64,000 nt of DNA from Pyropia yezoensis. Its lineage: Eukaryota > Rhodophyta > Bangiophyceae > Bangiales > Bangiaceae. The position numbers were made by a program, and so were the translations under genes. Under the pieces are notes generated by a model. The model saw only the letters and a program-made list of their open reading frames with translations, was not told the DNA's origin and ran no database searches. The stretch lies in contig CM020618.1 in assembly GCA_009829735.1 (NCBI GenBank), forward strand, positions 3,842,882 to 3,906,881, in the 5' to 3' direction. Below, one piece after another: positions 1 to 64,000 of this stretch; position 1 is the stretch's first letter; each line of letters opens with the position of its first letter.

Positions 1-1571
1 AGTACAACCCTATGTCTCGCACCAGCAATCTCCTTACGTAGTATCAGATACGTTCACTCTGGCCTCGAACAGTACTGCCGGCTCTGAGACAAGTCTCAGA
101 ATTCATACATACTCTCACTGAAATCGTGTAGGTATATTGTGCACATCTGGTTCAGTCGTGGCCGGCAGCTCGGAAGTCTGTAGAGTCATACACACACTCC
201 AGCGAAGAAACTTCGCGTGTTCCATCGCCTTTGATCCGGTAAGCTCAGATTTTGGGATCTTGTCCCCTCCCGCGGTGTCTCTTTGTCACGCTCGCAAGAC
301 GACATTTACATCCGTGGCCGACATTTCTTGGCGGCAGGTGAGACGTCAGATCAGTGTGGTCGGGAGCTGACTTGGAGCGGTTTGATTGAGCGGCTCGATC
401 GTGGGGTCAAAACTCGCCCGGAGGCCAACGCACCAGTGGACGAGGCACCCAGGCCTGGATCGCGTGACTGACACGCGACCTGCCAAGCGAGACATTGAAA
501 GGGTGTGCATCGGCGCCGTCCGATTCACCAGCGCCACACGGTCCCGCCATTTTTTGGAATAGGACAATACGACTGTGGATCGGACCACAGTGATGGGATT
601 CTGGCAGACCGCACCTCATGCCGCCAGCAGAATCGACGTTTGCCGTTTGGGCCAGAAGCGCGCTTCAAGCGGATCCGGCAACAGTGGGCACTGCGCCGAC
701 CGATGCTGATTGCGTGCATTCGATAGGACCACGGCTCTATCTCGTGGCGGAGTGACTCGTCCTCAGCCGCAGCTGCGCGCCCTGGCGCCGCCTGAGGGTG
801 TACCAGGGTCAGAAAAGTCTCGATGTGGAGAAGAATGTCTCGAGGCGTCTTTGCGTGCTTCCCTGTGTTGGTCGATCGCCAGGGCGAGGAGGCAGTACGG
901 TTGGGGCCTGGTACGTCACGCCCGCACCCGCGACTGGTCCGAGCCACGCGTGCCGCCGTCCGGATGTTCATGAGTCCTGGGCGGCCGGTTTTTATTTTCT
1001 GCTGACCCCGGCGGTTTTCTAAGCAGGTGGTGGGAGGGTCGCTCTCGGCAAGGCCGTCGTACGGCGAGGCGCACCTGGGCGAGGGGGGTCAGGCGGGGAG
1101 GGGCGGGGGGGTCGGGGGGGGGGGGGGGGGTCGGCACTGCGCGCGCCCACGTCCCCCTCGATCCACTCGCCGCCAGACGTGGGGGTCGTGCCCCGCGCTG
1201 TGTTTCTGACGCACGGCAGCTGGCCGCGCTCAAGGTTGGCCGGCCTGGCATCGGCGGCGTGCGTCAGGGCCACGCGGCGGCAGGCCCGAGCACGGTGCAA
1301 GCTCGTGGCGAGCGTGCTTTCTCTTTTTTTTGGAGGCTGGCCGGTGAGGTCCGACCTTGCGCAAGGGCCGTAGTGGCCGCTGTGTCATTGACCGTTCCTG
1401 GCGCGACGCTGCTCGGCGCTAGTCGCGTGTGATCGAGGTGGCTGGAGTGCGGGTGCATCGGCCGCTTCGAAGCTGCACGGTAGCGGGTGTCACGGGCACG
1501 CCGGCGCACACCAGTCGACGATACTACCGTCGGACGCGGCCGGCTGTACGTTCTGCCAGACGGGACAGCGC
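1..1571. other. Intergenic / upstream region of the zinc finger gene
   Basis: No convincing coding sequence is visible. The open frames here are short, overlap on both strands and look like nothing known. The only notable feature is very G-rich sequence between about 1080 and 1135, including a 17-base G run at 1114-1130. The region presumably holds the promoter and 5' UTR of the downstream zinc finger gene, but I see no TATA box or initiator I would defend. Confidence 0.5.
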
Positions 1572-4500
1572 ATGATGGACCCGTCCCGGTCGACAGAATT
1601 CCCTTCTTGGGGCTCTGCGAGCGGGGCAGCTGGCAGCGGAGGCGGTGGCACTGGCGGCAGCGACAGTGGGGGGGGGCCGTCGCAACCGTCTGGAGGCTCC
1701 CAGCCGCCACCCTCATCGCAGGCACCCGCCTCGTCGCAGCCTTCTCCGCCTCCTTCGTCTCTGTCGCTGCCACCGGCCAAGCGGCGCAACTCTGCTGGGG
1801 AAAGTGGCAGCGCTGGTGCTCCTGGCAGTGGCGGGGGCAGTAGTGGCGGTGGCGGTGCTGGTGGTGCAGGAGATGGCTATCCGTCAGGCTATGCTACTGG
1901 CGCCGATGGGGAAGCAGGTGACCGCGGAGCCCCGTCGGGGGGGGGGGAGGCCGGCGGCGGTGGCATGATGGGTCCCTCCGGTTCCTTTGACGGCGGCGGT
2001 GGCGGGGGTGGCGCTGTTGGCTGGCGAATGTCCAAACCGCCACCTGTGCTGCGGGGCGGGTCAATACCTGCCGGGCCTGGCGGTAGCGGCAACGGCCCAG
2101 CGAATGGCTTGCACCCCGGATTTGGTGCGCCCGGCCTAACTGTTGTCCCGGGAGCTGGTGGCAGCGGTGGTGTTGGGGGAGGTGGGGGAGGTGGCGGGGC
2201 TCCCCACGGACGTGGCCAGATGCAGCCGCCATACGCCCCCTCTCTGCCACCGCCACCCGTGGCCCCTCACCAGGCTCTCTACCCCTATGTTGATGATCAA
2301 GGCGACAGCGCCTCACTTCGCTTGCCAGGCCCTGGCGTTCCCCCCTCCTCCGGGTCTGCCTCCGGCGCATTGACGTCGGTTCCACTGGCACAGCAACTGG
2401 CCGCCTCGATGTCCTTTGTCGGTCCCTATCATGGGGAGGGCATTGCGGGCGGCCACGGGCAGACTGGGCCCTTGGGGCCTGGCCGGCTCCCAAGTGGGGG
2501 AGGTGTCGGCAACGGCCCCATGACCGGCGGAGGCACCTATCCGCCCATCATGATGGCACCTGGCACGGCTAATGCTGGTGGCGATCAGACGCAAGGGGGT
2601 CTTCGCTACCCGAGCCAGGTACAGCAAGCGGAAGATGTGCCTCCCGTGGGCTTTGGCTACCATTATGGAGGGCAGCAGATGCCGCAGGGGTTTCTGGTGA
2701 ACCACGGCGGGGGGGTTGTGGGGGGGGGGGGGGGGGGCGCCACCGGGGGTACCGCCGGCGCCGGTGCCGGTGGGCACATGCAGCCCGGCTACACTCCTGG
2801 CCCCGGTCCACTCGGCTATGGCCACATGAACGGTGGAACGGGGCATCATGGGAGTGCCGGTGTCGGCGGCGGCGGCGGTGGTGGCATAGACGACCGTGGC
2901 CGGGGCGAAGGTGGCTATGGTGGATTTGTCGCGCCCAAGCTTCCCGGCACAAGCGCTGCGCGGCATGGCGGTCAGGCTCCAGGCGGCGGCAATCTACTGG
3001 CCACGGGTGGTGGCGGACCCGGCGGGGTTGGCCTCGGTGGGCCCGACGGGGTGCCCACTCATCACGGCTTGCACCCGGGAACGCATCACCGTGGCTTCGA
3101 GGCCGGCGGTATGGGGGACCATGGTGGACTGCACGCGGGGCGGCCGCATCCTTTTGGCGGAGGGGGAGGGCACGGTGGCGGCGGCGGTATTGCCGGGTTG
3201 GGGGGGGGGGTGCCTCCCTTTGCGCAGCCTTTTCTAGCCCCCATGCACCCAGGAGGGGGTGTGCATGGGGGGGGGGGGGGCATTGGCGGCGACGCCAATG
3301 GGTTGCCCAGCCACTTTCTTGACGGGCCCAGTACGTTTATTGGGGAAGGGTGCTTCTACCGCTGGCCATTGATGTCTGCTGGCGGGGGGTGCGTTTGCTG
3401 GATCTGCTGAGACGTGGTCGAAACGCCCAGGCTTCTCGCTAACGGGACTGCATCTGGCCGCCGCTTCCTTCGTGATGCCGTGACGTTCTTGCATTATCGC
3501 CTTGCTTGTTTCCTCGCCTTGGATGTACCTGTCGTCTTGCGCTTTCCCCTCACAGGTGACCTTGGTCTCGCTCCTTCCTCAGGTGGTCAAGAGAACGAGG
3601 GTGGTTATTGGCGCACCGTTCTGGGTAGTGGTGGGCATCCGCCACCAACACTGCCGCAGGGGCTGCCGTTGGCGACCCCACCGGGCGGCCACGCAAGTAC
3701 CCCAGGCATCGGTGTTCCGGGTCACGCGGGCGGCATTGCTTCAGGCGGGGCCCGGATAGGAGGTGTTCGCCGGTCACAGAATGTATGTTTGCGGGGTGTG
3801 GGAAGTGCTCTGCGATGAGACAGTTTTGCTGTCAGGTTTTGGGTAGAGAAAGAGGAGACTCGGGTGGCAGTCTTCCGGTGACGGGTGCGCCTGTGCTCTT
3901 GAACCGCACATCATCTGTCGCGAGCTCCTTAGAACTGACTGACACGCCCCCCGCATGTGCCCATGTGCTTGCTCGCCCCTACCTGGTTAACCGTTTGTCT
4001 GCTCTAGTATAGGACGCCTCGGGGGACGCCAACGAAAAGCACGAAGCATTGGCGGCTGGTGCGTCGACTCGTCGCACCTCCACTGGTACACCATCGTCCA
4101 AACCCAACCGGCGGCGTTCCACAGGCGGTGATGCTGGGAGCCGCGGTCGCAGCAGCAGCGGCGGTTTCGCGCATGACGTGGATGCTGGCAAGGCTGGGGA
4201 CCTCAACGCCTCTGGCAAGGAAAGACGGCATGATTGCAGCCTTTGCAAACTGGCTTACTTTCACAAGGGTGACCTCAACCGGCACGTGAGGATGGTACGT
4301 GTAGAGTCGAAGGTGCTCCAGCTGGATACGGGCGCCATACAAGTCCCCCTCCTACTCGGCGAGCGGGCGAGGGGTGGATGTTGTCTCCTGTTTCTCGGCG
4401 TCTTTACTGACCTGTTCGAGTGCAAGTGATGTTTCTTTGTCATTCTCGACTCGTGCACGTGCGGGTGATGGTGGCATCCTGTTTTTCCTGCTTTGCTGTT

Positions 4501-6286
4501 ATGCTCCATCTGCAGGTTCACGATGGGAACCGACCATACTCTTGCCCAGAGTGCACGGCCTCCTTGTAAGTTTGCACAGGCTTGCTTCTCTGTGCGGGTC
4601 GTGAGGGTCTGGTGTGTGGTGCGTTCGGTGTTTTTTTTTTATCACACCGCATTATCGTGTGTCTGTTCATGGACTAATCCTAACTGACTGCTTGTCTTTC
4701 TCTTCTTCTATTTTTGAATGAACGACTATGCCCCCCTTGCGTGCCTGGCATGCGCGCACTGCAGCGGCCAGAAGTATACCCTCGAGGAGCACCTTGACAC
4801 GGTACACAGAAAGAACCGCAAGTTTAACTGCCAGTCTTGCGGCCTTGGATTTTCAAGACGGCACAAGGTGGCTCAGGTACGTGTGTGGTCGAGCTGTTCT
4901 TGGTCTTCCTTTCGTGGCCTTTCTGGTGTGACGCATCACAGTATCCTGGTGTGACGCATCACAGTATCCCCCCCGAGATGTGCTTCTTGCGCCCGTTTTG
5001 TGACCTTGTACTGACACTTAACCCTCTCCCGGTCTTCATCTCCCTGCACTGATGGGCACCAATCATTGGCGACTGGGCGTGTTTTGCTGTGTTTGTTTTT
5101 TCCACCTCCTCAGCATGTTCGGGCAGTCCACCACAAGCAAAGGCCGTTTCGATGTCCGTGGTGCTCTGCCAAGTTTGCTGCCAAGGGCAACATGGTGAAG
5201 CACTGTGCCGTCATCCATGACCGTGACTCCTTCACGGTCGCCGCTGCCATGTCGGAAGGTGCGAATGCCGGCGGTGGTAGCAACAGTGGGCGGACTGCGG
5301 GTGGCCAAATGCTGGGGGTCGAGGCCAGCGTCAATGGCGGCGGGTCGACACCGGGCAACCCCCACTCAATAGGAAGTAGCGGACGTGGGGGTGACGGCGG
5401 TAACGGCAGCGACAGGGGCGGTCATGAGTCGCAGCCGCCACAGCAACAACAGCAGCAGCAGGCTGACCAGGAGCAAGAGCAGCGGCAACCAGGACCTCAG
5501 CGCCGGGCCCACGTCAATCCCTATCTCCCAGGCCAATCTCCACAGCAGCAAATGGTTCCTGGGGCGGATGGCACTGCTTTTCGGGGCGCCCGCCCAAGGC
5601 ATGAGCCTGGCCTCAACGTCAACGTGACCATGGAGGACTCGGCCGCCGCCTACCTGGCCGCTTCTGCCAACAATGGAGTCCCTGGGAATGATGTTGGGCC
5701 CTCACCGCAGGGTCTGTCACCGGTGGACACGGCGACGACGGCGGCGGCGCAAGTGCTGGCCACAGTGGCGTCGAGCAGTCCTTTTCCGGCTCCACCGGCT
5801 CCGGGAGCTGTTGGTCAACAAGGAGGGCATCCAGCCAGCACTCCTGGTAGCGGGGATGGGGGCGGGTCGACCCGTGACCAGCCGGGAGGTGGAGGCAGCG
5901 GCGGCGGTAGTCGCGGAGGCGGTGGTGATGGTGCCTCAGGGCTGCACCCTTTTTCTGTCAACCGGGACGGCGATCGTGGACGTGCAGGTGAGGCTGGCCA
6001 TGGGGGCACGGGCGTAGGTGACGGCATCAGCGTTGATGGCCGCGGTCTGTTTCGCTCGGGACCTCAGGGACGGCCGGGCCATGGGGAAATGGGATCTGAT
6101 GGCGCTGGTGGCGCTGGCGGAGGCGGCGGGGGCGGTACCAGGGGAGGTGGCGGAGGCAGCGGAGGAGACAGCAGAGGTGCCGGCGGCGAAGAAACCCCCA
6201 ACGTGTGTCCCATGTGTGGGCTCGGCTTTCGCTTGGCCTCTGCGCTCGCCGAGCACGAGCGAGTGGTACACGGAGTGCCCTTTTAA
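1572..6286 (+). CDS. C2H2 zinc finger protein, six exons, Gly-rich
   Basis: Probable nuclear DNA-binding protein of 1191 residues. Exons are 1572-3330, 3583-3782, 4013-4294, 4516-4565, 4765-4876 and 5114-6286; introns are 199-252 bp and every junction phase closes. Splicing rebuilds four tandem fingers, all C-x2-C-x12-H-x4-H, at about residues 728-749, 757-778, 786-807 and 815-836; three of the four span an intron, which strongly supports the gene model. A fifth isolated finger (CPMC...H-x4-H) lies at 1166-1187, four residues from the C-terminus. The N-terminal ~650 residues are Gly/Pro/Ser-rich low complexity, and a Gln-rich stretch follows finger 4. Linkers after fingers 1 and 4 (NRPYSC, QRPFRC) are of the usual kind. 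Start chosen as the ATG-ATG at 1572. Donors are GTACGT (three), GTATGT and GTAAGT. Target genes cannot be inferred. Confidence 0.88.
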
Positions 6287-7321
6287 TCCCCGGCGGTGCC
6301 TGTGTGTTCTGTAGGATATAAAACCCCTATACCTAGAAAGTGGGCGGACGCCGGGCGGAGCGGCGGCCAATCCGCCGAGCGAGTCCGCCGCACCCCCCGA
6401 AGTCCGCCCGTGCCCGCGTGTGTGTCGTTGAGGTGGCTGTCTTGCTGGTTTTTCTTCGTTGTAATTTGTGTGTGCGTGTTTTTCACGCCCGCTCTTCCGC
6501 GTTTCATTTCGGTTGGAGTTCAGGCGCTTGTATTTACCTCAGGTGATCTTGGACAGATCGTGTTATCCACACGCGAGGTCAAGAACACAACCGCCACCCA
6601 ACCAATAGGGTCATGCCTTGATGCCTGCTGGACCGTCAGGTTGACTGTGGCCCGCCGTCCCGTTCCGCAGAGCCAATGAACGGTGAGAAACCAGGAAACC
6701 TCCACTCTCCGACTCCAATCTCAACTCATCTGGCTCGCACGCGTGACATACACTGCAGGGCGGTGACGGGGAGCCGACCTGGGCGGGCTCGCGGCCACCC
6801 CGATGCCTCGCTCTCCCGCCGATGCCGCCGGACAGCCTGCCTGTCACTGGTCGTCCGTGTTGCCCAGCGCACGGTCGGCCCGCCTCGTGTTGCTGGCCCG
6901 CGGCCACATGGACACTGCAGACACGGGGCACTGAGACCGTCCGCCACCCACGAGCAAATTATTCGCCGTTCCCAACGCTCGTCTCCTTGAGGGTGCCCCC
7001 CCCCTTTCTGAGCACCTCCACTGCTCTGGGAAGGACTTTTTGACACCGACGCTGCCTCTGCAGCTTTTCCACTGCCGACGCCAGTCCTAGTGCAACTGGG
7101 AGGCTGCCGGGGCTGCCGCCCTTTCAAGACTGCTTGGCCGTTGCCGTTGCCGTTTTTTTGCCGTGGCTGTTACCGTGGCCGTCACCGTGACCGTCATTGT
7201 GGTTCCTGCCTCCCAGTGTGCCGTCTTCCAAACCATAGCGACGGTCGTTGGTTTTTTCTCCTCGTGTCCTACGTCGCGACTGCGCTCCGTGGCGACCCCC
7301 GCCGTCACCTGCTCTACCATC
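6287..7321. other. Intergenic region
   Basis: No gene seen between the zinc finger stop and the hydrolase ATG. It should contain the 3' UTR of the first gene and the promoter/5' UTR of the second. An open frame in the hydrolase frame extends upstream of its ATG to about 7163 but has no ATG and is V/T-rich, so I treat it as leader sequence. Confidence 0.5.
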
Positions 7322-8755
7322 ATGGAGGCTGCCACCCGGCACACCACTGTCGCCACCGACGGTGTGCTGCTCTCCTACACCCTCGTTGGCTCGGGGCCAA
7401 CCAAAGTACTGTGCATCCCCGGCATGTGCACTCCCGGGTCCATGTGGGCACCACAGGTGGCGGCCTTTTTGGCTGGCGGGAATGTGTCCATGGCACTGGT
7501 GGACAACCGTACGTTTTCAAGTTGATGGGAACAAGAGAGAAGGGGGCGGGCCGTGATGTGTGAGCATAGTTGTTTCCGGTGTTGGTGTCATGGCGGATTT
7601 AACTGGATGATGTGTGCCGCCTTGCGTGCTGCTTGTAGGGAGCGGGTCTGACTGACGCTTTTGTTCTGTGCGCTACGAACTCTATGTCTGTGTTCTCCCG
7701 TCTACGTCTCCCCTCTCTGGACAGGTGGGTCTGGCCTCTCCGAGACTCCCTGGGCACACGCCCTTGCTTGGCACGGTGGCTACTCGACGGACCAGCTCGC
7801 CCGCGATGCCTGGTCGGTCGCCGCCGCCGCCGGCTGGACCGGTGCCGTTCACATTTGTGGACATTCGCTTGGCGGGATGATTGCGCAACGAGCGGCGGTG
7901 CAGCGCCCGTCGGCTGTGGCGTCGTTGTGCTTGCTGGCCACCCACGACGGGAACGCGGGGGGGGCGGGTTGGTTTGGGTGGCCCCCGCGACTGTGCCTGC
8001 CTGGGGGGGTTCTCCGGGCGGTACTGGCGGTAGTGGGGGGCGCGGACGTGATTTCGACGCTCCTGGGCCTTCACTACACCCAGATGTTTCTGGACGAGCT
8101 TGTCCCTGACGAACAGGTTGCTGAGGGCGAGGCTGATGACCGGGGCGGTGGGGTGAATTCGGTCGCCGCCGCGTCCATGGCCGCGGCGGTGGCGGGGGTG
8201 GGCTCGCCGGCTCTCAATGCCACCCTCGTCGCGTCGACAACCGGGCTGGCGTCTCGGCCGGCATGCCCTTCCCACCAAAGGACTGGTCACACGGTGTCCC
8301 CCCCCACTCCCCCCCCTCCACGCCCCACGACGGCTCCCCCCCCTCTCCGCCCCCGCCGCGAGGTGTACCAGCGACGATACCGGCGGCCGGGCCCGTCCCC
8401 CCCTCGCCCAGACGGCTTTTGGGGCCACCTTGCGGCGGTATTGACGCACGGCCTTGCTGCCACAGAGGTGACCCGCCTCGCCGCCGCCGGGTTCCCCATC
8501 CTCGTGGTGGCGGGCTCGGCGGATGAGGTGGTGCCCCTTTCTGCGGCGGCGGCACTGGCGACCCGCCTGGGCGGCCGCCTCCTCGTCGTCCCGGCTGCCC
8601 ACTTTGTTGCCGACGAGGCGGCTGTGGCAGTGAATGACGCCATGCAACGGGCGTGGGCGGTGGGGGAGGCGTGGGCTGCGCGGGCACCAGCGACGGGGAC
8701 AGGCTGCGGTGGCGGGGGGGTGCTCCGTGTCATGTCGTCACCGGCGTTGGCGTGA
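7322..8755 (+). CDS. Alpha/beta hydrolase-fold protein
   Basis: Serine hydrolase of the alpha/beta fold, 405 residues; substrate unknown. Exons 7322-7508 and 7725-8755; the 216-bp intron has a GTACGT donor, and the split Arg codon restores the family motif DNRGSGLS after strand beta-4. The nucleophile elbow is GHSLGG with Ser near residue 110. The acid is probably the Asp of AGSADEV (about 329) and the base the His of PAAHF (about 355), so the triad looks complete and correctly spaced. The lid region contains a Pro/Arg-rich insert around residues 210-245 that is not typical of the fold. The ATG at 7322 opens the conserved core almost at once (YTLVGSG...LCIPG), as in soluble family members; no signal peptide is evident. 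It converges on the NYN gene downstream. Confidence 0.82.
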
Positions 8756-9571
8756 CGAGCCGGAACGAGTGGGCGGGGGGTCGGCGGTACGGTCGCGGTG
8801 CAACTTTTTTTTGGGGGGGGGGGTGGGAGGCGGGGTGGCAGGGTCGAGGAGAAGATGCTGGGAAAGGGGCGGCTGTCGTCGTTTTTTGTTGATCTTTTTT
8901 GAAGGGGGCGGGACCGAGTGGGAAGATGCATGGGGAACCGGTACATGGGGAGCCGCCGGGACGGTCGATGGGCGGCAGACCGACGCAAACAAACATGCTT
9001 AGCTGTGCGCGACATACTCGCACCTCCCAGCGGGGGAACCCACCTGCCCGCACTCCATGGGCGCGGCGGAGTCGGGGGTGCCTCACCGCGCCGCACGCGC
9101 CAGGCGAGCGTGGCGCGAAGGTAGGGGGCGAAGGAGGGCGCCGGCGCCGGCGCCGCCGGCGCCGCCTCGGCCGGCGCGGCGGCCGCCGCCGCCGCCATCG
9201 CCGCCACCGCTGCCACCGCTACCGCCCAGGTGTCGGCGCGGGGGGCAGTACGGCCCCTCCTGGCCTGGATGGCCGTGCCCATGCCGCGCACGGTGACCTC
9301 CCGGCGGTGGGCGGCGGCGCAGACGGGTGGTGTTGCTGGCGGCGAGGGAGACCGGCCACAGGGGGACGCAGGCGGTCCCATGGCAAGGGGAGAGGGGAGA
9401 GGGGAGAAGGGGGGCAGGGGCGGGGTAGCGAGCCGGCCGCGCAGCGGCGCAAGTGCGGCAGGGACGTTCGCCAGGGCAGGGGTGTCCCACGCCGGCCAAA
9501 GCTACCAGCCAGAAAGGACAGAGTGGGAGGAGGGGAGAGGGGGGGGCGTGGCGACCCCCATGGCCGCCCCG
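8756..9571. other. Intergenic region between convergent genes
   Basis: 3' flanks of the hydrolase (+) and the NYN gene (-). Strongly strand-biased G-rich sequence with a G run near 8812-8823. Long overlapping frames on both strands reflect GC-rich composition and lack of stops; none looks like a protein family. Confidence 0.5.
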
Positions 9572-11323
9572 TCATTCATCCCCGGCGGTGGATGGCGGCG
9601 GAAGAAGGATAAACCGCCGTTCCCCCCCGTCACTGCCGCTTTCATCACCGTCGATGCGGTCCAACCATGCAGCATCAACGATGGACAGATGAGGCTCCTC
9701 AGGGGTGCCGTCGCTGCTGCCCGCCCCCCCGTGCCACGGCGGGGGGCTAGCCGGCTCGCTGCGACCGCCGGGCCGCCGCTGGGCGCCCGGGTCACCCGGT
9801 GACTCCCCGCTGTCGGCAGCGCCCGCCGTCGCCGATGCCGTGGCGGGGCGCGCCGCAGACGCGACCGCCACCGCCGCCACGGCCGCCGCGCCAGGCGGAG
9901 AGCATTGCCCATCGTCCAGAAGAGCCTCGTTGGTCACTGGCACCTCGTCCGTCGCGGGGGCCTCGTCGGTCACGGGCAACCCATTGGCAACGGAGTCTTT
10001 GCCATTCACAAGCGCATCGGCATCAGAAGGCCTCTCGTTAGTCACGGTCGCCTCGCCATTTACAGGCGCCTCAGCGTCCAGAGACGCCCCGCCGTGCAAG
10101 TCCACCTCGTGAGGCAAGCCTGCCGTGGCGGGTGACGACACAACCGGCGAGGGGCCTCCGCCCGTCCTTGGCGCTGACGATGCCGCCGGCGACGAGGGCG
10201 GAACCATCGGCCCTTTGGCCACGGCGGTGGCTTTGCCCTTGCCCTTGGTCGCCACACTCAGTCGCTCCGCCGCCCCAGGCGCAAGACGGAGCTCAGGGAG
10301 GCCCGACGCACCTTGGGAGGATATCACCACGTCTCCACACAAGTCGTTGAGCCACTCCTTGAAGCCCGTGTAGAAGGACGTTTCTCGACCAAAGACGGGG
10401 TCGGCGGGATCATCAAGCCGCGCCATTCGCGGCTTTAGAGACGCCTTGCGCGCGTAAGGGAGCTTAGTAGTCTCCATCTCGCTCAGAATGGCACGGCAGA
10501 GGAGCCCCCGCACCCGCGTCTCAATAAGGGGGTCTTTAGGTACCGCAGCAGGCTCGCTCGCTGGTCGCGGTGCGGCGGCAGCGGCTGCTTCCCGCACCCC
10601 TTCCCTCCCATGGCCATTGGCTGGGGTGGGTCCCTCCTCTGGCGTGACGCCCTCCTTGGCTGCCCCCACCGCCTTGACGCCCCTCTTTGCAGGGGGCACA
10701 ACCCCTGGCCGCTGCAGCACCAGGTCATCGTACCAATAGAAGTCATCGCAAGCAAGTGCCCAGAATTTGTTGGTTGTGGCGCGAACGCCCACCCCCACCA
10801 CGCGCTTGCCCCGTGCATGAACGTGCTGAGCCACCGCAATGTAGTCGCTATCCCCACCCACCAACACCACCGTATGAAGGTGGGGGAAGCGGGCAATGTC
10901 CTCGGCAACGTCCATCGCAAGGGCAATGTCCGCACCGTTTTTCGAGTTGGGGCCGCGGTAAAATAGCTGCACCAGCTGCACCGCGTGCCGGTTGAGAACG
11001 CCCGCGTATGGGGTGCCAAACGCCGCCCAGTTTGCATAAGCCCGGTTCACGTCCACACGGCCGTGGCCGAGTGCACGGGCGACCGCCACAACCGCGTCCA
11101 TGTCGACGACGCGACCGCCAGTGTAGCAGGCACCGGCGGCGCCACCGGCGGCGGCGCACAGCTTGGCAGCGCTCAAGTGCATATTTTCAAAGTCCCAGTA
11201 GATGGCGACCCCGCCAGGCGGCATGCGGCCAGGCGTCGTCATACCGGAAAGCCCAGGGCGGCGCCACCGGAGCGCCAGCGTCGTTGCTTGCCGAGGCCGT
11301 TGACTATGACGCCGGCCCACCAT
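9572..11323 (-). CDS. NYN-domain protein with OST-HTH/LOTUS-like C-terminal region
   Basis: 583-residue intronless protein. Residues about 38-200 form a NYN (LabA/DUF88, PIN-like) domain: YWDFEN with the first catalytic Asp near 44, NGADIALAMD with acidic residues near 132 and 138, and VGGDSDY with Asp near 158. NYN domains are metal-dependent RNases acting in RNA turnover or tRNA/rRNA processing. Residues about 266-350 (RVRGLLCRAIL ... GFKEWLNDLCGDVVIS) resemble the OST-HTH/LOTUS winged helix often fused to NYN domains, which would bind RNA. The linker is Ala-rich and the C-terminal ~230 residues are an acidic, repetitive low-complexity tail. ATGs at 11323 and 11242 are both possible; the first adds an Arg-rich 27-residue leader that could be a targeting peptide. 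The RNA target is unknown. Confidence 0.8.
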   Translation of the reverse strand: MVGRRHSQRPRQATTLALRWRRPGLSGMTTPGRMPPGGVAIYWDFENMHLSAAKLCAAAGGAAGACYTGGRVVDMDAVVAVARALGHGRVDVNRAYANWAAFGTPYAGVLNRHAVQLVQLFYRGPNSKNGADIALAMDVAEDIARFPHLHTVVLVGGDSDYIAVAQHVHARGKRVVGVGVRATTNKFWALACDDFYWYDDLVLQRPGVVPPAKRGVKAVGAAKEGVTPEEGPTPANGHGREGVREAAAAAAPRPASEPAAVPKDPLIETRVRGLLCRAILSEMETTKLPYARKASLKPRMARLDDPADPVFGRETSFYTGFKEWLNDLCGDVVISSQGASGLPELRLAPGAAERLSVATKGKGKATAVAKGPMVPPSSPAASSAPRTGGGPSPVVSSPATAGLPHEVDLHGGASLDAEAPVNGEATVTNERPSDADALVNGKDSVANGLPVTDEAPATDEVPVTNEALLDDGQCSPPGAAAVAAVAVASAARPATASATAGAADSGESPGDPGAQRRPGGRSEPASPPPWHGGAGSSDGTPEEPHLSIVDAAWLDRIDGDESGSDGGERRFILLPPPSTAGDE

Positions 11324-13420
11324 GGGGACGGAGAGTGTCTGGGAAGGGCAGGCGGCACGTGAGAGTATTTAGTCCAGCAGTCGGAGTCGCCTCTTCTCAC
11401 TGTGAGGCTCTGCAATGAGCATGCCAATTTCAACATTCTCCTTCGCAACGGTGCGCATGTTCGCCACATTAAGTCGTGTAGCATCTAGCTTCGTATGCAG
11501 TACATCTGCAAGGCTTGCATATAGTGTTGTTTGGGGAGGTAAATATATACGCTTTCAGAGCTCGGCGAATTCACTGCATTTGCCAAACTGAATCCGGAAC
11601 AGAATGGGCCTGTCACCAACCCTGCACCAGCACCTCGCAGGAAGGCTCGGGTGCCATGCACTCACCTGCGTTCGGCTTGATTTCCGATCTTTCTTGAAAC
11701 TTGATTGCACGGAGACCCAGCTATCAAGTTTTCACAAATAATTCAACACAATCTAAGTAGTCACCTAATTGACGAGTACGTAGAATCTGCCATCCCGATT
11801 CCAACGTCCGTGCTGGACGGCGGTCCTCGACCCACCACCCGACGGGGAAGACCGCCGGCCTATGTGCTACCTTGGAGGCGTAGGCTCAGGCGCCCGACAT
11901 GGGCGACGTCTCAAGGTGGCCTCCCGAGCGCGCCCGATTCCCCCCCCCCCCTGCCTGCGTGCAGATCCAGCCTCGGGCGCCCCAGTGGTAAAAAACGTTC
12001 GCTGGTGTGCTACGGAGGAAGAGACGTGGGTGTACTCTTAGAGATACTGGAAGAACGAAAGTCAGCTCGCGAATGTTGTTTGACGTTCGCCAATTCCCCG
12101 CTGATCTTGCCGGAGTGGTGGCGGGGGGGGCGAGGCGGCCCTCACTGCCACCCGCTCAGCCGCCCTCCTTAGAGATGAAAAAGGGGCGGGATCGCTGTTT
12201 TCGGGGGCGATTGGAACTGTAGGGAGTGATTGCTGGGCTGGCCCGACGCCTGCGGCGGCCGACAGAGGCGGCGGAGACCACTGCCCAGCCGCATGTCGGT
12301 GAGGGTTGAGTGCTTTGCTGCGTTTTTGCTGAGGCGTGTGTCAGTGTGCCATGGCTCAGTGCATGCCAGACGCTCCTGTTGCGGTGGCGGTGGCATGGGG
12401 GTCGCCATTCGAATGAGGCGGCCTCGGCGGTGCTGGCCGAGTGTGACAGCTTCTGACTCGCGGCAGGATTGCGCAGGAAATTCCCACATCACGTAGTTTA
12501 CGACAGAAAGTGCCTCAAAAGCATAGCTTCGAGGGTGTGATGTTTCAAGCTCGAACGTCAGCTTTCGAACACTTTCAAAGTCTTTTACACTGCCGAATGC
12601 ACCCGACCCCCCCGACCTATAGTGCGTCCCGTAAAAAGTAGACGTGCACGTGTCGTGATCATGTCAAGTATCGGCCACTGGACCAATCAAACCCACACTG
12701 CACGATCTGTGCACGTCCACTTTTTACGGGACGCACAATAGCTCTGGCATTCTGTAGGCTCAGCCCCGATTATCAAAGCCACGAGAGCCGCAAACTTTCT
12801 TTTCATGGCTCAGGATCAAACACGTAATGCCGTCGATATTGTCAGGCTAGGTCGAGGTCACAGCCCATTGGCTCGCTGATTTCAGAGCCAGGTGAGTGCA
12901 TCGAACCCGGGCCCGCAGGATGCACTCCCGTTCGCCCGGAGACTCGTCAGCCAACACCTGACAGCGAAGACCGGTCTCTCCTGCGAATCCCAGGTGGGGT
13001 GCGTGCAGCGCTGACGAATGCGTTCAGTGCATGCAGGTCGAGGTCGAAGTGCCCATGAAGAGCCTGCTGCAGCGTGCTGCGCGCGGTGTCGCCCGCGACC
13101 GGCCTGCGGCGCGCGGGGCGGTTGCAGCGGGGTTCCCCTCACTCCCCTGCAGCAGCTGCTGCTCAAAATCTGTGCTGCGCTCGGCGCACCCCCTGACCGA
13201 CTGCAGCTGACGCCTACAAGAGCACGCAGCCACGTTTGGCCGGCCAAGTTGGAGACGCCAGCGTCATCCCATTCTCTCAGTGCGCACCCAGCGGTTGCAG
13301 TCACCCGGCGAGCCGTCTGGCACTACGCTGTGCGCCTCGTGCTTGCAGACGTGAGCAGCAGCGTCGCCAGCAGGTGCTCATCCCCGGCCGCTGGTCGCGG
13401 CCGTTTGGGGCGGTAGCGCC
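11324..13420. other. Intergenic region between divergent genes, contains a MITE
   Basis: About 2.1 kb separating the NYN gene (-) and the PARP gene (+). No coding sequence is convincing. It holds the 123-bp foldback element described separately, and is less GC-rich than the flanking exons around 11400-11800 and 12480-12900. It should include both promoters. Confidence 0.5.
12618..12740. repeat. Foldback MITE-like element
   Basis: A 32-nt inverted repeat with two mismatches (left arm 12618-12649, right arm 12709-12740) encloses about 59 nt. The arm contains the core GTGCGTCCCGTAAAAAGT. The ends read TATAGTGCG and CGCACAATA, compatible with a TA target duplication of the Tc1/mariner type. No coding capacity. 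Confidence 0.65.
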
Positions 13421-15840
13421 ATGACACCGCCAGCAGGGGCGGCGGGCGCGCCTGTCGGGCGGGTGACGCGCAAGCGCGCGGCGGACGCGGCTGCAGCAGC
13501 ATCGGTGGCGGCGGGGGGGGAGGTGGCGGCAGGGGCGTCGCCACCCAAGCGGCAAGCGCCCACCCGGCGCGCGCCGGCGCGGGGCAAGGCGCCGGCGCCG
13601 GCGCCGGCGCCGGCACCATCAGCATATGCTGTGGTGCCTGCGGCGGCGGCTGCAGCAGCGGCGCCACGCAAGGCCGTTGGCAAGCGTGGTGCAGCGGCTA
13701 CCAAGGCGATGGCGGCCGCCGCAGCGGCGGCGGCGGCCGCAGCAGCGGCAGCGGCCACGGCGACGACGGCAGCCGCACCGGCGGCGGGAGCTGCTCCTCG
13801 CAAGACCGTTACCAAGCGTGGGGCGGCTGCCAAGGGCCGTGGCGGGGCGGCAACCGCCGCCGCCACTGCGGACGGCGCGGCAGCTGCGGCACTGGCAAGA
13901 CTGCCTTTGCCGCCCTCCGCGGCTTCCCCCACCCCTCCTTCTGCTGGCGGCCGCACGGCAGCGCCTGCCCGCAAAGCGGCTACTGCACGTGGGGCGGCAG
14001 CCAAGAAGGGGGCCGCAACCAAGACGGGGGCAGCGGCAGCGGCTGCGGTGCCCCCACCGGCCTCATCAGCCCCAGCAGTGTCATCGGCCCCTGCGGCGTC
14101 AGCTGGCGTAAAGAAGATGTTGGCCGTGGACCCGGCGGTACCTGGTCGCGCTTCCAAGGAGGTGGTAGGTGATTGGAACGCGGTCCTGAATCAGACGAAC
14201 GTGGTGCAGAATAACAACAAGTTCTATCGACTTCAGCTTCTACGGTCGACGGTCGGCCCGCCCGTCTACTTCTGCTGGACCCACTGGGGGCGCGTTGGCG
14301 AGGACGGTCAGTCTAGTCTACAGCCGTGCGGCGCCGACCAGGGGGCAGCGGAGCAGCAGTTTTGTCAAAAGTTCAGAGCCAAGACGGGGAACACGTGGGG
14401 TGCCGACCCGTTTGTACCCAAGAGCAAGAAGTATGCGCTGATTGACGTTGAGCAGGAGGAGGTGGACCCCAAAGTCGTTCAAGCGCTCGCGTCCGTTGCC
14501 GCTGGGGGGGCATCTCGCGCTGCCGCTGCCGCCGCAGTCGAGGCGGAGGAGCTCGAGTCCAAGCTACAACCCGCCACGCTTGAGCTGATGCGGCTCATGT
14601 TTGACGATGTACGTTGGTCCCACCCGAGGGCCACTGCAGGGGGGGAATTTCGCTGCGCACTATGTCTATGGCATCGTGTTCTGTTTCGGAGCGATGTCAG
14701 CCTCGTGGGTAGCTGCTCACGACGGTTGCGCTCTTTCTGTGGCCCACATTCGTCATGTATGCTGGTGTGGGTCTTGCTCTATTTTTTCCTCCTGTCTGGT
14801 TGCTTCCTGTACCTGCTGTCTGCTGCTGGCAGAACATGATGCGAGACGCGATGAGTGCGATGTCGCTGGACGTCGAAAAAATGCCTCTGGGCATGCTCTC
14901 GCAAGCTCAAGTATCCCGCGGCTACGCTGTTTTGGAGGAGATCCAGGCGCTAGTGGACAGCGGTAGCACGAGCTCGGCTGCGTACGCCCGCCTTACCGGC
15001 GACTTTTACACGGCCATTCCGCATGCGTTTGGCCGACAGCGGCCGCCGCTCATCGACTCGGCCGAAAGTCTCCGTGCAAAGTTTGACATGGTGTCCGTTT
15101 TGGCCGACATTGAGCAGGCGCAGGACTTGGTTGCGGCAGCGGCAGCGGAGAGGGAGCGGCTGACTGCCCTGAGCTCAAAGCCAAAGGTGCCTCACCCTCT
15201 GGACCTCAAGGCAGATTCTCTGCAGGCCACCATCACGCACCTTCCACTTGCGCACCCGGAGCGCGACGTCATTGAGCGCTACTTTTGCGCCACGGCTCCC
15301 AGCCATCTCAAGCTGCTCGACGTCTTCAAGGTGGACCGCGCAGGCGAAGCCGCTCGCTTTGCCGCCCACGATTCGTTGTCCAACCGTCGGTTATGTTGGC
15401 ACGGGACCAACATAGCTGTCACTGCAGCTATCACTTCTTCTGGGCTTCGGATTATGCCTCACTCTGGTGGCCGAGTCGGACGGGGCATATATCTTGCGAC
15501 CGAGTGCGCCAAGTCTGCCGGTTATATGCAGACAGCCGGCGACGGCCGCGGGGTAATGTTTTTGGCTGAAGGGGCCTTTGGCCGGGAGCACCACATTACG
15601 CAGGACGACCATACCCTACGCGCGCCGCCGGGTGGATACCATTCGGTTGTGGCGCTCGGGTGTCGAAACCCACCTGCGGCCAAGGACGCGACGCTGACGC
15701 TCGACGGCAAGGCGGTGGCGGTGCCGCAGGCCAAACCCGAACCCACTGGCGTTCATTCGAGCTTCTCTCAGAACGAGTGGCTGCTGTACGCCGAGTCCCA
15801 GGTCCGCCTCCGATACATGGTCGTGGTTACGCGGCGTTGA
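13421..15840 (+). CDS. Poly(ADP-ribose) polymerase, WGR-PRD-catalytic architecture
   Basis: Nuclear DNA-damage enzyme transferring ADP-ribose from NAD+ to proteins; 731 residues. Exons 13421-14608 and 14833-15840, intron 224 bp with GTACGT donor, phase 0. The N-terminal ~230 residues are Ala/Lys-rich with three RK-x-KRGAAA-like repeats, histone-H1-like, probably for DNA contact. A WGR domain lies at about 265-340 (THWGRVGE). The PARP regulatory helical domain starts near 383 and crosses the splice junction (LMRLMFDD then NMM, KMPLGMLS), confirming the intron. The catalytic domain runs from about 515 to the end with the full H-Y-E triad: His 586 (CWHGTN), Tyr 616 (GRGIYLA) and Glu 711 (QNEWLLY), so polymer formation is expected. 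There are no zinc fingers or BRCT, so it resembles PARP2/PARP3 rather than PARP1. Confidence 0.9.
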
Positions 15841-16283
15841 GGGCATGGAGGGATGTACGGGGGTGCGGCGGGGGGCGGGGGGGGCGGCGCACGTGTGGCT
15901 TTGCATCTTGGCCGCTGAGAGCGATCAGCCGTAGGGGGTGGTGGCGAGGGGCAGGGTGCTGCGGCGTGGCGGTTGTTTTCGTCCCCCTGACGTGCACGGG
16001 GATCATGGTGCTAGGCTGGACCATTAGGGTGGAGGAGCAAGGGCGGGGTTGGAGGCCCTCTGACCGATGTCTGTGTGCATCCCCACTCCAGCCAGGCGTC
16101 AAAACCCCGGTGGCGTCAGTACCCCCCGTCAAAACCACCCGACAAAACGCCCCCGTCTCCCCTCCAGCCTGGTGTCAAACCACGGTAGCTCGACAGGTCA
16201 ATCCTCTTTTCCACCACCACCGCCGCGGCGTTGGTCCCTACAAAACCATCGTCCTACCACAAGGCAGTCAGGAGTCAGCGCCG
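15841..16283. other. Intergenic region between convergent genes
   Basis: 443 bp between the PARP stop and the aminopeptidase stop; presumably the two 3' UTRs. Nothing else recognised. Frames reading through here are overlaps of the flanking genes. Confidence 0.5.
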
Positions 16284-18287
16284 TTACGCGGCCGCCACAA
16301 GAGGCTCCGTGTTGACCTGCAACCACTCGCTAGCCACCACATCGTCAGTAGACAGAGCAGGCCCCACCTCCGCGCGGACCCGCGCGTGGTACGCATCCAC
16401 CCAGGCCACCTCCTCCGCACTGAGCATTTCAGTGAGGATTAACGACCGGTCCACCGGCACCAACGTCAGCTCCTTGAAGCCGAGGTACGGCCCATCCCCA
16501 AAGCGGTGCTTGGTCGCCACCTCCACCACCTCCACCAGGTTCTCTATCCGGATGCCAAAGCCGCCCTCTCCCTCCTGGTAATAGCCTGGCTCGTTGGACA
16601 CCACCATCCCAGCGACAAGGCCCCACTTGTTGCTCCCAGGGCGGGGGGAAATGGACTGGGGTCCTTCGTGTACGTTGAGACCCGCCCCCACCCCGTGACC
16701 TGTGCCGTGGCGGTAGTCCAGGCCGGCTGCCCACAGCGGCCGCCGCGCATAGCCATCCAGCATCAAGCCGGTGGTGCCAGCAGGAAAGACGGCCGAAGAT
16801 AGGGCAATGTGACCTTGTAGGACACGCGTGAAACAGGCACGTTCGTGGCGAGAGGGGGTTCCAAAGTGCGACGTCCGCGTCACGTCGGTAGTTCCGTCTA
16901 CGTACTGACCACCCGAGTCAAGCAGGTACATCTGCGCCGTGGTGACGGGCGTGGTGGACCCCGCCTTAGTGGCCGAGTAATGGATGACAGCCCCGTTGGG
17001 GCCAACCCCAGAAATGGTCTCGAATGAAGGAAAGAGAAAGCCATCCTGGGCCTTGCGGTAGGAATCCAGCTTGGCCGACGCAGACAGCTCCGTCACCGTC
17101 TCGGTGCCAGCCGTCAGAGTGGCAGACAGCCAGGCCAGGAAGGACGACAGCGCCGCCGAGTCCCGCACATGGGCCGCGCGCATGCCAGACATCTCCGCCT
17201 CGTTTTTGACGGCCTTAAACATGGAAATGGGGGTGGGCTTGAGTACGACTCGGGCCTTGTTTGGCGTCCCCTCCACGCCAGCCTCGTTGCCGCAGGCAGC
17301 GTCGTAGACCGCCACGGAAGTCGAGACCGGGTCAAGCCAAATGCGCTTACGTGCGGTGGCGGCGGCAGCAACATCAACCAAAATCGCATCGTATGGACGC
17401 ACCTCGACGCCAGACGACCGCAGCGCGCTCGCCACCTCGTCGCCCACCTTGTCAGGTGATATGTAAAGCACCGCAGATTCCACGCCCACAGCTGCGTACG
17501 CTAGCACCGTGGGGGTGTAGGGCACGTCGCTACCACGAATGTTGGTGAGCCAAGCAACTTCGTCCAGCATGCTCACCACGTGCAAATCCACGCCGCCTCC
17601 ACCACCGTCGCCGCCACCGCCTTCCTCGACCATTGCCTCCCGCACGCGGCCCAACTTCTCCGCCACCCCAACACCCGCGTACTTGAGGTGGTGCACCCGC
17701 GCTTTGCTAGTCGGTAGGGCCGGGCGAGCCGCGCCCCAAACAGTGTCCACCGGGTTGACCGCCACGTGGTGCAGGCGGCGACGGGCAGGGGCGTGGCCCG
17801 CTGTCCCCTCCGCCTTCTCTACCGCCCCGTCCTTCTCCCCCCCCTTGCCCTTGCCCGCCAGCGCTTCAGCCAGCTCTCGCGCCCCATCAATAGAGTGCAC
17901 AAGCGGATCAATACCCACCACCCCACCGGGAGGGATAACCGCATCCAGGTGGGCGGCCAGCGTCGGCGTATCGCCCAAGCCGCTGCGCATCAGCGTCCAA
18001 GCCGGCGAGAGCTCGCGGGAGGCCTGCAGAAAATAGCGGCCGTCGGTCCAAAGCCACGCGCCGGTGGCGGTGACAAGGGCAGTGCCGGCGCTGCCGGAAA
18101 ACCCCGACAGGAAGGAGCGCCGCGCAAACGCAGGGGGGGGGCACTCAGAGTTGTGAGGATCCGCAGTCGGGACGACAAAAGCGTCGAGACCGTTTGCAAC
18201 CAGCTGAGAGCGAAAAGCGGCGAGGCGTGCGTCGGCCGCCGCCGTATCCACGGGTGGGTCGGTGGGGGGGGGGGGGACGGGTGGCAT
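16284..18287 (-). CDS. Xaa-Pro aminopeptidase (aminopeptidase P, M24B)
   Basis: Dimanganese metallopeptidase removing the N-terminal residue from peptides with Pro at position 2; 667 residues, intronless, ATG at 18287. The N-terminal creatinase-like domains are recognisable (DAFVVPTADPHNSE, FSGSAGTALVT, LWTDGRYFLQA). All five metal ligands of the pita-bread domain are present: Asp 457 (LLDSGGQ), Asp 468 (GTTDVTRT), His 531 (GTGHGVG), Glu 566 (SNEPGYY) and Glu 582 (IRIENLV); spacings match those I recall for the human cytosolic enzyme to within two residues. Length is slightly above the ~620 of animal XPNPEP1, mainly from a Gly-rich loop near residue 215 and an acidic/Lys insert near 150. No signal peptide, so probably cytosolic. 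It diverges from the MAP kinase gene. Confidence 0.92.
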   Translation of the reverse strand: MPPVPPPPTDPPVDTAAADARLAAFRSQLVANGLDAFVVPTADPHNSECPPPAFARRSFLSGFSGSAGTALVTATGAWLWTDGRYFLQASRELSPAWTLMRSGLGDTPTLAAHLDAVIPPGGVVGIDPLVHSIDGARELAEALAGKGKGGEKDGAVEKAEGTAGHAPARRRLHHVAVNPVDTVWGAARPALPTSKARVHHLKYAGVGVAEKLGRVREAMVEEGGGGDGGGGGVDLHVVSMLDEVAWLTNIRGSDVPYTPTVLAYAAVGVESAVLYISPDKVGDEVASALRSSGVEVRPYDAILVDVAAAATARKRIWLDPVSTSVAVYDAACGNEAGVEGTPNKARVVLKPTPISMFKAVKNEAEMSGMRAAHVRDSAALSSFLAWLSATLTAGTETVTELSASAKLDSYRKAQDGFLFPSFETISGVGPNGAVIHYSATKAGSTTPVTTAQMYLLDSGGQYVDGTTDVTRTSHFGTPSRHERACFTRVLQGHIALSSAVFPAGTTGLMLDGYARRPLWAAGLDYRHGTGHGVGAGLNVHEGPQSISPRPGSNKWGLVAGMVVSNEPGYYQEGEGGFGIRIENLVEVVEVATKHRFGDGPYLGFKELTLVPVDRSLILTEMLSAEEVAWVDAYHARVRAEVGPALSTDDVVASEWLQVNTEPLVAAA

Positions 18288-19498
18288 GGTGAACGGCTGT
18301 GGAAAGGAACCCGCTGCACTCCACCTGAAGGGGTGGGAGCAGAAGGGGGGAATACGGAAGAAAGCAAGGGAAGTACGGCAGCACTACGTGAGCCGGCAAC
18401 AACAAAGCGCTCCGTCCAGGAGATGCACAACAGGGGCTTCCAAGGTCGGATGAGTGAGGGCAGCGGGCAGCGGTGTCAAAAGCAACAGGGTCACAATGTG
18501 TTCATCACAGTCTGGCGTGCGCCCAGACGGGGTGACCGAAAATCTTCCTTATTCAATTAAAATAGCCATCAACTTCAAGCAGACTTGCGGCCCGTCAGTG
18601 ACGTGCCGCCGTGCTCTTAAGGTGCGAATGGATATGTAGGTAGGGTCCGATGCGTCCCCAACAATGTTCCTGCCAGCCGGGGGGGCTACAACCACGGATC
18701 TCGTGAATGAAGGGCACTATTCGTCGGCTTTTAGAGAATGTAGTTGTCGATCGCTCAAAACTCCTCGTGCGATGCTGAGGACAAGCCTTGTGCGTCAAAC
18801 CGCGAGGGCCACGGCCTCATTCACGCTCGATCGAGAGCACTCGAAGACTGCGAGGGGGGGGTGCCTGACCGACACAGCAGCGCGTGCAGTGGGGGGCCAT
18901 GGGCGCCGCGCCTGCGAGTCCATCCACGCGTGCGCTGGCCGATTGCGCCTTGGCTGCGTCCGCTGGCGCTCACGGTCACCACTCGACGCCTTATTGTTAG
19001 CTCCCCCGTCACCGCCGCCGGTTGCGGTCGCGGCCATCTCGATTGGGGGGTGGCTCTATTTTCGTTCCCGGTGGTCTTCGACTGCCGTCGCTCGTGAGTG
19101 CGTGCGGCACCAGCGGGCGCTGGGGGCTGCAGCGGTGGGCACAACAGTCGGTGGCGGTGGGCGCAACGGGCGGTGACGGTGGTCGCAACGGGCGGCGGGC
19201 ACCGCGGTAGCGATTGCTGTCCACCGGGAAGGGGTGTCTCGCTTGCAGGGTGCCTTTGTGTGTGGCGTTATTCCTGGGAGGTCGTCCCTGTGAGTAATCT
19301 CTTGTGTGCAGCTGCAGCAGCTCCTGTTTGCCCTACACGGTGGAATTGCCCTCCATCCACGACGGCGGCTGCTGCGGTAGTGTCCCTGTGCCCTTCCAGG
19401 GGTAGGCGTTTGGCTTCCCCTTCTCGCCCTGTTCTGGCGTCTCCACACGCTTGACGGATTTTTTCCCTCCCTCCTTTGATTTTGACCCGGGGACGCGT
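18288..19498. other. Intergenic region between divergent genes
   Basis: 1.2 kb that must contain the promoters and 5' UTRs of the aminopeptidase (-) and the MAP kinase (+). It includes GC-rich repetitive stretches around 19090-19210 (GGGCGGTG/GCAACGGGCGG-type). No gene recognised. Confidence 0.5.
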
Positions 19499-20916
19499 AT
19501 GTCAGACGCAGCTCTGGCGGGTGTTCCTGGGGGCCCGCGTGGGGGCGTGGCCGAGCCCCTCGTCACCCGCCCATTCAATGTCCTCGGAACACGTTTTGAG
19601 TGCCCGGTGCGGTACACCCTCATCAAGCCCATCGGGCAGGGCGCGTATGGCATCGTGTGGTACGTTGTCTCGGATGGTGGCGCTGCTCGTGCTCTTTTTA
19701 TTGTGTTTTTTTCCCGCTTGTGTGCGTGTGTTGCTCTTCCATTCGTTGTTCTTGTCACTCGTTTCTGCTTGACTCACTCGGGGTTTCTTGTCGTTTTGGG
19801 TTCGTCCGTCTGCTGTGAGTTTTCTTTCCTTCTTGATTGTCTGTGCCGTTTTTATCCAACCCGACTTTTGCGGGACATCTTGTCACTCTGCACCGCTATC
19901 CACCTCTACGCAGCTCTGCACATGACAACCTAACCGGGGAGAAGGTGGCGATCAAGAAGATATCTAGCATCCTCGACAATGCGATCGACTGCAAGAGGAC
20001 ATTGCGCGAGATGAAGCTGCTTCGCCATTTCTCCCACGAGAACGTGATTGTCATCAAGGACGTTTACCTTCCTTCCTCGGATGGGTTGGACTTTCAGGAC
20101 GTGTACACCGTGACGGAGCTGATGGATACGGACCTGCACCAGATCATCACGTCCAACCAGCAGCTGTCGGACGAGCACTGCCAGTACTTCACCTACCAAA
20201 TCCTGCGGGCGTTGAAACACATCCACTCGGCGCATGTGTTGCACCGGGACCTCAAACCCAGCAACATCCTGCTCAACGGGAACTGTGACCTGAAGATATG
20301 CGACTTCGGTCTGGCGCGGGTTGCCAACCCCGATGACCACGCCGGCTTTCTGACCGCGTACGTAGCGACCCGGTGGTACAGAGCACCAGAAATCATGCTG
20401 TCGTGGCGCGAGTATACGAATGCAGTGGACATGTGGTCTGTGGGCTGCATGCTGGCAGAGATCATCGGTCGCAAGCCGCTTTTCCCGGGGCGAGACTACA
20501 TCCACCAGCTCAAGCTGGTGACCGACACGATTGGTACCCCATCGTCTGAGGACATCCAGTACATCAACTCGGCCCGGGCGCGGCGGTATATCGAGTCGCT
20601 GCCGCCCAAGGCCAAGGTGGAGATGGGGACGCTCTTTCCTGCGGCCTCAGACGTGCTGCGAGACCTGCTGGACCGGATGCTTATTTTTGACCCGCGGCGG
20701 CGGATCACCGTGGAGGAGGCGCTCGAGCACCCCTACCTCACGTCCCTGCACGACCCAGAAGATGAGCCCACCTGCGCGTCGGTGTTTTACTTCCCGTTTG
20801 AGCACCAAGAACCCAATGCGCAGCAGCTGCGGCAGCTCATCCTCGAAGAGTTCTACGTGTACTACCCACATATGAGGGCCGTGCACAGCATGCACCCGAA
20901 AGGCTACCCTCCTTGA
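19499..20916 (+). CDS. ERK-type mitogen-activated protein kinase with a TAY activation loop
   Basis: CMGC-family Ser/Thr kinase, 387 residues. Exons 19499-19659 and 19914-20916; the 254-bp intron has a GTACGT donor, and the split Cys codon restores GQGAYGIVCSAHDN. Catalytic elements are complete: Gly-rich loop at 46-54, Lys 68 (VAIKK), HRDLKPSN with Asp 166, DFGLAR with Asp 184, and ATRWYRAPE. The C-terminal acidic docking site (LHDPEDEP) used to bind MAP2Ks is present, so this is a true MAPK. The activation loop reads GFLTAYVATRW, so the dual phosphorylation motif at 201-203 is T-A-Y rather than T-E-Y, with both phosphoacceptors kept. The N-terminal ~35 residues are an unstructured extension. 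It starts at the only in-frame ATG near the core. Confidence 0.93.
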
Positions 20917-21399
20917 TGCGCGGCCCGCCCCCGGTGTAGCGTACGCACGCGGTAGTCTTGTTGGGTGTGGGTGTGCTCTCGTTCCTGTCCTGCGCATCGT
21001 GCCGGGCGCGGTCGCGGTCGCCTGCTTGTAGCTTTCGCATTTTCCCCTCTTGTCTCGCTTCTGTGGGGCCCGGTGCAGGTGCCTTTAAATATCTCGTCTC
21101 TGGTGGTGACCCACCGTGCCCGCCCCTCTTGGCCTGAGTCGCGAGCGTCCATCCTGCGCGCACCCGCCCTCTGGGTGCCCCTCCCCGGCGCCCTCCCCGG
21201 GCTGGCGCCACCGCTGCCGCTGCGGGCGCCAGCGGTGTGTGCTGGCTGCCCGCAAGTCGCGGCAGAGGCCTGCGACTAAGTTTAGTAGCGTCTGTGGATT
21301 GGAAGCGATTGATGGGTTGCGGTTACAGTGCGTACGCGATTATGCGACAGGGCTATTCGTACAAGTAGCCCACTTCGGCTCCGCACTGTTTGTCACGTG
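20917..21399. other. Intergenic region with a transposon-like terminus
   Basis: 3' flank of the MAP kinase. Near 21344 a TA-flanked CAGTGCGTACGCGAT sequence begins, which recurs in reverse next to the 35-kb copy of the 450-bp element and, less exactly, near 23466. No coding sequence. Confidence 0.45.
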
Positions 21400-21855
21400 T
21401 ATTGCAGTACCCCGAATTTTGTCTCATGGCGACAATAACAACAACAGACCCACAACAGGCCAATGGCATGCCTCAGATGGCGAACCACTGGCCAATGAGT
21501 GCTCCGCGTTAGTAAGGAAACAGTGCGATCTGAGACTTTCTCGAGATTTCTGCCCACATCGAAGAGGGAACAGGCATCCCAGGAACCAGCTGCGACCTCT
21601 CCCAGAGCTCTTGAGTGGATCGGGCCGAGATAGAGGGAAATCCGCCGAGATCGTGAGAGAAAACAACAGCTATCTGACCAACGAGCGTTCGGTACCAGAT
21701 CCGCCGCGACTGCAGCTAATCATCGCCTGATAAAGAGGAAAGCCCCACAGCACGCTATTGGTCCGCTGCGAGCTCCCAGCACGCGGTTGGCTCATGGCCT
21801 TGTTGTCACGCTGTTGCTCTTGTCTCCATGAGACAAAATTCGGGGACCTGCAATA
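21400..21855. mobile_element. ~456-bp inverted-repeat element, copy 1 (MITE)
   Basis: Ends are TATTGCAG(T/G)... and ...CTGCAATA; a 36-nt terminal inverted repeat with about three mismatches includes CCCCGAATTTTGTCTC. TA at each edge suggests a TA target duplication. The terminal repeat itself contains a small palindrome around TTGTCTC-n-GAGACAA. The whole length matches, in reverse complement, the copy at 35036-35482 at high identity by eye. Noncoding. Confidence 0.75.
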
Positions 21856-22071
21856 CCACTCTGTTCCTACCACCTGTACATAGGAATACATTACTTACAG
21901 TTGCAAGTCATGGAGTGGTTTTGCCTGAGAGCTGCGAAGCAACCGGCCGTGCATTCTGACCAAGTGCAAGACGTGGGGGGGGGGGGGGGGGCGCACGGGG
22001 GAAAGGGAACAGAGATTGCTGCACCCCAGTCAAGGACATGCTTAGAGAAGGAAAAAAAATACGCATACAGA

Positions 22072-22227
22072 TTATTCCCCGTCCTCTTCCCCATCCAACA
22101 CCATATCCATCGTGTCGTCAATGGCATCCACATCATCCTCGGCAGCCAGCCACCGACGGACAGCCCGTGCGCGGTCCGGGGCCTCCAAGTCCTCAAACTC
22201 CTCCGAAAGCGAGGTGTTTGCCATCAT
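22072..22227 (-). CDS. Short acidic ORF, paralogous to a fragment at 29.5 kb
   Basis: 51 codons from tandem ATGs, unrecognised. Its last 34 residues (DRARAVRRWLAAE ... VLDGEEDGE) match about 20 of 34 positions with the minus-strand segment at 29498-29602, with the stop at the same place. That conservation implies a real protein tail, possibly the last exon of a multi-exon gene or of a transposon protein. The open frame continues upstream on the minus strand to about 22416 without an obvious family. Function unknown. Confidence 0.4.
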   Translation of the reverse strand: MMANTSLSEEFEDLEAPDRARAVRRWLAAEDDVDAIDDTMDMVLDGEEDGE

Positions 22228-22603
22228 GGCGGCACCAATAGATCCGGGCCAGGCAGAGACCACAGCACAGCCAACGGGCAAGGCGCAACAGGGGGACAGG
22301 TGGTGATTTGTGTTGCAGTACAGGGCGGGGGCTGAAAGGATGAAGCGTAGGGGAAGCGCCCCAAAATAGATTGCAGCGATTGCCGGGTTTTGGCAGGTGA
22401 TGTTGCGGCGCGGCACGGCGCGACGGCTGTGCCCTGGGCGTTGCTGTCAAATTGCTTGGCCGGACTTCGTGACAGCGAACGCATTTATCCGCACACACAT
22501 GTTGTAGACCTAGTTGAGGAACAATCTTGTAGACCTGAGTACGGTACTCGTGCGATGTGCGGCTCGTTTATATGAGAGGGGTCACATAACCAAGCCGCAC
22601 ATA

Positions 22604-22832
22604 CAGTGCGACCCCTCACTTGCCCTGGGGTAGACCAGGGAGGTGGCACCCCTTCCAGTGTCCGACAGTTGTCCTGGAATGTTTGAAGTTCAGCGATCTG
22701 GACGGTATGAGTCAATCAGCGCCCGTCAATCGCTCAAATATGAGCCGCCCGGCCGGGCCACTTCACGCGTACCCCCCCCTCACTTATGCCGATCGGCACA
22801 ACTGCGGGGCGGCCAAGTGAGGGGTCGCACTG
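22604..22832. mobile_element. 229-bp MITE with perfect 19-bp terminal inverted repeats
   Basis: The left end CAGTGCGACCCCTCACTTG (22604-22622) is repeated exactly in reverse at 22814-22832, and TA dinucleotides flank both sides (22602-22603, 22833-22834). CAGT ends with TA duplications are typical of Tc1/mariner-superfamily non-autonomous elements. The interior is noncoding. Confidence 0.85.
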
Positions 22833-22920
22833 TAGTCGAATACGGACTGTAGTCGAGCGGGTGAGGGAGGGGGCCCCTCAAAGCGTTCAGATGCTTGTCC
22901 TTTTCGTGATGGTACATAAG

Positions 22921-23375
22921 TATTGCAGTTTTCCGAATTTTGTCCCATATGGACAAGAGCAAGAGCAAGAGTACAAGAGCAATGGCCAATCGCATGCTGG
23001 CAGCAGAGGGCTTAGCAATGGCGTGCTGCAACACATCTGTCCGAAGAACCGGATGATTGGCTATGGCCACAACTGCTCTCGCAACGAACGCTGGTTGGTC
23101 GAAACACTCTTGTTTTTTCATCGGATCTCGCCGGTTGGCCCTTTATCTCAGGTCATCTCTGTCAAGAACAGTGCGAAGCGCTCAGCCGGTGCCTGTTCTG
23201 CCCTCGAAGTGGTCCGAAATCCCGAGAGAATCCCCGATCACTCTGTTCGTACAACAACGGACCCTCATGCAGAGCAGTCATTGGCCAGAGAGGCAGCATC
23301 TGAGTCATATCATTGGTCACACACAGTTTGCTGTTGCTCTTGTCCACATGGGACAAAATTGGGAGAACTGCAATA
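22921..23375. mobile_element. ~455-bp inverted-repeat element, copy 2 (diverged)
   Basis: Ends TATTGCAGTTTTCCGAATTT and, in reverse, AATTGGGAGAACTGCAATA; same terminal consensus and length as the copies at 21.4 and 35.0 kb, but internally more diverged. An A/G-rich GACAAGAGCAAGAG tract follows the left end. Noncoding. Confidence 0.7.
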
Positions 23376-23744
23376 GCAGTGGTAACAAAAGACTCCGACT
23401 CCCGGTAGTGAGTTCAAAAACTTCTGCCGCGCGTCACTCGTCCTGTGGCCCGAGCCAAGATTATGCAACGCGTACGCGATCATATCCAGGGGTCTCCCGA
23501 GGAAGTAGCCCACTTCCGTACCGCACCATTCGGAGTACAGTACTGTACCGACGTGATACACCACCAAGTTGTAAGGTCAGTCGGCGGAGACCCACGCGCA
23601 CACTCGCGCACGCACGCCGCCCGACCCTACGACCACACCGCACCGCACACACTGCTAGCGGCGGTGGCACACTCGTAGGAGACGGTGGGGGCTCCGGGGA
23701 AGAAGAAGGGTGTTGTAAGGATTTTCCCCCTAATCCCATGCCTC
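23376..23744. other. Non-genic spacer
   Basis: Contains GCGTACGCGATCATAT and AAGTAGCCCACTTC (about 23468-23518), matching the sequence next to copy 1 at 21.35 kb, so probably another remnant of the CAGTGCG-type repeat. No gene seen. Confidence 0.4.
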
Positions 23745-26700
23745 ATCGTCGGCGACCGGAACCACATGCAACTCAATCACACACACTGCATGGCGTTGTA
23801 TTTCACAATTTTCCACTGCAACGTACTGCAACATCACGCGAAGACCGTCCACTGATGAAAAGAGAGCACCACTGCAATAGTTGTCATGACTTGTGTATCG
23901 CCGCATCTTCTTGTATTTCCCTGCAACACAGATCCCTCATGCACATCACCGCTCCTCAGACACTGGCCATCGCGACTCCGACAGTCGCATCGGACAAGCT
24001 GTTCGAGTCACGGACGACGAAACATCGACCTTTCGTTCTCCACGCCTACACGCCCGGCCGCCAGTGTCGCCTTCGTTCAAAATACATCGCTGAAGAGTCC
24101 ACCACTTCTTCCGACCCGACCAGATCGCGCAGTCCAGACGTTTCAGGACATCTGATTGACCACACAGCCTCGCCCGAGCCTCCATTCACGCAGGCTACTT
24201 TTTGGCATCCCCTCCTGAACATGCTCATTTGCGCATCTACCGACGCCAGTGAGCTGATTCTGGACTCAGCTTGTCTTAAATCGCACCAAGATCCTCCACA
24301 AGCGATGATCCAGTTCCCGGCTCGCACCCCTCCCACATCACCACGCGAAGTACCTCCCGAGAATCGTCTTTGGGGAGGGGCACGGTGCCTTCTGGGCCCA
24401 AGTCAGAGGACTGTCGACTTGGTGCCGTCAGCGAAGAGCAAGAGCCTGTACGTCTGCGAGTCCATGAGTGAAGATTTCACCGAATCGCCTCTCGTTGCAA
24501 CGTCCTGAGCAATCCCCACCCCTCTTTCCCAGAATTCTCATCTGACTGCTCAAATCCTAGTCAATCGCAGCTCCCGAAGCTCTCTGCCTCCCCGCCCCCC
24601 CGCGCCCCCCTAGCCCTCCCAGTTGCTCATGTTGACCCCCCCTCCAAGAAGGGCTCTCAGTACATCAATTCAGCTCTTGGAACTTGTTCGGGAGGACGAA
24701 TGACGCCGGGAGCAAGACGCTGGGCTCATTCGACAGCGTGATCCCCCGCTCCCGGGCAAGCTACTGCGACGTAAAAAAATATCCCGCAGGGGCATGGAGG
24801 ACTGAAAAGCTACCAAATCGGTCTCACTTCAGATTTCTTCTCGAGAAAGTTAGCAGACCTTAATTGTTCATGATAAGTCTCATTCGACACCACTATCGTG
24901 AATTTGCATAGGGGCACCATCGCGTTCTGATTGGTCGATGTGATGATATGTTTTGAAAACGTTGCATTTCCGCATGCTCTCTTGATGACTTACGTTATAA
25001 TGCTCGAGCATTCCGAAATTGGGGATGCTTCAAGTACGTTTTCGTCAGTATTTTAACTTGCCGTGTGCGCAAGTACAGGATCTTTTGTTGAATTCTTACA
25101 GAATCTGAACAGATTGGGCAGATCCTTGCACGGGCTTGCTCCATATGAAGATTATTTGCGTGACCAATCAGCGCAATCCGCCACCACCACATGGCGCCCA
25201 ATGAATGAACTGGTGGCTACCGTCGCTGCGGTGGAGACCGCACGCCATTGGATGCGTGCGGAGCACGAACCGGGCTTGCCACACATTGCCCCCTCCACCC
25301 ACCGCCTTGCCTCCACCTCACCCCCCCCTCCACACCCCGCTCGCACTCTCCACCATCCCCTGCAGGCGCTCTCCCGGACTGCCCCTTCTCCCACCGTGTC
25401 GTGTCCCATTCCTTTCCTGCTCCCCCCCCACCCCCCCCCGTCTCCACCCCCCGCGCCCCCCTTCTCTCCATCTCCTCTCCCACTTCCCCGCACCCATGCC
25501 CCCCCCCCACCCCCCCCCCTCTCCACCCCTCGCGCCCCCCCCGCGTCCCTCCATCTCCTCTCCCGCTTCCCCGCACCCACGCTCTTCCTTTTCCGCTTAC
25601 TCTTCTTGTCCACCACTCAGGTATGTGCGGAGGATGTCATGGGTGGTGCATGTGGGTGGATCGGCTGGACGGAGCTGCTCTGGTGATGTACGTGGGTGTG
25701 TGCGCGGGGGGCTGCTCGCGCGGTGGTACGAGAGGGCGTGTGGGAGGGTGGCAGTTGCCGTGCTGGTGGCGGTAGGAAGACGATACACATGGGAGTGCCA
25801 TACATGCACAGTTCCATGTCATGCGCTACATTGGCTTGCATTTCCCTGCATGTAAGTTGCGTTGGCTTGCAATTACCTGCATGTTTTTGATATTCACGAG
25901 TTTTTTGCCCGCTACGTACCTTTCGCAGTTCCTTCTTAATGTGATCCTTACCGCGCTCGCGTCCTCTCTTCCCTTCCCCTCCGCCCCCGGCTTTCCGGCT
26001 CCCCTCCACGCGATTTCGCACCCCCCGGCGCCCTCTCCCTCCTCCCCTTGGTCTTTCTGTGTACCCATCAGGTTTGCGCAGAGTATGCCGTGAGTGGTGC
26101 ATGTGGATGGATGAGCCGGACGCAGCTGCTATGGTGATTTAGGTGGGTGCGTCGGCGGGTGGATGCGTCTGCTGTGGTACGGGAGGACATGCGGGCGGGA
26201 GGCCGCGGGCGTAGTTGTGTGCGTCGGGTGACGGCGAGTACAGGCGGCCGCGCGTGGGAGCACCAGCAGGCGTGCGGAGTGTCTGGCGGGATCCGTTGAA
26301 CGGTGTGTCTGCCCACTGTGTCAGGGACGGCGGGTGTCTGGGGCGGCGCAGACACTGCGGCGAGGCATTGACGTCGATGCGGCAAGTGGCTGTGACTGTG
26401 TCTGATTCGCATGTGTGTCTGTGCCTGTGTCTATTCACCTGATCAGGCAGCTCCAGGTGGCCCGCCTCTGTAATACGTGTCCAAATGCTTTGAGAAGGTG
26501 CTGAGTAACTACTTAAGTGAACAAAAATGGATGAGCGATTCCACAAGGACCGGAATAAAAGGGGCCGTCATCCGGCGTCATCCGGACTGTGCCGGACACG
26601 CACTGTAGTGGCCTATTCAACTCTATGTGTTTCACACTGCAATCTAGCTTGCATTGAGGTGTGTTACGGGATGCAATACACGTGGTGTATGGTGCATCAG

Positions 26701-26826
26701 ACCATTCTTGCTGCCCTTTTTCGGTGCCTGAGCTGCAAGCATCTGCCTGTATCTACTGCATTTCAAACAGGCGTTGAAATACAAGAAAACATGCAGTGAA
26801 ATACAGTGGTTCCGGTCGCCGACGAT
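23745..26826. mobile_element. Candidate ~3.1-kb non-autonomous DNA transposon bounded by a 21-bp inverted repeat
   Basis: ATCGTCGGCGACCGGAACCAC at 23745-23765 recurs exactly in reverse at 26806-26826. Inside both ends are dense TGCA and TGTATTTC motifs (for example 23780-23930 and 26620-26800), resembling subterminal transposase-binding repeats. The interior has no recognisable transposase: 24500-25250 is unremarkable AT-richer sequence, 25260-25610 is C-rich low complexity, and 25800-25900 again has TGCA motifs. No clear target duplication flanks it, so the boundary call is tentative. Confidence 0.4.
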
Positions 26827-26928
26827 ACCTAAGGGATAATGTCTGGGACCTCTCCGTACAGATCCTGCCGAACCAACTCATGGCAATATGGATCAATTCC
26901 TTGTATTGTGGGGCATGACGCGGTGTAC

Positions 26929-27499
26929 TGTAGCATCCCTGGCCCCGACTTGGCGCCGACCCGGGACTACAACCAGAGGGCACCAGGTGCCAGAACACGC
27001 CCGCCGTGTGGTGATGGTTGGCGGCCGTGGCCCGTGCACGGCACTGGGATGCGGTGGACTACGCTATCCACACGTGAGAGAGGGATTTCTGATGGGTTTT
27101 TGCATACTTGTGAGGGACTTGATTTGAGAGAATTTGAGTGTGAGATTAGTGAGTGGGAATAGAATTAGTAGTGATAGTGGCCCCCGACCTGACGAGGTAA
27201 GACTCGGGTCGGGGCCACTCGGGGTTATGGGGGGGCTACCTGGCCAACGTGCCGAGGCTCCCCCAGATGCACGTTAAGAGGGACAGCGAGGCGCCCTTGG
27301 CCCGCGCCCTCAGGAAAAATACAACTGCGCGTTTGCTTTCCTCTTCCCCGTGTGCACTACCGTGCGTATCTGTTTGCTCTGCGAGCAGGCACGTGAGGCA
27401 ACAGGCGTACCATTCTCGTAGCTCCCCTTTCTGTGTTACCTGTCCCTTTCCCCCGAGGGATATTGACACGTGTCTGAGAGGATCGAGTTTTATACCACA
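26929..27499 (+). repeat. Solo LTR of the element-A family
   Basis: 571 bp, beginning TGTAGCATCC and ending TATACCACA, nearly identical to the two LTRs of element A (53485-54055 and 62563-63133). It is flanked by a perfect 5-bp duplication, TGTAC (26924-26928 and 27500-27504), the signature of LTR-LTR recombination removing the interior after a normal integration. Confidence 0.93.
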
Positions 27500-28598
27500 T
27501 GTACCTTCCAGACTCAACATGAGTCAGCCGCTGTCTCACGGTGTCTGCTGGCCGGACGACAGCAGCCATCGACAACCAATCATGGCCTGTCGAAGGGTGC
27601 CACCGTCAGCACCCATGACGAGCCACATCTGCCACAGCTGGCGAGTGCGTTAGAATGTCCTCGCTGCAGCATTGCAGCAATGTGACTGGCTAGCCGGCTG
27701 GCAGGTTCGATCGACTCGATCGAACCGTGCTTACAGGCCTCTCGGACCTTCGGACCGACTGGCGACTGGGGCCGGCTGGGACGGCGCACTAGGCGTCGCA
27801 CGCCGGACCCCTTCGTTTGGGGTCAACTGGGGCTGCACTCCTTTAGTGCGCACGTCCGCCCATGCTTTGTTCTGAGAGCCATGCTTTGTTCTTGGGCCGT
27901 TTTGTGCCCACCGGCGGCGCGACGGGGAAACGCATGCTTTGGGGCACCTCGGGTGCCCCGACGCGAGTATATAGTGCGTGGGTGTCGGCGCCACCGGGGG
28001 AGACCGGACGGGCAACCACAGACACAGACCAAAGATGACCTTAACCCTTTGAACCCCCCTCGATCACGACCGACGTCGCGCTGTCTTCTTCCCCAGACTC
28101 ACTACCGTCACCATCTCCATCCTCTTCCCCGCACCCTGTCGCCCTATTGGCGGGCACGGGTCGCTGACACCATCACGAGTACGTTGAGGGCTGCCCAAGT
28201 GCGGGTGATTCCTCACAGGTGTCCAGGGTGTGGGGGTGTCCAGTGGGGGTGAGCTTGACGACGGTGGGCAGGTGGTCGGAGGTAAAGTGGTCTTTGCTTG
28301 GGGTCTCGGGTTCGATGGTCAATGGTCTGCCCCCCCCCCTCTCTCTGCCCTTGCCCTCGGTCACTCCGTACATATACCCTCGAGGGGTCTCTCAGAAGGC
28401 CCTCCGCGTAGTCCCTCGGAGGTCGGGCACCAGGTACCTCGAAATCGGCGGGAGCGGTCACCCCCTCTCTTACAAGGCGTGTTCAGAGGGGTTGCATGGG
28501 CGTCCGAGGACCCGGCGTCGGCACGGGTCTTGGCGTGGCCATGGGACCCTCTAGAACCACGCATGGCGGTCTCGGATTGGTCCGGATGGCAGCCTTGG
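27500..28598. other. Non-genic region
   Basis: Unique-looking sequence without a recognisable gene. A TATATAG sequence lies near 27970 and a C-rich stretch near 28330. Open frames of 80-160 codons exist but none has family features. Confidence 0.4.
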
Positions 28599-28780
28599 AT
28601 GGAGGCCCTGAATGGAGGCCCCGAATGGAGGCCTCGGATCGAGGCCTCGGATGGAGGCCCCAGATGGAGTCCCCGGATGGAGGCCTCGGATGAAGGCCCT
28701 GAATAGAGGCCCCGGACGGAGGCCTCGGATCGAGGCCTCGGATGGAGGCCCCCGATGGAGTCCCCGGACGGAGGCCTCGG
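28599..28780. repeat. 13-bp minisatellite with 7-unit higher-order period
   Basis: Fourteen back-to-back 13-bp units of the form ATGGAGGCCYCGG, exactly 182 bp. Variants are ordered: units 1-7 and 8-14 align pairwise (e.g. units 4 and 11 ATCGAGGCCTCGG; units 6 and 13 ATGGAGTCCCCGG), so a 91-bp block of seven units was duplicated. A 13-bp period shifts frame, so it is not coding. Confidence 0.92.
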
Positions 28781-29497
28781 ATGGATGCCGCCAAGTGCAA
28801 TGTCAAGCCGCCTCTGTGTGGGCCGCATTGACACTCCGACATGCTACGTTATAGCGTCCGGGCACAGTGTTGGCCTCGACGTAGGGCCGCCAGCGTCATG
28901 GTGCAATGTCATCACAGGGACACGTGGAGTTGAACTTTGGATGTTTAAGGTCAAAAGTGGTCCCCGAAATCCGCTCGGCCACGGACAAATCTCGACAGCA
29001 CTGGTTTTTGGCTGAGATTTAATCCGCCGGTCCGTGGGTAATTCTGAGCGAGTCACAGGAGAAATTGCGCTGCAAGGATTTAGTCCTCACACATGTGCAG
29101 TAATGTGGCGGGTGGCGAGAGGAATCGCGACATGGAGCCTACAAAACGAAGAGTACGAAGATCCCTGTTCCGACTTGGACGGGAAAAATGTGAAGGGGAC
29201 GGGCGGACAGAGGAGGCGGACCTCGTCTGCGACTTGGAGGATCGTCGTGAAGGAGGAAAGATGCGGGAGGGGGGGCGGGGCAGCGGGATGGGGATGCGGG
29301 GGGGCCTGACCAGAATGGTGCCAAACCGAAACTCATGGCCGCAGATGGGGAGTACAACGGGATTGACAGGGTACGGAGGGGCACGCAGGTGGCGCGACGC
29401 AGACGGTGGCGGTACGACGCATGGAGCTTGTATCTAGACAAGAGGATGATGTGGGGGAAAGCGTAAACAGACACAATGAGAGTGTGTGGAAGAAAAC
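28781..29497. other. Non-genic region
   Basis: No supported gene. Lies between the minisatellite and the small minus-strand coding remnant; purine-rich around 29150-29300. Confidence 0.4.
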
Positions 29498-29602
29498 TCA
29501 CAGGTCGTCCTTCTCCGCGTCCAGAACCAAATCCACTGTCTTATCAATCGCAGCGACGTCGCTCTCAGCATCCATCCACCGCTGCGCCGCGCGCACGCGG
29601 TC
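29498..29602 (-). pseudogene. Fragment paralogous to the 22.1-kb acidic ORF tail
   Basis: Reads RVRAAQRWMDAESD ... VLDAEKDDL then a stop, matching about 20 of 34 residues of the protein tail at 22072-22175. On the coding strand the homology begins right after CCCCCCACCTAG, which looks like a splice acceptor, so it may be a terminal exon. No upstream partner exon was recognised, so it is listed as a remnant of unknown function. Confidence 0.4.
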
Positions 29603-32600
29603 TAGGTGGGGGGGAGACACCGCGGGGGGGGGAAGGGGCTCGAGGTGGGGGGCCGCGGGAGGGGGACGTGGGGGAGGGGGAAGTCATAGAAATATTCACG
29701 ACGAAAGTGATTCGCAAGCAGTTTAACCGGATCAACGTATCGCACGATTAGATTGTAGCGGCCCGGTCCCAGAAGGCAGTCGCGAGAGGGTGAAGCGTTG
29801 AAAGAGCGGTACCAGGCGAGAGAAGCGGGCGATGCGGGTGACACCCGTGGCGTCGCCGATTTCCCGTCCGTTGCACAGTGACGTTTTCAAACGGTGCGTT
29901 CGCGCGACAGGAAGTCGAGAAGCACTGTAGATTTATGCAACGCTCCAGAACGGGCTCGAAGAAATACACTATTGGAATATTGTGGTACAAAGCTGAGGAG
30001 CTCTCGCGTGCGTTGTTCGGCTCGTTTATCGTGCTTTTCTATAAAATGCCCGGACAAGGACGTGCGGCGTTTCCCGTGTCTGTTCAGACACTGTTCCATT
30101 GGCCTGGGCGGGGGTGGTCCGGACACGACGTCTGACTGAGGCAAAACGTTCCAGCCACCAGACCCGGGAATTCCAATCATCTGTATTGCCTCGCGTGGAA
30201 AAGCTCGCGATTTGTATCTCCCCGCCGGACGTGTCACCCGCTAGCCCGAAAAGAAGGCCTCTCCGTTGCTCCTGGTGGGCCTCTCTGTGACCCACTTTTT
30301 CGCTGAAAATACCTGCGCACCGCGCCGGGTGGCCCTCTAGAACCCCAGGTCGGCTTCCGGCCGATCCATCTGCTAACTGAGGCACTGGGGGCGCCCCTGC
30401 CCCCAATTGGCTGGAACGCTGCAGCCGCAGACACCAGCCACGCCTGAAATGGGCTCGGAACGCCGCAGCCTCCAGACCGCGTCAGGGAGCTTTGGACGCT
30501 GCCCACCGCAAGTTAGAGTTTCATGGCGGCTTGGCATTGGACAAGCAAAGAATAGTTGATCAACAGAGGATCTCCCATTCTCTCGCGTTATGGGAACCTC
30601 GGGGACGTTGATTGTTCGCGTCAGAAACAGAGTCGTGTGCTGTGTTTCGGCAATGACGTGAGGTCGCTCTGCAGAGAACCCATGTCCGACTAATCGCCTT
30701 CTCACCATGGCACACGCACCGGCCACTTCGAGGAGGCTGGGATGGCCTTCTCCGGCGCCTGTATCGACTTCGTAGCTTCGTGGGACCTCGGAATGGATGG
30801 GTCACCCTCCGGCACTCCAGTCGAGCGTCCTATCGCAAGAATAACCACGGAACACGCTGTACAAGAACATTTAGCACCCATTTTTTATGGTGATCTCCCG
30901 CGTGAGGCCCAGAAGCACCCATTGACCATTGGCAGCTACCAGAAGCTTCTTCTTCCGGGAGCACGCACCGTCGTCCCCCTCACTGTCCACCGCCCACATC
31001 CGCCACCGTCGTCCCCACACCATTCTCGCCACCTCAACCTTCTCCCCCCCCATGTGCTGCTCCGTCAGCGAGAGCGTTCGCGGCAATGGCAGCGGCTGTG
31101 GTAACGGCAGCGGTAGGAGTGGCGGCGGCGTTGGCGGTGGCGCCGAGGCGCTGGCGGCGGCGGCGGTGACGATGCCGAGGCGGCCACGGCCGCATTGGCG
31201 CCCGCAACTGTCGAGGTGGGCTGGGGCGGTGGCGGCGGCAGCAGGTAGGGGGCGGGTGGGGGCTGGGGGGAAGAGACTCATCGGCAGGCGGGCGGCGCAA
31301 GCATAGCCTCTGCGGTGGGGGGGAGGGCGGCGGCGGTAGTGTGCTGGCGCCGTCGCCGCCGGGCCGCCACGGGGGGGGGAGGGATGGTGGCGCTTGGAGC
31401 GGGTGTGCCGATGATAGAGGATGGGGTGGGGGCGGCGGGGGTGCGGTTGGTCGCGGTGGGTTGAGCGTGAGTGATCCACCCCCGCCGTGGTGGCGTCCGC
31501 GGGTAGGCCGCGGCGGCCAGTGGCCCGTCACCTAGCCGAGACTCCTTTTGGCACCCACCCCTATGTTGTCGCTGCCGTGTTGCTGGATGCGTGAGCTGGT
31601 GGAGTGGGGGGCGTGGGGGGGGGTGGGAGGGACGCGGGGGAGGTTAGATGGTGTTGTGGAAGGAGCTACGGGTATCATGTAGGGGTGGCCGACTTCGGCT
31701 GGCGTTGCGCCTGCCATCTGGCCGTCGCGAAGCGGAGCGCGTGCGTGTACTTCTGAGGAGGGTCAGGCGTTGACAGAGAAAAAGACGAAATATATGAACC
31801 ACTGCCACTGCCGCACCTGCCACTGCCACTGCTGCCTCCCCTGGTAGGCCCGATAGGCGGTGGTACCGCGAAGCTCCTCGTCGGGTTGCGGCTGACGTGG
31901 CTGAGCCGGCCGCGGGGGCGCGGGGGGGCGAGGAGGGCGGCCTGGGGAGGCCCGCCGGCCGCTGGGCGACCTTGCGCAACTCCGCCGTCGCCGTCGCGCG
32001 TGCGCATCCTGGCCGCGCAGCGGGGGGGGGGGCGGACGGGCGGGAGGGGCAGGGGCGCCGCCGCCGCCGCCGCGACCGCATCCCTGCCGCCGCCGCCGCC
32101 GAGACCGCGTCCCTGCCGCTGCCGCCGCCGCCATATCCGCCGCAACAGCCACCACCCCCACCGCCGCCGCCGCCACCGCCTCCGCAAACGCCGCTGCCGC
32201 ATCCGCGGGCGCCCCCGGCGGCGGGGTTGCCCGCCCGACCGGCGGCGCCCCCCTCGCTGCGGCTGGGTGTGGTGGGGAGAGGTGGCACTCACAGCCCGAG
32301 CACCACCGTCGCCAGCCGCCTTCACTATGTCCCGCGCTGCTGTCGCTGCACCCCGCACCCCTGCCACGGCGACTGGCCTCGTCACCCCCGATGCGGCCGC
32401 CGCGGCCGCGACGCCCGCCGCCGCCGTCGCCCGTGGCGTGCGCAAGCGGCCGCCGCCGCCACGGACGAGCGGCCTCGCGCGCGGGCGCCCGGTGGAGCCG
32501 GCGGTCGCGCGCGCCGAGGCGCCGCAGCCGCCGGCAAGTCGCCGTTGCCCCGTGCAGCCACCCGCGAGGGGGGCGCCCGGCGGCAGGGGGAATTCGCCCG

Positions 32601-32720
32601 TCACTTTACCCGTCACTCTACGAGCCCACCTATGCGGCGCCTCCACAGACGTTCCCCACCATCACGAACAAGCACGAAGCGTTCCTGTCACAAACACTCG
32701 GGGAGAAATAGAATATTGAA
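29603..32720. other. Non-genic region: dispersed repeat and GC-rich simple sequence
   Basis: 30027-30056 carries 30 nt (containing TTTTCTATAAAATGCCCGG) found again in reverse at 34803-34832. From about 31080 to 32620 the sequence is almost pure GC with CCG/CGC/GGC triplet runs; long frames on both strands there (up to 323 codons) result from scarcity of stops and encode only Ala/Arg/Gly/Pro repeats. No gene supported. Confidence 0.45.
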
Positions 32721-32729
32721 GTAGAACAG

Positions 32730-34265
32730 TTGTGCACTCAAAAAGGACTCTGCGGTGGCGACCCCACTACCCCTGCATCCCCGCCCACCCCCAGCCCCCC
32801 CCTCCCCTACCTAAAACCCGCCGCCCTCCCAGCACGAAGCTCCCCCAAGCACAAGCCCCCCCACAGTACCCAACCAAGCTGCACGACTACGAGCACTCTG
32901 CGGCCTTCCCCCTCCCCCCCCCCACGTCAAGCTCCTCTTACCGTCTTCCCCCTCCCCAGCCGGCACAATCATGGCCAACCCCCCCAACTCCTACCACGAC
33001 GACAACAGCTGTCCCCTCCTCCGGCCCCCGTCAGCACGCCAACGCAGTCGTGTCCACCCCCCCCACCACTCCTCCACCACGACGGACGAGGACAAACAGC
33101 GTCCCCAGCGGTAGCACCTCCACAGCCGCCGCTCGTTCTCCTCCCATTAACCCAGCCCGCAGCAGCGACCGTCACCACCCCCCCCAGCCGCAACCACCGT
33201 CGCCGCTCGCCTGCACTCCCAGAGCACAATCGACACCGCCGCCATCCCATACCGCTGTCGTCACAACTGGGGGCGGCCACGAGCAGCACCGCGGCGGAAA
33301 ACCGCCGCGAAAGACTGCCACAGCGACGACATCCCCGCAACCGTCCCCGTCCACGACCGCCGCAGCCCACCGCCGCCATCGCCGCAGTCCCTCGCACCTG
33401 CCAAGCAGCCACGACGACCAGCCATAAAACTCGCCCACCACTTCAACGCTACGGGAAAAGAAAACACGGAAAAACTAGTGATAAAAAACTGGAGGCGGCG
33501 GGGTCGCCCCCAATGACCCACCCACCCCCCGAGCACCTATTCCCCGCAAGAACCCCACCTACTCAAGCACCCTCCCCCCCTCCTCCGCACCCCCCCCAAC
33601 CCTCCACCCTCCTACCACCCACCAATTCTCCAAGCATCCACCACCCCCACCGTCACGAGCGCTCTACCAACAAGTCCCTCCCACCCTCCGTATACCTCCC
33701 CTCACCACCGTACCCCCCGGCCCGTAACCCTCAAGGCAACCCCCCCCGTACCCGCCCCCAACTTCACAGCCGCAGCAGCCCCCCCCCGTCCGCTCATCAA
33801 ACAACTACCGCCGTCGTGCACCTCCCCCCACTTAAATCGCCACGTACGTGGACACCCCTTGCCGCCGTGGATGAACGCACCCGCCCTTTCCGCCACCGCA
33901 GACGATCATCGACGCCGCCACGACGACCCCCTCCACCGCCGACACCCCATCAAACATCATGGAAACCATCCCCCCCCCCACCGTCGCTCACCACCACAAC
34001 CACAGCAATCATTCCCCCCCCCACCGTCGCCCACCACCCACAGCCACCACAGCCCCCCCACCCCCCCCCCCTCCACCACCACAGACGAGCACACCTGCCG
34101 TTGCCGTCGAGGTGGCCATCGACCGCCACCGCCGACGCTGACGCCCACCGACGTCACGACCGTCAAACGCCGTCATTGCCACGGACGGGGCTGCCGCCAC
34201 CGTCGCCTCGGACACCCACCGCCGCCAAAAAGACGGACGGCGAGCACTACGACAGCACATCATGA
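32730..34265. repeat. Purine-poor C-rich low-complexity tract
   Basis: About 1.5 kb with strong strand asymmetry: C-rich with CCA/CAC/CCCC runs and very little G on the plus strand until about 33850, then CGCC/CACC triplets. A 511-codon frame spans it and would encode only Pro/Thr/His/Arg/Ser low complexity; a second frame is equally open, so I treat it as noncoding. Confidence 0.55.
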
Positions 34266-35035
34266 TCGTCACCATCGTCGCTGCCGCCGCCGTCACCAAC
34301 GTTCCCGCCGACGCCGCCGCCGCCGCCTCCGATCGCCAGCAGCCGTCCCGCGGCCAGATCGCTGCGACGTCGGTAGAGGAGGCGACGACGGTGACAGACA
34401 ATCCGCCACCAGAAGCACTCCACGGATTTCAAAAAGTGGCCTGTCAACTCGAGGCTTGTCATTGTGTGGCTGTCGAGCCTTCATCAGTCGATCTCACCAA
34501 ATATCGCAATGTGCCAGGAAATGTACAGGGTAAACTCTGAAATGCTGCGGATCCCATTCACGCTGAGTCCGTTGGGAACGAGCTTCGATCGATCGCAGAG
34601 ACAGGGCCACCAGGCGAGAAGCCAACTTTCATCAATATGGACACCTCTCCCGTGAGGTCTGGCCTTGGTCAACGGCACTCACCAGAGTACCGGCAGCAGG
34701 TTCAGGCACGTGGACAGGCCTGGGTTGCCCAAGCTACCATTGGCTGCCCATGCCCTCGCGACTTGGTGGTCCACGTCCGACATGAGAAACGCCGCAGCAC
34801 GGTGTCCGGGCATTTTATAGAAAAGCACGATACAGTCTTCCTCCACTGCGAGACACCCTTTACAGTACGACGGCCGTAAGCAGCGAAATCCCAACATGAA
34901 TGCCTTCGCTGATTGAATAACAAACTCGATCGAATGCCGACACTTGCCATGATTGTGCCATGCAGCACGGTCGACCTACTTTCGTTCTTAGACACCGTGA
35001 CCAAGAAAGGACGTGATAAGAATGGAGAAAGAATG
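34266..35035. other. Non-genic region with a dispersed repeat copy
   Basis: 34803-34832 is the reverse copy of the 30-nt repeat at 30027-30056, and weaker similarity extends on the GC-rich side (both copies continue with TGCGGCGTTT). No gene recognised. Confidence 0.4.
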
Positions 35036-35482
35036 TATTGCAGTTCCCGAATTTTGTCTCAAGGAGACAAGAGCAACAGGGTGACACCAAGGCCATGAGC
35101 CAACTGCGTGCTGGGAACTCGCCGCGCGGACCAATAGCGTGCTTTGGGGCTTTCCTTTCGATCAGGCGATCATTGGCTGCAGTCGCTTCGGATCTTGTAC
35201 CGCACGCTGCTTGGTCAGATAGCTGTTGTTTCCGTCACGATCTCGGCGGGTTTCCGTCCAATTCGGCCCAATCCACTTTAGACCACTGGGAGAGGTCGCA
35301 GGTGGTCCCTGCGATGCCTCATCCATTTTCGACGTGGGCAGAAGTCTCGAGAAAGTATCTGCTTCCGTATTACAGCGGAGCACTCCTTGGCCAGTTGTGC
35401 GCCATCTGAGGCATTCCATTGGCCTGTTGTGGGCCTGTGGTTGATATTGTTGCCATGAGACAAAATTCGGGGTACTGCCATA
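35036..35482. mobile_element. ~447-bp inverted-repeat element, copy 3 (reverse orientation)
   Basis: Ends TATTGCAGTTCCCGAATTTTGTCTC and, reversed, GAGACAAAATTCGGGGTACTGCCATA. The complete interior aligns with the reverse complement of copy 1 (21400-21855), making these two the closest relatives of the family here. Just outside its right end, at 35514-35530, the CAGTGCGTACGCGAT sequence occurs in reverse, as beside copy 1. Confidence 0.75.
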
Positions 35483-36103
35483 CATCCAGGGTGGATGTAA
35501 ACGAGCCCGATATGATCGCGTACGCACTGTAGGGAGAAGAGGCGAGCGAGAAGACGCGAGCGCTGAGCCCTCAGAGCCCTATTCGGCAATGCAAACCAGT
35601 CCGCGGATCTGCAGTGCGGATCCGCGGGTTCATAGGAAATCGAGCCTCTTGGGGCCAGCCCCAGACCCTCATCCCAGTCATCTCGAGGACTAGGTTTTCG
35701 AGTGCGGATCTGCGCGCGCGCGTGGGGTAAGCGTGACTGGACAATCGAACGAACCGGAAGAAGTCCTTCCATGGGTCGCATTTGGCCAAGTCATTCGACC
35801 AAGTCATCAAAGTCTTTGGCTCGTCCGCTCACGCCATCCACTCCTAAATCCACCCCCCGACGACACGTGCCCGTACACTTGGAACAACAACACGCACTCC
35901 GACCAGCGCAGGCCAACCGCGCGACCGCCCCCTGCGCCCCCCTCCACAGCCGCACGCGCGGCTACACTGGGCACAACCTCCCACACACGCGCTGCACGCT
36001 GCTATCGCGGTGCCTCCTCTCCTCCGTCCATCGTCACGGCCTCCTCCCCCCCCGTCCCCGGCCTCATTTTGGCGATCCGTGGAATAACGAAAAAGTAGAT
36101 ATC
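35483..36103. other. Non-genic region
   Basis: No gene supported. C-rich low complexity from about 35840 to 36060. Confidence 0.4.
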
Positions 36104-36178
36104 GGAGAGCAGGTATCGAACCCGGGCCCTTGAGAAGTAAGCGGGATGGCGCGCTCAAACCACTTGGCAACCGGGAGA
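36104..36178 (-). repeat. tRNA-like sequence (tRNA pseudogene or SINE head)
   Basis: The minus strand shows both internal Pol III promoter boxes: a box A-like TTGCCAAGTGGTTTGAG and a perfect box B GGTTCGATACC about 40 nt downstream. A D-arm-like segment and an imperfect anticodon-like stem can be drawn, but the sequences at the acceptor positions do not pair and position 33 would be C. Most likely a decayed tRNA or the head of a tRNA-derived SINE, not a working tRNA. Confidence 0.35.
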
Positions 36179-37627
36179 AATCCCTGACATCGCGGGCCAG
36201 ACTTAAGCTTTTGTCCCCATCTCATTGCGACTACCTACCTTTTAGGTAAGTCGATCGGTGATTATGTATTATGCTACACGATCCTGCACTTGTGTGACCA
36301 GGCGCTCCGCCCTGTCTCTCCAACTGGCATCGGTACGCCCCGCCCCCTTTACGTCGGCACAGGCCGTGCCACTGATCAGGAGCGCCGGTGATGCTCCCCC
36401 ATCCCTACTTCTTTTGGTACTGGCCGTGCCGCTGCTGTCCACCACCGCGGCGGTACTCCCTCCCGCCACCTCATCCCGGCGCAGGCCGTTCCGCTGCTGT
36501 CAACCACCTCGGAGGCGCTCCTTCCCATCGTTCTTCTCGCGCTGGCCGCGCTGCTGCTGCCCGCTCTCCCCTACCCTGCCTGGCCGTGCTGGACGTGCCG
36601 GTGCGGCCTGCCACCGCTCTGGCGCTCCTTCCCTCCTTCCTCGCACCGCTGGACGTGTGGTGTGGTGGTTATCTGGGCGTAAGCCCACACCAACGGGGTA
36701 CCTTATCCTCCTGAAGGAGATGGTGGGGAACCCGGGGTATAAACCCTGGAGTCAGAACCACGGGAACGTAAAGCTCCACGCAAAGGTGGAAGCTTTCGGG
36801 ACGGGGAACACGAGGGTAACGCAAGGTTGAATTTTTGTGAGGGGGAAGCAACTGGCACAGCCCCACGCGCAGATATCCCTCCTTGGCCCGCCGGTCCAGG
36901 GCCCGCTGTGGGACCCCGGAGTGCGGGCCAACACTCCCTACACTAAACACCCAATCAAAACACTCAGAACCCTCCAACACATCTCTCCACGCAAAACACG
37001 CTCAGTGGAGGAATCTCACTAAATCTCGGCCAGATTGGGGCGGAAGTAGCCCGCCCTAGGTAACTTCCCTTCACTGGCCAGAAGGCCAATTCCAATCGGG
37101 CGGGCGTAATCGCTCTACCCGATATTATCTTATCTCCTCCCCCCCTTCATGGGGGGATCCAGCGAGGATGACGTGGCGTGCCCCTCCCGAGGGAGGAGCG
37201 ACCCCCTTCTGCCCCCGATTGGTCAGGGGCAGAGGTCGCCATGATTCGCCTCCCCCTGAAGGGGGATGCCCCTAGTCCGAGGGGTGCGGTAAACCCCCAT
37301 ATGTGGGAGCTGCTGGCCACGGCGACGGTGCCCACCTACCCCTATGTCGGTGCCTGACGTGCCGCTGCTGTGGGCTTTCACGTCAGTGCTCTTCCCCTTC
37401 CTCGGGTCGTTGCCTAACGTGGGGCAACTGGTGGCTGAAACGGCCGTGTGGCCCTTCCCCTATGTTGGTCAACGACGTGCCGTTTCTCTCGGCCACTAGG
37501 TGGGCTCACCCACCTCCCCCCTCCGCTGACGACAGGTACGGCGGCTACTTTGCGCCTCGTCGGAAGCTCCCAGCCCACCTTCCGTCACGCTGCTCGAGTC
37601 GCCTGGGGGAGTGAGGGATGCTCATAT
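36179..37627. other. Non-genic region, probably decayed repeats
   Basis: No gene. 36838-36990 (GGGGGAAGCAAC ... GTGCGGGCCAA ... CAATCAAAAC) resembles 40337-40440, indicating two copies of a dispersed repeat. Several short palindromes such as CCCCCCTTCATGGGGGG occur around 37140-37280. Confidence 0.4.
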
Positions 37628-38074
37628 ATGGGGAACTCGTTGGGGATATTTGATGAGGAGGATGACGTCTGTTTTTCGGGTATGGGTGTGAGCGGGGATG
37701 TTTTGCCTCTCGGACAGGATGGTTTAGGGGGGGGTTTCGGTGGAGAGGGTGGCTCCTCTGTGGGTGGTGTGACCGATGGTATGGCTGGAGGGCAGGGTGA
37801 CGATGACAATGACAATGAGACGGATCTTCCCATGCACCTTCTAGCCATCTTTCGTTCCCGGGAGAAGAAGGCCGTCGAGTGGGTGAGGGATAGCGTTCGG
37901 GCTTTGGAGGCAAAGCTATACCGCTCTGACGAGTACATTTACAAGAGGATGCGCATGTCGCCGGCATCTTTTGAGGAGCTACTCAAGAGGGTGCACCGGG
38001 TTGCCTTGTTTAACATCCGCTCCCGCACCGCTTCCGCTGCTGCCTGCGACCATGGATACCACCTGGCTGGCTGA
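37628..38074 (+). pseudogene. Truncated ORF resembling the N-terminus of a PIF/Harbinger-type transposase
   Basis: 148 codons from an ATG: an acidic Gly-rich leader, then EKKAVEWVRDSVRALEAK ... YKRMRMSPASFEELL. An (F/R)RMS-x-x-(S/T)FEELL segment is common just before the DDE domain of HARBI1-like nucleases, but no DDE catalytic region follows; the frame ends in GC-rich sequence. Most likely a truncated transposon remnant. Low certainty. Confidence 0.3.
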
Positions 38075-39707
38075 CCGGCCGCGGCGGCGCCCGCCACGCC
38101 CGACATCCGCCGCCGCGCCACGTGCGGCAGCCTCCGCTCCGCCCGCCGCGGTTTCAGGCGTTGAGGCTCCGCCATCGGAGTGACGGCGACGAGGACTTGT
38201 CGTAGCAGGCGTCCTGCTTCCGACCGCAGCCAAGAGGCACCCCTCGTGCTCGTCGTCATCAGAGCTGTGCACATCATCGTTTTTTTTTGCGCGGGGCTGA
38301 GAGGGACGTCACAGCGACATCTCCTCGGCGCGATTCTGACTCCATTTGTGGCGTGTGCACCCGCAGTCCCAGCGCAGGATCGGAGTACGCAACCATTTCC
38401 ACTTCCCGGAGGCCATCACCAAGGCAATTGACCCCGTACAGGGCATTGTTGAAGTCGGCGTTGAGGCGCGCTCTGTGTTGAACATCAGGAAGGAGGGGAA
38501 AGTCGCGCGTCGCGGCGTCCATGACGTGCACTACCTGACCGTCCTGCCACAGCGCATGAATGAGTTGAAGTCGCTCCCTCAGTCGGACGGTCGCGCCTCC
38601 GGGGAAGTCCTCCTTGCAAAGCGTGGTGGTCACCCAACAGGAGAACGGGGTTTGGGGACCAAATTTCCCGTGCGCCTAGAGCATATCCTCCACCGTACGC
38701 CCGTCGTCTTCGGGAGAGACCGCCAAAGAATGTCGACCGCGCTCACAAACCGGGACCGCCCGTTGCGACCTTGCACCCCCTCGCAGATGCCAAAACAGCT
38801 GGGTGGGCGCACAGTAGTTGATGACGCACGTGAAAGAGCAAAACTGAATCAGGATCCCACCGATAGCGGCTGGGTCATTGGATATGACCACCGACGGGCG
38901 ATTCTGAGCCACAGAAAGACGCCCGGAGCAGACACATTGGTACCGGCGCTACACCGGAAACCAGACGCAGAGCTCCTCGCCGGGATGGCTCAATATATTA
39001 GCAAAGCAAGACTCTCCGCACGAAGATTATCGATAGGGTGCCTTTCGGAGCATCCTCTGCACTTCGCGCGCAAAGATTGGGTTGGAATAGCCGGCGACAG
39101 AACAAACTGTCTTGATGTCTTGTGAGCTCCACGCTCAAGGCATGGTGGGGTGCAGGGCACGGGCAGCGTGCAACACGGCCAGTGCGGCGCCCTCAATGCG
39201 CCGCGGGCACTCGATGCACATAGCGCCCTTCGTGTGATAGAAAGTGCGGCGCTTCGTCAGCTTCTGCAAGCCCAGGTCCAGCCACGATGAAAACGTCGGT
39301 GGTAAAGACAATATCCCGTCGCCCGCATGCCTGATCGCGCTCACGGTCGTACCCGCCGGGACGTCGGTAAGCATGGCGCTGACCACCGAGTTCTTCCTGG
39401 CGGTATTTACTCGATCCGTGCGCATGATGGCCGTGAGACAATCGGCGGCCATGACAGCTTCAGTCGTATTCGCAGCCACGACGTCGCTGGCCCTGTCCTC
39501 CTAACGGATACTGCCGGCTTCCCTCGTGAAGGGGCGATCGTCACCGTACCTGACGAGGAGGCTCACGACGAGGAGGTCCGCAACCGCCTCGGCCACGATC
39601 TCTCGTTGCCGCTGCGACAAGTGCCCTTCTTTATGAGGAAGGATCCTGTTCAAGTCACCCGCCCCATAAATGGCGGAAGGAGGGCCACCATCGCCGTCTG
39701 CAACCCC
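38075..39707. other. Unresolved region with broken minus-strand coding-like segments
   Basis: Minus-strand frames at 39135-39479 (contains FYHTKGAMCIECPRR), 38676-38912 and 38274-38633 have ordinary amino-acid composition, unlike the low-complexity frames elsewhere, but are separated by stops and frame changes. They may be exons or remnants of one decayed gene or mobile element. I recognise no family. Confidence 0.25.
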
Positions 39708-40140
39708 GTCGCCGCCGCGAGCCGGGTGGAAAAGAGGGCTTGCAGGTCCGCCGTCGCTGCCGCGAGCCGGGTGAGGAGGACGGTGTGCGGATCTGCCGCC
39801 GCCGCCGCCAGCTGGTTAAGGAGGAGGGCTTGCGGATCCGCCGCAACCGCCGCCAGCCGGGTAAGGAGGAAGGTTTGCGGATTCGCCGCCGCTGCCGCCA
39901 GCCTGAAAAGCAGGAGGATTCGCAGATCTGCCGCCGCCATCCAGGTGGGGAGGAGGGTCAGCGGGTCCGCCGTCCCCACCGCCAGCCACGTGGGGAGGAG
40001 GGGCAGTGGGTCCACCGTCGTCGCCGCCAGCCGGGTGGAGAGGAGGGTGAGAGGTTCTGCCGTCGCCACCGCCAGCAGGGCGGGGAGGAGGGTTTGTGGG
40101 TCCGCCGTCGCCGCCGCCAGCCGGGTGGGCAGGGCTTGCG
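39708..40140. repeat. 45-bp minisatellite, about 10 copies
   Basis: Degenerate tandem units, consensus about GTCGCCGCCGCCAGCCGGGTGGGGAGGAGGGTTTGCGGGTCCGCC, including one shorter unit. Because 45 is a multiple of 3, several frames on both strands stay open and show a 15-residue repeat (plus strand VAAASRVRRxVCGSA). Coding status unknown; no flanking domain supports a gene. Confidence 0.85.
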
Positions 40141-41392
40141 AGGAAATTGCCGTACCTGTAGTGGTATTACGTACCTTAGAGGCGTAGCACCCAGGACACA
40201 CAGAGAAACAACCCACCAAGAGCGCGGGGAGACAGGAGAGATACCGAACCGCCGACCGCCTGGCTGGTTCACGCGGGGATCCGCGACCAGCACGACAGTG
40301 TTCAAGCACACGCAAGTCTGCTTTTTTCGAAGGGGGAAGCAACGCGCACCCCCACGCACACTCTTACCCTCTCTCACCCGCACCCAGCAACCCTCCACAC
40401 CGGGCCACGTGCGGGCCAATCAAAACCCTCCAAGATGTCCGGGGGGCCCCCTCCCCCACAGATCATCCCTGCCAGCGGGGCAGAAACCTCCAAGATACGG
40501 GTAAGAGGAGCCCCGCCGGATATCAGTGCCAACACTCAAGATCTCCCCAATCTCACAATCACGCAAAATACACAATCAAAATCCAAACTCCAAATGCATC
40601 CCATCCCGGAATATTGACAAATGGCCAATCCCGGTCAGAGGAAATTCCCATACACCGGAAATCCCAACATGGGCTCAAGAACCAAGGGCGACCCGGTCCT
40701 ATCTCCACAGGAGGGGACCAACCGGAAGCCAGTAAAATCCCACGGGGCCAAATCGGCCCCGTCCTCCTCACTAGGAAGGTGGGCACAGGGGTACGACGCG
40801 ACCTCTGCGAGGTCCCCCCAAGTGGAGGGCCCATAGGGTCTCTACACCACCTCCATCTTGCAGAATTCCCTTGAGCACACCCTGACCCCGTCCCTTGTGG
40901 ACCGGTTTGGAAAGCTCATTCTCCTCTCCGCGGCTGGTGGAATACAAGCAACGGCTGGGTGCTGGTACCATAAACACGCCACCAGCAGCAGGCAAGGCAG
41001 CCACCTGACCGTTGAGTCGAACAGCTGCAGTGCAGTTTTGCAGAGGAAGAGGAAGGCGCGACACTGCCGACACCTCCCGGGACCGAGTAGAGCTCTGCGC
41101 AGACGCTCAGTAAGGGACTCCCGTGCACTGCAAGTTGACCACCGCCATCAGCTTCCCGCTCTTGCTGAACGCGCTTCACAAATGCCGCGCCTTGTCGACT
41201 GGTGCACCGAGAGCCCTCGCGATATCGCCCAGTAATGCATCGAAAATGCCTTCGTGTCGGTATGTTGTTCGTCGCTCGAGAACATGGTTGTCATGATGGG
41301 TGATGGCGCCGATGCACGCGCACCGTGACAGCCCGTCGGAGCCCAGCCGAACGCACACGCTGGCTGACTTGTCCTGCGAGGCTCTGCGCCAC
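40141..41392. other. Non-genic region upstream of element B
   Basis: Includes the second copy of the GGGGGAAGCAAC repeat (40337-40440). The rest, up to the putative LTR start at 41393, shows no gene or clear repeat structure. Confidence 0.4.
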
Positions 41393-41755
41393 TGTAGCAA
41401 TATGGTTGGCCGTATTGTGACCCTAATGGTAGGGGGGCTACTTCTAATCCTTGACTTTCAATTTGATAGTCCGTACTGGTCACAGTATCTATAAGTTACG
41501 TATGACCAGAGGGACTTGCATCTTGGGGTGGGGGGTAGTTAGTAGTGTCTCCGAGAGTTTATAACGAGGGGGCCGGCGGCGAATCCACCGCCGGCCAAGG
41601 TAGAACAACAAACCCCTCCCATTTGGGCTCCCATCTTGGTCCCGTGGCTTGCGCTCCAAGGACAGCAACCTTGGCCTCCCGGTGACGTTGGTGCCGATCC
41701 CCCCTGGTGAGTGTTCCCCGAGAGTGGACGTGCAGCGGATACCTATTGTGCTACA
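41393..41755 (+). repeat. Element B 5' LTR (putative)
   Basis: The end, GTGCTACA, is fixed by the primer-binding site that follows. The start, TGTAGCAATA, is chosen because element A's LTR starts TGTAGCAT and because TG...CA ends are expected. No second copy is in the window, so the left boundary is not proven. Confidence 0.5.
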
Positions 41756-41756
41756 T

Positions 41757-41773
41757 TGGTGGAGCAGAAGGGG
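41757..41773 (+). other. Element B primer-binding site
   Basis: TGGTGGAGCAGAAGGGG directly after the LTR; element A has TGGTGGAGCAGCAGGGG in the same position. TGG pairs with a tRNA CCA end; the tRNA would have an acceptor beginning GGAGCAG. Primer identity not determined. Confidence 0.6.
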
Positions 41774-41964
41774 ACGGGTTTCCGTCACCCTTGTGGTGAC
41801 GCCGTCTTCGGCCCTGGCACACGGATAGGAATCCAGTCCTTTTCTTGTACTCGTGGTGCTGCGATCTTTTCGATTGTTTTGAGTGGCTGCGTATGACTGC
41901 AATCTACGGTTACTCTCCCCCAACTACCCCCTCGCTCTCTTATTCGTGGTGACTGTTACGTCGG

Positions 41965-44157
41965 TTGACTGATTGTGACTATGTCTACCCAGAGACGGGG
42001 AACGTTCATGATGACGGATCGGCGTCGACGCCGACCCCGGAGCTGAACCCGGGAACCGGGATCGGTAACCCGATCGACAACATTGAGACGCCGATGCTCT
42101 CCGGTGCCGGACCGACGTTTGGTACGGCACGGACGGCCGGAGGCGGCGGACCGCCGCAACTGTCCTCTGCCGACCTCACGCCGTCGCCACCTTCACCAGG
42201 GGACTCCCTGATGGCATCATTGGCTCGCATCGAGGCCCGGTTCACCGGACTCGACGCCCGTCAAGAGCGTACGGAGGACGCAATGGCTGTGCTGATGTCA
42301 GCACGCCATACGACGGTACCCCGTCGGGTCCCTCCCACACCGGTACGGTTCGAACCGGCCGGACTACTTTCGGAGTCCACCAGGATCAACCCCGGTGTTG
42401 CTACTCCTGGACAACCCCCGGACACGGCGGGTTATGGATCCGACTCGTCGGCTGAGTTCGAACGTAGCCATACGGAGCGCTACGCTCGGAGCACCCAGAG
42501 CGGGCTCCGCGGACATGATCCGGCGGATACTTACGCCGGACCAGAGTCGGCGATGTGGGGAGGCGGTACCGTCCCGCATTACCCCATCGACGAAGGGAGC
42601 CAGGAAACTCGGGTACCCGAAGCACCGACGCCGGAAGTTCCAGCGTCACTGGTTCAAGCGATGACAGCGCAGGTTACTGCGAGCTTACTGAAGCGGATGG
42701 AGTCCGATGAGTTTACTCATCAACTGGCCAAGCGACTGGATATCCAGGACGCGGACACGGCGATTGTCAACGAAGTCTTCAGGTCGGTACTGACTCGGGA
42801 ACGTTATCGTTTGGAGGACCGATCCACTACCGTATCGGAATCGATGCGTACGGCCTCACACCGAGCGATCCGCTCTATGCAGACCCTGATGAAGGGAGTA
42901 CCTATGTTCGGGGGCCCTAACGGACGCCCGTTGGCAGTCATTGGCTTCTTGACTAGCTTCAAGGCAGCCGCGGACAAGGCACTCGTTAACGAGGGGCTGG
43001 CGCTGGAGATCCTCCCGTTCTTTGTTGATGAACGGGTCCGAGGCATTCTGCGCCAGGCATCCCCGATGCCGGGAATGAGGGCCGCAGCCACCCGCATGGA
43101 TTACCGTGGGATATCGAAGGAGCTGCTTAGCAGCTACGTCAGTGAGGACAAGAGCGAAGACCTCTATCGGGCCCTTCGCACCGCCACCGCCCAGTCCTGG
43201 GAGGATGAGGAGATGTTTGGACGCCGGATCCAAGAGCTCGACTACGAGCTGGGTAAGCTCCTCGGTGAAGGGGAACTACGGGCTATCCTGTTCGCAGGAG
43301 TACCTAACTATGTTCGGATATCCGTACGGGGAGCCAATGCGGCTTGGACGAACTTCAGTCGACTGATGCATATGTGCAAGTCCCTAGGGGACGCCTACCG
43401 GGTGCTACACCCGGAATGCGCCTTAGCCCCGAAGCCCAAGGGTGAGGGAGGTATGCCCAGTCTTACCCCGGTACCGAGGCAAGAGAGGGTGGAGCGTAAG
43501 GCCGCACCAGTACTGGTGGCGACCGAACATACCCCTACGGGTGAGGATGAACCTCTCGTCGACCAACAGGGCCACCTGTTGCTACCGGCGACGCCGGTGA
43601 TTGATGAGCATGGTACGGTAGCGTACATCACCCCGGCCGGGACCCAGTTCCAGGTCAACAAGGGAGCGGGACGGCGCGTCCCGTATGTGCGGACTACGGG
43701 GTATGCCCCGGTTACGGGTAACCCCCACCAGCCCCTACCGACCTGGGCAGGACGTACGGAGGCACCTCCGCACATCGCTGGTGGAGCCAACCGGTTGGGG
43801 GAGTCCATGCTCCGGCTGGCACCGGGACCCAAGGCCTACCAAGGGGCGGGCACTCGGGCGCCCGAGGCCAGCAACCGGGCCTACGGAGCCAACTTGACGC
43901 GGACGCCCGGGACGGCCGGCACGTCGGGATGTATGTTGTGCGGAGACCCCCAACACTGGGTGTCCTCATGCCCGCTCATCCTGGAGGAGTCTCGACGGGC
44001 AGCGGCGCAACACAAGGCATCCATTGGTGGGTACCCGGCCAGAGGCCCGGCAGCGGGCAGGCAGCAAGCGCCAGGAGGAGTACTGGCAGTCGAGGAGGCA
44101 CCTCCTCTCCCGGGTGTCTCGGAAGATAGTACCCGGCCGAGCACGGGAAACGAGTAA
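41965..44157 (+). CDS. gag: Element B gag
   Basis: Structural capsid/nucleocapsid protein of the retrotransposon, up to 730 codons. A proline/glycine-rich N-terminus precedes a capsid-like helical region (about residues 300-480), and a CCHC zinc knuckle CMLCGDPQHWVSSC (C-x2-C-x4-H-x4-C) lies near the C-terminus. The frame is open from about 41965 but the first in-frame ATG is 42094; another ATG at 41981 is in a different frame, so the N-terminus is uncertain and may contain a frameshift. It ends ...STGNE-stop, the same last residues as the ancestral gag end of element A. Confidence 0.75.
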   Translation: MTDCDYVYPETGNVHDDGSASTPTPELNPGTGIGNPIDNIETPMLSGAGPTFGTARTAGGGGPPQLSSADLTPSPPSPGDSLMASLARIEARFTGLDARQERTEDAMAVLMSARHTTVPRRVPPTPVRFEPAGLLSESTRINPGVATPGQPPDTAGYGSDSSAEFERSHTERYARSTQSGLRGHDPADTYAGPESAMWGGGTVPHYPIDEGSQETRVPEAPTPEVPASLVQAMTAQVTASLLKRMESDEFTHQLAKRLDIQDADTAIVNEVFRSVLTRERYRLEDRSTTVSESMRTASHRAIRSMQTLMKGVPMFGGPNGRPLAVIGFLTSFKAAADKALVNEGLALEILPFFVDERVRGILRQASPMPGMRAAATRMDYRGISKELLSSYVSEDKSEDLYRALRTATAQSWEDEEMFGRRIQELDYELGKLLGEGELRAILFAGVPNYVRISVRGANAAWTNFSRLMHMCKSLGDAYRVLHPECALAPKPKGEGGMPSLTPVPRQERVERKAAPVLVATEHTPTGEDEPLVDQQGHLLLPATPVIDEHGTVAYITPAGTQFQVNKGAGRRVPYVRTTGYAPVTGNPHQPLPTWAGRTEAPPHIAGGANRLGESMLRLAPGPKAYQGAGTRAPEASNRAYGANLTRTPGTAGTSGCMLCGDPQHWVSSCPLILEESRRAAAQHKASIGGYPARGPAAGRQQAPGGVLAVEEAPPLPGVSEDSTRPSTGNE
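44145..44151 (+). promoter_or_regulatory. Candidate -1 ribosomal frameshift site, element B
   Basis: GGGAAAC read as G-GGA-AAC in the gag frame, followed by GAG and the TAA stop. It has the X-XXY-YYZ form and is a slippery heptamer used by some lentiviruses. Slippage by -1 enters the pol frame, which is open from here. No clear stimulatory stem was seen in the next 10 nt. Confidence 0.65.
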
Positions 44158-47100
44158 GAGGAAGGACGACACGGGGTCGCTGGGGTAACCCTAGCAAGCC
44201 ATTCCGGACTGCCCCGGGGAAAGCTCCACGGAGAGCGCGGTTGAGCCGACGCCGCATCAACCCCCGGGTACACCTTCCGGCCCCGACGACACGGCGTCCG
44301 GGGATTGATGACCAACCACCAAGGTTGGGAGGAGAGGATGGGAAGCCCCGCCACATGGATCCAGACGAGGGCCCTGGCAAGGATGCCCGAGCTACACCGG
44401 ATATCGGTGTAGGCCACGTACTATTCACCTTGGAGAACTTCAAGGTATCAGCCACACTGGGGGTTGACCCCCAGTCGAACCGATCGTATTACCCTGTACT
44501 GGATACAGGGGCTGGACCTGACCTGATCCAGAAGGATACCCTCCCGGACAAGTGGCTCCCGCGAGTCAGAGTTGCTCGGGGACCCACGATCAAGGATTCG
44601 AATGGTGGTCTCATTCGTACGACGGCAGCGATGTCGCTGCAGGTCACCATCGGGGAGCTCACTACGGAAGTTGACTTCGTGGTGTGTGAGACTCAATCTG
44701 TGCCCTGCATACTGGGGTGCGCCTTCATCAACGTTCACGTTGATGCCATCCGGCCGGGCCGGAGGACCGTCGAGCTGCAAGAGGCCGACGGGACTAAGAG
44801 AGGACAGACAGCTATCGTCAGGGACCTGACATTACAAGGGAGCCACGTTAACGTGGCTGAGGTATACGCCAACGTAGAACCGAAGACACTCCGGCTGGCC
44901 AAGCGGACTCGCTTTGAGCCGCTATCGGAGACCGTCTTCCCGGTTAACTGTGACCTCGCAGGCATCTGCAGAGTCCAGTCCAACCTACGAACCTACAAGG
45001 GCCATGGGTTGACCGTGGCCAACGGTATCGTAGACCTCCCAGCGGGGGGGTCATCCCTGCTCGTGGTGGCGAACTATCGCCGTAAGGCAGTCACCCTACC
45101 GAAGGGAACTATCCTCGGGATTGCCGGGCTCTACGAAGGAGATATCCTTACCCCTGACAAGGAGGGTCAAGTGGAGCCACTTGAGGTACTGGCGGTCACC
45201 GAGACCACCGAACGGCAGCAACCCGATGACGGGAAGCCTAACCTATCGACAGCTCCAGCGGACATCCCGCCAAAGGACCAAGAAGCCTTGAAGGCACTGG
45301 CCGAGGCTGACCTCGACCACCTTCCCCCTTCGGTAGCTGAAGGGGTACTACGGATGCTAAGAAAGCATGACTTCATGTGGACCGGCGGGGCGCTGGGTAC
45401 CATTGGGGCAACCCAACACCGTATAGACCTGGTACCAGGTGCTCGACCAGCGCGGTCGCAACCGCATCGCGCGGGACCTATGCAACGAGAGATCGTTGAT
45501 GAAGAAGTGAAGAGGATGAGCGAAGCTAAGGTGATCCGACCTTCGATGTCGGAGTGGGGCGCCCCAGTCGTTATCGTACCGAAGAAGGATCAAACACCTC
45601 GGTTTTGCATCGATTATCGACGCCTCAACTTGGTTACCAAGAAAGACTCATACCCTTCACCAAGGATGGACGAGTGCATCGACTCGCTGGGGGAGGCCAC
45701 ACTGTTTACCACAATCGACTGCAATGCCGGTTACTGGCAGATCCCAGTTGCGGAAGAGGATATCCCCAAGACGGCGTTCGTCTGCCACAGTGGCGTGTGC
45801 GAGTTCCTAAGGATGCCCTTCGGATTGTCCAACGCCCCCGCCACATTCCAGCGGGCCATCGACATTATACTGTCGGGAGTCAAGTGGCGTAACTGCCTGG
45901 TGTACCTGGACGCCGTCATCGTCTTCTCGCGTAACATGGATGACCATGTGCAACATGTCGATGAGGTACTCACCCTCTTGCGGAACGCCGGGGTAACCCT
46001 GCGCCTCAAGAAGTGCGCCTTCTTCCAGCAGACAGTCGAGTATCTGGGTCACCAGATCACACCAGGTAAACTGGGAGTGCTCGAAGCCAATACCCGGGCA
46101 CTCCGGGATGCGCGATACCCAACCACCCAGACACAGCTGAAAAGCTTCCTGGGGTTGTGCAACGTATACCGACGGTTCGTCAAGGACTTCGCTCGTATAG
46201 CCAAACCGTTAACGGTTCTGACAAGCAGCGCCTTGCCAAAGGTACTTCAACCTCCCTGGCCCAGCGAGGGAGAGGCATTCGAGCTGCTCAAGCAAGCTCT
46301 GCTAGCCCCACCCGTGCTTGCGTTGCCGCATAGACGGGGGACCTTCGTCATCGACGTCGATGCCCGCGGCACCCAAGAGGGATGCACCCTGCTACAGGGA
46401 GAGACCATCATCGGTACCGATAATGCTATCCCGGACCTACATCTGGTAGGGTACTTCAGCCGGACACTCAACCCGGCTGAGCGTAACTATAGTGCCACCG
46501 AGCGCGAGTGCCTCGGAGTCATATGGGCAGTGCAACTGCTTCGGCCATACCTGGAAGGTTCCAGGTTCATCGTAAGGTCCGACCACGAACCTTTACGATA
46601 GCTTCTCAACCTTGGTGACAAGGATTCCGACAGCCACGGTCGGCTAGCCCGGTGGAGGCTGAAGATGGCCGAGCACGATTACCGGACCATATATAAGGCC
46701 GGGTCCACCCATCATCTGGGGGACGCGCTGTCGCGACTCGATACACCGAGCGGAAATACCCGACAGGTGGACGAGGACATCCCGGTGGTACCGGTGAGCA
46801 TGGTGGGTAATGCTACCCAAGGTATGGTTGACCATACCATGGCACACCTTGCGTGCCCATTGACCCTCGCCGATTTCCGTGAGGCACAGGCCAATGACGA
46901 TGACTGTAAACGCCATCGTGCTAACCTCCTGGCCGGCACGGCCGGCATCTTCTCCGAGAACGAGGACGGACTCATATACTGGCGGGCACCCGCCGACGGA
47001 CGGCATCAGGTCGTGGTTCCCGTGTCCTTACGGCAAGCCGTCATGGAACGAGAACACGAGAACCCCACAGCCGGACACCCGGGGGGTTCGCGCATGTTCG

Positions 47101-48327
47101 CAGCAATGCGAAGGTTCCTCTACTGGCCAGCTACGGCCGTCGACGTAATCGACCACGTGCGGGGATGCCACCCGTGTGCACAGAATCGTATGAGTCTTCA
47201 TAGGCGGGCATCCGCTATGAAACTGTTCCCCCCGGATGGGCCCAACGAGAAGTCGCTATCGACATACTCGGGCCGCTTCCGGTAACGGAAGAAGGGAACA
47301 GGTACATCCTGGTCATGTCGGACCGCTTTACTAAGCTGTCACGGGCAGTAGCAATCCCGAACGATACGGCCTACACGATCATGAACGCAGTGGTTGACCA
47401 CTGGATCAGTGCTTACGGAGTAATGAAGCAACTCCTCTCCGACAACGGAGCAAACCTTACGTCAGCATTCTGCACTAAGGTCCTGGGCATGTTCGGCATC
47501 GAACCCCGTCGGGCATCCGACTTCCACCCGCAATCCAACGGGCAGGTGGAGCGGTTCAAGCGCATCATCATGAAGATGCTCCAATGCTATATGGCGGAGC
47601 ACACGAAGACATGGGACAGGCTCCTGTCCGCCTTGACCCTGGCATACAATGCCAGGCCCCACCGGAGTACCAGCATTGCCCCACTGGAATGGGTCATGCC
47701 CATGGGCGTCGGGAACCTGACGCTACCACCGGGCAGATGCACTCGGTATGACATACCGAAGGGCCGACCGGCCGAACGGATCCACTTAGCTTGGTTGGCC
47801 AAGCTATCGTGGATGATACCCAAGCTCAAGGGTGCCCTTGACCGTACACAACTTCGATACAAGAAGAACTTCGACGCCCGACTACGGGTACGCAACGCAA
47901 CCCTGGTAACAGGTGACTGGGTCTATATCAGACACCAGAAGTTCCGAGGGAACAAGTTTATGCAACTGGTCAAGGGACCGTACCAAATCTTACACAGAGA
48001 TGATCACTCTGTCATCCTGCACTCCGATACGGAGATACAACGCATCAACCTCAATGATGTGACACCTGCTCCGAAGCCGGACAGCCTCAGCCGGTACCGG
48101 CTGGGTTGCTACATGAAGCTCTTACCCACCGGTCAGATGACCCGGTGGGACCGGATGGGATTCCATACCAAGTAGAGAGCGTGGTCGGACACACCGACCC
48201 GGACCTACCAGGACCCTGGTACGTCAAGGTAATGTGGGTCGGATACGACTCACCCACCTGGGAACAGGCGGCAAATATACCCCGTCAACTCCTCATGCCT
48301 TACACGAGGCGACAACGCCTACTGTAA
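44145..48327 (+). pseudogene. pol: Element B pol (protease-RT-RNase H-integrase-chromodomain), inactivated
   Basis: Protease motif VLDTGAGPDL (codons near 44502). The RT fingers/palm are recognisable (FCIDYRRLN, CNAGYWQIP, MPFGLSNAPATFQR), but the active site is YLDAVIVFS at 45903, lacking the second metal-binding Asp. The RNase H frame hits a TAG at 46599-46601 where element A has Trp. The same frame continues into the integrase zinc region (EHENPTAGHPG ... GCHPCAQNR). A one-base frameshift near 47250 precedes the integrase core, which keeps its D,D,E motifs (IDILGPLP, LSDNGA, NGQVERFK). A second frameshift near 48106-48160 precedes a chromodomain (WYVKVMWVGYDSPTWE). A dead copy. Confidence 0.88.
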
Positions 48328-48779
48328 CAACCCAACCGACACCGACTTCGGCTGTTGGGGGGTGAGGCTTATACCTACTAAGTAGGGTGTCACATGGATT
48401 CGGCAAGACTTAGGTTCACTAAGTTGGAGCGGGCTTAGGCGAACTAAGTAAGTTACTGACTTTTAAAAGATTACTTGAAGGAGATGACTAACTCCGATAA
48501 TTTCAAAGTAACCTGAGGCTTACACCAAGGTAAACCTTCAGCCATGAGGCAAGTGACGGACCAAGAAAGGTTGACCTTCATGAGTATTAACCAACCAGGA
48601 TGGGTTGGGAAGGCGTGGGAAAGAACCGAGGCAGGCCACGGCTAAGTCAGACGGGGTACTCCCCAATGGCAGACAGTGGTATCATGCACACGCCCCAGCG
48701 GGGGATGAGTTTATACTCACTACTACCCGGCCACCATAAGGGTCACCGGGGCCCTCTCCCTCACAAACAATAGCACTCC
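48328..48779. other. Element B spacer between pol and antisense ORF
   Basis: Noncoding, lower GC than its flanks, tail-to-tail junction of two opposing ORFs. Contains TTAGGTTCACTAAG/GGCGAACTAAGTAAG-like repeats near 48410-48450. It should hold transcription end signals for one or both strands. Confidence 0.45.
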
Positions 48780-51074
48780 TCAGTGGGTAGACCCACTGCC
48801 CGAGGGAGGCCACTCACGCGTAAGCGCGTACACCTCCATGCTCCACCGGTCGGCAATCCCACGACGGTCAATCACCCGAGTGACCTCGGTGCATAGCTGA
48901 ACGAGGGTGCTGCGGCCGGCCTCCACGTCCGCCAGAGCGGACTGGAGGCGGTCCAGCACGCCACCGAAGCAACGCGCGGACTCAACCAGCGCAGCTCCTG
49001 GGGAGATATCCCCCCAGCTAACAGAGAGACCCTCCCGCATCGCCCGGGCAACAAGGGCGTCAACGCCCTCATACCAGAGACGGGGACCCCCGTCATGCAT
49101 GACAGGGGCGGGAGGTGACACTAGCGCAGCCAGAGGAGCCACAGGAGCCGACACGGCTACCACCGGAGCCGGTGGCACCTTATACGAGGCCCGGTAGGAC
49201 CCTACCGAAGGGGCTCCACCGTAAACCCGGCGGGGCTCGGCCCGACGACGGGACACCTCACGCTCCCCACCCGCAGAGCCAAACTCTCGGGGACGACAGC
49301 CAACCGCCACCGGTATCGGGCTACCGAACCACGGGGCGAGGACCTGAAGAGGGTCATGGATAACCATGGGAATACCCAGGTCAGCAACAGCCTCGGTGGA
49401 CGCCCACCCATGGCAATTGGGCTCACCCGGCTGAGCACGCCGGATACGCAACGCGTGACGAGTCAAAGGGGAAGCCCCAGCCTGCGGGTCCCGGTACGGG
49501 GGAAGGGCCAACACCCCGGCCCAGTTCAAGGCATCGTGAACAGCCAGCAGGGCCTCGAACTCCCGGGCCAACCCGGTCTTCGCGGCTATCATGTCCACGC
49601 CCAACTGCTCGATGTGCCGACGGACACCCGTCGGAAGATGAAACAGGCGCCCCTGCCGGCGGACGGACAGCAGGAAGGAGGAAGCCTGCCCGAGGGTAAC
49701 CTCGAGGGTGAAGGTCCCCTGCAACGGGTGGACCGGCCGGGAGGCCAACACACTCCCGAGGTATCGGAGGCAGGAGCCGGTGTCAAACCGGAAAGCAGGG
49801 GCGGGTTCCCACTCCTCCTGCCACAGAGGCGGGCGCACGGCAGTGTACACCGGCGCACGACCGTTTCCGGTCTGCAACGCACATGTTATATCGGTGCGAA
49901 ACGCATCCGCCATGACACCATGGTTGCGTCGCCAGCTCGACACTGACTTCAACCCCGCCATAGGCGGGTACGGGGCCGTCAACGTCAAATACGGGGATAC
50001 CCCCGGGAAGTACTCGAACCCGGGATACCGGCCGGTATCACCCACCGTCTCCCCGAACACAACCGGCTCCGCCGCCGCCGCAATCCCCCGAGCACTAGCC
50101 GGGTAGTCAACCTCCCGCGGCAACGCGGGGGCAATCAAGTCGCATATCCCGAAGGCGGAGTCGAGGTAGACCTCACCCCGCCCCATCCGGGTGCGCCAGA
50201 GCTGCACATGCCGGTCGTCCGGCTGGCTCAGGATCCAATGATGTTCCACCCGGACCGCGTTCGGCTGGTTGACCAGCCGCACCAACTCCCGTTCCCAACT
50301 CGGGTCCACCTTGACGCGCCGAAAGGTCTCTCCAGGTAGACGCGGCTGGTGGAAGTCCACCCGCATCCGCCCAGCGGACTCCATCGACTCCTGCACAGTC
50401 ATGCCTCGAACCCGAGCCACCAAGTCGGACATCGACATGGCGGGTTGACCCGCAGCCAAGGCGACGCCGCCACCCAACGGGGCAACCCGGGCAGGACCAG
50501 GAAGAATAGGGGGCGCCGGGGGAAGCCCCACCGGCAGATGGGCCGCCACCGGCCGAGCACGGGGCCGAGGAGGGAGAAGAAGGGCGGGCGCCCGCCCGGA
50601 GTAACTCCCGGAGTCCACTGCCATCGGGGAAGATACTTCTTGACCACCCAGCGTCCGCGGCACCGCGGGCAGAGCATCGCCGCCACCCGGGCCCGACGTG
50701 GGCACCACGGGGGCAGCAGGGGTAGACCCGTTACCCGCCGCCGCGAACACACCAACCGGGCGGGCACCCGCGCCGTCTTGACCCGCCGACCCGGCCGGGG
50801 TGCCGCCACGACCTTCCGACACGCCGGCGACGCCGTCTTGAGGTAGAGACCCGCCGGCATCGGCGACAGAAGCCATCCGGACCGCCGGAGGAGTAAAGGT
50901 AGAGGCCACCTCTTCACGCGGTTGCCCGACACCCGACGGAGCCGTCGTGCCGCTGCACACGGACGACAATCCGCCCGGCGCACCTTCCGGAGCCACACGA
51001 ACGGTCACCCGGTCGCCCTCGTCCTCCGACGAGCTCGCCACGAAGCACTCGGCGGCGGTGGCAGAGACGGGAAC
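48780..51074 (-). CDS. Element B antisense accessory ORF, N-terminus truncated
   Basis: Long unbroken frame antisense to pol; first ATG at 50876 gives 698 residues, and the frame is open through to 51269 because it reads into the adjoining LTR of element C. The N-terminal third is Pro/Ala/Gly-rich. The conserved part (e.g. RAPVYTAVRPPLWQEEWEP, LGQASSFLLSVRRQGRLFHLP, GVRRHIEQL) aligns by eye with the antisense proteins of elements C and A. The final ~90 residues are helical. No known domain is recognised; it is not zinc-finger, protease or envelope-like as far as I can see. Confidence 0.7.
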   Translation of the reverse strand, partial: VPVSATAAECFVASSSEDEGDRVTVRVAPEGAPGGLSSVCSGTTAPSGVGQPREEVASTFTPPAVRMASVADAGGSLPQDGVAGVSEGRGGTPAGSAGQDGAGARPVGVFAAAGNGSTPAAPVVPTSGPGGGDALPAVPRTLGGQEVSSPMAVDSGSYSGRAPALLLPPRPRARPVAAHLPVGLPPAPPILPGPARVAPLGGGVALAAGQPAMSMSDLVARVRGMTVQESMESAGRMRVDFHQPRLPGETFRRVKVDPSWERELVRLVNQPNAVRVEHHWILSQPDDRHVQLWRTRMGRGEVYLDSAFGICDLIAPALPREVDYPASARGIAAAAEPVVFGETVGDTGRYPGFEYFPGVSPYLTLTAPYPPMAGLKSVSSWRRNHGVMADAFRTDITCALQTGNGRAPVYTAVRPPLWQEEWEPAPAFRFDTGSCLRYLGSVLASRPVHPLQGTFTLEVTLGQASSFLLSVRRQGRLFHLPTGVRRHIEQLGVDMIAAKTGLAREFEALLAVHDALNWAGVLALPPYRDPQAGASPLTRHALRIRRAQPGEPNCHGWASTEAVADLGIPMVIHDPLQVLAPWFGSPIPVAVGCRPREFGSAGGEREVSRRRAEPRRVYGGAPSVGSYRASYKVPPAPVVAVSAPVAPLAALVSPPAPVMHDGGPRLWYEGVDALVARAMREGLSVSWGDISPGAALVESARCFGGVLDRLQSALADVEAGRSTLVQLCTEVTRVIDRRGIADRWSMEVYALTREWPPSGSGSTH

Positions 51075-51543
51075 TGTGGCAAAAACCACTTGCACACACG
51101 ACACCCAAGTTGGGGCGGTGTACAAGGGCTGCCTCCCGTGTCGGGGGAACCGGAAGAAGTGCAAGTCGCACACACTCTGTCCCTGTTGTGGGGCAAACCC
51201 CCCACTGACAAACAAGAGGATGGTGTGTGGTCCAACAGTTTCTTGGTCGGGACGGGGACGCAGGGCCAAGCCCCGCTGTCCCTCCCCTTATCCACCCAGG
51301 GTCCCCTCAGAATCTCGCCACTCAGAATCTCCCACCCCAGCACCTGCCCACCGGGCCACACGAAAATTCAAGACGATAAATGCAGAAAACCCTCAAATCC
51401 AAGTTGGATTTACTACTAAGCTAACTATCCCAAACTTAGGGAATACGGACCCAAATGCAGGGGGAGGAACGGATCAGGCTAGTGGCCTGCCGCCCCTTGC
51501 ATGGCACGTGTTGCCCCCCTACCTGGGGGTCAATACTGCTACG
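51075..51543 (-). repeat. Element C 3' LTR (putative)
   Basis: On the minus strand a pure purine tract GAGGAGAGGAGAG (51556-51544) precedes CGTAGCAGTATTGACC, comparable to TGTAGC at the LTR start in A and B, and the segment ends TTTTTGCCACA at 51075, comparable to TATACCACA in A. It shares GGTAGGGGGGC and TTAGTAGT motifs with LTR B. No second copy is in the window; the first base would be C instead of T. Confidence 0.4.
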
Positions 51544-51881
51544 CTCTCCTCTCCTCAGTTCCGACCGACCCGGTCGGCCCTGTGAGGGGGTGCGTAAAGG
51601 CACGTCTCGGCGTTGGGGGCGCGACTTCCTGTCCCCCCTTGAGTACGTAACGCGGATGTGGAGGCGGCCACGTTGACCGCCCCTCTCCTCGAGCTTGCCC
51701 ACTCGGCAGCTTGATCTCCCCGGTTCACACATCACCTTCACCACCACCTCCCCTTCACCTTCCACTGGGCCGCCCCACGCTGGGGAGGCCACCCGTCTAC
51801 CCACGATCCGAGCCCCCCTCAACTCGAGGCGGGTCTCGTGCCGCTGTAGCCAGGGCGTCTCTCCCCAACCTGGGGAGAGCC

Positions 51882-53484
51882 ATGGCGACCCCGGGAGTGG
51901 AGACGGACTCTCTCGACGAGCGTATGGAGGACACCTCCGACGGTGCAGCGCCCGCCGGGACTTCCGGCGGGGGCTCCGCCATCGCTTCGGGGGATGGGAC
52001 TCCCGCGTCACCCGGCTTTGGGTTGACGGCGGGATCTCCCCCGGAGGCGGGGCAAGTTGTCCCGCGTGAGGCCTTGGGGCGGTGGTTTTACCCCGCTTGG
52101 CCTCTTTATGAGGAGGGGTTGACTGTTCTTCGCTGTGGCCGACTTGGCGCAGCGATTGGTCGGGTATGGGACCGCCTACGGGAGAAGTATCCCCGTAGGG
52201 TCGGATTCCCTGCCGGCTTCAGGATGGACCAGTTTGCCTTCCTGGACGACGAGGAGGTCGAAGACGTACAGCGTGCCAAGGCCATGGTGGACCGCGGGGG
52301 AACTATCCCGGGTCCCGGAGACTTGCCGACCTTTACGTGGGACGCTGTGGCAGCTCGCCCCCCGTACCTTCACGAGGCCGATCCGTACACTCATCACTTT
52401 GATGTGCGGATGGAGAAGGACTTCCGGCGAGGTCCCTACTTGGTGACCTCGGCTCAACTTGAGTTTCCTCAGCAGTCTGCTGCCAGTAAGGAGCAATACT
52501 ACCCGAAGAAGCCCGAGTGGTGGCCTCAAGTTGAGGTCCCCTACGGGTTCCCGGCGTTGCTGCCACGGTTGCTTGACCACTTCGGCTCCGTCATGTTGAC
52601 GGCCGGCCCTGATCACCTGGTGTGGGCCATATTGGCCACCCAGTGGCTCCTCGGGGTCATGTCGACCTGGGTGTCTTGTGTTCAGCGGCGGGGGATGATC
52701 TGGCATCTCCCCCTCCGGCTTATCCAAGGCTTGGAACAGCTCACCCCTCAGCTAGTTGCTGAGGGGTGCTCATCAGGACAACTCACTCTGCTTGAGGAGA
52801 TGCTCCGCCTCCACAAGTTTATCGAGTGGGAGAGCATTGAGCACAAGTTGCGCCGCCCCCCTCGTGGGCCCAAGGACGATGGCGCACTTCGCCAGTTCGT
52901 GTGGGTCGCTCGTGATTTTCACGACGGCCGTGTGGTCCTACGAGAGGGGTTGGGCATCGGGGACTACCCGTATGCCCCGGGAGTGGATCGCCACACTGCG
53001 CCACCCCCGGACAAGGCCATAGTTATGGCCGTGCCCTGATATGATGACCATATGACTCAACCCACTGCGAGGGCCCCAAGTCGGGGTCGCAGTTACACCC
53101 GGGTCCCGCCACCTCGGCGTGCTACTCCGCTTCCTCCTGTCCCCTACCAGCCGCACGGGGACATCCCGATTAACGTGGCCGTTGAGTCGTCCACCCCGGT
53201 GTCCCCCAACTTGGGGGCCACCCTCCTGACGGTATACCCCAAGTTGGTGTTACCGCCCCCGCCTCTAACCTCAGAGATGATGATCACCACGTTGGTGCGC
53301 ACCATTTTCTGGTTGGCCGCGTCGACCGCAACCCTTCAAAGTTCCGAGACTCCTCAACTTGAGGAGCGCGTTCGTACTGCAGTGGCGACCGCGAGTTGCG
53401 AGTCGGTGGCGGAGTTTATGACGGCCGAGTTGGCTCGCATTGGGGCTATTATGCCCCAGCCAGCCCCACTTGGGCGTGGCAAAC
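51882..53484 (+). pseudogene. Element C antisense accessory ORF, broken
   Basis: Starts at ATG 51882 and reads 385 codons to an in-frame TGA at 53037-53039; the same frame then continues open (about 150 codons) until it is cut by the LTR of element A at 53485. Conserved blocks shared with A include PPYL, a Phe/Tyr-Leu-Val-Thr/Ser segment, and YYPKKPEWWPQVEVPYGF versus YYP...EVEIPVGF. Blocks shared with B include LGVMSTWVSCVQRRG and HLP...LEQL. It is antisense to element C, whose pol lies on the minus strand. Function unknown. Confidence 0.65.
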
Positions 53485-54055
53485 TGTAGCATCCCTGGCC
53501 CCGACTTGGCGCCGACCCGGGACTGCAACCAGAGGGCACCAGGTGCCAGAACACGCCCGCCGTGTGGTGATGGTTGGCGGCCGTGGCCCGTGCCCGGCAC
53601 TGGGATGCGGTGGACTACGCTATCCACACGTGAGAGAGGGATTGCTGATGGGTTTTTGCATACTTGTGAGGGACTTGATTTGAGAGAATTCGAGTGTGAG
53701 ATTAGTGAGTGGGAATAGAATTAGTAGTGATAGTGGCCCCCGACCTGACGAGGTTAGACTCGGGTCGGGGCCACTCGGGGTTATGGGGGGGCTACCTGGC
53801 CAACGTGCCGAGGCTCCCCCAGATGCACGTTAAGAGGGACAGCGAGGCGCCCTTGGCCCGCGCCCTCAGGAAAAAGACAACTGCGCGTTTGCTTTCGTCT
53901 TCCCCGTGTGCACTACCGTGCGTATCTGTTTGCTCTGCGAGCAGGCACGTGAGGCAACAGGCATACCATTCTCGTAGTTCCCCTTTCTGTGTTACCTGTC
54001 CCTTTCCCCCGAGGGATATTGACACGTGTCTGAGAGGATCGAGTTTTATACCACA
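53485..54055 (+). repeat. Element A 5' LTR
   Basis: 571 bp, TGTAGCATCC ... TATACCACA. It differs from the 3' LTR at five sites; at three of these (ACTGCAACC, AATTCGAG, GAGGTTAG) the 3' LTR agrees with the solo LTR at 26.9 kb, so the changes probably arose in this copy. A GGCCCC-CGACCTGA...TCGGGTCGGGGCC palindrome lies near 53733-53772. Confidence 0.95.
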
Positions 54056-54059
54056 TATT

Positions 54060-54077
54060 TGGTGGAGCAGCAGGGGA
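54060..54077 (+). other. Element A primer-binding site
   Basis: TGGTGGAGCAGCAGGGGA, four bases after the LTR end and matching element B's site except for one base within the first 17. Presumably pairs with the 3' end of a host tRNA not identified here. Confidence 0.6.
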
Positions 54078-54266
54078 TCATTGGAGTGTTTGAGAAGAGA
54101 CATTTGGGAGCAGCGGTTGGGTTGTTCCTGTTCTGTCTTTTTCTGTGGTTTGGGAATTATTTGCACCCGTTCACGGGAATCCCATTCCTGGCTCTCCAAC
54201 CCCTTTCTTGTGGTCTTGCGATTTTTGGACACGCAGGTGACTGGACGTGGCTGTCAACAGACCAAC

Positions 54267-55934
54267 ATGGCTACCCTCCCTGGCACGACGGTGCCCGAAG
54301 GGGTAGACCCCGCGTCCCTTGACGCATCCCTGGTCACCGCGGGGGACGGTGCCCAACCCGGCGTTCTCCCTACGGGTGAAGCAGACCTGGGTGTGACATC
54401 CGGTAGCGGACTGGAGTCCACAGGCGGCCAAGCACCACCTGCTCCCGTTCCTCCGGCTGTTCCTTCTGTGGGAGCCACCCCGGGGTCAACGGCGTTTGAG
54501 TCCGCTCGCAGCAGACGTCTCCCTCCTGTCGGTTCTACTCCTCAACCTCCAGGGATAGCCCCTGGTGTGTGTACTCCTGGACCCACACATGGCAGCTGGG
54601 TGTATACACCTCTTCCTGTGGGCACTAGCGATGCCAGAGGCACCGTTGTGACTGGTTCTACGGGTCTCCCTGAGACCTCGACTCCTGGGACCGGCCAAGC
54701 TTTTCCTCCCCTTGCATCCTATGGGGCGGGGAGCTCCAAGACCGGTAACCGGAGCAGCCGAAGGCGTCGGCGTCATCGCCGTCGCTCTAGCACCAGCGAG
54801 ACCAGTTCCTCCAGCTCTGAGGGGGGATATGATTGGGATGTATCTCCCGGTCCCACCCGGCGCAGGCTAGTCGAGTTTGACTTCCCTGCCCACCAAGTGG
54901 GAGATGCCACCCTGAACAAGGTCACGTATTGGGGTAACTACCGGCTGGAGAACCAAGACCAAGGTTACACCCGGAAGATGGCCAAGAAGATGGCGTCCCT
55001 GAACCGGCGAATGCAGCCGAGCTTCGGGGGACATCCTAAGTTTTCCGGGAAGAGACCGGCGCTTATCTTTGCCTTCCTGCGCCGGTTTGTCAAGGCATGC
55101 AATGACAACGATGTGTCCGAGGGCAAGGCTCTCTACCTCCTGGTTAACTTCATGACCGGAGAAGCGGAACAGCGGTTTGCACAGGTTCTACCAGACTCTG
55201 CCGGACACATTGTCGGACGTACCGTCGCGAGTTATCCGGAGGCGGTCAACTGGCTCCTGTCCAACTACGCTGACGCGGACTCTCTGCGTAAAGCAGTCGG
55301 CAGGCTGAACCGGGCAACCATGGAAAGACAAGAGACTCCAGAGGCGTTCGCCCGTCGTGTCCGGGAGATGAGCGATGCTTGTGGCAACGTTTACCCTGAG
55401 GACAGGCTCAAAATGATCTTCTCGGAAGGGCTTCCTGAATATCTTCAAGTGGATGCGGAGAACTACAACCAGGAACATCAAGAACATACCTTCCAGCAGT
55501 TGATGGCCTACACCCAGGGCAAGTACCGGCAAGCCAGGGCCCTCCAAGCTCCCATGGTATCAACTCCCAAGCCGTTGTCGCGAGTTCGACCCGGACCCGA
55601 CAAGTATAAGGGAGGTGATAGCCCTGTACCGGTACTCGCAGTTGGCGAGGCCTCACCCATGGGGTCAGGGGACAAGTGGGGCGGCTTCATTTCTAAGGAG
55701 CAACCATCCCTGGTCGCCCCCAAGAAAGTCAAGAACCAGCGGTTCCGGTCTTGTTGGCTGTGCCAGAAGGAGGATCACATGTCCTACCAGTGCCCGACCA
55801 TTCCCAAGGACCTCCAGGAGAAACTCAAGCGTCAAGGACTGGTGTTTGCAAAGGCGGTCAACTTGGCTGACCGGCGGGCACCCTCCAAGATGGACCAGGC
55901 ACAGGTACATGCAATCCGAGTGGCAACCTTATAG
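54267..55934 (+). CDS. gag: Element A gag, shortened by a premature stop
   Basis: 555 codons from ATG 54267. A Ser/Pro/Thr-rich N-terminus with an Arg/Ser tract (about residues 160-185) precedes a retrotransposon gag capsid region (about 230-430: FLRRFVKACND, EAEQRFAQVL, YPEDRLKMIFSEGLPEYL), and a CCHC knuckle CWLCQKEDHMSYQC (C-x2-C-x4-H-x4-C) lies near the end. The TAG at 55932-55934 is premature: the same frame runs on 30 codons to ...SDPGNE-TAG at 56027, matching the STGNE end of gag B and containing the frameshift heptamer. Gag-Pol would therefore need read-through of this TAG, or this copy is defective. Confidence 0.8.
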   Translation: MATLPGTTVPEGVDPASLDASLVTAGDGAQPGVLPTGEADLGVTSGSGLESTGGQAPPAPVPPAVPSVGATPGSTAFESARSRRLPPVGSTPQPPGIAPGVCTPGPTHGSWVYTPLPVGTSDARGTVVTGSTGLPETSTPGTGQAFPPLASYGAGSSKTGNRSSRRRRRHRRRSSTSETSSSSSEGGYDWDVSPGPTRRRLVEFDFPAHQVGDATLNKVTYWGNYRLENQDQGYTRKMAKKMASLNRRMQPSFGGHPKFSGKRPALIFAFLRRFVKACNDNDVSEGKALYLLVNFMTGEAEQRFAQVLPDSAGHIVGRTVASYPEAVNWLLSNYADADSLRKAVGRLNRATMERQETPEAFARRVREMSDACGNVYPEDRLKMIFSEGLPEYLQVDAENYNQEHQEHTFQQLMAYTQGKYRQARALQAPMVSTPKPLSRVRPGPDKYKGGDSPVPVLAVGEASPMGSGDKWGGFISKEQPSLVAPKKVKNQRFRSCWLCQKEDHMSYQCPTIPKDLQEKLKRQGLVFAKAVNLADRRAPSKMDQAQVHAIRVATL

Positions 55935-56014
55935 AGCATCACGGAGGCTCTGGCAAGGGAAGCTCCTACGGACTTTGACCTGGAGACCGAAACCTCTAAG
56001 GACTCCTCGGACCC

Positions 56015-56021
56015 GGGAAAC
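56015..56021 (+). promoter_or_regulatory. Candidate -1 ribosomal frameshift site, element A
   Basis: GGGAAAC in register G-GGA-AAC of the extended gag frame, followed by GAG TAG. The surrounding CGGGAAACGAGTA is identical to element B. The -1 frame is open from here into protease. No strong stem was seen within 10 nt; a TTCTCCC/GGGAGAA hairpin lies at 56086-56109, rather far downstream. Confidence 0.65.
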
Positions 56022-59000
56022 GAGTAGGGCAGGCGCTCTCCCCAAGTGTCTTCCCGAATCTCCGACGGCAGGGTACTTCTACCCGTTCTCCCCTTGCGCA
56101 CCGGGAGAAAGGACGGCAGTTACCCGCTCAACCGGTAGCCGCCTGGACACCCTGTTTGTTCAAGGGGACATTGCTCGTCCTGCGTAAAGAAAACCTCAAG
56201 ATTAATGCTCGTATGCGTGTGGGGGATAGCCTCCCCCAAGCTGTTACGCCGGTGGTTGACACGGGAGCCGGACCAAGCGTCATCACTGAGAACCTATTAC
56301 CTCCGGGCTGGCGTCGACATGCCTGGAGAGCGCCTACCCGGACCCATATCGTCGACGCTTCGGGTCAAACCCTACGACCGCTTGGCCGTCTTCCTGTCGC
56401 CATCTATGTCAACAATGAACCAATGCTTTTTCCCTTTCTAGTAGTCAAGACCCTATCAGTCCCCCTCATCCTAGGCTGGGACTTCCAGAAGCAGCATGTC
56501 AAGAGCATCCTACCCGGAGAAGGGAAGGTCCAGTTCAACCATGGGTTTGTGTCACCGGTATTGGAGCATCTGGACGCCAAGGTTCGTGTAGCCAAGAGCA
56601 AGAGGGAACGCATCCCACCCTCTACCTTGACTCTCTTCAAACCGGTGCTCCTACCTCCTCGCTCGGAGACCAAGGTTCAAGTAACGATTCGGATTGCAGG
56701 TCAATGCCTGATCTACGGACGTAAGGAATTTCTGGCGAAATACCGGTTATACTTGGCCCACGGACATCACAAGAAGGTAGAAGGGCACACCCCGTTCTCG
56801 GTGCTAATCGTCAACGTGAGCCGGAAGCCAATAACCCTCGCCAAGGGCACCCGAGGTGGTACAGCAGAGCCTTACCGGGGATCCGCCCGTGCTATGAGCA
56901 AGGAAGACCTCCTGAACCTGCAAAAAGAACTGGCATCCAACTTGACGGCCTTAGACGTACCTCCGATACAAGAGCAGGCTGGCAGCGCTACTCCGAAACC
57001 CGAACAAGCACCACCCGGGATGCCGAAGGTCAAGCAAGAAAATGTCCCTCCCGACTTGAAGGAGGCACTGGAGAAGCTTCTCCAGGAATATCGGCACCTG
57101 TGGTCGGGAGAGCTGGGCAAGATGGACGCCACTCTACACCGGATTCAACTCAAGCCGGAAGCTAAGCCAGTGCACATGCAACCATATCGGGCCGGACCTC
57201 ATCGCCGGGATGAGATTGAGAAGCAGGTTAACAAGATGCTCAAGATGGATGTTATCGAGCCGTCTGATGGCGAGTGGGCTTTCCCGGTGGTAGTCGTCCC
57301 GAAAACCGGCGGTCACCTCCGTTTCTGCGTTGACTACCGGCGCCTGAACGAGATTACAGTCAAGGACGTATACCCGATACCCCGGATGGATGATTGCCTC
57401 GACTTTCTTGGTGATGCCACCCTCTTCTCGACGCTGGATTGTAATGCCGGTTACTGGCAGATCCCTCTGGCTGACGAGGACAAGGACAAGACCACCTTCA
57501 CGTGCCACCTGGGACTATTCCGGTGCAAGCGTCTTCCTTTTGGTCTCACCAATGCTCCGGCCACCTTCCAAAGAGCCATCGACATCATCCTGTCCGGGCT
57601 AAGGTGGAGAACATGTTTGGTCTACCTGGACGACATTATCGTTTTCTCCAAGACCCCAGCGGAACACCTGGAGCACCTTCGGGAGGTCCTGGCCCTCCTG
57701 TCCAAGGCTGGAGTTACCCTCAAGGCCGAGAAGTGCCACCTGTTTGAGACTGAGGTGGAGTATCTGGGGCATGTGCTGAGTCCGGGGGAGCTCCGAGTCA
57801 ATGAGAAGAACATCAAGGCCCTCCGGCATGCACGGCAACCTAAAACCCAGACGGAACTCAAGAGCTTCCTGGGTATGTGCAACGTCTACCGCCGGTTCGT
57901 ACGGGACTATGCTCTGATTGCCCGGCCATTGACCAAGCTCACCAGCAAGAAGCTTCCCGCACAACTCCCGGTGTTCGACGAGAAGCAGACCGCGGCCTTC
58001 GAAGAGCTCAAGAAGCGCTTGACCACCACTCCAGTACTGGCGTTACCCAAGCGGGAGGGCCAGCTTGTTCTGGAGACTGATGCCTGTGGCGTCCAGGTGG
58101 GGTGCTCACTACTCCAGCAGCAACCTGATGGGCACTTCCTCCCGATAGGCTACTACAGTCGCGTCTTGACTCCAGCCGAGAAGGACTATTCCACGACGGA
58201 GCGCGAGTGCTTGGCAGTCGTCTGGGCTTGCTTCCTGTTACGGCCATATCTTGAAGGACAAGAGTTCCTCATCCGGACGGATCACGCCAGTCTAAGGTGG
58301 CTGCTATGCATGGACAGCAGTCAAGGAAGGGTCGCCCGGTGGCGCCTACGCCTTTCGGAGTTCAAGTACAAGGTGTGCACCAGCGCAGGGAGGGAGCACC
58401 ACTGCGCCGACACCATGTCCCGGCTGGAGACTCCTGCAGCCGATACCGGTCCTGTCCCGGAGGAAATACCTTGCTTCATCCTCCCGAATGTCGGACGTGG
58501 CTGGCACGCTCCCCTGTATGAGACACCTGAAGCTCATCAACCGGTGACCATTCACTGGATGCTGGAGGCACAACTGACGGACCCTCAATGCTTGGAGCTT
58601 CGCCACCAAATGGACCTGAACCGGAACAGTCGTTTCTCCGAGTCTACGGACGGACTCCTAGTACGGGTGTCACCCCTCGATGGGGCCACTCAAGTCTACG
58701 TATCCCGGGGCCTACGAGCTGACATCCTACGCCTGGAGCACTCGTCTCCCCAGGCCGGACATCCTGGTATCAATCGGATGTATGCTTCCATGAGACGACA
58801 CTATTACTGGGAAACCATGGCCAGTGACGTCCATAAGTACCTGGAGGCTTGTGTTTCTTGTGCAAGGAACCGGTTGTCCCAGAGGAAGAAGACTTCTAAG
58901 CTACGCCTATTCCCTGCGGCGGAGCCCTTTGCAAGCTTAAGCATGGACATCCTGGGGCCCCTACCTGAAACATCCAGTGGCAACATATACCTGCTCATCA

Positions 59001-60115
59001 TTTGTGACCGGTTCTCCAAGTTCACTCGAGCAATCCCGCTGAGGACCATCACGGCTCTGGATGTCACGTCAGCCTTCTGCGAGTACTGGATAGCTGCCTA
59101 CGGCCCTCCAGACTCCGTCTTAACCGACAACGGTCCCCAGTTTGCATCCCTGTTCTTCCAAGGAGTCTGTGACCTGATGAGCATCAAGAACTTGTACACG
59201 ACGACGTACCACCCTCAAACGAACGGCCAGGTGGAACGATTCAACCGGACCCTAGTAGACATGCTACGACACTACGTGGAGAAGCACCAAGAAGACTGGG
59301 ACGAGCTCCTGGCTGTCCTCACTCTAGCCTACAACTCCCGAGTTCACCGGACAACGGGGGTCGCTCCACTCGACTTTGTCACCCCAAGGCGGCTGACCAA
59401 CTTCTCCCTGGAAAGAATACCAGACGGTCTCCAGCCTGCACTGAAGTCAGGTCCCAAGGCAAAGGATGAGTTCCTGGAACAACTGAAGCTCCTGCTCCCA
59501 AGAGTCAAGGAGTCAATCTCGAAGACCCAGGAGCGATACAAGCGGGGCTATGACAAGGGCGTTCGGGAAAAGAACAAGGAACTGGGTGGTGGCGACTGGG
59601 TTTTTGTGGACAACCATAGCAAGACCCGGGGGAAGCTGGACTCGAAGACGGATGGACCTTATGAGATCCTGAATACGGACGGTTGGACCTTTCTTCTAGA
59701 CGTGGATGGCTCCCCGTACCGCGTGAGCAGCGACCATGTCACCCGAGCTCCACCGCCAAGCCAACGGGACTTGACCCGGCGCAAGCGGGCCGCAGTACCC
59801 TGGCTATCCCAAGAAGAAGGTCGGGAATATGTCTACGTCAAGTTTGTGGACCATGCCTGGAGAGACGGACGCCTGTACCTGCGAGTACGCTGGTTCGGTT
59901 TTAACCCGGCAGATGATACCTGGGAACCCTCAAACCGGCTACCCATCGCGGATGTCTGTGCCTACACGCGACGGAACGGGATAGAGGGCACTCCAGTGGC
60001 CAGAGCCGGCAAGATTCTGGAGTCGGACTCGGAGGAGGACCAAGAGGATGGGGCCAACCAAGACCCTCGGGACGAGCCGAGTTCATCCGCAACGGATGCG
60101 GAACAAGAGGATTGA
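56015..60115 (+). CDS. pol: Element A pol polyprotein: protease, RT, RNase H, integrase, chromodomain
   Basis: Open from the frameshift site to the stop, about 1364 codons, no breaks. Numbering here counts from the TTG at 56156. Protease DTGAG at 35-39. RT with FCVDYRRLN, CNAGYWQIP, LPFGLTNAPATFQR and intact YLDD at 490-493. RNase H with ETDACG (Asp 642), TERECLAV and the DHASLRW region. Integrase zinc region H-x-H/C-x2-C (AGHPG ... CVSCARNR) and core Asp 931 (MDILGP), Asp 991 (TDNGPQ), Glu 1027 (QVERFN), the D,D35E spacing. A chromodomain at about 1222-1272 (YLRVRWFGFNPADDTWEP) probably targets integration to chromatin marks. An acidic tail ends the protein. Translation presumably depends on the -1 frameshift. 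Confidence 0.95.
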   Translation, partial: GKRVGQALSPSVFPNLRRQGTSTRSPLAHREKGRQLPAQPVAAWTPCLFKGTLLVLRKENLKINARMRVGDSLPQAVTPVVDTGAGPSVITENLLPPGWRRHAWRAPTRTHIVDASGQTLRPLGRLPVAIYVNNEPMLFPFLVVKTLSVPLILGWDFQKQHVKSILPGEGKVQFNHGFVSPVLEHLDAKVRVAKSKRERIPPSTLTLFKPVLLPPRSETKVQVTIRIAGQCLIYGRKEFLAKYRLYLAHGHHKKVEGHTPFSVLIVNVSRKPITLAKGTRGGTAEPYRGSARAMSKEDLLNLQKELASNLTALDVPPIQEQAGSATPKPEQAPPGMPKVKQENVPPDLKEALEKLLQEYRHLWSGELGKMDATLHRIQLKPEAKPVHMQPYRAGPHRRDEIEKQVNKMLKMDVIEPSDGEWAFPVVVVPKTGGHLRFCVDYRRLNEITVKDVYPIPRMDDCLDFLGDATLFSTLDCNAGYWQIPLADEDKDKTTFTCHLGLFRCKRLPFGLTNAPATFQRAIDIILSGLRWRTCLVYLDDIIVFSKTPAEHLEHLREVLALLSKAGVTLKAEKCHLFETEVEYLGHVLSPGELRVNEKNIKALRHARQPKTQTELKSFLGMCNVYRRFVRDYALIARPLTKLTSKKLPAQLPVFDEKQTAAFEELKKRLTTTPVLALPKREGQLVLETDACGVQVGCSLLQQQPDGHFLPIGYYSRVLTPAEKDYSTTERECLAVVWACFLLRPYLEGQEFLIRTDHASLRWLLCMDSSQGRVARWRLRLSEFKYKVCTSAGREHHCADTMSRLETPAADTGPVPEEIPCFILPNVGRGWHAPLYETPEAHQPVTIHWMLEAQLTDPQCLELRHQMDLNRNSRFSESTDGLLVRVSPLDGATQVYVSRGLRADILRLEHSSPQAGHPGINRMYASMRRHYYWETMASDVHKYLEACVSCARNRLSQRKKTSKLRLFPAAEPFASLSMDILGPLPETSSGNIYLLIICDRFSKFTRAIPLRTITALDVTSAFCEYWIAAYGPPDSVLTDNGPQFASLFFQGVCDLMSIKNLYTTTYHPQTNGQVERFNRTLVDMLRHYVEKHQEDWDELLAVLTLAYNSRVHRTTGVAPLDFVTPRRLTNFSLERIPDGLQPALKSGPKAKDEFLEQLKLLLPRVKESISKTQERYKRGYDKGVREKNKELGGGDWVFVDNHSKTRGKLDSKTDGPYEILNTDGWTFLLDVDGSPYRVSSDHVTRAPPPSQRDLTRRKRAAVPWLSQEEGREYVYVKFVDHAWRDGRLYLRVRWFGFNPADDTWEPSNRLPIADVCAYTRRNGIEGTPVARAGKILESDSEEDQEDGANQDPRDEPSSSATDAEQED

Positions 60116-60539
60116 GAAGAAGGGAACGGGTATATCAAGGAGAACACGCAATACAAGCATGGAACAATCAAGGAAAACAAGCACCCGCTCGGGCAACCCT
60201 TCTCTCCGCCTCTTCCCTCCTCGCTTCTCCCAAGACCTTCACCCTCCTTGCCTCCAACTACTACTCCCGGCGCGGACGCTGAGCCGCGGGAGTGTCCTCC
60301 AGCGCTGCCTCCGCGGCACGACGGGAACCGGAGGAAGACGGGATGACGTAGTGCGGTGGACGCGGTGCATCCCGGTATGACGCCATCGGAGTAGTACCGG
60401 TAGTTGCCGGGGGCTCCCGCTCATCCAGATATGCCCGTCGGCGCCCCTGGAAGCCAGTGAAGGTTTCTGACCACTGCTGGGCCAAGCCATGCCGCGTCAA
60501 GGTCGCCAGAAGTTCGCCAACCACCGGGCTGTTCGACAT
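60116..60539. other. Element A spacer between pol and antisense ORF
   Basis: Noncoding junction between two ORFs that meet tail to tail, ~425 bp, comparable to the ~450-bp spacer in element B. No repeat or signal recognised with confidence. Confidence 0.5.
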
Positions 60540-62378
60540 CTAGCCGCTGTCCGCGCAAGCAAACACCCGGTCGACCACGTTGTTCAAGACGCTGGCGTAA
60601 GTACCCAGCACCAGGGAGGACCCAACGCCTTCGACCTGCACCGGAAGACGACCCAGCTGGTCTTCAATCATACCGACGTCGTACTGGTCGCATGTCGGAC
60701 CACCTTGGATCAGGTACCAGTCAGGCACCCGGAAGCGGGTAAGGCGCAGAGTCGGCGCCGGAATCTCGAACCGCCCCGAGGATGACACCACCGGACGGTC
60801 CACAACGGCCCCCGAAACCGGAGTTCCCAACTCCAGCGGAGGCACAGCGCCGCCGGCGTTGGAAGAAGGCGTCCGAGGCGGAGCGGCCGGAGTGGTAGGC
60901 GACCGCACGGTCACCCCCAGACTCGCCGCAGACAGGCGCGGTGCCGGAGGAGCTTGAAGTACCGGCACAGCCGGAACAGGGCGTGAACGCGCCGGTGACG
61001 GTTCAGGGGAGGCCACCGGGGCGACAGGTGCAACAGGAGGAAGCGGAGCCGCCGCAGACGCCCGACCGACCGCCGCGGCCCATCCCGACTCCTGCACCGA
61101 CGGCCCAACTGGCAGAAGATCAAGGGCGGCCGGGGCAGGAAAGCTACCTAGCTGCGGCCACGCCGGAAGCGGCGTCGCCAGCTGCACTTTGGCCGGAGAA
61201 GACTGGTAGACCACCTGCGCCCAACCGAAGCCATCCCGACGCGGGCGGTTCTGGTCGGCAATCGCGTTCAAGAAGTTCCGGTCATGCACCGGCACTAGAC
61301 GCCGGAAGTCAATCATCGCCCGGAAGAGCCCCTTGTACTCTTCGTCCTGGCTGCACAGGAAGTCGACGGTCAACTTGTCGACAATCCAGACCATCAGGAG
61401 GTCAGGGAGAAGCCAAAGCCGGTTGGACACCAAGACCTCGTGAAGCCAGTGGTTGGCCGCCAAGACTGTCATCTCGGACGTGTACATCATGTACGGGATC
61501 GAGTGGAAGAAGCCCTTGATCGACGCCTGAGTCAAGGCGTCCAAGAAGTACCAGGTGAAAGGGATGCTGGAAGAAGCAAACCCGACCGGGATCTCGACTT
61601 CCTGCTGCTGCGGGATGACCATGGGGTAGTACGCCGCCCGGTTGGCCTTATCCAGCTTCCAGAACTCCTGATGGTTGCAGCTCACGAGGAAGTCACGCTG
61701 ACGGCCGCGTCGCTCGCCTTGCTCCCGTGCCGGTGACAGCTTGGAGTACTTCCGGGTCAGGAAAGGCGGCTCCAGAGCGACCATGCTCGGACGGGGGTCG
61801 CAGTTCAGGCTCCCCGACCCCTTGAGCGCCTCGTCCCAGACCTTGAGCGCCCGGTGGACGTACCCTTCCTCCTCCGGCCACCGGAGAACGGACGCGGACA
61901 CGCGACGCTCGGTCAAGGGCAGATCCAGCACCAGCGCGAAGGGGAGATCCTCCAGACGAGCAACCCAAGAGGAACCCGAGAAGCTCTGGGAGCGGTCTTG
62001 TGCCAGGCGCATCTGGTCCGCCGTGTGAAGACGAGCCTTATCCATCTCTGTCAAGACCCCGCGCTGGAGTTCCTTGCGCCAGAGGTCCAAGCAATCCTGC
62101 TGGCACTGGGCCGCGCCGGCGTTGCCGACCACCGTGGAGTAACGCCGAGCCGCCAGAGGGTCCTGCCCAAGAAGCATCTCCGGGAGACCCACCGGGGGGG
62201 TCTCGACCGGGTGCATCACAGAAGCCGGGGGAACCCGATCCGTCCCCGCCGTGGCGACCGGCGCCGACATCGACACCCGAGGAACCGGATGCAGGAGAGG
62301 GGCGCGACTACCCGAGTTCTCCTCCGCAACACTCGCCGCCGGAACCACGGGCCCAGCTTGGATCTCGGAACTGGACAT
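60540..62378 (-). CDS. Element A antisense accessory ORF
   Basis: Intact frame antisense to gag-pol. The ATG at 62378 (MSSSEIQAG) gives 612 residues; the frame is open further upstream to 62570 at the LTR edge. N-terminal Pro/Val/Ala-rich region, a conserved central part (about residues 190-400) and a Pro-rich C-terminal region ending in a short helical segment. Shared blocks with element C are a Phe-Leu-Val-Ser segment, YYPMVIPQQQEVEIPVGF, a hydrophobic WxxxxLVSNRLWLLPDLL-like stretch, and RRDGFGWAQVV. No known enzyme, zinc finger, membrane or envelope signature is seen. It is likely transcribed from an antisense promoter in or near the 3' LTR, which I infer from position only. Confidence 0.75.
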   Translation of the reverse strand: MSSSEIQAGPVVPAASVAEENSGSRAPLLHPVPRVSMSAPVATAGTDRVPPASVMHPVETPPVGLPEMLLGQDPLAARRYSTVVGNAGAAQCQQDCLDLWRKELQRGVLTEMDKARLHTADQMRLAQDRSQSFSGSSWVARLEDLPFALVLDLPLTERRVSASVLRWPEEEGYVHRALKVWDEALKGSGSLNCDPRPSMVALEPPFLTRKYSKLSPAREQGERRGRQRDFLVSCNHQEFWKLDKANRAAYYPMVIPQQQEVEIPVGFASSSIPFTWYFLDALTQASIKGFFHSIPYMMYTSEMTVLAANHWLHEVLVSNRLWLLPDLLMVWIVDKLTVDFLCSQDEEYKGLFRAMIDFRRLVPVHDRNFLNAIADQNRPRRDGFGWAQVVYQSSPAKVQLATPLPAWPQLGSFPAPAALDLLPVGPSVQESGWAAAVGRASAAAPLPPVAPVAPVASPEPSPARSRPVPAVPVLQAPPAPRLSAASLGVTVRSPTTPAAPPRTPSSNAGGAVPPLELGTPVSGAVVDRPVVSSSGRFEIPAPTLRLTRFRVPDWYLIQGGPTCDQYDVGMIEDQLGRLPVQVEGVGSSLVLGTYASVLNNVVDRVFACADSG

Positions 62379-62562
62379 GACATCCAGACTCCGGGGGAAC
62401 GAGAGGGCCAAGGTGAAGGAGAGAAGGGGAGCAGAGAATCGGAACAGGTGATCGTGACCAGGGTGAAGACGCTCGACCTCGGCACCGGTGTGGACGTGCT
62501 CGAGGCTGTGCATGGTGGCACCTGGTTCGGCCCGAGGACGTGCCGGACTAGGGAGGGAGCTA

Positions 62563-63133
62563 TGTAGCATCCCTGGCCCCGACTTGGCGCCGACCCGGGA
62601 CTACAACCAGAGGGCACCAGGTGCCAGAACACGCCCGCCGTGTGGTGATGGTTGGCGGCCGTGGCCCGTGCCCGGCACTGGGATGCGGTGGACTACGCTA
62701 TCCACACGTGAGAGAGGGATTGCTAATGGGTTTTTGCATACTTGTGAGGGACTTGATTTGAGAGAATTTGAGTGTGAGATTAGTGAGTGGGAATAGAATT
62801 AGTAGTGATAGTGGCCCCCGACCTGACGAGGTAAGACTCGGGTCGGGGCCACTCGGGGTTATGGGGGGGCTACCTGGCCAACGTGCCGAGGCTCCCCCAG
62901 ATGCACGTTAAGAGGGACAGCGAGGCGCCCTTGGCCCGCGCCCTCAGGAAAAAGACAACTGCGCGTTTGCTTTCGTCTTCCCCGTGTGCACTACCGTGCG
63001 TATCTGTTTGCTCTGCGAGCAGGCACGTGAGGCAACAGGCATACCATTCTCGTAGTTCCCCTTTCTGTGTTACCTGTCCCTTTCCCCCGAGGGATATTGA
63101 CACGTGTCTGCGAGGATCGAGTTTTATACCACA
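62563..63133 (+). repeat. Element A 3' LTR
   Basis: 571 bp, TGTAGCATCC ... TATACCACA, preceded by the purine tract GGGAGGGAG and CTA. Five substitutions from the 5' LTR. Directly followed by element C integrase sequence on the minus strand. Confidence 0.95.
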
Positions 63134-64000
63134 CCGCCCATCAGTACGAAGGACCTGGTACGGCCCCTTTGTCTGGAATACCAACTTGCCCCCAGTTGGG
63201 GTGTGTGAGTGTACCAGCACCCAGTCACCCTGCTCGGGGACATGCTTAGCATTGCGCACCTTTTTGTCAAAGGTACGCTTGTAGCGCTTTTGTGCTTTGT
63301 CCATCTCAGCCCTGACTTTAGGGATGAGGATTTGAAGCCTAGCAGCGAACTCCGCCTTACTCTCAGTAGGAGTAGGCGTACTGCCACCCTCCTCCCTAGT
63401 TGGGAGCGGCCGCCGCACGGCAATAGACCGCACGCGACGGGGGGTCACAAAAGCGAGGGGTACTTCCCCGGTAGATGAGTGAACCTGCGAATTGTAGGCA
63501 GTGATAAGAATAGAAATGTATTGGTCCCACGTTTTCACATGCTCACTCACATAGTGGCGCAGCTGCCGAACAATAGTTTTGTTGAAGCGTTCCACCTGCC
63601 CGTTAGTTTGTGGGTGGTAGGGGGTGGCATAGTTTGCCTTAATCCCCAAAATATTCAGCACTCCCTGAAACAGTACAGACACAAATTGCGGTCCATTGTC
63701 CGATAGTGTACTATCCGGAATGCCATACGCGGCAACCCAGTGATCTAGGAAGGCTGACACGGCCGACATGGCCGTGATCTCTGCCAGTGGGATCGCTCGC
63801 GTAAGTTTCGTGAAGCGGTCACAGATGACAAGGAGGTACTGGTTGCCCTCCTCGGTCACTGGCAGTGGCCCAAGGATGTCCATCGCCAACGCGGCAAAGG
63901 GCTCCTTGGCCGGGAACAATAGCATAGCCGTAGTAGGCCGCCGTTCCATCAGACGGTTCTGTGCACAACTTGTGCAGGCAGCCACCCAACTGTAGATGTC
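63134..64000 (-). pseudogene. Element C integrase (partial, truncated by element A and by the window edge)
   Basis: Minus-strand integrase in one open frame: end of the zinc region (CTSCAQNR), core with all three acidic motifs (MDILGPLP, LSDNGPQF, NGQVERFN) and the C-terminal beta-barrel region (GDWVLVHSH ... GPYQVLRTDG). It then stops at the LTR boundary of element A, losing the last integrase residues and the expected chromodomain. The upstream pol and gag should lie beyond 64000. Confidence 0.88.

Follow-up and report, generated by a model that had tools for sequence, protein, structure and literature searches.

What does a long open reading frame on the strand opposite to pol encode, and why should each of three LTR retrotransposons at a single locus carry one? 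We address this question for a 64,000-nt stretch of the Pyropia yezoensis genome (the window), in which three Ty3/gypsy elements, A, B and C, are nested in one another. Passages of PMC7423979 put predicted repeats at 48% of this genome, LTR elements foremost among them.

Nested elements and their antisense genes

Element C lies inside B, and A lies inside C, so that both B and C are interrupted. The features relevant to our analysis are the following:

41393..41755, plus strand: 5' LTR of element B, matching the 3' LTR of other B copies
41953..48175, plus strand: gag-pol of B, spread over several frames in the window copy
48780..51074, minus strand: antisense ORF of B, 764 codons, its start lost through the insertion of C
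51075..51540, minus strand: 3' LTR of C, whose insertion disrupted the antisense gene of B at its 5' end; inner end approximate
51882..53039, plus strand: antisense ORF of C, 385 codons, ending at an in-frame stop
53040..53484, plus strand: rest of the C antisense gene past that stop, truncated where A inserted
53485..54055, plus strand: 5' LTR of element A, 571 bp, 99.1% identical to 62563-63133
53709..60115, plus strand: gag and pol of A, with reverse transcriptase, RNase H and integrase
60540..62378, minus strand: antisense ORF of A, 612 codons from its ATG
62563..63133, plus strand: 3' LTR of A
63134..64000, minus strand: part of C pol (integrase), running on past the window edge

The Pfam domains of A follow the Ty3/gypsy order (RVP, RVT_1, RT_RNaseH, Integrase_H2C2, rve), RVP being below its cut-off. 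Its zinc knuckle, protease and chromodomain matches all fall short of theirs; the Chromo match reaches E=7.6e-4 and 19.8 bits against a cut-off of 25.1 bits. In element C, a chromodomain was seen by eye only.

The initial annotation had proposed a large ORF antisense to gag-pol in each element, situated in the interval that separates pol from the 3' LTR. All three frames are present, and the checked coordinates bear out their position. In A, pol ends at 60115, the antisense ORF occupies 60540-62378, and the 3' LTR begins at 62563. The C copy L024 has its pol stop at 598-600, the antisense ORF at 712-2655 and the LTR from 3000 onward; in B, pol is open to 48175 and the antisense ORF starts at 48780, with the LTR at 4430 in copy L002. 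The antisense ATG is located inward of the LTR by 184 bp in A, 344 bp in C (L024) and 562 bp in B (L002).

Two of the frames had to be redrawn. For B, the frame at 48780-51074 holds, but its start does not: the B sequence runs only to position 51074 and gives way to the LTR of C at 51075, and in copy L002 the gene begins at an upstream ATG. For C, the antisense frame had been taken as open throughout 51882-53484; the frame is correct, but it is broken by an in-frame stop at 53037-53039. In L024, whose LTR measures about 468 bp, the frame extends over 724 codons from stop to stop and 647 from the ATG, and other C copies are commonly open over 724 codons as well. The A frame is open over 686 codons in the window copy and commonly over 761-846 in others.

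We found at least 59 copies of B, 107 of C and 128 of A in the genome. Among the copies scored, the window copy included, the matched stretch was free of stops in 33 of 59 (B), 106 of 107 (C) and 120 of 128 (A), proportions biased toward intact copies since the lists hold the best matches first. Antisense orientation and retention in many copies are found in all three element families.

One protein family in three element families

Sequence blocks shared by the B and C proteins, and by the C and A proteins, had been noticed by eye, and significant pairwise alignments confirm the similarity. BLASTP aligns B with C over 237 aa (E=2e-10, 24% identity) and A with C over 138 aa (E=2e-5, 22% identity). 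Between A and B, the direct alignment is not significant, with only Pro/Ala-rich stretches aligning, and these two proteins are joined only via C. With low-complexity sequence masked, we also ran the three proteins by tblastn against all six frames of the window and of three other loci; at E<1e-3, they matched solely each other's antisense ORFs (B to C, 2.6e-8; C to B, 5.6e-6; C to A, 4e-4; A to C reached only 0.02). At the DNA level, blastn gives just 13-28 bp matches. Our homology claim rests on BLASTP and tblastn. We left tblastx out: it reached E=2.7e-5 by pairing small pieces of the B and A 3' regions that lay in mixed sense frames, so that values of this size cannot serve as proof here.

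Homologues are also present in Pyropia vietnamensis, where they are annotated as hypothetical proteins (MMPV_ models); one is 46% identical to the B protein over 559 aa. On the strength of these alignments, the antisense proteins form one homologous family, with members in all three element families and in P. vietnamensis. In three further reverse transcriptase groups that differ in open-frame length, each represented by one copy (L049-L051), tblastn found nothing at E<=1; since the stretches were cut without a known pol end and two of them contain parts of other elements, this argues only weakly for absence. Scans of IMG/VR found no relative of the antisense family and none of A pol.

The initial annotation had recognised no homolog of the family; in our searches no annotated family matched, and the named relatives are the P. 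vietnamensis hypothetical proteins. Neither Pfam nor PHROGs nor the PDB, searched by sequence, returned a relative; the sole Pfam row at E<=10, DUF5568 (E=1.2), was taken as noise. The antisense proteins match no pol domain. An origin from Gag was considered and rejected, the best match to the Gag of A or B being no better than E=0.3. No description of the family was found among the titles and abstract openings listed for the open-licence literature on algal elements and antisense ORFs. At mean pLDDT values of 34.0 and 32.6, the AlphaFold models are unusable. A basic, Arg/Ser-rich tail is found in the C protein; in the window proteins of A and B, no basic cluster was seen.

Purifying selection on the antisense protein

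The initial annotation had taken the protein similarity as a sign of selection, and dN/dS indeed falls far short of 1 in each of the families. We obtained 0.346 for B (95% bootstrap 0.29-0.41; 21 copies), 0.115 for C (0.08-0.16; 18 copies besides that of the window), with 0.031 in the C core, and 0.109 for the A core (0.05-0.20; 7 copies). For comparison, pol of the B copies gave 0.14-0.16, and non-coding controls scattered around 1 (0.5-1.5). The method is noisy on short stretches, as the non-coding LTR DNA of B yields ratios of 0.49-1.48 depending on the frame, but the B antisense value of 0.35 is below every one of them. Codon-position bias in the antisense frame is pronounced (p=7e-9 in B, 4e-24 in C, 2e-4 in A), with p=0.54 in the gap between pol and the antisense gene of B.

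Constraint exerted by a gene on the opposite strand had been named as a possible explanation of such frames. In B, C and A alike, stops break every sense frame of this stretch, with 4-21 per copy in B, 10-25 in C and 2-7 in the A core, and a sense gene can consequently not account for the antisense frame. Together with the low dN/dS values, this indicates that the antisense protein itself is under selection. It is kept by purifying selection, and the elements probably need it.

A repeated dyad in element C

The dyad core CAA[CG]TTG is over-repeated in element C (Bonferroni 1.2e-5). Most of its occurrences in the window lie in one stretch:

51106..53361, no strand assigned: C stretch with 9 of the 11 CAA[CG]TTG cores of C in the window

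The remaining two cores are at 63182 and 63966. Seven of the ten dyads of copy L024 are located within the antisense gene, and the longest lies 2 bp upstream of its start codon. No palindromic core passes correction in A or B; across the remaining 41 kb of the window, two GC-rich cores also pass (Bonferroni 0.01 and 0.04). Between copies, the C dyads are almost as variable as the sequence around them, with 11% versus 14% of the columns varying. The RNA fold around the C antisense start is unremarkable (z=-1.75).

A possible role for the antisense protein

Silencing suppression, a capsid partner and RNA export were the possible roles named in the initial annotation. Our preferred reading of these sequence comparisons, to which we give about an even chance, is that the antisense ORF represents an accessory gene of a red-algal Ty3/gypsy (probably chromovirus) lineage and encodes a nuclear, nucleic-acid-binding regulator of its own element family. 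An antisense transcript would start in or near the 3' LTR, and the protein would be translated from it. More tentatively, this protein may act in the nucleus by binding nucleic acid, mainly that of its own family, either raising element expression or opposing silencing; lineages losing the gene would then leave fewer copies. Where they can be aligned, the antisense proteins of different families are 22-24% identical versus 39-53% for pol, and this faster divergence fits a regulatory accessory protein. The basic tail of the C protein and the precedent of maize GENE23, described below, also speak for such a regulator. The negative domain searches, the A and B proteins with no basic cluster seen, the GC-rich cores elsewhere in the window and the variability of the C dyads speak against it. 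In C, the repeated dyads would be candidate binding sites, and the dyad beside the antisense start codon might allow autoregulation.

A more specific version seems rather unlikely to us: each family would encode its own sequence-specific recognition protein with target dyads scattered through the element, a VANC-type anti-silencing or autoregulatory system that evolved independently in red-algal LTR retrotransposons. If protein and targets diverge together, the antisense protein would be expected to differ between families and yet be nearly frozen within one, as in the C core (0.03).

Four other readings have to be weighed against a regulator. It is unlikely that the protein serves not expression but assembly, as a structural partner of Gag or of the integration complex (a capsid cofactor, RNA chaperone, packaging or nuclear-import factor). 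The antisense genes of C and A are under purifying selection about as strong as that on B pol, which one would expect of a replication component, and helices predicted for the central core coincide between B and C, albeit at very low confidence and from alignments that share members; the lack of similarity to the Gag of A or B speaks against this role, as does the usual origin of virion proteins from the sense transcript. A factor by which the element limits its own copy number, as the restriction protein p22 does for Ty1, is still less probable. Selection for self-limitation can retain a protein, and the antisense RNA itself could dampen gag-pol, as discussed in passages of PMC7264820. However, each family has many copies, and 7 of the 20 C copies fetched, L024 among them, match L024 at 99.4% identity or higher, a sign of recent expansion and not of restraint.

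We regard an Env-like protein for cell-to-cell spread as very improbable. On the Kyte-Doolittle scale, the usual transmembrane limit is about 1.6; the best 19-residue windows reach 1.23-1.65, and that of A (1.59) comes close, but the highest value, 1.65 in B, comes from a Pro/Ala linker. Additional ORFs between pol and the 3' LTR of plant elements are sometimes Env-like (passages of PMC7264820), but those are sense, whereas all three ORFs studied here are antisense. That there is no protein at all, the frame having arisen by chance in GC-rich sequence or mirroring a sense gene or a regulatory RNA, is scarcely credible. Long ORFs are common in such DNA, and the window has 63 frames of 200 aa or more. 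Barring a severe bias in the alignments or in how copies were sampled, however, this reading is refuted by dN/dS values of 0.1-0.35 whose 95% intervals leave out 1, by a codon-position bias that follows the antisense frame, by the stops in the sense frames and by protein homology where the DNA is hardly alike.

The many open copies, the comparison of selection with that on pol of one element family and, in one family, a candidate target motif make the role of antisense accessory genes directly testable, in a sequenced seaweed with an LTR-rich genome. Our data also suggest that some hypothetical proteins of the Bangiales, such as the MMPV_ models, are retrotransposon genes.

Comparison with known systems

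The arrangement itself is already known from plants, where it is called aORF-3R, and it is the red-algal protein family that, as judged by database matches, has no annotated counterpart. Maize Grande (GENE23), rice RIRE2, Silene Retand and PvRetro13 carry a large antisense ORF in the same place, from pol to the 3' LTR. The hosts of aORF-3R are plants and, in the case of Boty, Botrytis, whereas the elements studied here are red-algal, have a chromodomain-like end, and were assessed for selection. Passages of PMC7264820 and PMC11963269 ascribe no known function to plant aORF-3R. GENE23 of Grande is described in PMC7264820 as an antisense-encoded nuclear protein with its own promoter, and the same passages cite a 1997 Grande paper, such that LTR retrotransposons have for decades been known to carry antisense ORFs with no assigned function. 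We liken GENE23, RIRE2 and PvRetro13 to the red-algal family by description only. Retand belongs to a non-chromovirus lineage with a TRP28 domain (PF04195), which is absent from all three antisense proteins even at E<=10.

The Chlamydomonas element REM1 has a reversed product, ORF3p. REM1 is likewise an algal Ty3/gypsy element with reverse-frame coding matter, and passages of PMC2774666 describe the reversed part as a truncated integrase that keeps GPY/F and the chromodomain. By description, the red-algal elements differ, as their integrase is on the sense strand and their antisense protein matches no pol domain. Antisense-encoded retroelement proteins are also known as HBZ and APH-2 of HTLV, a mammalian retrovirus compared here by description, which has an antisense promoter in its 3' LTR (passages of PMC11963269 and PMC7264820). 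Among transposon proteins acting on their own family, VANC of the Arabidopsis VANDALs offers a possible parallel to the C dyads. VANDALs are DNA transposons, and their motifs are tandem repeats in non-coding DNA, whereas here only one family shows a shared core and, in L024, most of its dyads lie within the antisense gene; the comparison is by description. According to passages of PMC10398659, VANC proteins recognise short motifs repeated in their own VANDAL family, much as the antisense protein of C might recognise its dyads.

Nested elements and their antisense genes

Three Ty3/gypsy elements are nested in the window, A inside C and C inside B, and each carries, antisense to pol, a long open reading frame (ORF) located past the end of pol and before the 3' long terminal repeat (LTR).

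Element boundaries in the window
53485-54055 and 62563-63133: LTRs of element A, 571 bp each, 99.1% identical to each other
41393-41755: 5' LTR of element B
51075: begin of the 3' LTR of element C

The antisense genes of these window copies are imperfect. The start of the B gene was removed by the LTR of C, the A frame is shorter than that commonly found in other A copies, and the C frame holds an in-frame stop at 53037-53039, because of which the stretch 51882-53484 is not the single ORF that the initial annotation had proposed. No target-site duplication for A was found at its junctions with C (53470-53484 and 63134-63148), and about 0.8 kb of C that is present in L024, another C copy of this genome, is absent there as read by eye; A came to lie in C either by an insertion accompanied by a deletion or by recombination between two A copies. 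A solo LTR of A at 26929-27499 has no neighbours of its own and is flanked by the direct repeat TGTAC. The sequences that directly follow the 5' LTRs of A (54056-54075) and B (about 41756-41775) resemble each other, TGGTGGAGCAG..., and have the look of putative primer binding sites for a CCA-ending tRNA. An inverted repeat pair at 21398-21856 and 35035-35484 (450-460 bp, 85% identity; weaker third copy at 22920-23375) perhaps belongs to another element, whose LTRs or solo LTRs it would represent.

Purifying selection on the antisense proteins

The antisense ORFs are accessory protein genes of their elements and are under purifying selection. Counting the window's own copies, the genome holds at least 59 matches to B, 107 to C and 128 to A; the stretch scored for stops (764, 385 and 308 aa, respectively) is open in 33 of the 59, 106 of the 107 and 120 of the 128, in lists ordered by best match first and hence biased toward intact copies. 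C copies commonly have 724 open codons.

For B, we analyzed the window copy and 20 of the 59 copies, a sample more intact than the whole list (17 of the 20 lack internal stops). Its antisense dN/dS is 0.346 (95% bootstrap 0.29-0.41), or 0.349 with the 18 sequences free of internal stops, with looser constraint at residues 41-180 (0.55-0.89); for the same set of elements, pol is at 0.144 (reverse transcriptase, 16 sequences) and 0.160 (integrase, 18). Synonymous diversity of the antisense ORF (0.10) is about half that of pol (0.19) and similar to that of the non-coding gap between the two (0.09-0.13). Of the top 20 of the 107 C copies, two were left out, the window's own and one that was cut, which leaves 18 whole-gene loci (17 distinct); their dN/dS is 0.109 overall, falls to 0.03 at residues 61-340 and reaches 0.27 for the tail, and bootstrapping of 15 distinct copies of exact length gave 0.115 (0.08-0.16), with 0.031 (0.014-0.056) for the core. 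The 308-aa core of A yields 0.109 (0.05-0.20) from six picked copies of the 128 plus the window copy. Third codon positions are enriched among variable columns (p=7e-9, 4e-24 and 2e-4 for B, C and A), and the non-coding controls behave differently: in the B gap the six frames have ratios of 0.61-1.08 and variable columns favour no codon position (p=0.54), and the B LTR has ratios of 0.49-1.48. The selection that had been claimed on protein similarity is thus borne out.

Constraint from the opposite strand might in principle have kept these frames open. The remaining frames have ratios above 1, save the opposite-strand frame with mirrored third positions (0.43, 0.18 and 0.17 in B, C and A); in each copy the sense frames are broken by stops, numbering 4-21 in B, 10-25 in C and 2-7 in the A core, so that a sense gene cannot account for the constraint.

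A divergent protein family

A protein family common to A, B and C had been proposed; this holds, with B-C and A-C related directly and A-B through C only. Two-sequence BLASTP aligned B with C (E=2e-10, 24% identity over 237 aa) and A with C (E=2e-5, 22% over 138 aa) and gave nothing convincing for A-B. When the window and three other loci were searched by tblastn with the masked antisense proteins, all matches at E<1e-3 fell exclusively on antisense ORFs of other elements: B found C at 2.6e-8, and C found both B (5.6e-6) and A (4e-4); A found C at 0.02 only. Comparison by hhalign agrees weakly (B-C, E=7e-4, probability 26%; C-A, 3e-4, 40%), B-A being not significant. The best tblastx matches for B-C (4.9e-5) and A-C (0.002) pair antisense with antisense, but tblastx is a poor witness for homology in these elements because it also joined, at 2.7e-5, short B-A fragments that lie in a mixture of sense frames. 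At the DNA level, blastn found matches of 13-28 bp only.

A three-sequence profile retrieved six hypothetical proteins of Pyropia vietnamensis (P0009-P0014, MMPV_ models) with E values between 3e-86 and 7e-30; the match of greatest length covers 559 aa at 46% identity to B. Judged from their protein sequences, they are probably misannotated element genes. A alone and C alone each found one near-identical protein and nothing more. Between families, antisense identity is 22-24% where alignable vs. 39-53% for pol, which indicates that the antisense protein diverges faster.

The antisense ATG lies internal to the 3' LTR, at a distance from it of 184 bp in A, 344 bp in C (L024) and 562 bp in B (L002, another B copy). 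By eye, the proteins open with a Pro/Ala-rich N-terminal part; a Pro-rich linker joins their conserved central core, which surrounds H-L-P and E-Q-L, to the C-terminal part, and in C the latter ends in an Arg/Ser-rich tail. No likeness to Gag was found, searches of Pfam, PHROGs and PDB gave no match, and the best hydrophobic windows score 1.23-1.65. Two AlphaFold runs (mean pLDDT 34.0 and 32.6) predict, at low confidence, a mostly helical core.

A candidate target motif in element C

The motif CAA[CG]TTG, spotted by eye and counted afterwards, is strongly over-represented in C. L024 has 10 occurrences over 3474 bp, where 0.41 are expected and 200 first-order simulations never gave more than 3; a 4.3-kb set of C sequence has 12, against 1.5 predicted by a second-order model (Bonferroni 1.2e-5, with 192 palindromes considered). 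In L024, five of the ten motifs sit in the middle of perfect dyads, 13-21 bp in length, whose arms differ from one to the next; the longest dyad is separated by 2 bp from the antisense ATG downstream of it, and in the window copy this site is degenerate. At the ten positions the motif is kept in 18-20 of 20 C copies, and in these copies columns vary scarcely less in the dyads (11%) than in their surroundings (14%). No palindromic core passes correction in A or B; two GC-rich cores do so in the remaining 41 kb of the window (0.01 and 0.04). We regard CAA[CG]TTG as a candidate target motif, a lead and not proof of binding.

Long even palindromes are in excess in B, with no common core: the window copy (41391-51073) has 10 perfect ones of at least 14 bp with varied cores, and eight further copies of the 20 (L030-L033, L035, L036, L044, L045) have 6-10 each, against about 0.5-1 expected. 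Element A has one (0.9 expected), and the first 20 kb of the window have nine (2.4 expected), mostly GC-rich simple repeats.

Possible function and known relatives

We favour the view that the antisense protein may be a nuclear regulator of its own element family, since it varies between families and is constrained within them, and by analogy with maize GENE23, which excerpts of PMC7264820 describe as nuclear and as having its own promoter; the mechanism is inferred. Its main rival is a role as a partner in replication or assembly.

ORFs of this kind, antisense and placed between pol and the 3' LTR (aORF-3R), are described for plant elements and Boty in excerpts of PMC7264820 and PMC11963269. 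The red-algal family shares their position and strand; it lacks the TRP28 domain, and among the matches listed in the literature on algal elements and antisense ORFs we found no prior description of it. On these grounds we take the family as a variant of its own within the already known aORF-3R type.
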